Positions 1-64,000 of a stretch of 64,000 nt of DNA are shown piece after piece. The notes beneath the pieces are model-generated. The model saw only the letters and a program-made list of their open reading frames with translations. It made no database searches and had not been told where the DNA came from. Positions within the stretch are counted from its first letter, which is position 1, and each line of letters opens with the position of its first letter. The position numbers and the translations under genes are program-made. This DNA comes from Ptychodera flava (lineage: Eukaryota; Hemichordata; Enteropneusta; Ptychoderidae), in NCBI RefSeq assembly GCF_041260155.1, contig NW_027248373.1, positions 434,001 through 498,000 on the forward strand, given 5' to 3'.

Positions 1-1430
1 GTGGGGAAGAGGCAGATGCCCGACATGCTGTTTTATCGGATAATATCCGATAAAATCGATAATATCGTCTAAAATCTAAGTTAGAGTCTAGTATTAGACG
101 GGGAAGAGGCAGATGCCAGACATGCTCTTTTATTGGATAATACAGTGGCCACTTCACTACCTGTCTAATATTAGACTCTAACTTAGAATTTAGACGATAT
201 TATCGATTTTATCGGATATTATCCGATAAAACAGCATGTCAGGCATCAGCCATACCTCACTCGTCTAATGATAGACACTAACATCTAAGTTAGAGTCTAA
301 TATTAGACGAGTAGGGAAGAGTCAGATGCCCGATATGCTGTTTTATTCGGATAATATCCGATAAAATCGATAATATCGTCTAAAATCTAAGTTAGAGTCT
401 AATATTAGACGAGAGAGGAAGAGGCAGATGCCCGACATGCTGTTTATCGGATAATATCCGATAAAATCGATAATATCGTCTAAAATCTAAGTTAGAGTCT
501 AGTACTAGACGGGGAAGAGGCAGATGCCAGACATGCTCTTTTATTGGATAATACAGTGGCCACTTCACTACCTGTCTAATATTAGACTCTAACTTAGAAT
601 TTAGACGATATTATCGATTTTATCGGATATTATCCGATAAAACAGCATGTCAGGCATCAGCCATACCTCACTCGTCTAATATTAGACACTAACATCTAAG
701 TTAGAGTCTAATATTAGACGAGTGGGGATGAGGCAGATGCCCGATATGCTGTTTTATCGGATAATATCCGATAAAATCGATAATATCGTCTAAAATCTAA
801 GTTAGAGTCTAATATTAGATGAGTGGGGAAGAGGCAGATGCCTGACATGCTGTTTTATCGGATAATATCCGATAAAATCGATAACATCGTCTAAAATCTA
901 AGTTAGAGTCTAATATTAGACAAGTGGGGAAGAGGCAGATGCCCGACATGCTGTTTTATCGGATAATATCCGATAAAATCGATAATATCGTCTAAAATCT
1001 AAGTTAGAGTCTAATATTAGACGAGTAGGGAAGAGGCAGATGCCCGACATGCTGTTTTATCGGATAATATCCGATAAAATCGATAATATCGTCTAAAATC
1101 TAAGTTAGAGTCTAATATTAGACGAATGGGGAAGAGGCAGATGCCCGACATGCTGTTTTATCGGATAATATCCGATAAAATCGATAATATCGTCTAAAAT
1201 CTAAGTTAGAGTCTAATATTAGACGAGTGGGGAAGAGGCAGATGCCCGACATGCTGTTTTATCGGATAATATCCGATAAAATCGATAATATCGTCTAAAA
1301 TCTTAGTTAGAGTCTAGTATTAGACGAGTGGGCAAGAGGCAGATGCCTGACATGCTGTTTTATCGGATAATATCCGATAAAATCGATAATATCGTCTAAC
1401 TTCTAAGTTAGAGTCTAATATTAGAAGCAG
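1..1430. repeat. 101-bp satellite array (about 14 units) inside element A
   Basis: The motif AAGAGGCAGATGCC recurs at 1031, 1132 and 1233, giving a period of 101 bp. Each unit contains strong short palindromes: TTTTATCGGAT / ATCCGATAAAA with a 3-base loop, GTCTAATATTAGAC (a perfect 14-mer) and CGAT/ATCG. At about 140-270 and 545-670 single variant units run in the opposite orientation to their neighbours and carry the extra text TGGCCACTTCACTACC. Confidence 0.9.
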
Positions 1431-1588
1431 ATGGGTGGAAAATTCTAAAAACGCTGTTTTATCGGATAAAATCGATAATATTATCCCTATTAGATCACTT
1501 TGGTCTCATGTTCCTGGAACTCTCTAACTTAGAAATTTTAGACGATATTATCCGATAATAAAGAAAAAGCCTATGTCGCGCCTTCATG
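1..1588 (-). mobile_element. Element A: satellite-carrying non-autonomous DNA transposon, left part cut by window edge
   Basis: On the minus strand the element begins with CATGAAGGCGCGACATAGGC (its end on the plus strand is at 1588) and then matches the first several hundred bases of element C (19334 onward) almost base for base, including the non-repeated lead-in at 1430-1588. It is therefore the same subfamily as C in opposite orientation. The other end lies outside the window, so its target duplication cannot be tested; the visible flank is CGCTGTAT at 1589-1596. No coding capacity is seen. Everything from 1 to about 1430 is the 101-bp array. Confidence 0.75.
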
Positions 1589-3539
1589 CGCTGTATGGTC
1601 CGAGTTCGTAGCGGCGATGAGATACCCATTCAAGCTAGTAGGAAACCCCGTGATACTGCATGTTAGCGAAACTTAAGTTTTTCTCAATGCTATCTTAGTC
1701 TTCCCACTTATTTCAGAATAAAGACGAAACTTGCAGCTTTTCGTGAAATGAACAGCGATGACGATAGTACAACGCCGTATAAGTGTTCAGTGGTATTGAA
1801 CCCTGTAAAAGTAAAGATGGCGGCCGTGGCGGCGTGAGATGAGTCTTGTCGCTCTTGGCCGTTTTTTCTAATCGGGACATGTATTTCAAGTGAATGCTAA
1901 ACCAAAACACGGTTTCTAAGAGTGACCAAAAGTATCATTAGAAGTCCAGAGTTAGGTTAGGACACAATGAATAGCCGTTGACTGTATACGATACGGTAGA
2001 CTTGGTTCAAGTTTGTGATTTGTGAATGTTTGAGTAGGGTGAACTCGATGTTTTGTGTTCTGTTTTTATATGAAATGCATAAGTTGGATGAACGCTATGC
2101 AAGAGAATTTCTCCCGGAATCACAGATTTAGCTTTCTTGCACGATCTGCAGTGCTATAAATTATTGATGAGATGAAGTTTGTATTTACGGATGTATTATT
2201 CATAGGACGACATCATCGTATTTGGCATATTGAGAGGAGTTACCTCTCGATCCCCCAAGATATGTGCATAAAATTCACATGGTGTTGTTGAGAATGTCGA
2301 ATGCGATCTCTCACACAAAACTCAGCATGACCTGTGTTCATCACAGGAAACGTAAATTTAACTAGCCTTCCACTATGCAGGTCATATAAGCTTTGATGTG
2401 AACCAAGTCTAAAGATATGGATAATCTTTATGCGTATTGTAAACAGTTCTCATCTCATGATCAGCCTCTACGTGTTTAACTGATTCACATCTTTCGGAGA
2501 GTTTACCATACAAATGAACCACGAGCAACCGTGGGTGAAATCCTAATGATCGAATCAGTATATTACTAGAACATGTTTTGTAAGATTTTAATCTTTATTT
2601 ACACTAAAAAAGTATCATTGGTTTCTAAAAAAGCGTTTAATATTTTTTCATACGTTGTGGGCGTCTGTGCGCAGGGGGCAATTTTTCACGATAGAACTCA
2701 CTATGCTCGCATGATGTCACTTACAGCATGGAGTCGTATTTACAAGAAATAGACATCAATCAATTGAACAGGTATAGAGATTCCATCCTCGAATACCCTC
2801 TTGAAGTTCACGCAAAGTTTTTGTGTCGTTTCTTTATTCTCAAAACTTTTACCGGTGTGTAAACCTGGGCACTGATCGAGTGCGCACATAAAGGAGACCT
2901 CTGATTATTGATGCCCATACCTTCAGGATTTGTTGCTCATTTTGAATTTACTGTAGTCTGTCACCCGCAGAATATGATTGTGACTAAATGTGTCTTGAGT
3001 GAAATTTCAATGTGGGACATGCAGTGTGCGAAACTCACGTAAAATCTCTACTGGTCAAGCGGCCAGCAACTTTAAAAAATCACTGGCCCTGAAGCAAGTC
3101 AACTGGTCCGATCATCAGGTAAAAATCCAAATGTAGCGGAGATTTTTTACCCGCACTCAGTATAGGGGCCAAGAAAATGCCATTGAATAAATAAAAAAGA
3201 CACCATTCAAAATCCTAACATCAAACTGTTTTATTGTGATTTTTAACTCTTTTTTTTTCTTTTTTATTTCTTCGATGAAGGTGACTATCAAAACAAAAAG
3301 TTGGGCATCTGATCTCAGTGTTAAAAACATGAAATCAGTGAAAGGTAAAGCACTCACTAACACATAAAATGTTTTATTTCCTAAAATAGCCTTCCATGAC
3401 AAATATTTCTAACATTGAGAAAAACAGCACAAGCGTTGACTTGAAATATGTCCCAACACTGAAATGCTAAGCATCCACAACTACGTTCAGGGATGGGTAA
3501 GTTTTGGCAGCACAACACCGGATCATAGACAAATGGAGT
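1589..3539. other. No gene seen
   Basis: AT-rich sequence with frequent stops in all frames; open stretches are under 85 codons with no recognisable motif. At 3050-3140 there are two ACTGGYCC-type motifs like those near the ends of the hAT remnant at 15-17 kb, so this may be worn transposon sequence. Confidence 0.5.
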
Positions 3540-3690
3540 CAATACAACAATTGACTCTTTTAAAAAATGATTCTGGCTTCTCCCCTTTGAGGGACTCATA
3601 ATTAAATTCAAGGAAAGGAATACCAAAAAATTAGGGCAACTGATGAAGAGTAATAATACTGAAGTGTCGAAACCTACGTTAAGAGACGAA
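3540..3690. repeat. Worn copy of a dispersed repeat also at 42.1 and 46.6 kb
   Basis: The text around GGCTTCTCCCCTTTGAGGGAC, followed by GATGAAG and by TTAAGAGACGAATCAC, parallels the better-preserved copies at 42075-42372 (same orientation) and 46545-46838 (opposite). It lies directly before element B, so B may have landed in or next to it. Confidence 0.5.
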
Positions 3691-3700
3691 TCACAAATTT

Positions 3701-6458
3701 CATGAAGGCGCGACTTTGCATAATTTTTAAATATCGGATATTTACAATCTAGTATCGAAGTTTGACATATCGACGTTTTCGGGACTAGTATCGATACTAG
3801 ACGATACTAGAATGAAATGCCGTCGTTCCATGGGAAGCCGTTGGGGACTCTAATATCGATACTAGACGATACTATGATGACTAGCCTTGTACCTCGGCAC
3901 ACCGGATCTGTGAAATCTCCGATATTTACCCGATATTTATCGGCGATTTGGGGACTCTAATATCGATACTAGACGATACTAGAATGACTTGCCTCGTGCC
4001 CCGGCACGCCGGATCTGTGCAATCTCCGATATTTACCCGATATTTATCGGCGATTTGGGGACTCTAATATCGATACTAGACGATACTAGAATACTTGCCT
4101 TGTACCTCGGCACGCCGGATCTGTGAAATCTCCGATATTTACCCGATATTTATCGGCGATTTGGGGACTCTAATATCAATATATCAATATATTTGAGTCT
4201 GTTAAATCCCAAGTAAATATCCGATATATATCGGAGATTTCACAACCTCACCGTTCAGGCCAAGCCCGACTTCCGAGGACTGGCTCTAGCATCGATCGAT
4301 ACTAGACGATACTAGAGTCTGTCAAATCGCAAGTAAATATCCGATATATATCGGAGATTTCACAACCTCACCGTTCTGGCGAAGCCCGACTTCCAAGGAC
4401 TGGCTCTAGCATCGATACTAGACGATACTAGAGTCTGTCAAATCGCAAGTAAATATCCGATATATATCGGAGATTTCACAACCTCACCGTTCTGGCCAAG
4501 CCCGACTTCCATGGACTGACTCTGGCATCGATACTAGACGATACTAGAGTCTGTCAAATCGCAAGTAAATATCCGATATATATCGGAGATTTCACAACCT
4601 CAGAGTTCTGGCCAAGACCGACTTCCATGGACTGACTCTAGCATCGATACTAGACGATACTAGAGTCTGTCAAATCGCAAGTAAATATCCGATATATATC
4701 GGAGATTTCACAACCTCACCGTTCTGGCCAAGCCCGACTTCCAGGGACTGACTCTAGCATCGATACTAGACGATACTAGAGTCTGTCAAATCGCAAGTAA
4801 ATATCCGATATATATCGGAGATTTCACAACCTCACCGTTCTGGCCAAGCCCGACTTCCAAGGACTGACTATAGCATCGATACTAGACGATACTAGAGTCC
4901 GTCAAATCGCAAGTAAATATCCGATATATATCGGAGATTTCACAACCTCACCGTTCTGGCCAAGCCCGACTTCCAGGGACTGACTCTAGCATCGATACTA
5001 GACGATACTAGAGTCTGTCAAATCGCAAGTAAATATCCGATATATATCGGAGATTTCACAACCTCACCGTTCTGGCCAAGCCCGACTTCCAAGGACTGAC
5101 TCTAGCATCGATACTAGACGATACTAGAGTCCGTCAAATCGCAAGTAAATATCCGATATATATCGGAGATTTCACAACCTCACCGTTCTGGCCAAGCCCG
5201 ACTTCCATGGACTGACTCTGGCATCGATACTAGACGATACTAGAGTCTGTCAAATCGCAAGTAAATATCCGATATATATCGGAGATTTCACAACCTCAGA
5301 GTTCTGGCCAAGACCGACTTCCATGGACTGACTCTAGCATCGATACTAGACGATACTAGAGTATGTCAAATCGCAAGTAAATATCCGATATATATCGGAG
5401 ATTTCACACCTCACCGTTCTGGCCAAGCCCGACTTCCAGGGACTGACTCTAGCATCGATACTAGACGATACTAGAGTCTGTCAAATCGCAAGTAAATATC
5501 CGATATATATCGGAGATTTCACAACCTCACCGTTCTGGCCAAGCCCGACTTCCAAGGACTGACTATAGCATCGATACTAGACGATACTAGAGTCCGTCAA
5601 ATCGCAAGTAAATATCCGATATATATCGGAGATTTCACAACCTCACCGTTCTGGCCAAGCCCGACTTCCAGGGACTGACTCTAGCATCGATACTAGACGA
5701 TACTAGAGTCTGTCAAATCGCAAGTAAATATCCGATATATATCGGAGATTTCACAACCTCACCGTTCTGGCCAAGCCCGACTTCCAAGGACTGACTATAG
5801 CATCGATACTAGACGATACTAGAGTCCGTCAAATCGCAAGTAAATATCCGATATATATCGGAGATTTCACAACCTCACCGTTCTGGCCAAGCCCGACTTC
5901 CAGGGACTGACTCTAGCATCGATACTAGACAATACTAGAGTCCGTCAAATCGCAAGTAAATATCCGATATATATCGGAGATTTCACAACCTCACCGTTCT
6001 GGCCAAGCCCGACTTCCAGGGACTGACTCTAGCATCGATACTAGACGATACTATAGTCTGTCAAATCGCAAGTAAATATCCGATATATATCGGAGATTTC
6101 ACAACGTCACCGTTCTGGCCAAGCCCGACTTCCAGGGACTGACTCTAGCAACGATACTAGACGATACTAGAGTCTGTCAAATCGCAAGTAAATATCCGAT
6201 ATATATCGGAGATTTCACAACCTCAGAGTTCTGGCCAAGCCCGACTTCCAAGGACTGACTCTAGCATCGATACTAGACGATACTAGAGTCTGTCAAATCG
6301 CAAGTAAATATCCGATATATATCGGAGATTTCACAACCTCACCGTTCTAGCCAAGTAAAGATTTCACCACCCCATCGTTCAATCTAAGTTCGATATTGTA
6401 GAATCTAGTAGCCGTAAATATCGGATATCATATAAAAGTGCAATGTCGCGGTGTCCTC
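3701..6458 (+). mobile_element. Element B: satellite-carrying non-autonomous DNA transposon
   Basis: Starts CATGAAGGCGCGACTTTGCA and ends TGCAATGTCGCGGTGTCCTC. Read inward, the ends align as a degenerate inverted repeat (CGCGACWTTGCA shared, then TATCGGATATTTAC / TATCCGATATTTAC). It has the same outer ends as element C but a different internal satellite. No matching 8-bp direct repeat is seen at the flanks (ACAAATTT left, GGCAAATG right), so either it is old or its right end abuts element D after rearrangement. It has no coding capacity. Confidence 0.7.
3785..6345. repeat. 107-bp (about 4 units) then 116-bp (about 18-19 units) satellite arrays inside element B
   Basis: GGGACTCTAATATCGATACT recurs at 3951, 4058 and 4164 (about 107 bp). 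From about 4190 the unit changes to 116 bp, measured from CCAGGGACTGACTC at 4741 to the next copy at 4857. The 116-bp unit carries the perfect palindrome CCGATATATATCGG and the word ATCGATACTAGACGATACTAG. Variants such as CAGAGTTCTGG recur at intervals, which suggests blocks of units were duplicated together. Confidence 0.9.
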
Positions 6459-6468
6459 GGCAAATGGC

Positions 6469-7190
6469 CATCAAGGTCAAAATATAATGTAGACGGTACT
6501 TTGCAAAGTGTTTAAATATCGGACATTTACTTTCTAATATCGAAGTTTGACGTCCGATGTATTTCCGCCATACATAACAATCTGTATATCGGGCCTAATA
6601 TCGGATATACTAGACGACACAAGAATGACTTGCTCTCTGTCACCGCACACCGGGTTTGAGAAATTGCGATATTTTACCTCCGGCTGATACATATCGATGA
6701 TTTCGGGACCCTTTATGGTAAACATACTAGGCAATTCTGGAATGACTTGCCTTGCGTCTCGACACGCCGGATCTGTGAAATAACAGATATTTACTCGATA
6801 TTTATCGGCGATTGGCGATATCGTCACTAGAATGACTCGCCTCGTGTCTCCGGCACGTCTGGTATGTGTAAAATCACCGATGTTCATCGGCGATTTCGGG
6901 ACTAATGTCCGATATATATGTTGGACATTTACTACCGTAACGCCAAGGATCTTGCCAAGCCCAACTTCATCATTTCTGCTCTAACTTCGAGCCAAGCCCG
7001 ACTTCTTTAGTCCGACTCTAACTTAAGTTATACGATACTAGACTTGTCTAAAACGGTGGGTAAATATCCAATATCGGAATTCCACCGTCGAGGGGCCATG
7101 ATATGACCAAAAATTCTAATTTCGATACTGTGTTGTCCAGTGGTTGTAAATATCCAATATCATACAAAAGCGCAATGTTGAAGTGTCCTC
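6469..7190 (+). mobile_element. Element D: decayed relative of element B
   Basis: Begins CATCAAGG, then TACTTTGCAAAGTGTTTAAATATCGGACATTTAC, and ends CAATGTTGAAGTGTCCTC. Both ends resemble those of element B, and the interior contains worn pieces of B's units (GGCACGCCGGATCTGTG, ATTTATCGGCGATT, CAAGCCCGACTTC). It is much more diverged than B and sits about 10 bases downstream of it in the same orientation. Confidence 0.6.
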
Positions 7191-8459
7191 GAAATCCAGT
7201 TCTCCTCTACACATACAACCACGGTCCCTCCCGAGGGACCGTGATACAACACGGTCGATATGCTAAACTATTACTCTTTTATGACCACGACGAGATCTTA
7301 ATCCCAACACATGCTTTTACAAACGGGGAGCACATTCAATAACGCAGAAAACATAGGTAAGATCTTTCGCTTTGATGCAGTACCGATCCGTCTGTTCACT
7401 TTTATTTGCTAATTTCCCGTTATGCAAATCTTTTGAAACGATATATTCTTATCTTTGAATAATTTTGTCAGGTATTTAGCTTAGCAAAACATTCTGGTAA
7501 ACTTCGGTACACAGAGAAAGTTACTGGCCCGCGTCTTTAGGAACAGCAGGACATCTTTCGAAAGTTACTGGTCCGGCATAAAAACTGCTAGTCTCGGGTC
7601 ATCGGCAGGTGTGAATTTCACACGCTGGGGACATGCAATTAAGTAAAAAATCATGTATTGTTTTTCACTGCGGACTCAGAGTGAGGCGAGGTCAAAACTG
7701 ACGGCGATTTTCGGTCCACGATGCTAACTTTCGCTAATATCTGTAATATCGATCACCGACAAGAATACATCCAATCTCGCATTGGGAACGACCATTATTA
7801 CACATGTACCTCAGTTTACTTTCACTGATTTGACTGTGACAACCGTTGGTTGTTTGATAGAATGTGATCGATGAGCACCTTCGTCCGATTACGGAGTCTG
7901 TCTGGAAACTGTGACAGTGAGTGTATCTGACATCAACTACCTTGTGCTACAGGCATCTATTAGCACCGGAGAACAGGCCAAAAAGTGGAAGAATAGGGAT
8001 GCGTCTATATGATTTTATTTCTGGATGGGTGCAACTTTCATCGTTTATCGTACTGAATCAGACCGTATTACTTTGTGTGACTTCGTCTAATTCAATTTTA
8101 ATGTTACTCATATATGTTTCCAAATTCAATACTCAAAGATGGCCAGATCAGAAACATTCATAAACCTGAATACAAAAAATTTCCTACATCACAAGGACTA
8201 AGTAGGCATTGTGTGATTTTTACCTCTTTTGAGTATATCTTGTCATACACGCCGTGCAAACAATAGTTACCTTTCATTGAACATTCTACAATTTCATCAT
8301 GCTCAACTTTAGGGCTATTTTGGTAAAACTGATAATTTTGAGGTCACTGGACAGGTGCATGGTTTAGGAGGATACAGCGACATATCACAGCACTTTAGGT
8401 ATTTTCGGATATTGTTCTCTAATTCACAAATTATTGTTAGGAAAACTGAGAAGTGGTGG
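7191..8459. other. No gene seen
   Basis: No coding region, array or element boundary recognised. ACTGGYCC motifs at 7512-7600 resemble those near 3.1 kb and in the hAT remnant; a few short open stretches (about 80 codons) have no recognisable features. Confidence 0.5.
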
Positions 8460-8790
8460 GTTTCTGACATTAGTCTAGTGCAGTCATCGAATAAAGTCGC
8501 AAATATCGGCTAAGTTAGAGTTATAGAGTTTATAGCTATTACAGGTTGGGGAAGTGGCCGATGCCACACGCGCAGTTTTATCCTATATCATCGGATAAAG
8601 TCGACAATAACATTGTCTTCTAAGGTTGAGACTAATATCAGAAGGATTGGAATGTGGTCGAAAATAACGTGCAGTTGTACAGCATATCTCGCTAACATCG
8701 TCTATCTTCCAAATGAGAGTCTAATAGAAGACAGGTTGGGAAGTCACCGACACCACCCTTGTGGCCAACTGTTGTTGACCGACACTGGCC
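8460..8790. repeat. Worn units of the 101-bp satellite family
   Basis: The words CTAAGTTAGAG, GGTTGGGGAAGTGGCCGATGCC, ATCATCGGATAAAGTCGA and GAGTCTAATAGAAGAC occur in the order and spacing of the 101-bp unit of elements A and C, but with many substitutions. About three units remain, so this is an old relic of the same family. Confidence 0.6.
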
Positions 8791-9151
8791 ATATTGCATT
8801 GACACAGGGGGACTTGTGGATGCACAAGTCAGATCGAGATGACGTTCAGTGACAGGGCGTTCAGATCACAAAATATCATAAAAATTGTCTTGTTTTATTT
8901 TCCTTTTGTGCAATACTTTCAACACTTTAATATTTGGCCGTGGGTTGTAAATCTTTTTTTTTCGTTTTGTCCGGTTGTCAACGCCGGTCTGGGGCTCCCA
9001 CCTGGTTTATGAGCTTTTTTAAAGGGAAATCAACACGGTGTCAATGCCGAGGGCTTGGCCCTTTTAGAAAAGCATGACCACACTTATGTCAATGCGTTGA
9101 CTACCCCTTCTTTCTTTCCGGAAACCATTACAAGACGTCCACTAGGTGAAC

Positions 9152-9152
<1 letters not shown>

Positions 9153-9197
<45 letters not shown>

Positions 9198-9227
9198 GAC
9201 ACACACAGACACACACAGACACACACA

Positions 9228-9264
<37 letters not shown>
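9153..9264. repeat. Compound microsatellite (TC)n-(AC/AG)n-(TC)n
   Basis: A run of TC dinucleotides, then CACACACAGACACACACAGA-type sequence, then TC again. Long open frames on both strands here are artefacts of the repeat. Confidence 0.95.
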
Positions 9265-9267
<3 letters not shown>

Positions 9268-10940
9268 TTGTTTGGTCGATATCGAAGGTGAACATATTTA
9301 CATTCATGTAAATATCAAAAGTACAATTTTGATTATTGTTTGTAACATATTCAGAAAAAAAAATGAAGTTTTCCATGAAACCTGAAAACTGAAGTACCAA
9401 TTTACGATTAATACGCTGACGGAAATACGACGACATAGTATGACCCTTATGTTTGAGGTCAACTTTCACCCTGTATTCCAAGAAGGTCTACTGTGATCCC
9501 ACGGCGAGGATGGTAATAGTAGATAACGTCGATCGTCGGAAGTATGCATGTGTGTTGTATTTATTTACAATAAAAATAATATCTGTAATATATGAGAAAT
9601 CAGGACAGACAAAAAAATCGACTTGTGAACCAAGAGTTCCCGGTTTGCGATGTCAGGGTGCAGTCATTGCACTTAACTAACTCGCCAGCTCGCTCACTTG
9701 TAGATGTATAAACTATACAGGTGCAGATAACGGGGTTGTTCATTAAAAATGCTGTTTCAGGAGCAATTTTGTGAGGGCGAATTGTTTTATTTATTTGTGG
9801 GGGGCAGGAGGCTTTGAGTTTTTCGAGGGCAGGAAACAATAGTTTATCTGGCTGGCAGCGGATAATTTTATGGAAAGGGTAAAAGCACACGGTTGACCTT
9901 TAGAGCCTTGCTGTAAAGGTGGAAACTGCTGGTAAAGTTTTACAGCCCGCTGTCTCATCATGGCTAAAGAGTACACAAAAAACCACACTATGACAAAAAT
10001 GCAGACAAAATAAATCAAGGAGAGCTGATGTGTGCAGTTTTTTCCTGAATATAATACGAGTGAAAGTAATCACAAGGGAGGAATCAATTTTTGTCAAAAC
10101 AGGGGAAATCAATGTGTTCGTCAACGGGCAGGGGGTTGACAAAAATAACCGCGGAGAGGGGACGAAGCAAAAATCTGTGACGGCGTATAAACAAAGTTTT
10201 AGAAGAGGAGAGGGCGAAGATATTTTTCCAGGGGGCATGCCATGCCATTTTTTTTACATTTTTAGTCATCATAAGATTTTTTAATAGTCACTAATTTTAT
10301 ACAATTCCGCTCTTCACCCAATACGCGAATACAAATCAGGTGAGGTGTATTTGTGGCGACACGGGAGGGGGGGGGTGGGATTGTTCAAAATAAGTGACTG
10401 TGACATTCATGTATTTCCAAAGAGGCTTTACGTTCAAAATAATTCACTTTTTCATATTTTTTAAATTTCTGATGAAAGAATAGACCAGCGTTATGCATAT
10501 TCATACACTGTGATAAGCTTAATTATTTTTTATACATTTCATTTGGTGAAATTTCATTTTTTATACAACATCCTAAAGCTCGCTTGCAAGTATCGAACTG
10601 CTGAAACAGGTATCATTAAACACCAACAAGTGCATACCAGTAATCTGTTTGCATGATTAGGCTAAGGCTCCAAATGGTTAAGATCAGTTTGTACACAGAA
10701 ATTAAACATTGTCATCCAGTGTTTGCTGTTTGTGTTGGAGGACAACTTCACTATTGTGTGTCTTACATAGAAAAGTTTCAAAAGTTGAACCGCAATGGAA
10801 AAATGAACCTCAGCTTTTCCTCTCTCTCTCTCTTTCTGTGGGAAGTGAAAGACACAGAAAGCTTACTGGCTTGCGCACACAAGAGTCAACACAAACAACA
10901 TCTCAGATGTATTTAACACAACAGATATTTTTTTATTAAC
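9265..10940. other. No gene seen
   Basis: AT-rich, with short open stretches lacking motifs and a G-rich run near 10368. This may include the 3' flank of the CACTA element whose transposase ends at 11041, but no CACTA-type terminus could be assigned. Confidence 0.4.
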
Positions 10941-11040
10941 AATGAACTGGGCTACTGGAATATACACGGTTTTGCCATTCAATAAAATAAATACATATTA
11001 TTTACAATAAGAAGAAAAAATGCCACCTCATGTTTGCATT

Positions 11041-14028
11041 TCACAAATACATTTTAACTGCACGTGGAATGACACACATTATTTTCTCTCTATTAATGGT
11101 GTCAAAACCTGCGATAAACTTCCCTTGAATTTTTTGAAGTGGAATGAATGATGCTGGCCCAGACATTTCATATGCATCCTTACACCAAACCTCCACTGGT
11201 TCACCATAATAGTTGACATTGTGATGCTGTTGAAACCATCGCACCTTTGCTGATATAAATAATTCCTGTTTGCTATTCACATACAAATACTGAGAGAAAA
11301 AGTACTCGATAACACCCGGTCTTAGTAATCCATTGTGATGATCAATTTTGCCACCCAGTGTACACCAGCGAGCCAGAATTAATGAGGATCTTTTGTATCG
11401 TGAGTCTTCAGATCCCAGTAAATCTTGTCCCACTTTCACAGCAGCACATTTCTTAATATAACCAGTCAGTGTGTCAAGAGCAGACTCTACAAGAAAAGTG
11501 CTGTACATGTTTTTGAGATTAGTTGTCCATGATGCATCCAGGAATTCCATACAAATAGGACCCACCATATGAAATAAGTGCATTGTTTTTAATGCAAGTG
11601 ACAAATTAAACTCCTCAATTCCTAGTGACAATCTACCTAATATTGATACTGATTCATCATCAGTTTGTGCCTGTGATGGTGAAGATACATTCTGTTGACA
11701 ACTCAGAGGGAAAAATGAATTGAATTCCTGGTAGTCATTTGGTTTAGGCATGCTGTGAAGTAATTGTTCATTTATAAATTTCCGCATTATCTGTATTTCT
11801 ACTGATCTGTGATTGGCACAATAATCAGAAAGTATACCATTGTATCTTTCATATGGGAAGGTCCAAAACGAATACACAGGTCCATAATCTAGAATACAGT
11901 CAACTAAATGCGTGTGATAGTGCATATTTGGAGTCACTTTTTCAGAGCCATAAATCTTCTCAAACTGGCGACAAAATTGCATTAGATATGAATGACCTTT
12001 AGCTACATTAGCTATAGTTACCACAGGAGCACACAGCATATGACAGGCCAGTACAAAAAGGCGCCACATTTCCATCTCTTTCCCTGGTAAAATTCCTTTC
12101 AATGAAAACACTGAAAACAGAATAATCCAATGTTTCCACTGGTCTGCAGTGAAACCACCAAAACTTGTTGCTATTTTTAATGGCATTCTGCCCATATTTG
12201 ATGGTGCCCTGGTAATGTCAATTTTTTGTTGGATGGTTTCAAGTTGATCTTTAGAAATCTTTGGTTTGTCTTTGTCTAGCCAGATATTTTTCATAATGTG
12301 TTTGCCTGTACCCAGAAATAAATTGTGAAGTGGGTCAATGACATGAAATCTTACACAATCAAAGTATGCAAGTCTCATTAAAGATGTATACCGTGCCCCA
12401 TATTTTGATACTAATGAATTCCTATCTTTCTTAGACATTTGTTGATCAGTCTCTTCAGCCTGTTTCCGATGATCAGAATTGTTTCGCTTTTTTGCAGGTT
12501 CAAAACCCCCATAATCAATTTTCTCACCAAAGTTGTTACACACAAAGTCTTTCTCACATTTAGAACAGCCCCTTTTAGCTGTATGTCCCACAAACCCACA
12601 GAGTTTTCTTGTTGCTGGTACATCAGATACTACATTAATTAAAGCAGCATGGAATTTACAAACTGCTTTTTTGCCAGATTCTATAATGGAACACGTTAAA
12701 CCTTCATCCCATAACAATTTCATTTCTTCAACTAAAGGGTTGAGAAAAGAATTAACATTCAGTGAAGGCTCCCGAGGACCTGGTATCAACCCGACAAGGA
12801 TTACATTTTCCTTCTTGTACCGTTCAACACGTGGCAAGTTAAGAATTACCATGTACAGTGCTCCTACACTATACGGAAGATGTTTGAATGGGCAAAACCA
12901 ATCTAAATTCAACTGAAATGCATAATTTTGTGGAAAGTTTAAGAAAGACCGGCCATTTACAGTTTGGAACTCTCGCCAAATTCTGCCATCATAAATATCT
13001 GACAGGACACCGGGCGTTGGTCTCCTGTCACGCCATAGTTCACACTTTTCTACAAAACCTTCACGTTTGACCAGATCTGATAAAGACTGTAGCACAGATT
13101 TGTAACAATAAACTTTAAATGGGTATAAACGCTTCTTGTTTCCCTGTAGTTCTACTTCTTTGAGTAAAGGTGCTCCACACGGTTGCCTGAATTTTTTTGT
13201 TTATGTGCAGGAAACTCAATAAATTTACATTTGACAGGCACATTTTTATTACCCACTCGCTTGTAACAATCATTGAACTTATATACTGAACAACATTTTG
13301 GGCAAACAACATATTTGATAAACCTGTCTTCATGTAGACCCATGGATTTTTTCAGTTTGTATAAACTTACAGGCAAAAGAATAGAAAAGGCAGAAATGCA
13401 TGGGAATATTGCTCCTAAAACATGAAACAATGTCTTGAAAAAACCAAGTATCACATCATACATGCATCTGTCACATTGTGAAAATACCACAGGTAGGAAA
13501 GGAAAAGACAAAACAAATTGGCTAATGTCAATAACCTTGGATCATGTGACTCTGCTGCAGACACTGATACAAAAAGATCTGAGGAGTTTAAGTGTTCCTT
13601 GAAATCCTCATTTATATCGTCCTCGTCTACAGTGTCCCAAATCTCACAATGCCCACTCACAAAATCTCTTTCCTCGTCTGTACCAGGTTCACAGAAGTAC
13701 ACACGGTCTTCCTCCTCTAATCCTTTATAAAATTTTGGAGTAATTCTTCTCCATGTTGAATGTTCTCGTGAATTCCTTCAATGTCCATGTTCTCTTCACT
13801 TGTGAGTCCATGCTGATCATCAGTAAAACTGACAGAGTCAACATCATTGCCAGACAATATCTTAAAACGTTTATCACTGAACAGTAATTCTTCTTCTTCT
13901 CGGTCAATGTCATCAAGTGTGGTCCAGGTGTCAGAGATTTCATTATAGTATCGCTTGCGGTGCTGCTTGTAGACTTTTACTATCACCTCATTATCACAGT
14001 GTGGACAATGTTTCCTCTTTGAAGCCAT
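11041..14028 (-). pseudogene. CACTA/EnSpm-type transposase, frameshifted
   Basis: The largest open part (684 codons, 13095 down to 11041) has the hallmarks of the Transposase_21 family of CACTA elements: GLIPGPREPSLNVNSFLNP, then CKFHAALINVVSDVPATRKL, then the cysteine cluster CGFVGHTAKRGCSKC, and HVIDPLHNLFLGTGKH further on. The N-terminal part begins at 14028 with MASKRKHCPHCDNEVIVKVYKQH, a probable zinc-binding motif, followed by an acidic stretch. A second cysteine ribbon (VVCPKCCSVYKFNDCY) lies near 13280. Between 13100 and 13730 reading continues in three different frames, consistent with about three small indels (one in an A-run) rather than introns, as no convincing splice sites are seen. 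Family role: cut-and-paste transposition in the nucleus. Probably inactive, but recent enough to leave a 684-codon open frame. Confidence 0.88.
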
Positions 14029-14695
14029 CGGGTGCTAAAGAACAACAAAAACAAAGAATACAAATTACAAGATATGAACAAAGATATATCTACAGTTCTA
14101 CATGTGGCTGTATATCAGTCTATCAAGTACAAGTCATCACTGATGAAACAATCCCAACCAATTCAATATTATTTAAATCTTTGACATTGTGTTATGAGGA
14201 TTCTTGACAACAACTGAAGAGTTTGTATATGCAACTAACTGTGCAAAGTCTACTGGCAGCCCTTTTGGATTATATCAAACAAATTAACTTCATTGTGTAT
14301 ATGTGTAAGTAAATAAAATTAGAAAGGTAACACCCTTGTAAACAACCAAAATAAATTTGAAAGCGATTTGGCCAGCTGTTTCAGAGAAGATTTTTCACAG
14401 AAAATGATAAAAATCACCAAAAATTTCAGCAACAATAAACAGTCAAGATACATATATCTTCACGAAATGTATAGAACTGTATGAGATCCACCTAAAGTAC
14501 TTGCACACTAATTTTCAAAACAAATCTGAACAGGGGTTCTTGGGTTATTAATTTCTGCCAATTTTCACATTTTATCAGCTCATTGGGCATTGACAACTTC
14601 ATTCGAACAAAATCCCATCTACAGCCCCAAATGCATCAACACACTAAATACAAGCTGAATGCGAAGTGGTTCTCAAATTTTTACAGTGAACGGCT
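14029..14695. other. Flank of the CACTA transposase, no gene seen
   Basis: AT-rich sequence upstream of the transposase start. No TATA box or CACTA terminal repeat could be assigned. Open stretches are short and featureless. Confidence 0.4.
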
Positions 14696-14696
14696 A

Positions 14697-14965
14697 AACC
14701 CTTTTCCTGCCAAGTCCATATTTCACCACCAGGTCAAGATGGTAAAATAAATGAAACACAACATATTCCATATGGTGTATTTTAAACAATACTGTACATT
14801 TGAAAGCTGTTGAAAACATAAATACTGTAAACTTGATATTTTTTGGATTAAAGATCCTATAACATACCAAGCCAAGTTGGTTAAAATACTTCATGTTTTG
14901 GCTCAATACCGCTTTTTACTGACTTGGCTGATGGGGGAGTGATACTGTCTAGCAGGAAAAGGGTT
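14697..14965. repeat. Short inverted-repeat (MITE-like) element
   Basis: The left end AACCCTTTTCCTGC is the reverse complement of the right end GCAGGAAAAGGGTT, with further partial pairing inside (CCAAGTC / GACTTGG). Length is about 270 bp with no coding capacity. The flanks (CTA left, AAAG right) show no clear target duplication. It lies 17 bp from the left end of the hAT remnant. Confidence 0.6.
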
Positions 14966-14982
14966 AAAGACATACATACTAC

Positions 14983-16990
14983 CAGGGCCTGAAATTTCCC
15001 TTTTTTTCACTGGTCCCAAGGTAAAATCCACTGGTCCACAAACTTTGCATAACATACACAAATGATTCAGTTCTCTTACTCATTTTAAATTTGCTTTTAT
15101 TTCAGTGAGGTTTGCTTGGGATGCACATACAGAGACATGTTGCATACATGTATACATTTACTTGGCAGATTTCACAAGTTCTTGTTCAGTAGTTTCTGTC
15201 TTACGAGTACCCGAGAGTTTGTGTCCTTCAATATGTCTACCTATTTCAGGGGTAATGAGCCACCTCACAGCATAAAAAATTACTCACAATTCTCTTTGAT
15301 TTGTATCCTTGAAGGTTACTTTTCTAAAAACTTTTTCAGTTCTGCATGTAAGCACTAATGTACAGCATCAGAATATTTTTAACAATATCTAATAAAAGTA
15401 TGTTTAGATATTTCAGTGAAAAATTCAAAATAACCACTAAACAACCATAAAAGTAACATTCTGTAGGTACTACAAATGCCGTGCTTTTTGGGCAGCAAGT
15501 TATGACGAACTGAAGGGGTCGTTCTCTGAGAAAACTTAGCATGCAAATTTCTTTTGTCTATTCCATTGCAAAAAATCAATATCCTTTTGTTTCATAAAAC
15601 AGGTGTAACTAGTCTCCTTACTTTCCACCACATTATTCTGTATGGCTGAGGACACAATCTGTGGCAAATTTCACAAAAATGCCATCTCCTCTCTCAATTA
15701 TGCATAATTTTCCAAATTATTTAAAATGAGAATTGAGAAGAAAAGTGTGAATAAAAGTACGTTTTCAAAATTATGATAAATAGTCTGTGAATTTGTCTAC
15801 ACATGGAGGACTTCACTCAGGGATCTCTGAGGAAACAAATCATAATGAATTATGGGAAATCTACAGTACAGTGACACATTGCTATGGCAGGATCTGGATC
15901 AAATCTTTGAAGGGTTGGCCCTTCTGACATAATAAACAGCTGATCTTGAAATTTTGAGTCATAGATGTGCGTTTTAATATTGTTCACCTTTGAAAAGCCT
16001 CTTTCGCATGCACTTGTGCTGGGTGACATTGTGAACAAATAATCTAACAACTTGACCATGCCTTCACCAACAACATGAACTGACTGCAATACTAATGAAT
16101 ACACACTCAGCAGAGAGTTAGCTCTAAAGTTCCTACAATAGATTTTTACTGCTAGCCAATCACTGCAAACTGACTCTCTCTTTGCATCAGAGAAATAGTT
16201 GAAACAGGAGTTTCCTACATTAGTTTGTGCATTTCAACATTACCATATTCATATAATTCCTCACCTAAAACCCATTTATGAATTTTAAGATTTTGCATTT
16301 CTTTGAGTGGTTACTGGCTCATGATATCAAATCTATCATTAATATATCTTATTGTATTATTTATGAGATTGACGTAGACTTCATCAACAGTGTATTCTGG
16401 CATCAATGCTTTGCCAGAGATCTCCAAACTCCAAATTTACGATCATCAACACTATAAACTTCAAGAAAATATTTAAGATTTTTGCCAGGAACAGATTTTA
16501 GTGCATTTAGTTTCACAACAGTTTGTTCAAGTCTGTCTGGAATTTCAACAATCAACAGGTCTTCTAATTGAAAGGCTCTTGACAAATCAGAAACAATGGG
16601 TAAATAATCTAACAAGAAGTACAACATCTTGATAAACTTTACAGATTTCAGACTCCTCAAGTAACCCTTAGCATGGTTTGCATTATCGGGAGACCTCCAG
16701 AAGCATTACTTCTACTAGTACTATTCGCTGATCACAGCATCTCACATGATGTAGTAAGCACTAGAGGGAAACGTTCCCGCCTCTGTTTCCAAGTGATGGT
16801 GATTTAGCTTTTTAGCATAACAAGCTGCTTCAGTGAAACATTTGACCCCGACATCAGGAAAATCCCCAAAACGAAATTTAATTGGCTCCCATTCCTACTG
16901 GTCTGCGGACTTTTGTGGGGTGATTTTATACTGGTCTGCGAAAAAAATCACTGGTCCAGGACCTCAGACCAGCATAATTTTCATGCCCTG
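14983..16990 (-). mobile_element. hAT-type DNA transposon remnant (about 2.0 kb)
   Basis: The left end CAGGGCCTGAAATT and right end AATTTTCATGCCCTG form an imperfect inverted repeat of the hAT type (CAGGG start). The 5-bp direct repeat ACTAC flanks it at 14978-14982 and 16991-16995. Most hAT elements make 8-bp duplications, so a 5-bp one needs explaining (a clade with shorter duplications, or erosion). Subterminal ACTGGTCC/ACTGGTCT motifs cluster at both ends. Transposase fragments lie inside on the minus strand. Confidence 0.7.
15850..16660 (-). pseudogene. hAT transposase fragments, C-terminal part
   Basis: The downstream fragment (16104-15850) reads LDYLFTMSPSTSACERGFSK followed by VNNIKTHIYDSKF, the signature of the hAT C-terminal dimerisation domain (ERGFS-x-xN-x-IK) just after the catalytic region. 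The upstream fragment (16660-16403) reads FLLDYLPIVSDLSRAFQLED and resembles the alpha-helical insertion region of hAT transposases of the ZNF862-like, TTF-finger type. Stops and frame changes separate the fragments, and the N-terminal BED/TTF finger is not found. Inactive. Confidence 0.75.
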
Positions 16991-17350
16991 ACTACGGATG
17001 CAGACTTATGCTTTAAGCTCAGATTGGTACACCAAATGCAGGCTAAATTCAGCATATTTTATTTGACATACAGGTTCTTCCAGTGTCCCTGTCATACTGC
17101 AATGTTTCTGTTTGGCTGGCCACACAACTGCTTGATAACTTTATAAAATTTCAATTTCCCTCTATCAGTAACGCATTATTTTCAAAATCATCTGGACTGA
17201 TATTGACAATAATTGTCTACTTCAAAGTATGCTTTCAAAATTTTATGTTGTCTACAATTTTCTCTACACATGTGAGCTATGCTAGGCTTGACTGGGGAAT
17301 ATCTATTGCTAAAGATCAAAATGAATCATGGGATATTATCTTGTAATTCC

Positions 17351-18275
17351 ATAGCCTACAAGCAGTGGACAAGCCAATAAACAATTGTTTGTCCAGTGCA
17401 TGTGTCTATACACCTGACAAGATAAGGGACAAGCAGTGGACAAGCCAATGAACAGTGTATTGTTTCATGTTTACAGACTGACAACATGAACTGGCTGCTG
17501 TGATCAAAGGTGAGAATGGGTGAACACCTTGCTCAGTTTCAAGTTTTCAAACAAACCAGAAGGATGGGCAAATCAACAAGACCCTTCCACACTAGCTACA
17601 TTCTAACACTAACATTTTGGTATATTGTCAGGAAAATTCGAATTATTCTCTGAAACAGTCACCAGGTGAACCTGCACAGAACAATTTACCATTTACAGTT
17701 TAACAAAGTCTGGTCTGTGTGAACATTATGTGAACAGCCTAGGGAAGGATGCACAAGAGCCATACAAAGGGCCTTATCCAAGAAATGTCAAATTATGATT
17801 GGGACACACCAGACATTAAAAATGACATGACAGTCTGGGAAAAAAATTATGAAGAACACATAATTCTTTGCAAATAGCGTATATATATTGTCTTGTACCC
17901 AATTAAAATTGTCATCTGAAGAATATTTTTTGTTTTGTCAATACTTGATTATTCTGGCTTGGCTATGGCATGATGTATATACTAGTACACAGACCTAAGA
18001 AACCATGGTGGTAGCAACATTACTTCCTCGCTAAAATTAAACAGGAAGGATCTTGCAACTTACCGTATTCAGAATTCAAGTATCAGTCAACAATTACAAT
18101 AACTGATGAAGATTGCTATTTCAAACTGGCATGTAGCGACCTACAGGGAAAAATATAGGGAAAGCCTAAGTTTTTGCTTGGTTAGTCATGACTTGTGTCA
18201 TGACAGTGTGGTAGTATGTCCTTTCCCAAAAAATGTCTCTTATGACAAGGTTTTAGCTTGGTTAATGTCCATGGT
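17351..18275. repeat. Duplicated block, copy 1
   Basis: Shares ATAGCCTACAAGC..., the stretch from CACCTGACAAGATAAGGG to GGTGAGAATGGGTGAACACC, and GACATGACAGTCTGGG through ATGAAGATTGCTATTTC with 22141-22970. The copies differ in the middle (about 17640-17830 against 22412-22535), where unrelated or rearranged text replaces the shared sequence. No open frame spans it. Confidence 0.85.
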
Positions 18276-19325
18276 CTTGTTTTGCAAAGACATGTGCAAT
18301 TGTTCAACTTGGTGTAAACAATAGACTGTCTTGTTACTGTTAGAAAAAATGTTGACCATAATTCAACTATCATCACCTGCTTCTTTACTGACATTGATCA
18401 TTACTCTGAAATCTACTCTATTTCTTGGCTTCACTACTTTACATATAACTATGTTAATATTCATTGTCCAAAATAAAGACACTGTCTTAGTTATGGGAGT
18501 ACAGGCACAGTGATGACTTTACATCAGATGGGATTATTTGTGTCCTTGTATTCTTTACATCATGCTTTGCGTGAATTGTGATCAAAATGTTTTGTTTATC
18601 TAACTTCACCCATATTTGTAGCAGTTTAAACTTGGTTCACATTTCTTACGCGATGAAAATACACAAACATTTCCAAGCCTTATTTTATAGCAAGTGTTAA
18701 AGAAAGACACCCATCAACCCACACACCATTTCTTGTTGTTTCAGGGCCTGTGTGAGTTTTAGCCTGTAACTTTCATGACCTCTGCTGTTTCAGTCCAGAC
18801 ACCCGAGATGTTTTTGCTATGAGTAACTAGAGTATGCAGTTTTCTTGGGCTGTTATAAAATTAAAGTGGGGTCACTAGCAAATTATAAATCAACAGACCA
18901 GACTCTAATTTACTAGGGAAACTGCAAATGTATAAACTTTTGGCAATTAACAAAATTGATGACTACCACGTTTGTATTTCTCATCATGTAAAATATTGCT
19001 CAACTTACTCAGCAAGATTACACCCAAATGATAAGGTAAGTTAAACTTAGATGAAAGTTTAAGTTGGGCTTTGCTGCAGTTCTGTACCCCACAATTATCT
19101 GCGACAGTGTGTATGTGTATAGACCTCTCAGGTCCACAAAAAACATCAAGGAAGTCATGGGCTCTTGAACTTATGGCAAAGTTGGGGTGTGGGCTGCACT
19201 TGTACGGGCAGACACGGCTAGGGTGCCAGGCGAAACAACCAGGGTCATAAATATTATGGGTTGAAACCAACACAGGCTAAAATATTTTATAAACTTCTTT
19301 AGGAAACCTTTGATGACACTACATT
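18276..19325. other. No gene seen
   Basis: Unique-looking AT-rich sequence between duplicated block copy 1 and element C. Short open stretches only. Confidence 0.5.
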
Positions 19326-19333
19326 ACTTCAGC

Positions 19334-21915
19334 CATGAAGGCGCGACATAGGCTTTTTCTTTATTATCGGATAATATCGTCTAAAATTTCTAAGTTAGAG
19401 AGTTCCAGAAACATGAGACCAAAGCGATCTAATAGGGATAATATTATCGATTTTATCCGATAAAACAGCGTTTTTAGAATTTTCCACCCATCTGCTTCTA
19501 ATATTAGACTCTAACTTAGAAGTTAGACGATATTATCGATTTATCGGATATTATCCGATAAAACAGCATGTCGGGCATCTGCCTCTTCCCCACTCGTCTA
19601 ATATTAGACTCTAACTTAGATTTTAGACGATATTATCGATTTTATCGGATATTATCCGATAAAACAGCATGTCGGGCATCTGCCTCTTCCCCACTCGTCT
19701 AATACTAGACTCTAACTAAAATTTTAGACGATATTATCGATTTTATCGGATATTATCCGATAAAACAGCATGTCGGGCATCTGCCTCTTCCCCACTCGTC
19801 TAATATTAGACTCTAACTTAGATTTTAGACGATATTATCGATTTTATCGGATATTATCCGATAAAACAGCATGTCGGGCATCTGCCTCTTCCCCACTCGT
19901 CTAATATTAGACTCTGACTTAGATTTTAGACGATATTATCGATTTTATCGGATATTATCCGATAAAACAGCATTTCGGGCATCTGCCTCTTCCCCACTCG
20001 TCTAATATTAGACTCTAACTTAGATTTTAGACGATATTATCGATTTTATCGGATATTATCCGATAAAACAGCATTTCGGGCATCTGCCTCTTCCCCACTC
20101 GTCTAATATTAGACTCTAACTTAGATTTTAGACAATATTATCGATTTTATTGGATATTATCCGATAAAACAGCATATCGGGCATCTACCTCTTCCCCACT
20201 CGTCTAATATTAGACTCTAATTAGATGTTAGTGTCTATCATTAGACGAGTGAGGTATGGCTGATGCCTGACATGCTGTTTTATCGGATAATATCCGATAA
20301 AATCGATAATATCGTCTAAATTCTAAGTTAGAGTCTAATATTAGACAGGTAGTGAAGTGGCCACTATATTATCCAATAAAAGAGCATGTCTGGCATCTGC
20401 CTCTTCCCCGTCTAATACTAGACTCTAACTTAGATTTTAGACGATATTATCGATTTTATCGGATATTATCCGATAAAACAGCATGTCGGGCATCTGCCTC
20501 TTCCCCACTCGTCTAATATTAGACTCTAACTTAGATTTTAGACGATATTATCGATTTTATCGGATATTATCCGATAAAACAGCATTTCGGGCATCTGCCT
20601 CTTCCCTACTCGTCTAATATTAGACTCTAACTTAGATTTTAGACGATATTATCGATTTTATCGGATATTATCCGATAAAACAGCATGTCAGGCATCTGCC
20701 TCTTCCCCACTCGTCTAATATTAGACTCTAACTTAGATTTTAGACGATATTATCGATTTTATCGGATATTATCCGATAAAACAGCATATCGGGCATCTGC
20801 CTCTTCCCCACTCGTCTAATATTAGACTCTAACTTAGATGTTAGTGTCTAATATTAGACGAGTGAGGTATGGCTGATGCCTGACATGCTGTTTTATCGGA
20901 TAATATCCGATAAAATCGATAATATCGTCTAAAATCTAAGTTAGAGTCTAATATTAGACAGGTAGTGAAGTGGCCACTATATTATCCAATAAAAGAGCAT
21001 GTCTGGCATCTGCCTCTTCCCCGTCTAATACTAGACTCTAACTTAGATTTTAGACGATATTATCGATTTTATCGGATATTATCCGATAAAACAGCATTTC
21101 GGGCATCTGCCTCTTCCCCACTCGTCTAATATTAGACTCTAACTTAGATTTTAGACGATATTATCGATTTTATCGGATATTATCCGATAAAACAGCATGT
21201 CGGCATCTGCCCTTTCCCCACTCGTCTAATATTAGACACTTACTTACATTTTAGACGATATTATCGATTTTATCGGATATTATCCGATAAACAGCATGTC
21301 GGGCATCTGCCTCTTCCCCACTCGTCTAATATTAGACTCTAACTTAGATGTTAGTGTCTATCATTAGACGAGTGAGGTATGGCTGATGCCTGACATGCTG
21401 TTTTATCGGATTATATCCGATAAAATCGATAATATCGTCTAAAATCTAAGTTAGAGTCTAATATTAGACAGGTACGCAGTGAAGTGGCCACTATATTATC
21501 CAATTAAAGAGCATGTCTGGCATCTGCCTCTTCCCCGTCTAATACTAGACTCTAACTTAGATTTTAGACGATATTATCGATTTTATCGGATATTATCCAA
21601 TAAAAGAGCATGTCTGGCATCTGCCTCTTCCCCGTCTAATACTAGACTCTAACTTAGATTTTAGACGATATTATCGATTTTATCGGATATTATTCGATAA
21701 AACAGCATGTCGGGCATCTGCCTCTTCCCCACTCGTCTAATATTAGACTCTAACTTAGATGTTAGACGATATTATCGATTTTAATCGGATATTATCCGAT
21801 AAAACAGCATGTCGGGCATCAGCCACTTCCCCATTCCTCTAAATTAGACTCTAACTTAGATAACTTAGATAATATTATCCGATAATGCCTATAGTGCCAA
21901 TGTCGCGGTATCCTC
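19334..21915 (+). mobile_element. Element C: complete satellite-carrying non-autonomous DNA transposon with 8-bp target duplication
   Basis: Starts CATGAAGGCGCGACATAGGC and ends GCCAATGTCGCGGTATCCTC. The reverse complement of the end (GAGGATACCGCGACATTGGC) matches the start at 14 of 20 positions, including CGCGACAT. The 8-bp sequence ACTTCAGC lies immediately outside both ends (19326-19333 and 21916-21923), a perfect target-site duplication that fixes the limits at 2582 bp. Apart from lead-in and tail segments, the interior is the 101-bp array. No coding sequence is present, so it must be moved by an enzyme encoded elsewhere. An 8-bp duplication is made by hAT, P, Merlin, Zisupton and some Mutator-like families; the ends do not decide which. 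Confidence 0.88.
19380..21880. repeat. 101-bp satellite array (about 24 units) inside element C
   Basis: Reverse-complement orientation relative to the array in element A. At least three times (about 20222-20400, 20838-21010 and 21345-21530) a variant block runs opposite to its neighbours and introduces GAGGTATGGCTGATGCC and GTAGTGAAGTGGCCAC, giving a higher-order repeat. Units outside these blocks are very similar to one another. Confidence 0.9.
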
Positions 21916-22140
21916 ACTTCAGCTGGCAAAGTCAAGACTCTTCCGCTACAACCATGTGCTTTGGCTTGGACCTGGCCCTATGTTTCATGTAACCTCACAT
22001 TTAGCAGTTTGTTAGACAATTATAACAACTCTGAATGCCACCAGATTATCAAGCTAAACGATCATACTTAGAGCTAGTTTCTTCAGGAAATCTGAAAGTT
22101 GCATGAAATGGTCTACTTCCTGTACATATTTGACCATTCT

Positions 22141-22970
22141 ATAGCCTACAAGCCAATGAACAATGCATTGTTTGTCCAGTGCATGTGGTCTTTACACCTG
22201 ACAAGATAAGGGACAAGCAGTGGACAAGCCAATAAACAGTGTATTGTTTCATGTTTACAGACTGACAACATGAACTGGCTGCTGTGATCAAAGGTGAGAA
22301 TGGGTGAACACCTTGCTCAGTTTCAGGTTTTCAAACAAACCAGAAGGATGGGCAAATCAACAAGACCCTTCCACACTAGCTACATTCTAACACTAACATT
22401 TTGGTAGATTCTCAAGACAAAATTCGAATAGTTTGAAGATTTCAAAATATTTTTCGATATTCAACAATTGTGAAATATAAGTGGGACAGAATAGACATTA
22501 AAAATACATGATCAATTGTGTTGACATGACAGTCTGGGAAAAAAATTATGAAGAACACATAATTCTTTGCAAATAGCGTATATATTGTCTTGTACCCAAT
22601 TAAAATTGTCATCTGAAGAATATTTTTTGTTTTGTCAATACTTGATTATTCTGGCTTGGCTATGGCATGATGTATATACTAGTATACAGACCTAAGAAAC
22701 CATGGTGGTAGCAACATTACTTCCTCGCTAAAATTAAACAGGAAGGATCTTGCAACTTACCGTATTCAGAATTCAAGTATCAGTCAACAATTACAATAAC
22801 TGATGAAGATTGCTATTTCAAACTGGCATGTAGGAGCGACCTACAGGGAAAAACATAGGGAAAGCCTTAGTATTTGCTTTGTTAGTCATGACTTGTGTCA
22901 TAACAGTGGTACTAGGATCATGCCATTTCCCAAAACCTTAAACCTATGACTAAATCGCTTGAATGTTCAT
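22141..22970. repeat. Duplicated block, copy 2
   Basis: Partner of 17351-18275, same orientation, about 4.8 kb downstream. It lies outside element C, so the direct duplication and the element insertion are separate events. Similarity fades around 22920-22970. Confidence 0.85.
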
Positions 22971-23425
22971 GGAAACAATGGATGGATTACAATAATTTGA
23001 GTCTTGTCCTGATAAGAAAATGTTTTTCTGGACTATTTCCAGACATGAGCTCACCGCTGCATTTGACAATGAATTTATTTGCTTTTAGGACCATAGCTTT
23101 TTTGATTTTATGCCCATAACAAAATTGAAAGTGTATTTTTTATTCCTCTATTTGTGTTCAAAACCACTCTCCCTCGTGCCGATGTGAAACCATGGAACTA
23201 CCAATTTTGGTAGCTCTAGCCTATAGCCTCCTCTATGGTGAAACAGTGACATTTGCCCTACGAACGTAAGGTGAAGTAGAGTGGTAAACATGACTTAATT
23301 TTCTACTGAAGCTGTATGGAGATTTGGTATACAAATCAATACATTCGTTGATGCTACTTTCTTGGCAGCATTTTTTCTTACGTACGGCTAAATCTGTACA
23401 TCGGAGCAGGGGCAGCATATCCGTG

Positions 23426-23558
23426 GGGGTCATTCACGGTTCCGTGTGTTTCGATACATATTGGCCGGCCGCCGCGTGGTATGCATAGAAAAGTCGGCAT
23501 GCATATCACGCGGCGGCCGATACGTATCGAAACAACACGGAACCGTAGGGTCATTTGG
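23426..23558. repeat. Foldback element with GC-rich stem
   Basis: The left arm TTCACGGTTCCGTGTGTTTC...CCGCGTGGTATGCAT pairs with the right arm ATGCATATCACGCGGCGGCC...CACGGAACCGTA, leaving a loop of about 12 bases. A shorter relative with the same GCGGCCGCCGCGTGGTATGC core is at 53990-54063. Confidence 0.8.
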
Positions 23559-24253
23559 AGGGGAGGGGTAAGGGGACCCGGGGATCCAACTATTACAAAC
23601 CGTACCATCGGCGGCGGAGGCCCAAAATTCAGTCAAGGATTTGGTGAATTCATGGGTCGAAACGGTACGTATTCAAGTTTCTAGCCTCCAAAACATTCTG
23701 CGATCCATTCTGAATTTCTGTACCGGTCCGCCACGGATATAGTACACATCCACGATACATGCCGAGGGAGAAATTTAACTTTGGTTTTACGTTTATGCCG
23801 TACTTCGTCGTCAACCGATGTATACCAATCGTGAAATGGAGAAGAAAACATTTATTCCTTTTCACCGATTGCCTTGCCTTTATAAAATAAACTTACCTGT
23901 AGCACTCTCTGTGCTCTCGGATTCGCGTCTCTCGTTGCACGCCGGAAAACTCTGTCAAGGAACAGGAAGTTCAAAGTTCAGGTCTGGCAGCGCCCTCATG
24001 CTCAGAACGTCCTCGTGCGCTTCAAAACAAAGTGCCTATTTAAAATACGCGAATGTTGGCTCCACAATGTGGCTCTTTTACAGAAATCAGAAATCAAACC
24101 TACAAATTATAATGTTTCATCTATGTTCACAGACAAATGTGTAATGTGCGAGTGCGTCTTATTATTTTGTGGATCTTCCCATTAATGTCAAAGGTTAGAG
24201 CCTAATGGGGCGTGGTATATGCTAAACTGAATCGAAATTTGCATACATACGTG

Positions 24254-24261
24254 TATATAAA
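24254..24261 (+). promoter_or_regulatory. TATA box for gene 1
   Basis: TATATAAA lies 62 bp upstream of the ATG at 24316, with a TCAGCATT initiator-like site at 24292. Spacing suits a short 5' leader. Prediction only. Confidence 0.5.
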
Positions 24262-24315
24262 CAGTACAACAACCGCGAAGTTTAAACAACCCTCAGCATT
24301 TCGAAATCATCTACG

Positions 24316-27300
24316 ATGTCTACGCCAAGCACCGAAAATCAAACAGAAGTAACTCCGCAGTCCAGTTTGACTGAGTCATCATCCATTCTTGGTCTCATCC
24401 GGCCAAGACGAGAACTTCTACTGGGTGGAGAGGACGTGGGTCCGGGCACTGACGCCGCAAGACCGTCTACTAGTACTACTGAAGAAGTTACTATCAGCAG
24501 AGAAGAGTTTCAGCGCCTCCTCAAGAACCAAGAAGAAATGCTAAAAAAGCAGCAGTTACTCGAGGAAAAGCTGGCAGAAGAGTCTCGGGCTAGGCGAAAA
24601 ATAAGGCCATCGAGAAAACTTAAGGTATGGACAAGTTAAATTTAGGCAATATTTTGACAAATCGAGGACGTAGGCCCTGTATCCAGGGAGATGTTGGCCA
24701 GTGCTAGTGTATGCGAGCGGCAGCTCGCCAGTGCTCGCAATACAGACGTGATCATAGGGGAAAGAAATCAGTCCCCTGGGGTGGGGAGGGAGTTTTTTGT
24801 GCAACGGTTTACCTCATTTGATTTTATTAATTTTGGCTGATATTTCAAATAAAGTTCAAGTCCAAACCGTCTGACTACCTTCTTTTTACTACAAGTATAT
24901 TTTATTATTTTGACTATCGTATTTCAAATACAGATTTCGACTCCACACCGTCTGACTGCTTTATATATTACCGACAAGTCCTTATCTCCTCTCCAACTTG
25001 TGTATACGCCTCTGTAATGCTCAGAAAACATTGCCAACTTGCTAATCCGCTGTCGGTATCAGCGGATTAAGTGATTGAGTCAACACCACAGCCGTCTCAC
25101 ACACATTACGTGTGGACGGCCGTGGTGTTGACTTAAATAAGCTAATCCGCTGATACGCTCAGTCATTAACAAGTTGGCAATGTTTGCGCAGCAATTAGAG
25201 TGGTATGTGCACTGGTTGAAGAGGAGATAAGGAATTGGAAACACAGTCAGACAGTTTGGAGTCGAAAGCTTTATTTGAAATCTCACAGTCAAAATTAATA
25301 AAATCAAATATTAAAGGTGAACCGTTGCACAAAGAAAACCTCCTCCCAACCCCAGGGGACTTTCATCTGCCCCTGTGACGTGATGTTGAAGTATGTTCCC
25401 ACGCAACGTCGATAATATGTACGTAAAGACGTTGTGTCGTATCACGCCTGTGTTGCGAACAGCATCGGCAAGGCACAGGCGCAGTACGAATTTTTTAAAA
25501 GTCACTTTTCTGTCCAGGCCACTGATGCTGTTGTGGGTTCGAACCTGATTGAAAACTAGCCGTATTTAATGTTGAAACATGCGTTTTATTGAGATTGAAC
25601 GTGCAAATGAAATCGTTCGGATTGCCTATGTGACACACAGCCAATAGCGCACAGTGCACGGCTTTGGCCGCTTAGGTCTACTGTTACGTTTTCACTCGGC
25701 GAATTTTACAGCGTTGTAAAATCACTTGCCTGCATTTAATGTTGAAATATGCATTTTAATTTTTTATTGATAACTGTACTGTAAACGGAAATCATACGGT
25801 AGCATTTGATAGTACATACAGTGATCAGGACCCATAGCTGGGCCGCCGAAATGCCGCTCCGCTGTCTTGCGCACATTGTTTAATCTATGTGCAAGAGTGT
25901 ATCTATTACATTTAATAGGCCTACATTAACAACGAATTGTGCGAAGAATATCTTATGCTCCAAAATGACTACGGAATTTCGGTAATAGTTTTTTTTTGTT
26001 ACCTCACAACAGAGAACCTGTGAACACTGGTTAACATGTTGATTGTATATTTCTTATTCTTTTTCAGAGTGCTATTCATTCCATTTATGATGGACTTATC
26101 GACGCAGACGCTGGTAAAAAGTGGGATACGACCAAACCGTAAGTATACATTTTTACTTATATTTTTTTTTTGCTCTAATGACAATAGAGACGAATACTAA
26201 ACGATTTCAACTACAACTTAAAAACGCAAATGATGAAGGAAGATACTAAAATAGTATCTGGAAAGAATATAATGAATATACAAATTTTACTTTCTTGTGT
26301 TTAATAATAAATTATGTAACTGAGAGCTCTTTGATGAGATAGTTTTCAATATATCAAACATTTTTCAATCTAGCTGTATGTACCGCAAAAGCAGCAAGCA
26401 TAATAAATCAGTAAGAATTTCAAACCTGTGTCATGTACCTCCGGGATAAACATTCCAAACCTTCTATGCTATCATTTTTATTTTCACGGTTCACTTTAAT
26501 TTGTGATGCTTAGCTTAGTTCATTCTGGTTAACTGTTATCTTCCAGATTTGGCCATGCACACAATGTGCAGATAAACAAGGAAATCAAGACAGCTGTCCA
26601 AGGGCAGATGACAGAAGATGACTCTGTTATTCATGGTGAGTTTCATTGATGTAGTGCACGCTTGCATTATTTCCTTTTCTTACCAACAGTTTGTGCTGAT
26701 GGTTTGACTAACGACAATCACACACTTTTTTGATCGGTTGGTGCTTTCTTCTCTTTCACTTAATGATTATAATTTGTCCCTACCTTGAAAGTAATTATCT
26801 CCTTTCTCTTCTTTATTACAGTTGCAACGAAAACTTATTTTATGACGAAACGGCGCGAAAGCAAACGGCAGCAAAAGGGAACTGTGGCATCGTTTAAGAA
26901 AAAACAAGCCCGCAGACAAAGAAACAACAGGTAATTTGTGTACATGCAGGTGGCAAAAACCTGTTATTAAAGGTTCTACTCAAGCTAAGATTTGTTTGAC
27001 AATACCCCAAAAACATATACTGCTGAAAACGCTAAATATGTGATATCGACCATGTTTATTTTGTTTTCATTGATTATATTTGTAAACATTGACATCAGAT
27101 AATAAGACTGCACAGTTTCTTTATTCTGCAAAATATCTTTTGCTTCTTACTTGTTCAGTCGAGTCACACGTGGCTAAATTGAAAAAATATAGCTTAACGT
27201 CCCATAATCTCTAGGGCCATTGTTTGACAAGTAATACCCATGTCTATGTGTGACCATATAAGGAATGCATTGAATTCGTATTGTAAAGATATAATGATTC

Positions 27301-27762
27301 TGCTTATTTATTGATACAACCTGAATGTATGTTGTATGGCATATAATAGATCGATCATAACCTGTCAAAACATTTAAGAGCTTCTATTTTTACCCTTGCA
27401 GAAACTAACAAGGCGCCGTGACATGCTTCAATCCTCATCGTCAATTAGTCAACAGGAAAAACATTACATAACCATGCTGCTGAAAACTACAGATTATATC
27501 TCCAGTGAAGAGACAGACTCAGGCTCCTGCGAATCTTCCTCTGACGACGAATTTAATATTGCTCCAAATAGAAAGAAAGTTCCTTTGCAGGCGGCCACTC
27601 CCTTGGAGAGCCACCAGAATTGACAAAGTTTTTGAGATTTTAGATGCAAAACACGAAAAAAAGTTAAAAAAAATGGGGGGGAAGTACATTCACACAAGAA
27701 GAGATGGGGCGCATTCTCTGCGTGCTGCCCCTGACGACGCTCTTGATTGGGCGATTCAATGA
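24316..27762 (+). CDS. Gene 1: five-exon gene for a basic coiled-coil protein with a conserved-looking WR...LD tail; function unknown
   Basis: Exons read by frame and splice sites: 24316-24624, 26068-26138, 26547-26635, 26822-26930 and 27413-27762, all with GT donors and AG acceptors that keep frame (the last acceptor is ACAAG, 12 bases after a GCAG that would give an immediate stop). The protein of about 305 residues has an acidic, Ser/Thr-rich N-terminus, a coiled coil (EEFQRLLKNQEEMLKKQQLL, about residues 63-90), then KKWDTTKPFGHAHNVQINKE, then a strongly basic stretch (TKRRESKRQQKG, KKKQARRQRNNRRRD) and a Ser/Asp-rich segment (TDSGSCESSSDDE). The tail PLPWRATRIDKVFEILDA...DDALDWAIQ lies one frame over from the preceding part (change near 27590), so there is either a 1-base indel, a sequence error or an unrecognised small intron. 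Similar basic proteins ending in a WR...LD...WA block occur in many invertebrates (from memory, unverified). Probably nuclear and nucleic-acid binding. No function is claimed. Confidence 0.65.
24769..25363. repeat. Long foldback element in intron 1 of gene 1
   Basis: The left end AGTCCCCTGGGGTGGGGAGG pairs with the right end CCCCAGGGGACT. Long stretches also pair inside: GTGCAACGGTTTACC / GGTGAACCGTTGCAC, ATTTGATTTTATTAATTTTG / its complement near 25290, and AACATTGCCAACTTG / CAAGTTGGCAATGTT. The centre is near 25068-25120 (CAACACCACAGCCGT / ACGGCCGTGGTGTTG). About 595 bp, no coding capacity. Confidence 0.85.
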
Positions 27763-27827
27763 TATTTATTTATTTTCAATATATGCTTAGTCACTTTTTT
27801 GTACTGAACATGATTTTTATGTAATAG

Positions 27828-27833
27828 AATAAA
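27828..27833 (+). terminator. Polyadenylation signal of gene 1
   Basis: AATAAA lies 66 bases after the stop codon of gene 1 in AT-rich sequence, followed by T-rich stretches. It supports gene 1 ending before the 120-bp array. Confidence 0.6.
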
Positions 27834-28013
27834 TGTTTTCAAATTGCATATTTTTGTATTGGTTTTGCTTTATCAAAGTATGTGTGCAGTTGGTAGTAAA
27901 AGTGTGTTTTAATTAGTGGTTTTGATTGTTGTCATTCAGCAGGTTAGATTAAGTACGTTATGTTTGAGGGATGTTGTATGTGTTGCATTAACATTTGTGT
28001 GAACCAAATTTAA

Positions 28014-29430
28014 AATTGATGAAAACTACCTGCTTTAGAGGGGGAGCTGTATGTGTTGCTTTATTTCACATTTGTCCTGGCCGAATTTCAGCGGCTTATG
28101 GCCACCTTTGCCCATATTTCCCTCCTGGGGTGTAATTGATGAAAATTACCTGCTTTAGAGGGGGAGCTGTATGTGTTGCTTTATTTCACATTTGTCCCGG
28201 CCGAATTTCAGCGCCTTATGGCCACCTTTGCCCATATTTCCCTCCTGGGGTGTAATTGATGAAAATTACCTGCTTTAGAGGGGAGCTGTATGTGTTGCTT
28301 TATTTCACATTTGTCCCGGCCGAATTTCAGCGGCTTATGGCCACCTTTGCCCATATTTCCCTCCTGGGGTGTAATTGATGAAAATTACCTGCTTTAGAGG
28401 GGGAGCTGTATGTGTTGCTTTATTTCACATTTGTCCCGGCTGAATTTCAGCGGCTTATGGCCACCTTTGCCCAAATTTCCCTCCTGGGGTGTAATTGATG
28501 AAAATTACCTGCTTTAGAGGGGGAGCTGTATGTGTTGCTTTATTTCACATTTGTCCCGGCCGAATTTCAGCGGCTTATGGCCACCTTTGCCCATATTTCC
28601 GTTCTTTGGTGTAATTGATGAAAACTACCTGCTTTAGACGGGGCGCTGTATGTGTTGCTTTATTTCACATGTGTCCCGGCCGAATTTCAGTGGCTTATGG
28701 CCACCTTTGCCCATATTTCCCTCCTGGGGTGTAATTGATGAAAACTACCTGCTTTAGACGGGGCGCTGTATGTGTTGCTTTATTTCACATGTGTCCCGGC
28801 CGAATTTCAGCGGCTTATGGCCACCTTTGCCCATATTTCCCTCCTGGGGTGTAATTGATGAAAACTACCTGCTTTAGAGGGGGTGCTGTATGTGTTGCTT
28901 TATTTCACATTTGTCCCGGCCGAATTTCAGCGGCTTATGGCCACCTTTGCCCATATTTCCCTCCTGGGGTGTAATTGATGAAAACTACCTGCTTTAGAGG
29001 GGCGCTGTATGTGTTGCTTTATTTCACATTTGTCCCGGCCGAATTTTAGCGGCTTATGGCCACCTTTGCCCATATTTCCCTCCTGGGGTGTAATTGATGA
29101 AAACTACCTGCTTTAGAGGGGGTGCTGTATGTGTTGCTTTATTTCACATTTGTCCCGGCCGAATTTCAGCGGCTTATGGCCACCTTTGCCCATATTTCCC
29201 TCCTGGGGTGTAATTGATGAAAATTACCTGCTTTAGAGGGGGAGCTGTATGTGTTGCTTTATTTCACATGTGTCCCGGCCGAATTTCAGCGGCTTATGGC
29301 CACCTTTGCCCATATTTCCGTTCTTTGGTGTAATTGATGAAAACTACCTGCTTTAGACGGGGCGCTGTATGCGTAGCTTTATTTCACGTTTGTGCGGGCG
29401 TAATATCAGCCGTATATGGTCACCTTGCCC
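28014..29430. repeat. 120-bp tandem array, about 12 units, between genes 1 and 2
   Basis: The unit runs from AATTGATGAAAAYTACCTGC through GTATGTGTTGCTTTATTTC and CCCGGCCGAATTTCAG to CATATTTCCCTCCTGGGG. The period is 119-120 bp, e.g. GAAAATTACCTGC at 28141 and 28261. Variant pairs (GACGGGGCGC, CCGTTCTTTGG) recur, showing block duplication. The last unit is worn. There is no open frame through the array. Confidence 0.95.
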
Positions 29431-29527
29431 TATGTGTTTATTGTTTGAAGATATGTCCCTTTGCTTAGAGGGAAATGTAATTAGATATATGTACATATAA
29501 AGCCTTGGTAAAGCAGTGAATTATCAG

Positions 29528-32500
29528 AGAAAACATAGATATTTACATATACTGTGACACTGATATCAAATGCGGGAATTTGTCAACTGTGTCATCCCTG
29601 TCAAAGCTCTGTGTCAGGCGCATATGTGAACAAAGATTTAGGAAGTATGATGTGGTCAAACTTGGAAATTTGACTACCTTTGACAGGTACTTTACCTACC
29701 CGTTCAAATCAGCTTTTTGGTAGAGTGTTAGATAATATTTATCATGTGCTACCTTTTGGGTGGCCTTTTGGAAAAGCCAAATTCGCTTTAAGTGGCCTGA
29801 TTTTGCACGAAAAGAATGGAAACAGTTGCTGAAGTTGCAATTCTGCTTATATAATAATGCTTATATTTTATTGTTCATTTCCTCCAGAGATTTTTTCGCA
29901 TCCATGCAGGACATAATGAATCCTGACAAGTTCGTCAAAGCCATGAACAATCAAACACAGATGGGCTTGATCTGCAGTTTACGCAAGCATGAGCTGTTCG
30001 AATATGTACAGCGCAAAGTTGCTGCATATTATCGAACATCCTTGGAAAGGAATGAACCGACAACCCCGAGAATAAGCACTGCAGTGGTGGGTTTTAATAA
30101 ATCAAAGAAGGTCTTTGTCTTATCTAATACTGTAAGTTTCCATTTATTAACATGATGCATAATATATGATATGCACATATGCTGGAAGACCAGACCTATT
30201 GCAGGTGCTTCTGGTCCTCAACCCATGTGCTACTGCATTGAAAGTACTTCCAAAGTCTCAATCGTTACAATTTTGCTAATAAATTTAAGTCCTCTACACA
30301 GTCTGCAAGTTAGTCCTCTACACAGTCTGCAAGTTAATTTTCTAAACTATTTGTCTGTGCCTGTAAAATAGTCATAAGACATTCAAAGTCTCATGACTTG
30401 GTCTGGATCATGTATCTCAAACCTTCAAGTCTACAAAGTTGCTTTATTAGCTGATTGATCTTACACTGACATTCACACAATAAGAAAGGTGAGAACTGTA
30501 TGTCTCACTGATGCAGAATTGTGTTAGAATTCATTCTCATATATATAATTATTGTGATTTGCTGTGTGTATTATTCATGTCACATTGTTATTATCAACAC
30601 TTCACAATATAAATGAAGCCATGTCAAAAGAGATTATTTAAAGTACATGTAATCCCTGAGGACTACAATTTAGTAGGACATTGTATAAATTTAATGCCAT
30701 TGCTCTTTAATTAATTCTACTTTCACCAAAGTTACCCTCTGTAATTGTACCTAAAATTCCACCTGTATTTCTCCCTAGCTGCAGTTCTCTGAAAATGGAC
30801 TATTGCTTGCAGATCCACCTTGTATTTTGACTGATGAAGTCAAATATTTAATTCCAAGTATTCCTCTGCCTCTTTGTCAGGCAGAGGAACCCCTCAAGGA
30901 CCTGTTGGCATTAATGGAGGTATTTACAATATCATTATTTTGAAACTTGCTGCAACTTTTTTTCCACCAAATTTCTGAATTTGCATTGACAATTTTTTAA
31001 GGGCTTGTATCTTTAACATCCCCCCCCCCCCATTTTCATTTAGCATGTCAGTAAAAACTTTTCTCTTCTTCTCCTCAAAACATATTTCAATATTCACTTC
31101 TTAGAGTATTACACTGATCATCTAAGAATATTAAATGCAAATTGCTTTACTTCTAGTATGGACCAGAATCTACTTCTCAATGACATTAATGCATTTTACA
31201 TATGTGAAGGCTGAGTACCCAAGCTTAATACTGTACATTTCAACCTGTTTTATGGTGTACACCAAGAAACTAAAGTTTGCATTCAGGACAATATTTTGAA
31301 AAAATAATCAAGAGTTTCAACTACTGTTCCTTTAAAATCTACTCAGTGCTTGTAATTATCAGACTGGAATATACATATTTTATAAATTCAAGTGAGGTTT
31401 CCAATTTAAGAAAAATACTTTTGACATTGTTTTGGTTATGTTTCCTATGTGGTTATCGCATCACAAACATCAAAGACTATTATGAAGTTTTTGTAGTCAC
31501 ACTTAACTTTACTTCGGCTGCGCTCACTAAAATCAGTTAGGGGGTTTGAAAATTTTTGGGTTATCAGAAAGAGGGACTTGGAAGTAACTTTTGAAGTCCC
31601 CCTTTCTGATACCCCAAAATTTTTGTTTGTTTTGCCTAAAAGGGGTATCTGAAAAATGTTTTGTTCCCATTTTATGATTACAAGGTTAAAGTTTGATGGG
31701 TAATTCTATGACAATTTAATAACATTTAAATGTCATCCAATTGTTCTTATAATACTAATACTCAGACAAGATACTGAAGCATTTTGTTGCATTTCATTAC
31801 TTTTGACATCCAAAAAAAAAATTCTCCAGCCACCCCAGTAAAAGTCAAGTTTTGGGGTTCGATGATCTGCAAGCTGTGTTATCCATTGAACTTCATGCCT
31901 GATGCACGTGCCTCTATTGATTATGAGGGTACGTACCGTTAATTTGTGACTATGCAGGGATGTTAACTTATATTGGCCATTGTTCTGAAAAGTGCACCGC
32001 ATTATAAAGGGATAATCACTATGGTGATATCACCATAATTCTAATTAAAATCAGAGCACTGTGTTGTTTTTATTAGTATAAATTTGTAACTACTTTCCTC
32101 TTTTACCCTCAACAGGGCATGTTTATGCATAACTTTATGTCTGCAGTTGGCATTCTAGCAGGAGGACTGATGTCCCTGCATTATTTGCGCATTGTTGAAG
32201 CTTTTGGAAGTTGTCCTGTAATTTTTGCATTTTCTAAAGATGTCGACACTGGAAAGACAACAAGTTTGAAGGTACTGTGTAATCTTTTCGGGGTTGCAGA
32301 CAGCTTTCATTCCAGTATCACGGAGGCAGTCCTGAAGCGAATACTCAGCCAGAGTACACTTCCATGTGTTGTTGACGATGTTGATTCTGTCCGTGGAATT
32401 GAGAAATTGGCCGTGCGATACTTCAATGGAGGAGCTCAAACTGATTCTAATGGTACATACAGTCCTGTTACCACCTTTCTTTGCTCAGCAAACTTTGTGC

Positions 32501-34415
32501 TCGGAGAAAATGCCAGGTAAGTATTTAATTAGAATCAGTATATTATACCACATATGGCTTCATAAAGATAAGTGAAATAATTTTTCTGGAACAATAACTT
32601 AATGCTACATACATCATGTGTTGGAAGAATTTTTATTGATTCATCATCATGAATTTTTTGCATATGAGGTGTTTTGAAAAATCTAGTCATTGAGAACAAG
32701 TCATCGTTGATGACACAGTCCCCACTTGTAATGGGTACTTTGATTACAGGTCGTCAGAGAGGATAGAGTCCTCTTCATTAGGTCTGTGATAAAAATACTT
32801 TTGAATAAATTCGCTTGATACATGTCTGAGCTGTAGTTCAGGACATGAAAGAATCGTAATAAAATGGCCACATGGCGGCCTAATTGGATCGTATCACAGA
32901 ACAAATCTATGTGCATATGTATGACAGACATCCAGCTCTATGGGTTTGCTCAGAATTAGATATATGCATAATTAATGAGGTACAGTATGAAGCATCATAA
33001 GGTCTCCATATATGAAGGGTGTAGCACTTGTGGTTACTGAGTTATGGACAAATATGTATATTTGAGGTCAAAGGTCACCGAGGTCACATGACATTTTGTC
33101 AAAAAAATTGTAGTGCTAAGTTATCCCTATATACCAAAAATCAGACCTCTAGCTCTATTGGCTCGCTCAAAATTAGACATGCGCATAATTGATGAGGTAC
33201 AATATGTGGCGTCATAAGGTGTCCCGTCATACCATATATGAAGGGTGTACCACTTGTGGTTCCTGAGTTATGGACAAATATGTATATTTGAGGTCAAAGG
33301 TCACCAAGGTCACGTGACATTTTGTCAAAAAATTGTAGTGTTAAGTTATCCCTATATACCGAAAATCAGACCTCCAGCTCTATTTGCTTGCTCAAAATTA
33401 GATATGCACATAAATGAGGTACAATATGTGGCGTCATAAGGTGTCCCATCATACCAAATATGAAGGGTGTAGCACTTATTGTTACTGAGTTATGCACAAA
33501 TATGTATATTTGAGGTCAAAGGTCACCGAGGTCACGTGACATTTTGTCAAAAAAATTTTATTGCTAAGTTATCCATATATACAAAAAATCAGACCTCTAG
33601 CTCTATTGGCTCACTCAAAATTAGATATGCACATAATTAATGAGGTACAATATGTGGTGTCATAGGGTGTCCCATCATACCATATATGAAAGGTTTAGGA
33701 CTTGTGGTTACTGAGTTATGGACAAATATGTATATTCGAGGTCAAAGGTCACCAAGGTCACGTGACATTTTGTCAAAGTTTCTGAGATATCTGCGTGAAC
33801 GGATGGACTCATGGATGGACTCACGGACGGACATGACCCAATCTAAAAGCCCCCTTGACTTTATCTTTGGGGACTAAAAACTGTGTAACTGCATCTTTTT
33901 GCAATATGAATACGATGAGAAACTAAATTTTTATTTTTCTTGGCCTTATACATGGGAGTCTATGGACTGCCTTATACATGGGAGTCTATGGACTGCCTTA
34001 TACATGGGAGTCTATGGACTGCCTTATACATGGGAGTCTATGGACTGCCTTATACATGGGAGTCTATGGACAGCCTTATACATGGGAGTCTATGGACTGC
34101 CTTATACATGGGAGTCTATGGACTGCCTTATACATGGGAGTCTATGGACTTCCTTATACATGGGAGTCTATGGACTGCCTTATACATGGGAGTCTATGGA
34201 CTGCCTTATACATGGAAGTCTATGGACTGCCTTATACATGGGAGTCTATGGAGGTGAAAACTAAAAAGTCCTCTAACACGGCCAATTTTATCGCATTGTG
34301 AAACAAATCGATGTGCATCTGTATGAGGTAGGGTACTATCCTTGTACCAAGTTTGAACGAAATCGCTCCAGGCGTCTCTGAGATATCTGCGTGAACGGAC
34401 GGACGCACGGACGGA

Positions 34416-34447
<32 letters not shown>

Positions 34448-37400
34448 CGGACATGACCAAACCTATAAGTCCCCCCGGACGGTGTCCGTGGGGACTAAAA
34501 ATCACTTACACAATGCATGGTAGACACTAAACTGTGCCTGACCTTGACTTTACTAGCCAATGTTTAAATGTTTAGTTATAAATTCACAAATTGACTTTCC
34601 GTTTTTAGCTACTATAGACTATAGTCTATAGAAGCTATTGGGATGGGTATCCGTCCGGCGTCCGTCGTCAGTCTGTATGTATGTATGTATGTATGTATGT
34701 ATGTATGTCCGTTTGTGAGGCGTCCGTCCACTCAAATATCTTGAGAACCACAGTACTTACTGATTTGATATTTGTTGTGTAGATGAAAAATACGATTTTG
34801 AGAAACTATTTTTTTTTAATTTTTTGATATTGTTGAAAATAGGCAAATTAATGCCAAAAAAGGTGTTTTTGGTAAAAAATCTTCTTCTTCATAACCGCTG
34901 GTCAGACAGCTTTGTTATTTGGTATACAGGTCCATAGGGGTAACCCAACTGACATTGTTCAAATTGTGATGAAATATGCAAATGTGTATTTTTAAGGAAT
35001 TTTTTTGTCATTTTAGGTCAAAATTTTTGACTTACATTGTATGTAATTCTTGTACTGTGTAAACCCTATCAATTCACCCAGAAAAAAATAATTAATATGA
35101 TTTTAAATAATTGAATTAATTAGGAAATCATCAAAGCCATAATAATTTTAGTGTAGAATTATCAGAAAGTTCAACTTTTTTGACAGTTCATAGTGAAATG
35201 CTTACCTTCTTGGAGGATTAAAACATGTAAAGGCAACTTTCCTGAATCCCAACTTTGACATATTCTGAACCGTCATTTATTGTGCCCTGTATGTTATCTA
35301 AAAGAAATTGCTCAAAATAGTCAATAGAGATAGAGATAGAGATAGAGAAAGTTCTAATTTCCATTTATGGTTGACTTGGTAAGGATAAAATAAAATTACT
35401 TTTTGAGGAAAAAAATAGAGTGGTCAATTAAAAGAGTGGTCAAAGTGATAGGGTTTTTATGGTAAAGCTGGGCTGTATAAAGATTCCTCATGTGCTATTT
35501 ATAGTAATTATGCAATCTGTGTAAACAGTGCCATGAAAGTGTAACATGATTCCTTATAATGCTTTTGATGACCTTGAACTTCTTAAGTTTCAAACCTTTG
35601 TCTCTTCAGTGTGCTTTCTCTGAGTATGTACAGTCTCAACTTATTAAACAGAACTCACAATGTTAATCAAAGATATCTACCTTCTTCATCAATACATGTG
35701 TCACAAAAGGTTATTCTCTACATAACTCAACAGAGCTCTGTCAACTGTTGAGTTGCTTGTTCTTTCAAAACCGCTGGCAGACAGCTTTTATATTTAGCTT
35801 ACTTGTCCGTAGGATGACCTTAGTGAGATAATTTCATACAGTCAGGAAATACTTAATTTTGTATCCATGTCTATAGTAGCTTCAGGGACTTTGGCCCTAT
35901 GACTTTCCGTTTTTTCTTTGGGTACTCAATTTTCACAGGCTAGCAACACGTTGCCTTCTTGTGCCGTTCACACTCCCTAGTATCACACCCACAACTACAG
36001 ACCAATACAAATACTTTGAAAGCTATGTCCAAGTGGCGATCGAAGCAAGCTCAGGGATTGGCCAGCTGCTTGCAGTTGGAAGCAAGTTCGTCAGAGAACA
36101 GGATATAGTGAAGGATATTTACAAAAAGGAGGTTGAGAATGTGTTGCGCGGAAAACACCCTCGTCTGCAGAGTGGCTATGCAGCACTGCTGTACATGATG
36201 CACGAGGTAAGAACAATTAAACTTTGTTATAACTCCAGCCTATCACATCCACATACAGATACATGTACTGGAAGCTTTCTTTTACATCTATTTTATATTC
36301 TGTACAAGAGTAGTTACCCTGCACATTCATGCCTATTTTAAGAAAAGACTAAGAATATTTCTTTTAGTCCTCACCACTTTTTGGCTAAAGTTACTTTTGA
36401 TATCTAATGAGAATATGCATGGTGACAGAAGTTATTAGTACAGACTGTAAGGCATTTCGCTCATGAATTTACTAAGTTATACGTATGTGAAATGATTATT
36501 TTTATGCAAACAATTGCTTGCCAAGACCATGACCGGACGGCTGAAAAATTGCACGTTTTGTAGATGTAACTTCATGTGACTTAAAATTTAGATGAATGTA
36601 AATATCCGCATTCTTCAAAATTTTGACACATAGTATTTAGTATTCACCTATTGGAAAGAGTTCCTGAAAGCCCCACCAAATTTTTATTTTCTTAGGTAGG
36701 ATATACAACACTTTTAAATATGCTAACCCTAACCCTATAAATTCTAAATCCCTCCAAAAGTTGTATTTGATGTGCTTCTTCCAAGAGGTGTCTTCCAAGT
36801 AAAGTCCATGATTAAAGTGATTTCCAGGGGTGGTGGGCCTGAAGGAAATCTTGCTAACTTTTTATTGGGGTCAAAATTTTGTCTACCATGAACACACCAA
36901 ATCTGTTAGCCAAAGTATATAATTGAATTAGCTGACCTGTCCATTTTAATTGTCCTTTGTATTTTACATACCAGACTGATATGAACATTGTGAATTCCAA
37001 TAGGTGTAGTATTTTGTATTATGTATTATGCAAGGAGATGATAGAGTTATTGTTTTCTGTTAGATTCTGCTCCTTGGTGGACGTCACAAAACTGTAGAAG
37101 AAATGGGCTGCTACTTCAAAGACCTGATGGTACCAATCATTGATGACCTTGTCACTCTACAAGAAGATAAGTCCCATCTGTACACTTTCTTATGCGATGT
37201 CGGAAAACTTATTCAAGTTACCTCCCACGAAGAAGTAAGTATATGATACAGTCTATGATATGCTTATGATAGGTTTCAATACCATTGTTGTATCCAATAA
37301 TTTTTATCAATGTTATATTTTTACAATATCATTTCTGATATATATTTATGATGCAGCATAGGACTACGGTATATTTCCATGCTGTCATCCATTATGTTGT

Positions 37401-37713
37401 TTATTATTGTGATCATCAACAGAGCTGCTCACCATGCCATGGCAACATTAGCTTTCTTTTATTTTTTGAAAATTAAGTTGAAGTTAAACAACATGATCAA
37501 CATGCAACACTTTGTATGTTTAACTAGAACAATTCATAATCACATATGATGTCATGGAATAACATTTTTCCAATTGCTACTATAGGTATGTGTAATACTG
37601 ATCCATTACTGTGTTCATCTGCTTTTAAGGTGAAAACGTTCATCAATGCAAGCACCTTACATGGTGACCGCTTGCGTGGCCGCTTGTGGTGCTTGGCATG
37701 GAGTTATTGGTAA
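29528..37713 (+). CDS. Gene 2: multi-exon gene for a P-loop NTPase of unknown function; 5' end not found
   Basis: Seven exons join in frame at GT-AG sites: 29528-29686, 29888-30131, 30779-30919, 32116-32516, 35939-36206, 37064-37234 and 37630-37713 (stop TAA). Together they give about 488 residues. The second exon holds FFASMQDIMNPDKFVKAMN. The 32116 exon carries the nucleotide-binding core: FAFSKDVDTGKTTSLK (Walker A-like, with the first glycine of GxxxxGKT replaced), LPCVVDDVDSV (Walker B-like, hhhhDD) and TTFLCSANFVLG (sensor-like), followed across the splice by ENARLATRCLLVPF (arginine-finger-like). This order suits an AAA+/superfamily-3-like or DUF927-like ATPase fold. The first exon (CDTDIKCGN...VRRICEQRFRKYDVVKLG) has no start codon in reach, so the N-terminus is missing or further upstream. 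Intron lengths (201 to about 3400 bp) and clean phases argue for a spliced host-type gene. Partner or substrate unknown. Confidence 0.7.
32850..33880. repeat. Dispersed repeat with internal 226-bp tandem units (about 4), in an intron of gene 2
   Basis: TATGAAGGGTGTAGCACTTG-like text recurs at about 33012, 33238, 33459 and 33685 (period 221-226 bp), each followed by GAGGTCAAAGGTCACC and GGTCACGTGACATTTTGTC. The block ends TCTGAGATATCTGCGTGAAC...GGGGACTAAAAA, the same tail as the element at 34270-34500, and starts with a similar head (ATCGTATCACAGAACAAATC). It therefore looks like one family member expanded internally. Confidence 0.8.
33941..34253. repeat. 26-bp minisatellite, about 12 copies
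   Basis: The unit GCCTTATACATGGGAGTCTATGGACT is repeated nearly perfectly, with rare variants (GGACAG, GGACTT, TGGAAG). Because 26 is not a multiple of 3, all three forward frames stay open and cycle through the same peptide, so the three overlapping open frames are not genes. Confidence 0.97.
34270..34500. repeat. Dispersed repeat with 3' terminal hairpin
   Basis: Shares head and tail with 32850-33880. The tail AGTCCCC-CGGACGGTGTCCG-GGGGACT forms a hairpin, followed by AAAA. A GGACGGACGCAC-type short tandem run (34396-34450) precedes it. A hairpin followed directly by CTAA recalls Helitron 3' ends, but the hairpin is too close to the terminus to be sure. Confidence 0.65.
34607..35900 (+). 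mobile_element. 1.3-kb unclassified insertion with 14-bp target duplication
   Basis: GACTTTCCGTTTTT occurs at 34593-34606 and again at 35901-35914, a perfect 14-bp duplication enclosing 1294 bp. The insert begins AGCTACTATAGAC and has GTCTATAGTAGCT near its far end (inverted, 13 bp), a 20-bp perfect palindrome at 34612-34631 (CTATAGACTATAGTCTATAG) and a TATG run at about 34675-34708. There is no coding capacity. The duplication length suits target-primed insertion (LINE/SINE-type), while the inverted ends suit a DNA element. Family unknown. Confidence 0.75.
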
Positions 37714-39607
37714 ATAGTTGATGATGTAGGGCATGAGGTGAGATATGGACCCAAAGAACCCAAAAGATGATTAAATATATCAATCAAAAATAATTCTAAG
37801 CTAACAGTATAAACTGCCTAAAGATAGTTCAGTGTGGAAAAAAGGTTAAATAATTCAGAAATAAGAATTAACAGTCCAAAATAGTAATGACGCACTTCCC
37901 TACTGACCTGAGTGCATGTGAAATACACAACCTGGCATCTGTAAATTAAATGTATACCAAGTGATCATTTTAAGTCACTTTAACTGTTTTTAAGGGATAT
38001 TCCAAAGAGTCCTGTGGAAATGATGAAAAACGCTTATCTGGTTTTGTGTTTGTAAAACCTCATGGTTGATAATTGTCATAGTATTCAAAAGAAATTGAAA
38101 GTGAAGAAATTACTGTTTTTAATAGGCATATTTTCCTTGAAATACATGATCGTGTAAAGAATATATGCTAAAAGTGTTTAAGATAAATTTCTTTTCAAAA
38201 AATAATTTAATCTGTGACCAAAGGATTTTTATTCTTTGAGTTTACAAATTCAAACATTGCAATTTGTTCAATCATCTTGTGCAGTGCAAAATTTATAAAA
38301 TGATTGAAAAATAAAAAAAATTAGCAGAATTACAGTCTTTGTGATGTAAAATCATGGGTCGACATCACGATAATTGTTAATCTGTTCGAAGTACTTTCTA
38401 TAATTTAAAAAAGAAAGTTCATGCAGAAACGGTAACATATATTGTCAGAAATGTAGTGTTAATTTTGACTTTATATCAAAATATGCCTTTGCTGGATACC
38501 AAATATGTAGGGTGAAATGTTAAAATCAGCCATGTTCAGCAAAATCCACACAACAGCATTGATCCTTTTCTAATTTGATTTGATTTGCTTATGTTATCCT
38601 TGTATGACAGTCAGTACAATATGGAACTTGAACACAACACAGTGAATAAGTATGCTGTAAATGAAATGGTGTGGCTGCATCCACATGCAGCAATAGGAGT
38701 GCCTTTGTCTCTCACCCCTAATTTCCAACCTGTCCCATCCCTGAAAAAATAGTTTGGTCTTATATTTATAATGTTAATAATTTCTGTATTTGTTAAAATG
38801 TGCACATCTCAAAACTTTTGATCATAAACATTTCATTGTTTTTTATAGCTGACCAGTCAGTTAACCTGTTTATTTTGAATATTTCAGATTTTTTCTCAGT
38901 ATTTGACATTTTCAGAATAGCTTCTTATTCAATTTGTCATTTTCTAAAAGTTAAAATGCTCCTTTGTGTGGTCAAGCTTTCCACAAGCATCAAATGTTGT
39001 ACTTCATATAGGAAGGTCTGCCTCTAGAGGGCGGCATCATGAATAGTGTTTGTTAGTTATTTCCTCCACATAAACTTCTGATTGTACTGTAAACATTGAA
39101 CATGGCCGACGTCCGATTTTCCTGTCTAAACTTTCACTCATTTTCGTTCATATGACTCTGAAACTCACGGAAACGATTGGGAAGAAAGATTTATCTTGAA
39201 ATATTGAGGTACTCGCCGATATTTTGCAAAATTAAATGAGAAAAAATGCAAGGAAAATGCCGACAGGCTTACACAACGACCGTTTTCAGACTCAGAGGCA
39301 TATGATCATCTGCAGATTATGGAACAGGCCCATATCACGTGAGGCCATGAGGGGATACCCACGCAACTCAGTACCAAACACTAGCGCACACAGGGTGAGC
39401 AAACACAAAGTGAGTACCCCTAAAGTCAGCTCAGTAGTCTGTAATAGATCGTAGTCAACTAAGAACCTTGGAGAAAGGCTTACATGTAACACTGTGGCTT
39501 ATGCCACTAAGTCCCTTTTGATTTTTGTCACAGCTCAAAATCGTTCTCCTACACCTCAACCTGAACCATGAACACCCCCACCAGTTTATGATATGACCCA
39601 TCACAAT
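37714..39607. other. 3' flank of gene 2, no gene seen
   Basis: AT-rich sequence with AATAAA-like words (e.g. near 38312) that could serve as poly(A) signals. No further exon of the P-loop gene is evident after the TAA at 37711-37713. Confidence 0.5.
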
Positions 39608-39610
39608 GGC

Positions 39611-39844
39611 ATAACGTCAACGGATCTTGACAGACGGAAGTATTGACAGACGGAAGTAGTTGACACCAGCATACTCGTTTTCAACTCTAATACCTTCTCT
39701 GTCTATAAATAGACACGAGAAGGTAACATAACGTCAACGGTTCTTGACAGACGGAAGTATTGACAGACGGAAGTAGTTGACACCGGCATACTGGTTTTCA
39801 ACTCTAATACCTTCTCTGTCTATAAATAGACACGAGAAGGTAAA
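39611..39844. repeat. 117-bp tandem duplication (2 units)
   Basis: AACGTCAACGG...TTGACAGACGGAAGTA...TCTATAAATAGACACGAGAAGGTAA occurs twice, with starts about 117 bp apart and only a few differences. Each unit itself contains GACAGACGGAAGTA twice. Confidence 0.9.
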
Positions 39845-39913
39845 AACCTCCGTCCTAACCAAACCATGCCGGCCAGACGAAGCACGCCTCCATACGTCGA
39901 CACGCTGTTGGAT

Positions 39914-40143
39914 TACGTACTGATCCGACAAAGTCAGATCCCGTGAGGAGTACGGTGCCCAGAGTACAGTGATCCAAGGTCATCAACATGTCGAGAAAAA
40001 TACGGAAAACGGAAATAACAGCCAGGTTAACGAAGTCAAGTCGACGGGCTATTGATAATTGGATCGTGTACTGATCCGACTTACTTCACTAAGTCAGATC
40101 CCGTGAGGAGTACGGTGCCCAGAGTACAGTGATCCACGGTCAT
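39914..40143. repeat. Pair of about 70-bp direct repeats
   Basis: GTACTGATCCGAC, then AAGTCAGATCCCGTGAGGAG, then TACGGTGCCCAGAGTACAGT occur at 39914-39983 and 40066-40143. The second copy has 9-10 extra bases (TTACTTCACT) after the first word. Confidence 0.85.
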
Positions 40144-41436
40144 GATTTACAGGGCGGGAACCTACTGGTGGATTCCCTTCCGGGCCCCCGGCATCTTAAA
40201 AATGAAGAATATTTGCCAGAAGTTAAATTGCTTTGTCAAAATGGAACGTCAGGTGCTCGTTAGAGTCGTCAAAAGGTGCAGACCACTGTCCCTCTACCCA
40301 CTGCACAGACCAATCTACTTATGGCTGTTTGAATGATACTCCAGTCAACTTGTTGGTGATGAAAACTTCACGTAAACATGGCCTCCTGGTATGGTATCCA
40401 TCGATAAGTACAGCATGAATCTGCCCAGTCGACTGCATACCGATGTAAACGAATGCGATTGTAGAAAGTAGAGGTCGATTACGCCTACGGTCACTTAAAT
40501 GTATGGATCACTGCTTCACCAAACATCTTCTCTTCAGGTTTTAGGCGTGATATTACAGGATTAGTCTCTGGATCATCCCAGCTCAACAATAAATCGCACG
40601 AGAGTGGTTTTTCCACGTCTTCGACGGCTCCGTAGCTAGGTTGCATACGTACGTCTAAAAAACGTCTACGTCTCTGAGTCTTATGGCGAGCGCGAGAAGA
40701 ACAAGTCTATATTTAGCCCTCTATCGTCACTCAGACTTTTTAAAAATTAGACCCGCGTGTGTTCGGGAAACTTAATGTGCCACTTCCTTCTTAAATTTGA
40801 TTTTTAGGTGCTAAGCGATTTGGAAAATACAATGAAAATAGTAAAGCACCCCTTGATTATCCTATTCCGAAGAAACTTCACACAATTTTGAGGGCTATGG
40901 TGAGGGGTTTACAATTTAGATGTTACGTCCTGGCGGAAGAATATTGCGTTTTGTAGTACGCAAGTGGGCCAGCGGCGGTTCCTATGACTACAGCACTATC
41001 GGAAGGAAGCTATGGGTAAGCATTACTTCTTAGCAGGGGGTGCAAGCATGCTTGTGACGTTTATTCCAGCAGTCAAGTTGAGATACAGGAAGAGTGAAAT
41101 AGAAATAATGCTCATGTTAACGCCTTTACAAAAAACGTCGATTTTCTTTGTTTTCATCACCCATTTTGGACTGCTGTCAAGTCCATATTGTAAGACTTGA
41201 TTCACACATATACCCGTACACACAGCTGGTGATTCCGTGGTAGGTCTAAATCGAGGCTATGTGCTATGGTTTAAAACCAATAATTTTGAATACATTTAAC
41301 GCTCGTGCTATTGGATGAAGTTTTAGGGTGTCGAGAAAAAAGCAGGGGTTCCTGATTCACTCCTTGGCGCTGACATATGTCAACTTTTGAATGCGTTCTC
41401 CAGAAATTTGCACAGATGAAAGAGAATATATTTTAA
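40144..41436. other. No gene seen
   Basis: Mixed-composition sequence; open stretches below 70 codons without motifs. Confidence 0.45.
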
Positions 41437-41588
41437 CCACAGGCGCCCCTTAGCTGGGTAGTCTGCTAAATAGATCGATTTTCGGATGGTATTTAGGTTG
41501 CAGTGGCGGACATATCGACCACGGGATCAATAGATCGATCCGAAAATCGATCTACTTAGCAGACTACCCAGCTTAGGAGCGCCTGTGG
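41437..41588. repeat. 152-bp foldback element
   Basis: The left arm CCACAGGCGCCCCTTAGCTG...GATCGATTTTCGGA pairs over about 48 bases with the right arm TCCGAAAATCGATC...GGAGCGCCTGTGG, with a loop of about 53 bases. Only a few mismatches, so it is young or maintained. Confidence 0.9.
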
Positions 41589-42074
41589 CTCGGGCTGCGG
41601 CTAAGTCGCAAAGTGTTTTACAACATGTCACGACAATCTTAGTTGTAAACAAAACGTTTACCGAAGTGTTGAAGTAAACATCAGGCGATTTCAAACGGCT
41701 CTGTGATCATAGTTACGCCCAGTATGATGCGTGGTGAAAACTGATACTCGGACACCCAAGGCCATGAAGTTAGGGGAGAACCATCTGATTTCTGGGGGGA
41801 TTGGAGGATTTTGAGAAAAAAAAAATTGTCACCAGGTGAGATAAAAGAAAATAAAATGATCCTGTCATGGCCTGAGAAAAAATAAATTGTCATAACAGAC
41901 AGAAGTGAAAAAAATTGTCACAATGCACCAGAAATTAGCAAAATTTGGAAACCTTATTCTCATGTATTCTTTGCCGGCGCGCCACCATAATGAAATACAA
42001 TGCGTGAGCCTTGTTTCTCTGACCACAAAAGATAACATCTTCCTTGCCTGAGAACTTACATCGATGCTTGGTCA

Positions 42075-42372
42075 TGTTATATGACACCACACACTGGATC
42101 GCTCACTATAGAGTCTATCAATAGTGGCGAACTCTGTCAATAACTAATCTGGCTTCTCCTCTTTGAGGACGAAGATGACTTAATAATCACACAACCAAGC
42201 GGAGGGGATACAAAACAAGAGAGCGACCGTGATGAAGGAACCCCATTTTAGTTCTTAAACACACCGTTAAGACGAATCACTTAAAATTAATCAACAAACC
42301 GGTTTACCGGGGACTGAAATCACATGACCAGGGTCAAAGCACTATCGATTCACCGGTGTCTCGCCATGGCAT
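42075..42372. repeat. Dispersed repeat, copy 1 of an inverted pair
   Basis: Matches the reverse complement of 46545-46838 through most of its length: GGATCGCTCACTATA, CTTTGAGGACGAAGATGACT, ACAAAACAAGAGAGCGAC and AGCACTATCGATTCACCGGTG. No coding capacity. Confidence 0.85.
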
Positions 42373-42489
42373 GTATTCGGGGGAATGTGAGGGGGGAGGG
42401 GGTCACTAAAAATTGAAAACTTCAGGGGGTGTTACTCAAAATGTGGAGAGGAAGAAGGGGGGCGGGGTTACTCAATTTTTTTTGTTTGA

Positions 42490-43270
42490 AATAAATTGAA
42501 ACATCTCAGATTGCACCATTGCACACATCCATTTCTCAAAATTTCAATGCTAGAGGGGGCACCCCCTCTCGTTTTCTCTCCCCTTGGGTCTTCCAACAGT
42601 TTTACTGGTAAAAGACAAATTAAAAATACCTCTCGGATTGCACTACACTGCACCGTGGCGCACATCAATTTCTCGAAATTTTCACTGGATCTAGGACAAA
42701 AATAACTCCTTTATTATCACAGAAATATGTTTTAATTTACCTCACTTCAATGACCATTTTGACAGTTAAACATACCATATTCAGGATTTTCATTAGAAAC
42801 TGGCAGCTGGAGAAATGACACAAGAAAGTCACAGATTTTCTGTTCTTGTATAAGTCAGTCTCTGGCAAACAGAACTGTTTTTCACAAATTGTATTGTCAT
42901 TGTTTGGTTGTTGAATATTGTGACTCAAACACTGATCATGCAAAAAATGTAAAAAAATCAGTGTTCTATGTCATTTTCAAACAGTTTTAGCGAATGCAAA
43001 ATAAACTGAAACTCCTTTCAGATTGCACCATTAAACATCAATTTCTAACAATTTCCAATACGAGAGGGGAACCCCTCTCGTGCTCTCCCCCTTGGCGTAT
43101 TCTAACAGTTTCACCTAGTAAAAAAAATTAAAAACACACCTCTCAGATTGCAGCAGACTGCATCGTTGCACACATCAATATCTTAAAAATTTCCATGCAA
43201 GATAGGGGAAAGCCCCTGTGACACTTTCCCCCTAAGCCTCTCGCATGTTCTCCCCCTGTACTTTCAATTC
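42490..43270. repeat. Degenerate repeat block with small hairpins
   Basis: Anchors like CAGATTGCACCATTGCACAC recur near 42507, 42635, 43018 and 43145. Two sites (42551 and 43063) carry GAGAGGGG/CCCCTCTC-type hairpins followed by CTCCCC runs. Around it (42390-42470, 43535-43620) are G-rich runs with GGTCACTCAAA words. Confidence 0.6.
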
Positions 43271-44170
43271 TGCCCGATCAGATATCCTAGTGAAAACCCT
43301 GTCATAATACCCATCCAAATTAAACAATATGCAATGTGGTTAGATACTGCGTGAGCTTTTATATCTTTATTTTATTGTGACTTTGTTCATTTTGATGGGT
43401 TCACCTTTTTTGAACCATCATGAGATAATTGATGATAATCTTGCAGGGTACATCAGGATTTGAAACGTCTTTACTGTTGCTGTATTTTGTAAATTTTACA
43501 ATTACATGTATTGGTATTTAACTTTTCTAAGTGGGGGGATCAGTCAAAATTCAAATTTAGAGATGGAGGTTACTCAAATTCATCATGGTTGGCGGGGGGG
43601 GGTCACTCGAAATTTCGGAGTTTCAGGCCGTAAATAATGACGACTCCCTTATATACAACGCATTACAAACTTGATGACCAATAAAAAAAATTGCACTGCT
43701 ACTCCATCTGAAAAAAAAAATTGATGCTCCCATATTTGCTCCCATACCCACTTCCTCCATACCCCCCCCCAGAAATCAAATGGTTCTCCCCTTATTTACA
43801 TAAGTCAGTGAGGAGAGTGTAATTATCATTCTGGTGTAGGTACAAGGAGGCTATCCCTAGACGAAGTATTTTTGCCACCGGAGACTTTTGGCCTTCGCCC
43901 GTCGTGGACGAGGGCCAAAAGCGAAGTATATGTGTAAGGTCTAAGCTAGCCATTCACTGAACTCTACTGGACATGCCCGGCTGGACTTAATACGTCAACG
44001 GCTAGCCCTGCGAATCGTACGATGCTGCGAGTTCCCGGCGTTTATGGCCTCCCTGTGGTGGGAGAAGTCATATGTAACGCTGGGAGCACACAGCATCATG
44101 CGCTATAGGCTAGTCCGATGGCAACTAGCTGCAATAATTGTAGCCCTTGGTTGGTGGGGATTGGGCTTCT

Positions 44171-44227
44171 GTCGTGCGGCTCGCGCCTTGCCCCAACCTG
44201 GTTGGGGCAAGGCGCGAGCCGCACGAC
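44171..44227. repeat. 57-bp GC-rich perfect palindrome
   Basis: A 28-base arm beginning GTCGTGCGGCTCGCGCC, a single T, then its exact reverse complement ending GGCGCGAGCCGCACGAC. It immediately precedes the foldback at 44229-44318. Confidence 0.95.
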
Positions 44228-44228
44228 A

Positions 44229-44318
44229 ACATGCTAGCTCTGCGTGACAGGGCTGTGTGTGGTGGGAGGCCGTATAAAGCCGGTAACACACAGCCCTGCC
44301 ACGCAGAGCTAGCATGTT
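44229..44318. repeat. Foldback element adjoining the 57-bp palindrome
   Basis: The arms AACATGCTAGCTCTGCG...AGGGCTGTGTG and CACACAGCCCTG...CGCAGAGCTAGCATGTT pair with few mismatches. The loop contains GGCCGTATAAAGCCGG. The loop words recur near 52637-52675 (GGCTGTGGTGGCGGCCGTAT) and 44035-44095, so it belongs to a dispersed family. Confidence 0.9.
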
Positions 44319-45145
44319 ACAAGCTGTAGTTTCTACATTCGCGTGCTTGTCATCTGAATGTAATATTTTTTGTGTGTTATGAAAATCAAGGCATTCTCTG
44401 GTATTTCCATTTCATTTTTTTGCACATACACGTTCATATTCAATACCCATTCGTCAATCCATCATTGAGTCACACTGCATTCAAGTAGGCCCTGCACGTT
44501 GTGAATTCACAAACAATATCATAATATTAAGCATGTATTTGACATCGCGAATTTTAAAGATAACTTTATTCCGGCGCTATCAGCGAACAGTGTTCTATTA
44601 GGATATGACGCAAACTTTAACCACATATAATTGGGGCCGCCGATCTGTATGCATGCAAAAGCTGACGCACTCGGGGGAGGGGTAAGAATCCGTGGCATTT
44701 TTATGCCAACCATATTTCCAATTTTTCGATGTTGAAAACACAGAAAGACATGATAATTCATAGCTAAATTGCATTTTGTTACGGATTTCAGACCTAAGGA
44801 GATGACGTTGTCAAGCAATTTTTACATAAATCGCTGCGAATTTGTGAACGAATTCGAAAATTCAAATTGCGCGAGGTGCGTGATACAGTTTGAAGCCAGG
44901 CATTTTTCTAGTGTGGTAAGAGAAACCATTTGTGTGGAATCGGCTTTAAATTGATGTTTATGAGTGTTGACGAGCAATACTGTGCATAAAGTACTAGTTG
45001 CTCATGTGTGACGTGTTCTGTCTTATGCTAGCAACAAAATCGAATATTGCAATTTGATGCACGGATTGGTTAGAGCCCGATGCGATTTGCGTCAAAATCA
45101 CTCTAAGGATTCAATAACAAAATATTTGAAAAAGTATCTCGACCG
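44319..45145. other. No gene seen
   Basis: AT-rich, short featureless open stretches. Confidence 0.45.
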
Positions 45146-45151
45146 TTGTAC

Positions 45152-45708
45152 CCCCGGTGGTGGCAGTCTCTGCATGGGTGGATACCCACGCTCGTTAGCA
45201 GAGTTTGAAATGTACCCCTTTTCCCAGAATTTTTCTCTGAAAAACACCCCTTTTTGGGAAAAATCTGGGAGAAAATCATTGCGAAAAACACCCCCTTTTT
45301 CCGATATCTGGGAGATTTTACCTAAATGTTTGCCGAGATATTTGAACACCATAATTTACCAATTTCAAAGCAAGTGTCTGACTCTTGGTGAAAAAGGAAC
45401 ACATAATACATTAGCTTAGCATGGGTTGACTGTGTGTTTGATGTGCACAGTAACAGACTGCCTTGTTCAATGTATGCTTTAACATAAGCTTAATGAAAAC
45501 TTGAAATACAGTGATCGTTCAATGTTTTGTCTTCACCATATGTTCATCAGTTACACTATTCTCGGAGGATGACCTGAAAAAGTACCCCCTTCTCTCGATT
45601 TCACGGACCTAGATGTCTCCATGATGTCCGACGAAAATCACCCCCTTTTTCCGCGAGATTTCTAACGAGCGTGCGTACCCGGCTGCTCCGAAACTGCCAC
45701 CACCGGGG
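45152..45708. mobile_element. 557-bp MITE-like element with 6-bp TTGTAC duplication
   Basis: The ends CCCCGGTGGTGGCAGT and ACTGCCACCACCGGGG are perfect inverted repeats; imperfect pairing continues inward to CGCTCGTTAG / CTAACGAGCG. TTGTAC flanks it at 45146-45151 and 45709-45714. The interior has several CACCCCTTTTT-type words (45215-45305, 45580-45655). No coding capacity; superfamily not determined. Confidence 0.82.
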
Positions 45709-45919
45709 TTGTACCATAACAAATACGATATTTTAGGTGTAATAATACATGACAGCAGAATTCTGAGGAGTTCAAGAGAATCTCGACAGAAAAGAAAGAC
45801 ACAAGAGAGTGTTGTGCGGTTCTCATACCCCGGGTCTCATACGTGTTGTGAAAATAAGTGACGCCGTCGGATACAGTACTACATGTATATCTCTGCCTTG
45901 AAACACAGGGACAACTATG

Positions 45920-46060
45920 GAAATCCGGTCGCAACATGCGACTTCAAAACTGCGACCTGCGTCCTGCGTGTTTGTCAAACTGCAACCTGCGACTTCCGGG
46001 GCTCTGGCATATAGCTGCCACCTGCGAGTTTGAAACTGCGACCTGCGAGATCACGACCTG
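45920..46060. repeat. CGACCTGCGA short-period repeat, copy 1
   Basis: Worn tandem words ACTGCGACCTGCG, ending near CTGCGAGATCACGACCTG. The unit AAACTGCGACCTGCGTCCTG followed by CGTGTTTGTCAAACTGC is found inverted at 47405-47480. Confidence 0.8.
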
Positions 46061-46544
46061 ATTCATGATTTTAGGTATTTGGTGTTTGTTTATTGAGAGT
46101 ATGAAAAGCAGTCACAAGTAATATCAGTGATAGGTGGTGTCATTTAGGTAAGAGATGAGCTTCGATGACACAGCTGTGTTGGCCTACTTGTTGTTCGGTT
46201 GCTTTCAAAGTCCGGTTTCAAAGGGACAATGCTCAACTGATCACCGATTTTCATGAATAAAATTTGTTTTGATAGGCCTACTTTAACAAGCATGTTGTTA
46301 TATAGGCCCTATGTTGTTTCCTAAAGTGGTGGCTATTTCACAGATCGAAATGACCTAGTTTAGGCCTAAAGAAGTATTCTGTGGTTGTTGTACTTCGATT
46401 CGGTGACCATGCACCCCACCCAGCCCTAGACATTATAAATATAAAGGAAAATGAGGGCAACTCCACACATCGGCTCTACCAATTTGTTTAATATTACGAA
46501 ATGGTGAATAAAAGGATCATTGCATTTATTTTGTGTGGAATACA

Positions 46545-46838
46545 TAGCGAGACACCGGTGAATCGATAGTGCTTTGACCCTAGTCTGATCATGTGATCTG
46601 GGTCCCGGTAAACCCGTTTTGGTGATTGAGTGATTCGTCTTAGTTTCGGAACCAAAAATGGGGTTCTTCATCAGTCGCTCTCTTGTTTTGTATCCCCCCC
46701 CCCCGCTTGGTTGTATGATGAAGTCATCTTCGTCCTCGAAGAGGCAAAGCCAGATTCGTTCGAGTTAGTCACTATTGACTGACTGTATAGTGAGCGATCC
46801 GGTGTGTGGTGTCAACATGACCCAGCATCGACCGGAGT
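46545..46838. repeat. Dispersed repeat, inverted copy 2
   Basis: Reverse-complement partner of 42075-42372. It contains a C-run (46697-46705) where the partner has GGCGGAGGGG-like sequence. The two face each other across about 4.2 kb. Confidence 0.85.
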
Positions 46839-47404
46839 TTCTGGACGCTTATAAGGATTTTTGTTTAGGGCATATTTTGAGCGTTGCTAGTGCTCGGTAT
46901 GTTAACAGTAAATGTTGTACTAATCTGACAACGATAAGTTTGTTTTGGACATTGAAATCAATTATCCGAACTTTTGGTTTTGTGTCAATTTTTCACATGG
47001 ACTTTGTAACAGATTTCGGGTCGATATTGATGCCTGTTTTCCGGTGTTTGAAAAGCATATTGTGAAAGGCTGTTTCAAGAAATAAATTTTATTTTTCTGT
47101 GTTTAGCCATTCCCAGGTTTCATGGTTTCGTTAACAATATTTGCTGTAAACGGCCTTTGAAATTGGTTTGGTCTGAGGAGAGTATTGGTTTATTTAATTC
47201 ATGCCGCCAACTTTGATTACTTGTATGGCAGCTCTCTCAGTTTTTGATTTTCTTTGCCAGATGATGTTTTCTGTATTGCTCAGCAATCTTTTCAGTTTGG
47301 TTGATTGTAGTACCAATTCGATGACAGATTGCATCTTGGTTTTATACGATAAGTTGTGGCATAAAATGGAGACAAATTAAAAACAAATTCAGATTCCCCG
47401 TTGT

Positions 47405-47715
47405 TAAACCCGCAGTTGTGAAGTCGCAGGTCGCAGTTTGACAAACACGCAGGACGCAGGTCGCTGTTGTGAAGTCTCAGGTTACACCTAGGTCTAATAA
47501 AAGTATTGCCATACCTTTCTTCGAGTAAGTTCCATGCAGCTTTGTATGATCCCTCAGCCTTCCAAGGTGATGTACACAGAGTGAGGAGTATCAACCCAAG
47601 TGAGCTAAGGTGAGGTACAGAGATAAATGCCGAAGTCGCAGGTCGCATGTTTCAAACTCGCAGGACGCAGGGTCGCAGTTTTGAAGTCGCAGGTCGCATG
47701 TCGCATGTCGTGACC
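47405..47715. repeat. CGACCTGCGA short-period repeat, inverted copies
   Basis: GAAGTCGCAGGTCGCAGTTTG (47417 onward) and GAAGTCGCAGGTCGCATGTC (47680 onward) are the reverse complement of the repeat at 45920-46060. The flank GACCGGATTTCCATAG at about 47711 also mirrors CTATGGAAATCCGGTC at 45915, so the whole block was copied in inverse orientation. Confidence 0.8.
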
Positions 47716-48320
47716 GGATTTCCATAGACAACCGAGTATTAACAAAACACATACTTTGAACTCTCCTGACAGACGATGCAGAATACATGGCATGTTGAAA
47801 ATGTTTGCAACGTAACCTGGAAGTCTGTTTATCCACATCGTTCACATTTTGCATAACGTACATGCGTTGAAGATCGGTGGATATTTTTGATGATACATAG
47901 AAAACAGCACGGCTTTCCTGAAACCAATTTCGCATCGAGTATCCTTTTAGGGGGAGAGATTGACACCAAAATTAAGGAACTACGTTTCTAGTGCGTCAGC
48001 ATTTGATTGTAGACTCCTTTATTAGGCCAAAACAGAAAATTATATTTCTGGTTGTAGGCCATGTTTTCAAAAGTGATAAGACAACACGATTTTTCCACTT
48101 CAAAGACCAAAAGAGATTTTTTTTTCTGACAATTGACATTTTGCAAAAGTGTTGTGGTGTTATTTTTTCTTTTCTTAATCCATTTTTGTTTGACATTTTT
48201 ACTGGAATTTCACTTTTCCACTGATTGAAGACTACTTTGCCTTCGGAGTGTTTTAATCAAAATATTATATTGAATATTTTTTTTTTTTTTGGCCCGGCCG
48301 CCAAGTTTAGAATACAGTAC

Positions 48321-48457
48321 AAGGTACACCCTGTCAAGGTGTACCTTGATGTAGCTGAAATCTTTGTAGCCCACGGGCCATGCGCCGGCTTTTTCTGTCG
48401 TGCTGGGTGTAGCCCCGGCCAGCGTTCAGTCCGTGAGCTACAACAATTTCAGCTAAC
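48321..48457. repeat. Foldback with nested hairpin
   Basis: AAGGTACACC / GGTGTACCTT form a tight hairpin at 48321-48346. Just outside it GTAGCTGAAAT...GTAGCCCACGG pairs with CCGTGAGCTAC...ATTTCAGCTA. Confidence 0.7.
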
Positions 48458-49499
48458 CTTGATGGTATTAGGTGTAAATTAAACGGGGATCGTGACTCTT
48501 GTGTCTCATTAAAGTCAAAGTGAAACAGAGCAATGTGAAATCTTCTGGAGTTACAAATAACACCCTGATGACATCATGAAGGTAGCAAGGAGGTGACATG
48601 CAATACTTCCATATTAAGCTAAGATCACAACAATACAGAAGAGGAAGAAAGTTGAACTCCAGTTAACCAATTGGGGGTTATCGTGGTATTATTAGAGAGA
48701 TAAGTTACCTAAGATTTCCTAATATTTGAAATTCAAAATGGCCGCCATCCCTGTAACTGTTTTGTGAAAAAAAAAATTCCGATTTTCGAAATACCAAGAC
48801 AGTGGTAGATTTTCTTGCGCCAAGAGCTTTAAAATGAGCCCCTACAAGTGGTAGATCAGAAGAGAATTGAGAAAATTTGAAAATCCGAATATCTGTCCCC
48901 AAGGCGCGATTTACTTCATAAAGCCCCAATAGCTGCGAATTTTATGCATTATTTTCATAATTTTTTTCAAACCAAAGTTTGTTTGTATTAATGTGCTAAC
49001 TGTGGGACATGCATAGAAGTATCACTGATCGCTAATTTACACCATGCCTACGGGTTTTAACAGATTAATAAATGAGTGCCACACATAAAATGGCGCCACA
49101 CATAAAAGAACGAAAACTGCAGTATTTCCTGCATAGACATGTGCATCTTGATCATAAAGGAAACAAGCATGATCCCATTCACTTGCATGCACAACACACG
49201 ATGGCCATCATTTTGTTGTTGTAATCCTTAACCCTAAAATGATGTTGAAACATTTGAGTTTATATCCACTTTCACCACTTATGACAGTGTTATACACTTT
49301 TTCATTCTTTAATGGGTCTTATTGAAAGAAAACTCTTGAAAAACTCAGGATATTTTGAGATTGGGCTATACACATTCGCAGCTATTCGGGCTTTAATATG
49401 CATGTTTTACAATCGACTGACGTGAAAACATTGAAAAGACGTGATTGGTGGTACACTGCAACATCATTACAGGTATAAGAATACAGTGTCCTGATATAG

Positions 49500-49662
49500 T
49501 GATCCTACTTATATCTCCATCGATAGCTCTTATCTGATTGAGAGCAGTTTAGACAGCGTTTGTAATTCCAACTGCGGATGTACGCCCTCTGTGTTCAGCC
49601 CAGTTTGCGGCATAAATGACGTCAGCTACTATTCTCCATGCTATGCAGGTTGTGTCGATATA
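49500..49662 (+). CDS. Exon of a solute carrier organic anion transporter (SLCO/OATP), Kazal-like domain
   Basis: The open frame reads DPTYISIDSSYLIESSLDSV and then CNSNCGCTPSVFSPVCGI followed by NDVSYYSPCYAGCVDI. The cysteine spacing CxxxCxC-x8-VCG-x9-PCxxGC is that of the Kazal-like extracellular loop between transmembrane segments 9 and 10 of animal OATPs, where the Cys-rich loop is needed for surface expression. The exon ends at a consensus donor (ATA|GTAAGT at 49663); the acceptor is probably ATATAG just before 49500. No neighbouring transmembrane exon could be recognised on either side within the window, so the rest of the gene either has long introns or lies outside. An orphan exon or pseudogene fragment cannot be excluded. 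Confidence 0.72.
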
Positions 49663-52600
49663 GTAAGTGCGTTGTGTGACTGCCCTCGCATGGCAATCAA
49701 AATACATTCACAAGACATGTGAATTCTTCACTCTTGGAATCCAATTAAAGAGCCAGATTAGATATTGCTTCACTGAAGTTTAAACTTCGAAATTCATTAA
49801 CGCTTTCAAATCATCTTCATTGTGGATATACTGTATGTCGATTAATGCTGACAACACATATCACACCAATGAATTAATAAATCCTCATACATAACTGTGT
49901 GTAAAATTCACCCCACACTCAAACGGTACATATCTATATTATGTGCCTGTTTCTTTCTCTGAGTGTCCTTGCGTGGTAACTGATGTTTCCGTGATCGACG
50001 ATGAGTATTCCTAAGGAAATTCAAGTGAGCTTCTCCGGGAATGTGTGTAAGGAAATGCGATATCATCATGATCACATTCGTCGTCATTGCTTTCTTGTAC
50101 AGCTGTGCGAGTGGCGTACCTTTGACGCGTGACGTTTTGGTCGCTATATATACGGTGAGACGATCTAGAGTATTTCAGCTTTTAGTAGACTTGTAAAATA
50201 AGACTAATTCGGCAGACTGATAAGTACGAACATGCGCACTTAATTCTGCACTACTATGCACAATTTATCAATGTATGTTTTTATGTATGAATTGGGGAAG
50301 GTATGCATCTCGTATAGAGTGAGTTGATGTATGCATACCTGTATCTGACAGTCATAGACAAATGTTGTTGTATTTCGAAACTCATTTACCCATATTATCA
50401 ATATCTGGTAGCTTACACTTCTTAAAGGGACATAAGCTGTAACTTGTGGCAAGTTTTTCAGTAATCTCCTTCTGTATATCAACTGCCGTGTCTGACCCTA
50501 ATCTGTTTGTCATGCTGAAATTTCGAGTATATTCTTTTGTCAACACAGCTTGTATGTGTGTAGTGATCATTGTTTATTGTTTACAAATGAATTCTTGTCC
50601 GGACTTTAATACAATTTCAACAATAACAATGAAGATTATACTTATATAGCTTGGTTTATATGCTAAATACGTGGCTTCAAATTACATATTAGGGATTCAA
50701 TGCAGAAGGTGTAGGGAAACTACCATACAAAAGTTATTCTAAAGTAGCCAAAAGATACGGCTTGTGGAGCTTTAAGAGTTAATTTCTCCTCAACTAAAAA
50801 TATTTTATAAAGTTTGTTAGAAAATTAACATGCAGACTTAAGAAGAACATGGGGAAACGTGACTACGTCTTGAGCGTCAAAAATATAGGAAAATTTCGAT
50901 AACAAGTGTCTTTTATTCGAACATACGTCGCCCCAAAAGTGTATTACATTTTAGTCAATTGCAATATATTTGTTGTATTTAAAACCGAAAGGAAATAAAA
51001 AAAGACGTGGCACAGATATCATACCTGTGCCGAATTCATAATCAAACATCAAGAAAGTGCAGTTCTTTGATAACTACAAGAATTCGGTTATGAAACAAAA
51101 TATTAAAAGTAGCAGTGCCAACGATTAAGACGTATGTAAATATTGGTATCAAGACTTCTAGATGTTAAGAATTTATAGACAACAAACGATGGCAAGATTC
51201 TCAGTAGGACTTTGTGCGACAAACACAACTATACAGCCAGGATAACTGGTATACTTGGAACGGATGAAATCTCGAACATTCCGTCAATGGTGCTTTGTTT
51301 TTTCATAAACGATTTTACGAAGTCTCATTTAATAAAGGGACAGGGTCCATCGAAATGCGCATGTGCAACTTTTTTGTTTACAAAAATGTATTTCATGCAT
51401 TATATCTTGAAACATCCCGTCAACATTGCTGCAACATTAAAGTTTGGATGTACATAATGACAAATATGTTTGTTAGCGCAGCTCAGACGAACACTGCCAC
51501 GGCTTTATTATGAGACGATCATGTCTACTGTAATTTATTCAATATATACAGGATGGATACCAATCCTCTTTACATGGGTTTGATCATTGACTCATCTTGT
51601 ATACTCTGGATGCGTATAATATGATTTATACCTAAACTTAACGTTGAATTGTTACTAACGACTTGTATGCATCATGCATAGCTGTATAACCAGTTTAGAA
51701 AACTGGACAATGGGAGGGCGCTAGGAATATAACCACGGGGGAGGTGAAACCATAGCTTCAATTTCCAAGAGGGAGGCCATGTTGTCGTATTTTTTCACGT
51801 GCTCGCTTTTCAACATTGTTGAACAAAAATCTTGAAATATATCTATCGAGATGTATCACCCGTTACAGGTAGACACTTTCATACTAAAAATCGGAATTTG
51901 TTCAACTTGAATTTGTTTCGAAAGAAACTGTTTCGACCCACCGTGATATACCACAAGAGTATCTATAATTACTATGATAATGGTTATCTATAATTACAAA
52001 TCATTCTTCTACTGTCACTTTAAAACTCGGAATGTTCAATTGTTCGTGCATTGTGGTAAACGAACCAAATCATATCGCTTAGATTATCTGAAGTTCATTC
52101 ATCTTAGTGATAGCAGAGTGTCAGTCGTAACTCATGGTTTGACCGAACTTTGGAAAGACTGGCGATCTCTCCAGGCCTGGTCCCGTCGCTTTGGGAATTT
52201 TCAAACGGGCTTTGCGATGTCTCCACTTCAAATACATGGTCATTTTGCTGAATCGAACTTTATAGAATTTTGCAATCCACGAAATCCTAACTTTGGCCAA
52301 ATGATATGATGACCAAGAAGAGCCGGAGACATCCTGACCCACTAAGTCAACATGTATAAGTCCAACATTTGACCAGGCACGGCATAGAACCGTCTGGAGA
52401 AAAATTAGCCGGCCGTCCATTAGCTAGATATGGACCCTTAGCCGTATATCGCAGGTAAAATAACAGTTTGGGACATCACAAGAGTAATTTTTTGCAGTCT
52501 GTGAGCGATTGAGTTATTCGGGTAGGCATAGAACGGAATAAAGTTGATTTCAGCCAAAATGGTTAGAAAAGGTAGTTTTTCATGCGCGGTCCAATTCGAG

Positions 52601-53631
52601 ACCGCATCCGCTGGATTTCCTATGAGAGTCAGCAGGGCTGTGGTGGCGGCCGTATAACGCCGGGAACACGCAGCCAGGTACGAAGGGCTAGAGAAAAATT
52701 CAAGAAAAAATTACGAGTCTAAGAGTTTCAAGTCGCACTCACTTTCATTTATTTCCTTGTGGGTGTCACAAGATTAACAGTTTGGATATTATATTCACGG
52801 GTAATTTTACGTAAATATGGACAGAATAAATGGGAAAGTGATCTGTCAAAAGTAACGATTTATGTAACATGGAATTGATCCAGTAGAGTGCTGTACACAC
52901 ATAACAGTACTGCAAGGCACAGTTTTGTGTAGTGAATTTCATTAAAAATAGTACACATACATTTGTTGGAAAGGACCACAACTAGTATCACTCCAACATA
53001 CCCACCATTTTTATCATATTTGGTGCTCATGGGCAAACTTTGTACAGCTCGTATACAATTGACAGATGAAATGACAGAGAGTCACCTTTGGAACGCATGT
53101 GCTCATTTACATCAAATTGATGGTGAACCCAGGCATGCGAAAGACTGAGAGCAACATTAAAAAAGGAAGGCTACACTAATTCAGCTAAATTTCACTCGTG
53201 ATTTGCTTTTATCGATGCTTCGCGGAAAACTTGCATCAATTCCTTTCACGAAAATGAGTGTCGGACCGTGAGGGCGCAAAGAGCCATTCTCCAATCCATA
53301 ACATGAAGGGTCTTGATGTTACAGGTTCGTCTCGGGTCGTCTCGGATTTTCACGTTTGCAAGGTGACTTGCTGTCAATAGGCTGTGCTATAGCGAACCTC
53401 TTGAGGTAAGTTTGTTGCTTTTAAGCTAATAAAAACATTTTTTTTTAAATTTAAATTGATCATCATAGTATAGTATGCAATGTTTGCCCATCGTCGTACA
53501 CCACGCCCTCTTCGGCGAGTCTTATCACCCAACGCCGAAAAGATTTTTGCGTAGGTCAGCGGAGCGGAAATTATTGCTCTGGCCTGCGAGAATGTGTTTG
53601 CCCAACTTCACTTTGTTATCCTACTCTAAAG
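49663..53631. other. No gene seen; possible SLCO intron
   Basis: AT-rich with scattered short open stretches. 50560-50640 shares GAATTCTTGTCCGGACTTTA-like text with the MITE at 54494-54846. 52630-52680 shares GGCGGCCGTATAACGCCGGG with the foldback family at 44.2 kb. No exon with a recognisable motif was found. Confidence 0.4.
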
Positions 53632-54490
53632 AGGCACTCCCACTTGGTAACATTTTTAAAACACATTTTTTTAATGCCAACGGTCGATATTTGACGTGGA
53701 GACTGCGCGCGGATCGCGAGATATCGATAAAAACATGTCCTCAAAAAAGTAAAAGTTTGAATTCCGGTGGCCCACCTAAATTCAGCTTCCGAACATCGAT
53801 CGTTCGGCACTGGGGCCATTGTCAACTAAGCTATGGAGTACGAGTCTACGCTGACGCTGCTGTACGCTAGAGTACTCGCGTCGGTGATCGGTCATGCCCG
53901 GTGGGAGAAAGCTGAGACTTACTGACTTGGCGAATAAACGGAAAACAATTTTGCTGATTTCACCAGAATTCACATGGGTGACTAGCACAGTTACGTGCGG
54001 TTGATACATAGCGGCCGCCGCGTGGTATGCATAGACGCTTACCACGCGGCGAACCACACGTAACTGAGTGACAGACGACCAAATTAAATGTAGTCATCAA
54101 CTGATATTTATGTGGTATTGGTTAGAAATATAATACAGCCGATTGAGAATAATGAAAACGACAAAAAGTAAGGAGAAGTTTCAAAAAACTCACCTGAGGT
54201 AAAGGCATAATGCTGTATATAAAGTCTTTGCAGTGGGAAGTAAATTAATTGCGTCGAATTTGAACTTATTATGGACTCCCTAGAATATCGTCACTCAGCA
54301 CAACAACAATCATTCGGGTGATTTCGGGTCATAATCAGAAACGATCGTAAAACTTCGGGATGTGAAAATACGCTCGGGAAATGACATGTTTTTATCGATA
54401 TCTCGCGATCTGCGCGCAGTCGCCACGTCAAATATCGACCGTTGGCGTTAAAAACATGTGTTTTAAAAATGTTACCAAGTGGGAGTGCCA
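53632..54490. mobile_element. Inverted-repeat element with about 108-bp termini
   Basis: The left arm AGGCACTCCCACTTGGTAAC...CGATAAAAACATGT (53632-53741) pairs with the right arm ACATGTTTTTATCGATATC...GTGGGAGTGCC (54384-54490). No coding sequence; target duplication not evident. A smaller foldback (53990-54063) sits inside it. Confidence 0.8.
53990..54063. repeat. Foldback nested inside the 53.6-kb element
   Basis: GTTACGTGCGGTT...CCGCCGCGTGGTATGC pairs with TACCACGCGGCG...ACCACACGTAAC. Same core as the foldback at 23426-23558. Confidence 0.8.
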
Positions 54491-54493
54491 CTA

Positions 54494-54846
54494 GGGCCTG
54501 TAATGCTAACTTTTGATGATTTTTTTTCATTTTGTTATTTTATATATCAATTTTTGCAACTCTTTATTCTACTCCACAAAGAATGTTGAAACACCCACTA
54601 TTTAACTCGTAAACGTTAACTTAGCGTTTGTATGCGTTAAATACATTTGTTATTATTTACCTTTGAATTCTGGTCCGGACCAGAAGTCACTTTTCAATAA
54701 TAACAATGCAGTTTACACTTGTAGCGCTGAGTTGCCAGGCTGAACAGTGCATATTAACATGCTTTGGCGAGTAGAACAAGGAATTACGGTTCACATTCAA
54801 AACAAAAATGGTGAAAAAATATCAAAAGTTAGCAATACTGGCCCTT
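54494..54846. mobile_element. 353-bp MITE-like element
   Basis: The left end AGGGCCTGTAATGCTAACTT followed by TTGAT mirrors the right end ATCAAAAGTTAGCAATACTG followed by GCCCT. It directly adjoins the right end of the 53.6-kb element. The interior has GAATTCTGGTCCGGAC, also found near 50.6 kb. Confidence 0.75.
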
Positions 54847-55214
54847 CAAAGGAAAGGGTTGTGTTAGTTGCGGCAGTTTCCGGGAAAGAGGCAATATTCA
54901 ATATTTGAACAAGAATGCCGGTCGTGCAGCCGCAGATAGGACGACCCCTCCCTTTAATTGTAACCGAGGGACCCCCTAAGAAGGGAGTTATGTGAAAGTG
55001 TAGGCTAGGTGCAAAAGGACACAATCTGTTGCGACCTGTATTAAGCATTTGCTTTTGAAATTTTGACAAGCCACGGACTGAGTACAAGACGAACACGTTT
55101 CGGTCGCAGAGCAATCTGCCATATCTGGAAGACTTCTTACACAAGTCGGGTAAGATATTTTTTCTATCAAATGCTCTCTGACGAGTTGGGTGCCAGCATG
55201 TATAGAGCACTGTC
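54847..55214. other. No gene seen
   Basis: A minus-strand open stretch of 185 codons (54797-55354) crosses this interval and the ends of two transposable elements, with no recognisable motif; it is probably fortuitous. Confidence 0.45.
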
Positions 55215-55217
55215 TTA

Positions 55218-56379
55218 GGGAGCCTCCAGTAATTACAGGGGTGGGGGAATCCGTGCGCACCTGTACTGTGAAATGTGACCCTCCCCCTTGTGCGGCATTC
55301 TAAAAGTTGACCCTCCCCAATCGCTGCTGTATTCTCCCCAGGAATCAGTATCACCGAATCACCATAACAATTAGTTTAATTGTTATGTACGTTACGGACA
55401 GAAATTACAAGGGGGTCCCAAATATTTTCCGCAATTATAAGTCAGCAAGATGTGGCTGATATAGTGCTTCACCCAAAATATCAATACATGGGAGTCAATC
55501 AGGCAAACTATTGACAATTTTCCCCTAAACAACAAGCTCTACCTGCACATTTATATATGTTTAATAATATGCGTCAATGTACGTTGCTTGAAGTGGGAAA
55601 AACATACACGTGTGTACAAGAAACTGGATTTTTGGATTTCATTGAAACAGTTGATTTACTTTACATGGTACTCTATGAGGAAACTATGAATATTTTTTCC
55701 AATACAAAAACAGGTAAATTATTGTATTTATGTATGCTTAATCATTGATATGAAGGTATTTGATTAGACTAGGATGGTTAAAAATGGACGTATGCGCAAG
55801 AAATTGCATATTGGAATGTCACCGAAAATGTTGATTTGCTATGAGTACACTATAATTATTTTTTTTTAATACAAAACACAGAAATTTTTGTATTTGTTAT
55901 GCTTGATTATTGATATTAACGTGTGTGATTAGACTAGGGCTTTTACAAATGGATTTGCGTTCAAGAAATTGAATTTTGGAATTTCACCGAACATACAACA
56001 TAAAACTAACAATATCTGTGCATTTATAGACATTTGATAATTAATATACACTTTGCCATCTGTCCCATACGTTTTCGCCTCTTGTCTTTTATCAGTTATA
56101 ACTGTTCAAGGTGTTTAATGTAAGATAACACTGCATCTTCTTTCCTTGTGAAACTTGTCGATAATGTGTATGTGTAAGAATCAATGTATTTCTTTGGCAA
56201 TTTCCTATTCAGGAAATACCAAATGGACATTCAAAGGTTTAGCCGTAAAATCATCTTCTGTTAACAGTGACCCCCCCCCCCAGATAGATTTATAAAAAGT
56301 TACTCTCCCTTTGGACGGTTTTCTAAACCGTTTTCTAAAAAATGCCCCGGCCCACCCCCTGTAATTACTGGAGGCTCCC
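55218..56379. mobile_element. Harbinger-like non-autonomous element with TTA duplication
   Basis: The ends GGGAGCCTCCAGTAATTACA and TGTAATTACTGGAGGCTCCC are perfect inverted repeats of at least 20 bp. TTA flanks it at 55215-55217 and 56380-56382, matching the TWA target preference of PIF/Harbinger elements. 1162 bp with no transposase. Inside are two tandem-like worn copies (around 55560-55790 and 55790-56000) sharing ACAGGTAAATTATTGTATTT-like and TGATTAGACTAGG words. Confidence 0.8.
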
Positions 56380-56382
56380 TTA

Positions 56383-57616
56383 GCTAAACCAGACGCCAGA
56401 TGCCCTTCGTTTGAGATACGCTGTCACTATTAACATGGCGACCGCGCAAAGAAATTTTAAACAAAGAGTCACAATTAATGGTAAAGATCAAAAGTGTCAC
56501 GACTCTGCGCCAAAAACTGCCGACAAGTAACATTTCTACGATAGCGTCGCAGATTCTTTTCTCCAGTGTACCGCCGCACTATCGCCGATTCGCACGAGCG
56601 GCCAGCCGCCTGTATTGCATTGAAGTGAGACCTCAGCAAACAATAAGGGTCAAGAGAGGTCACACTACAACCCGTAATGTGAACTGTTCTTTAGAGGAAT
56701 GCTTTGTCAAAACCGGCAACTAGTACATACCTGAACTTATTACATAAAGAAGAGCCAATGTACAGGTTACCGAAATTGCAAAATCAAAGTATTGGTCACA
56801 AGCACCGAGAACATGGCACGAGAAAGAAAAATAGCTGTAAACAGAACAATCTTGTTGTAGCCTGAGCAGCCCATAAAAAGGTTACTGTCAAGAATGCTTA
56901 AATCTATCCTTTTCTGCCACCTTAGTTATGATCTAGATCATTCAAAAATAGCACTGCATTGGGACTAGGATGGAGGCAAAAGGTCAGCGGGCAATGGGCG
57001 ATGTATCTTTGATATTTCGCCAAGACATGTTTACCTACAATTCGAATATGCAATTCCGCTCAGACATTGTTTAAATGTCTAACACGATACTTGAACACAC
57101 TTTATGTTATAAATTTCTTATTGTGTATTTATACATATTGAATATTGACTGTCCCTGCGATATTGGGCGCCAAATGTAAAATAATTAGTTTACACATTCA
57201 AAGACGTTTTTAAAGGTATACAGTGAAATAAAATGGGTTGAGTTTGCACATATACATGTAAATACAACACGGATAGATTTACATGAACGTAGCCATGATT
57301 TCAAATGTGTTCGCGTTACATATATTGCAACAGGCATATACACAATGTGTATATGCCTGAATGCCTGTTAGGTTCATTCATACACCCGCACATATTTACA
57401 TGTGTGGGTGTTTCATAACATACCAAGATTCGAACTAATTTTGGAGGATAGGATCTTTAAATTCTTCAATTTATCAAAAGTGGTAGGTGCCCTATATTAC
57501 AAAATACCCGTAAAAACAAGTGAATTGCAAAAAAGGAAAAATAGACGATTGTACTTAAACTTGCAGATTAAACCAACATCACTTCTATATTTCAATCGTT
57601 TTATATGTTATCGCCC

Positions 57617-57662
<46 letters not shown>

Positions 57663-59300
57663 GAGTTGCTCGACATAACATATTTTAAGAGCCTGGAGTT
57701 GACGCATATTTATACGACGTATCTTCACGGTCTGAATAACGTGCTGCCACTTATTTTGAGTTGCAAGACGAAAGGTTGTTCACTGTCGTCGAAAGACAAG
57801 AAGTCTGTGCACCAATTTATATGAAGTCCTTGGGACTTATATTTCCGAGTTTAAATACGTTTCTCGGTAACTCAATTCGCATTTCAAATGGAAGGGAGCT
57901 GGGAATAGAAAAACCAGTTTATATCCACCCATAGAAACGGAGACACCCCGTGCCATTTGCCCGCGCGTGTGACTCAATTCAAACAAATGTTGAAACGACC
58001 TGTACCAAATTTTATGAACATGTACAAAATAAAGGGCCTAAATTGATGGTGTTTCATTAAAAAGAGTATCAGTTGTTGTTCCATTCACCGATACGTACAT
58101 CAAGATTACGCGCTCAACAAACAATGATTGTCGAATGTTGAACTTAAATCGAGGTAAAATATGGCAGTTTTTGACGTCACACGCTTCTAACTTATACTCA
58201 TAAATTCGCTTGCCACATGTGTTATTCTGAACTGAGAGTCGAGCGATTCCTTTCTGATATCATAAGCATTCGAACGGCAAAGAAAGTGCAGGAGACATCG
58301 GAGATTTCTACATTTTATTTTCAAAGTTATGTCTGACGAGACTATCGTCGCCAATAATCAAAATACGCCGTACAACCACATACTGAGAACTTAAAGTCTT
58401 CTCAGGACAACAGAAAACGACAATTAATGCCACAAAAAAGAGGGTTCTTGCAAAATCAAACTATGACACGAACACAAAAGGTCTTTGGTTGATTGAGGTC
58501 GCGAACGCGAAACGCCAAACACTATGAGCCACTGTTTTGAATTGCGCTTCACTTTCTGGTATCACCACAAATTGAGAAGTCTTGGTACCACAGAGGAAAC
58601 TTTTAGTATATCTCATTGAAAATGTGCATTGTCATTACGGCTTTGTGCAAATCGCGTTCGTATACGTTCAAGACATTCCTGCTGCTTTGAGTGTATGTTG
58701 TGACCCATTGTCTTCACGGCGATTGACCCAAGTATGACCCAGATACATTTCTTAATGTTTGGTCAACGCACTGAAAGGACAGCATTTTGAAAAACTTCGA
58801 GAAAATTGGCACGAAGGGTGTGTCCTATATGGAATAAGGGACTGGTCAGTTTCTTCGGCGGGGGGGGGGCGGTGGATTCATGGGGGGGGGGTCACCCTGT
58901 TTTTGACTTTGGTGATAGGGGGATCACCATGTTTTTGAAATGCCCAATAGGGGGTCAGTGTGTTTGTAATTTGGACACAGGCTCATCATTGCCTAAAATG
59001 CATCGTGTCAGCCACAAGTTTCATCCAGTTGCATTTTTCGGCGCGCCCTTCGGGCGAGTAACTTAATAATCAGACATATTTTTCAGAATGCCCAACTATA
59101 ACATATCAGGCATACATATATCAGAGATATATGTATGTTCAATAGTAGTAAAGTAAACGTGGACAACTGGGATGAAGTAAGAATTTTACACCCCATTTTA
59201 TTCATTTATCTACATGAAGCGAAGGAAAAATTAACCATCCATGTAACTAAAGTGTGACCCTGACCTATATACGAACTCACGCACGCGCAGCAGTGCATTG
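56383..59300. other. No gene seen; simple repeats and one hairpin
   Basis: Contains the hairpin AGGCATATACACA/TGTGTATATGCCT at about 57331-57357, a GA run at 57617-57662 (which creates a spurious 140-codon frame) and G-runs with GGGGGTCACC words at 58857-58960. No coding motif found. Confidence 0.5.
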
Positions 59301-59313
59301 TCCTGAACTAAGC

Positions 59314-59405
59314 GGGAAATTCCCTGCTGAGCATGTTTATACACGTTCCGAAGGTGTACGGGAAATTCCGTGTGAGTCATCACCATCAAACTAGCCTATA
59401 TAAAG
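59314..59405 (+). promoter_or_regulatory. Compact promoter-like cluster: two kappaB-type palindromes, AP-1 site and TATA box
   Basis: GGGAAATTCCC at 59314-59324 and GGGAAATTCC at 59360-59369 are both perfect kappaB-type (Rel/NF-kB) palindromes, 46 bp apart. TGAGTCA (AP-1/bZIP) is at 59373-59379 and TATATAAAG at 59397-59405, with TCAGTCC (initiator-like) at 59417. Binding has not been shown. The cluster points toward the virus-like gene block starting about 0.3-0.6 kb downstream and could drive it, or a host transcript whose body is not visible. Confidence 0.55.
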
Positions 59406-59699
59406 GACCCCCGTTGTCAGTCCGGCCGGCCGGTCGCGGAGTCTAGCTGATGTTGAACACGAAGTTCCTATCGGTGCGAACTAAATTTCATATCCATTCA
59501 ATCCATAATGTCTTAAATATCTTTCCAGAGGTGGACTAAATCCTTCTTGTTTGAATTTCTAGTGCCTGATGAAATATGTCCTGAATAAGTTCTGACCCCG
59601 GAGCCTCCTCGTTCCGAAGGGTTGTACCTTTTTCTTGTATTTGTGTAAGCAGCTGTTTATATTGCACATAATAATGTTTATATTTCTCTCGTCTCTTTG

Positions 59700-59990
59700 C
59701 TACACCGTTTTCCCTTGTATTACATCAATAACAACACCTGGTATAGGAGTTAAGGCTAACAGTACCGGAACTGTCGGAATTGCTGCTATTACAGCAGAGC
59801 TTACAAGAATTCCCTTAGTCACATTAAGAGCCATATCAATTCGTCCCATTAATTTATAACTTCGTCGATATGCAGCACTTGTTCTTTCTATGTAATCAGC
59901 CAATTGTTCAACGCTTTCAACAACTGAGATGTGCATTTTTACTGTATATGTAAGGATGATAAAAATAATTGTAGTAATATAGAAATACAA
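59700..59990 (-). CDS. Small membrane protein of the Polinton-like element, role unknown
   Basis: 96 codons. A hydrophobic N-terminus (FYITTIIFIILTYTVKM), a helical middle (ESVEQLADYIERTSAAYRRS) and a long hydrophobic C-terminal part (ILVSSAVIAAIPTVPVLLAL, then TPIPGVVIDVI) suggest two to three membrane-associated segments. It is divergent from the next gene; their starts are almost back to back at 59990/59992. Small membrane proteins of unknown role are common in these elements. Confidence 0.45.
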   Translation of the reverse strand: MYFYITTIIFIILTYTVKMHISVVESVEQLADYIERTSAAYRRSYKLMGRIDMALNVTKGILVSSAVIAAIPTVPVLLALTPIPGVVIDVIQGKTV

Positions 59991-59991
59991 T

Positions 59992-61266
59992 ATGGCAGAA
60001 GGAGGAGAAGAAAATATAGATCTCCAGGATTTCGATGATGCAAATTTAAATGATGATGATGACGCTACTGCTGAAACATTCTTTATAGACGATGATAATG
60101 CTCTTGCAGAAGCCGATCCTTTCCTTGCTAGCCCGAAGGTTGATCGCTTGAATGAACTTAGAGTAGATAAAAAATTAAGTATGATTAGGCAATTCTTAAA
60201 GGAGAATAAGATTACTGATCCGGATGCACTAAATGTATTGGCTACGGAATCTGAGATTAGGGATGGAAAGCTGTATTATAAAAACCTCAAGCTGTCTAAA
60301 GATAGAGGAGGTGGATTTTATAAGCTCACCACATTAATGAGAGAAAAAGGAGGACATGAATTTATGAGAGATGTACTCGGAGGTCGCTCTAGCGCAGAGC
60401 CTGAATATGTGAGTCGTACATTGTATTCTGAAGATGTGAAAAATGATAAAATACCGGCTGAGAAGATGACGCCAGAAGACATGGGTATATACAAAGATGA
60501 ACTGACAGAGTTACGGCAAGATGCTTCCGGTAATGCAGATAAAATACAAGATTTTGAAAATAAAATCGAACAATGGAACAATCTAAACCCAGAATATATA
60601 GCTATTAATGATGAATTAAGGATTGCGAATATGCATCTTGGCGAGCTTAACAACGAAAAAGTTAAAATAAGGCTAGAGAAAAGAGAAGTGAAAAACAGTT
60701 AGAGGATCCTGAAACGAGCACCCAAGGAAAAGGAAAAGCCGAAAAAACTACTAGCTGAACTCATAACAAGAGAAGCTAAAGTTGACAATCGAATTGAATA
60801 CGAACATGGTAAGATCAGTGAGGCACGTGAAAGTCTGGCTACGACTAGGTCTCTTCGTGATGTAATTTCGATCCAGAATTATCACTGAGCTGAAGCTGAC
60901 AGAGTTATTTAAACGAAATGGTATTACAATTGCTGCAATACTGACTGCCCTTGGAATGACAATATCAACAATTGCCCTGGCTGTAACTAAAGGAGGAGGG
61001 GAGGAGGGGGAGCAGGAACTGGCGGGTCTGGTTCAGGTCCGCCCAAAGTATATACAAAAGCGAAAGAAATTGTAAAGCAATTTGGCGAATGGTTAAAAAC
61101 CTTGGCCGCAAAAAGTGCTGCTGCAATACCCGGTCTAATCGGTTCCCTCGTCAGTTTTCTATTAAAAACAGCAGGATCGGTTGTCGGATTTGTTGGAGAA
61201 CAGCTATGGATATTTTTAACTGGTTTAACATTAGTCATTATAAATAAATTATGTATTAATATATGA
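59992..61266 (+). pseudogene. Acidic-to-hydrophobic protein of the Polinton-like element (fossil)
   Basis: The N-terminal part is very acidic (DLQDFDDANLNDDDDATAET), then KVDRLNELRVDKKLSMIRQF and a helical, charged middle. The far part has a Gly-rich linker followed by hydrophobic segments (AAAIPGLIGSLVSFLLK, GSVVGFVGEQLWIFLTG). Proteins with this acidic head, Gly-rich linker and GLIGxxVSF-type tail accompany capsid genes in several invertebrate virus-like elements (from memory); a capsid-associated or membrane-active role is a guess. Broken in about two places. Confidence 0.5.
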
Positions 61267-61283
61267 CACCCCTACGGCATCGA

Positions 61284-61571
61284 CATGTTTGGTGAAAAGA
61301 ATATTGCAAAGTTTCTTTCTAAAAATAAAGACCTGTTTGGTTTCTCCGTCGAATTGGAATGGTGCAAACTTCGGCGGTAAATCGACATATACTTCGAGCA
61401 AATCCAGGTGTCCGACTCAAAGATGATAATCTATATCATAACATTTTAGCTTTCGTGAAGGAATGTCAAAAGACTAACTTCTTTAAGCGACTAGAATTCA
61501 TAGCTGTATTCCAGGATACTGAGGATGACCAGGAGGCTCATCATCTCCAAGAATATTGGGTTCTTCGATGA
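61284..61571 (+). other. Short unassigned coding-like stretch in the Polinton-like element (fossil)
   Basis: Contains FGEKNIAKFLSKNKDLFG and NILAFVKECQKTNFFKRLEF. No family recognised. It lies in the gap between the acidic protein and the capsid region. Broken. Confidence 0.3.
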
Positions 61572-61730
61572 TTCGCGACACAGGTAATCGATTTATCTTT
61601 CAGTCAGACGGAAATATTTATGTAAAGATGTGATTTTTTTTCTAAGTCATTATATACACAAAGTGAAACTTAATTTTCTTTATAACATGTAATTTCTTTT
61701 TTTTCTTCTACTATATACATTACACGAAAA

Positions 61731-62991
61731 ATGGGGTACGATAGAACATTATCACCGACTTTCACCAACCGAATACCGAATGGAACGAAGTCAGAAAGAA
61801 CTCATCATGTGATTGCTCATAATCCAAGTGAGGCAGATCCAGGCCAGACACTTATCATACGATGTCCGAAGTTAGAAAGCGGAGTACTCTTAGTTCCAGA
61901 TACTTTCGACCTGGTTTTTGATCTCGAAGTAACGGGAGGTGGAACTACCCGTGTAGTACAAAATGTTGCAAAAATTTTGGTGGAGCGAATGAAACTCACA
62001 TTCGAGGGGCAGACACTTTCCGATTTGAGTAAATATAACTTTATTGAATGCTATCGTGATCTCTTCAAACATAAAAAGGAGAGAACGAACATGACACTGT
62101 ACGGAATTCAGAACGAAAATCTAAGAAAATTAAGAAGCGGTGCGACCGATGCAGATGCTGCCGTCGTGGGCGATAATTTACTTTTCGACACATATAAAAC
62201 AAAATATGCTATTCGTCTCACTCATCCCCTCATAACAGGCCATGGAGTTGCATATCCAAAAGCGTTAGGGAGTCATATTGAATGGGAAATTACGTTGGCA
62301 CCCGCCCCCAATTACTTGTCAGTAATCAGTTTATTACAACCAATTATAAATTAAAAAACATTCAAATGGAATACGAGACAATTTCTGACCTCGATCTCGC
62401 GAGGTCAACTGCTGGTTATTACAACGGTGGAAAAAGTTACCTTTACGAGCATATACATTATTTTAGAACAATCCCATTCAAAGAATCGGACACGGTTATC
62501 AATGAAAATATAAATGTACCACGACGTAGCATTAGAGGTATCGCTATACTCTTCACTAAAAATCAGAATCAGGCAGAACTGAACAGTGAACTTTTCTTTA
62601 ACCCATCCATTGAATCTGTGTCTGTATCAATCGAAGGCATTGCAAATAAAGTGTACGCTCAGAAGATGATACCAAGACAATTTTGGCGAGAGGTGCGACG
62701 GTATTTTGCTGAAGATAAAGATTGGTGTGAAATTGATATAGATGAGGCCGATTATTGAAGAATAAATTCTGTCTGTTTATCGATCTGCGTAGTTTTAAAG
62801 ATATTGAGTTTCATGGAAATGGTTTAAAAGTAATGAACACAAAGGACGGAATTCAACTTGAGATCCTGAAGAAAGATACCGCGTGGGGTGGCGATGACGC
62901 TCACAATGATAATATATTTGCCCACATTTATGTTATCAGTGATGCCCTAGTCTCTATTGAAAATAGTAGATTAATGTCTTTACAATTTTAA
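61731..62991 (+). pseudogene. Major capsid-like protein of the Polinton-like element (fossil)
   Basis: The region carries TLSPTFTNRIPNGTKSERTH, a beta-rich middle (DTFDLVFDLEVTGGGTTRVV), KYAIRLTHPLITGHGVAYPK, SHIEWEITLAP and the later NIQMEYETISDLDLA and IPRQFWREVRRYF, ending with FCLFIDLRSFKDIEFHGNGL. The size, beta-rich character and position beside a protein-primed polymerase fit a double-jelly-roll capsid protein. Broken in about two places. Its end meets the polymerase gene tail to tail within a few bases. Confidence 0.6.
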
Positions 62992-64000
62992 CCATGACCC
63001 GTCGTCCGTCCTATCGGCCATGTTTCTGCCAACCATTCGCCCGTGTCTGGATTGTATAACTGCACACGTTTGATATCATTTGGCGCCATCATGATTTTAC
63101 TACGCTTTTCACTACGGATTTCTCCAGCCTTTTTCCGTACAAACTGTACAAATTGTGCCGGCTCGGGCTTCTTCCCAGTTTCAAACAGATCTTTATAATC
63201 TTCAAAGTTCAAATGTTTTCTAACACAAACATCTTTCACCCCTTTATTTTTTTCTCTCCGAAGTTGGAGTTCGAAAAGCATACACTTTCGAGCGTATGCC
63301 GACAAAATCAAGAATAGGTTCACCATTCAACTCATCTTTAAATTTACCTATCACTTTTTTATTAATCTTCGGAAAGTTGGGCGCGAACTCATCCCACTAG
63401 TATCATATATAGACTTCTCACCATTCTTTTCCACATCTTCACGAACTATATCATTGAAAGTTACGTCGGATCCGGGGAGGGTATTGGTACACTGTAAACA
63501 AAACTGTCAGTATCCATGTAGGCTAATCGTATTCCAGGGAACTGGGCCCGAAAGTAATTGTAATGCGTCTCATACATAAGCAGCTTAGAAAGTTCCAGTA
63601 CTGCTGCGCCAATGAAAACTGGTTTTACATATCTATGCTCATCCGTTTTCAGTTCCAGTAGGGCACTGTCGCAGGAATCACCATCCTCTTCGGAAGTTAT
63701 GAAAGTTATATGTTTCATCTTTGGATTATACTTCTGAATCTTTTTACGTCCACTATCCGTGCCGTTCCAGTCCGAAACAAATTTAAAGTCTCTGTACTTT
63801 CGAACATCTTCTATTGTCTTACCGAACATTGCATTATTCATCAGCTTATAGAAATTCTTTTCAAAATCTGTCTCCCCTTTGCCCTCATTTTAGTGTTAAA
63901 GTCGATATATTTCGCGAGACATGGAGCTTCATCGAAAGCAAGCACCCGATAAATCTTTTTCAATCTCATTCCCATCCGAAGATAGAATTCCAGCAACTTG
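62988..64000 (-). pseudogene. Protein-primed family B DNA polymerase of the Polinton-like element, 3' half (fossil)
   Basis: Minus-strand coding shows the polymerase motifs NNAMFGKTIEDVRK, PVFIGAAVLELSKLLMYETH and LAYMDTDSFVYSV (the DTDS catalytic motif of family B polymerases), then a C-terminal tail with RKHLNFEDYKDLFETGKK and IMMAPNDIKRVQLYNPDTGE. Order and spacing match Polinton/adintovirus-type PolB C-termini. The N-terminal exonuclease and priming domains lie beyond the right edge. Broken in about two to three places. Confidence 0.85.

Follow-up and report, generated by a model that had tools for sequence, protein, structure and literature searches.

A transposon that is mostly tandem array, with units probably derived from its own terminal repeat

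We analysed a stretch of 64,000 nucleotides of DNA (hereafter the window) and found that one element, C, shares its ends with other elements of the window, is enclosed by one 8-bp duplication, consists mostly of a 101-bp tandem array whose unit resembles its left end, and carries an array that is also present in a second copy, A. We think it probable that C is a non-autonomous Foldback-type DNA transposon whose array multiplied from its own terminal repeat and whose transposase is supplied from elsewhere. The features on which this reading is built are listed in Table 1.

Table 1. Element C, its parts and its relatives in the window
Feature	Positions	Strand	Remarks
Element A	1..1588	-	C subfamily; cut by window edge; left end at 1588
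Element B	3701..6458	+	second subfamily, same outer ends; without 8-bp duplication
B left arm	3778..4160		107-bp units
B right arm	4195..6355		inverted 116-bp units
Element B2	6486..7190	+	short diverged B-type copy; without 8-bp duplication
Element D	8368..8744 (end approximate)	-	decayed C relative; right end at 8368; diverged 101-bp units
Left copy of 8-bp direct repeat ACTTCAGC (target duplication)	19326..19333	.
Element C	19334-21915		2582 bases; perfect 8-bp direct repeats ACTTCAGC on both sides
Left terminal repeat of C	19334..19400	+	67 nt; outer 14 nt common to A and B
101-bp tandem array of C	19497..21861	+	TRF, 23.2 copies, 78% matches
First inverted unit within C array	20246..20345	-	element positions 913-1012
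Second inverted unit within C array	20859..20958	-	element positions 1526-1625
Third inverted unit within C array	21369..21468	-	element positions 2036-2135
Right terminal repeat of C	21849..21915	-	67 nt; imperfect inverted match to left one
Right copy of 8-bp direct repeat ACTTCAGC	21916..21923	.

Limits and structure of element C

A perfect 8-bp duplication, ACTTCAGC, lies exactly outside both ends of C, where an earlier note on this DNA had placed it. The limits of C are independent of this duplication because they recur in other copies within the window. The left 14 nt of C, CATGAAGGCGCGAC, have three exact occurrences in the window (1575-1588 on the minus strand, 3701-3714 and from 19334), and the right 14 nt, GTCGCGGTATCCTC, have three at no more than one mismatch (6445-6458, 8368-8381 on the minus strand and from 21902). 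When two positions were drawn at random, their 8-mers were identical in 93 of 3,000,000 draws outside arrays and in 6.15e-5 of 2,000,000 draws from the whole window. Since such identity is rare in random pairs, a match at the fixed limits of C is unlikely to be due to chance.

Outside these limits, we saw no convincing likeness between the flanks of A, B and C. Comparison of their 300-bp flanks (n = 5; 10 pairs, both strands) gave 0 of 20 results above the largest of 200 dinucleotide shuffles. The lowest comparison was between the left flanks of A and B, for which 9 of 200 shuffles were as good; with 50 plain shuffles this pair, the sole one of its kind, scored one point above the largest shuffle. 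C also lies, together with about 1.3 kb of single-copy DNA, between the two copies of a longer direct repeat (17346-18231 and 22136-22935; 730 identities, 31 mismatches and 164 gap positions). This direct repeat may be a local duplication; a reading of the segment as long terminal repeats was set aside by eye.

The expectation in the earlier note that other copies would show a consistent 8-bp duplication did not hold. Both ends are visible in C, B and B2 (the right end of A lies beyond the window, and no left end was recognised for D within it), and two of these three elements, B and B2, lack a duplication, their flanking 8 bases matching at 3/8 positions in each case. The 8-bp figure therefore comes from a single copy, C, and the reading in the earlier note, which had named copies lacking a consistent duplication as a refutation, is weakened. 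A search for duplications of 4-12 bp around B, and around the left end of B combined with the right end of B2, allowing 3 bases of slack, yielded at best the 5-bp CAAAT around B, which is displaced by 2 bases at each end. Age may account for the missing duplication in B2, and arm exchange with another copy would explain its absence from B despite the intact ends.

Most of C is repeat. TRF placed 2365 of its 2582 bases in the 101-bp array, and piecewise alignment assigned 2459 of 2582 to the 101-bp unit in 29 pieces, of which 25 run forward and 4 are inverted. Three of the inverted pieces sit in modules of 208-213 bp that are mutually 96-98% identical, while the fourth is the left end itself, as nt 8-67 of the left terminal repeat align to the unit in inverted orientation. 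At the other end, the inner 13 nt of the right terminal repeat overlap the TRF array. The two ends of C are clearly alike (0/300 shuffles as good), and the terminal repeats are identical at 46 of 59 positions over nt 9-67 (counted from an ungapped alignment). Their outermost 8 nt agree at 3 of 8 positions, which is unusual for a terminal inverted repeat.

The longest stop-to-stop frame in C is 68 aa. Folded as single-stranded DNA, one 101-bp unit gave a z of -4.24 (0/200 shuffles as good), compared to -2.19 for a 116-bp unit and -0.44 for a 107-bp unit, +0.64 for the left end of C and -0.85 for a stretch outside the element. Thus, the hairpin property is marked in the 101-bp unit, weaker in the 116-bp unit and absent from the other sequences folded. 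On each of these points we agree with the earlier note, which had described imperfect inverted-repeat ends, an interior that is nearly all 101-bp tandem array, a hairpin-rich array and an absence of coding sequence.

Relatives of C and the array shared with A

C has four relatives in the window (A, B, B2 and D); the first 9 kb of the window contain four of the five elements. A agrees with the left module of C at 161 of 163 bases. B belongs to a second subfamily, and its 107- and 116-bp units are inverted relatives of each other (score 78.0, against 36.0 for the largest of 300 shuffles). Between the A/C and B subfamilies the outer 14 nt are kept at 14/14 positions on the left and 13/14 on the right, and at the right end of D they are kept at 13/14. 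Further in, at nt 15-163, B and C are hardly alike (13/300 and 36/300 shuffles as good). The 101- and 116-bp units may be distantly related, with 1/300 shuffles as good; kinship between the 101- and 107-bp units was unsupported, with 50/300.

The ends of B2 scored 46.0 and 42.0 against those of B (largest of 300 shuffles, 22.0 and 22.5); B2 also holds a 148-codon stop-to-stop frame (6534-6980, minus strand), which is composed of repeat sequence. The right end of D resembles that of C, with a score of 35.5 compared to 19.5 for the largest shuffle. A candidate duplication for D, a 7/8 match to its flank at 9003, was dropped because no recognisable left end lies beside it.

To compare the arrays of A and C, we used the first seven units of each, those ahead of the first inverted module. 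Units 1 of A and C have in common two variants that the remaining 12 units in the comparison all lack; two variants are also common to unit 2 of A and unit 3 of C, and one to units 7. Pairing the inverted modules of A with those of C gave 95-99% identity in 6/6 cases. Since A and C share variants and modules while their flanks are unrelated, they hold one common array at two places. Judged by sequence, an existing array, shared by A and C, has moved as a whole. The claim that the array travels with the element is thus upheld: the two copies have end modules, inverted modules and variants in common, but not flanks. The number of units would have changed since A and C split, most simply through unequal exchange.

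Within the window, the units are confined to the family. All 2408 of 2408 14-mer matches to the 101-bp unit fall inside A or C, and 14-mers of the 116-bp unit match at 1662 places, 1660 in B and 2 in B2. Scans of other collections gave no match for the 101-bp unit core or the left end among viral contigs and none for the 116-bp unit core among prokaryote contigs, both being collections that are unlikely to include the host. The right-end pattern was found in nine viral-contig stretches, which we took as chance: 0/9 contained the left-end 11-mer, and one (L008) contained a single core 8-mer. In Rfam, no family was found at threshold.

The window also contains features of other kinds. At 11041-13197 on the minus strand, a 719-codon frame matches Pfam Transposase_21 (E 4.1e-24) and is a transposon gene of another kind; we rejected it as the autonomous partner, as it does not lie between ends of the C family. 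An open frame at 15850-16233 (minus strand) resembles the end of a hAT transposase by eye, with no Pfam match at E 0.1. Frames at 59983-63889 are Polinton-like by eye (capsid-like and DNA-polymerase-like), and their Pfam matches are below the cut-off (e.g. Capsid_N, E 0.036) or absent. From these kinds of mobile genes, Transposase_21 and the Polinton-like frames, we take the host to be probably an animal. Two long imperfect palindromes (23436-23546 and 24899-25304; 80% and 76% self-complementary by blastn) are perhaps other miniature inverted-repeat elements. Further tandem arrays are found at 28014-29430 (120 bp), 32925-33777 (226 bp) and 33943-34252 (26 bp).

Origin of the array

We compared the ends of C and B with the repeat units. 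For each end we used only sequence that lies beyond the aligned units (left ends of C and B) or beyond the TRF arrays (right ends of C and B), with 1000 shuffles. The left end of C resembled the 101-bp unit, with 0/1000 shuffles as good, and did not fit the B units (85/1000 and 85/1000). For the right end of C, the likeness to the 101-bp unit was weak (22/1000), and again the B units did not fit (409/1000 and 310/1000). The left end of B resembled the 116- and 107-bp units (8/1000 and 12/1000) and not the 101-bp unit (221/1000). The right end of B resembled the 116- and 107-bp units as well (4/1000 and 3/1000), although it did better with the 101-bp unit (1/1000) than with B's own. In a wider version of the test that took the outer 100 nt, the right end of C gave 0/200, but 46 nt of that piece lie inside the TRF array; part of the B left piece likewise reaches the first B unit. 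Because the result for the C right end weakened from 0/200 to 22/1000 shuffles as good once the array was excluded, our confidence is lowered as well.

Ends and units also have a palindromic core, TATCGGATA/TATCCGATA, in common. The core 8-mer ATCGGATA/TATCCGAT occurs at 87 places in the window, one of them in D and the other 86 in A, C or the stretch 3701-7190.

These comparisons do not support the claim that the satellite is cargo, as the 101-bp unit resembles the left end of C. The array is probably not foreign to the element, and, given the resemblance between unit and left end, an array that grew out of the ends is the more parsimonious view. That the ends came first is our inference; much the same picture would result if an array had extended into them.

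On the cargo view of the earlier note, a satellite already present in the genome would have been captured by a short inverted-repeat transposon, which has carried it ever since. The likeness of end and unit would then reflect extension of the array into the terminal repeats, or mutual conversion of the two. The Xenopus MITE miDNA4 is proposed to have captured a tandem repeat (recounted in PMC12628747), and the weak likeness of the C right end to the unit outside the array agrees with such a history. Against it, there are two subfamilies with different units, the ends of B also resemble B units, and every one of the 2408 unit 14-mer matches is in A or C, although one window says little on free arrays elsewhere. 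We regard capture as unlikely, and we hold the same opinion of the accompanying account of the end likeness.

Class of the element and its significance

Foldback elements have inverted-repeat arms made of tandem repeats. B has such arms, in which its 107- and 116-bp units are inverted with respect to each other. C has inverted ends and one array with inverted units, and its left arm is only a short terminal piece; taken alone, C is a lopsided Foldback case. A target duplication at the limits is present in C and absent from B and B2. The inverted-repeat arms of TU and FB are also built of tandem repeats, with units much shorter than those of C. The target duplication is 8 bp in TU and 7 bp in Galileo.

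Among superfamilies, Mutator has target duplications of about 8-11 bp and a Mutator-type transposase in the autonomous partner, P has duplications of 7-8 bp and a THAP-domain transposase in the autonomous partner, and hAT has 8-bp duplications of the form nTnnnnAn. The length of ACTTCAGC fits hAT, but the nucleotides at positions 2 and 7 of this single site, a C and a G, do not fit the hAT pattern. For the comparison with Mutator and P, the 8-bp length comes from one copy. As the earlier note had it, the superfamily is not evident from the ends.

Of the described elements, Tetris of Drosophila virilis (PMC4079207) comes nearest, followed by Galileo. Tetris is a non-autonomous Foldback element with tandem repeats in its terminal inverted repeats. 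A 37-bp part of the repeat resembles the outer end at ~80%, from which a like origin was argued, and target duplications are 8-9 bp in the three complete copies (PMC4079207). The authors report that no transposase source was found, term the repeats building blocks of a satellite, and cite TU (sea urchin) and FB (Drosophila melanogaster) as foldbacks; they chose Mutator from the duplication length and from earlier suggestions on foldback elements (PMC4079207). Tetris, which we liken to C by description only, differs in its units of ~220 bp and its flanking domain of up to 866 bp (PMC4079207), whereas C has ends of 67 nt with unequal outermost 8 nt and is nearly all array.

Galileo, a P-superfamily element of Drosophila, is similar to the present family in its long, internally repetitive inverted repeats, of which only ~40 bp at the extremities are conserved between species (PMC3688188). 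The same source demonstrates binding of the THAP domain of the transposase to sites within the tandem repeats. Galileo differs in that autonomous remnants with a transposase gene are known (PMC3688188); there is none for the C family within the window. As for the ends of C, no description of them appeared among the literature matches listed, judged by title and the start of the abstract.

C could instead represent a separate DNA transposon family, though this seems doubtful to us. Its ends differ over the outermost 8 nt, each being kept between subfamilies; the interior would have given way to arrays of palindromic binding sites that co-evolve with the ends, and the transposase would tell left from right and favour multiplication of its own sites, giving rise to new satellites as a by-product.

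Helitrons leave no target duplication and have TC...CTRR ends, while C has a perfect 8-bp duplication and ends in CATG...CCTC. We therefore consider it very unlikely that C is a rolling-circle element, a non-autonomous Helentron carrying a satellite inside it like those of oysters. In Crassostrea gigas, satellite-like arrays are reported to be dispersed inside non-autonomous Helentrons (PMC7492417), much as the array is carried in C, and both the unequal outermost ends and the two copies that lack a duplication would suit such an element. C, however, combines its duplication with terminal inverted repeats (46/59 over nt 9-67). Most improbable of all is an immobile satellite array that was spread by recombination or segmental duplication and has a chance 8-bp match at its limits: although only 1/3 of the elements with both ends visible has a duplication and the elements cluster at the start of the window, an identical 8-mer at limits that are already fixed is expected by chance about 3 times in 100,000, the end sequences are kept between subfamilies, and the flanks are unrelated.

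For a Foldback-type element with an array grown from its own ends, we envisage the following course. A transposase made elsewhere would recognise the conserved outer ends and probably further inner sites, the core TATCGGATA/TATCCGATA being a candidate binding site in both ends and units. The element would be moved by cut-and-paste transposition and joined to its target with an 8-bp stagger. The array would have grown by multiplication and divergence of an inner site of the terminal repeat, and unequal exchange would then change how many units it has as it is carried along with the element.

C and its relatives look like another family of Foldback-type elements, a class already known from flies. 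They make a compact case: in both subfamilies of this window a tandem array is probably traceable to the ends of its own transposon, and one whole array is visible at two places. This fits the view, drawn from Tetris and Galileo, that a satellite can begin as multiplied transposase-binding sites. Should the host be something other than a fly, it also suggests that the origin of satellites from transposon ends is not confined to Drosophila.
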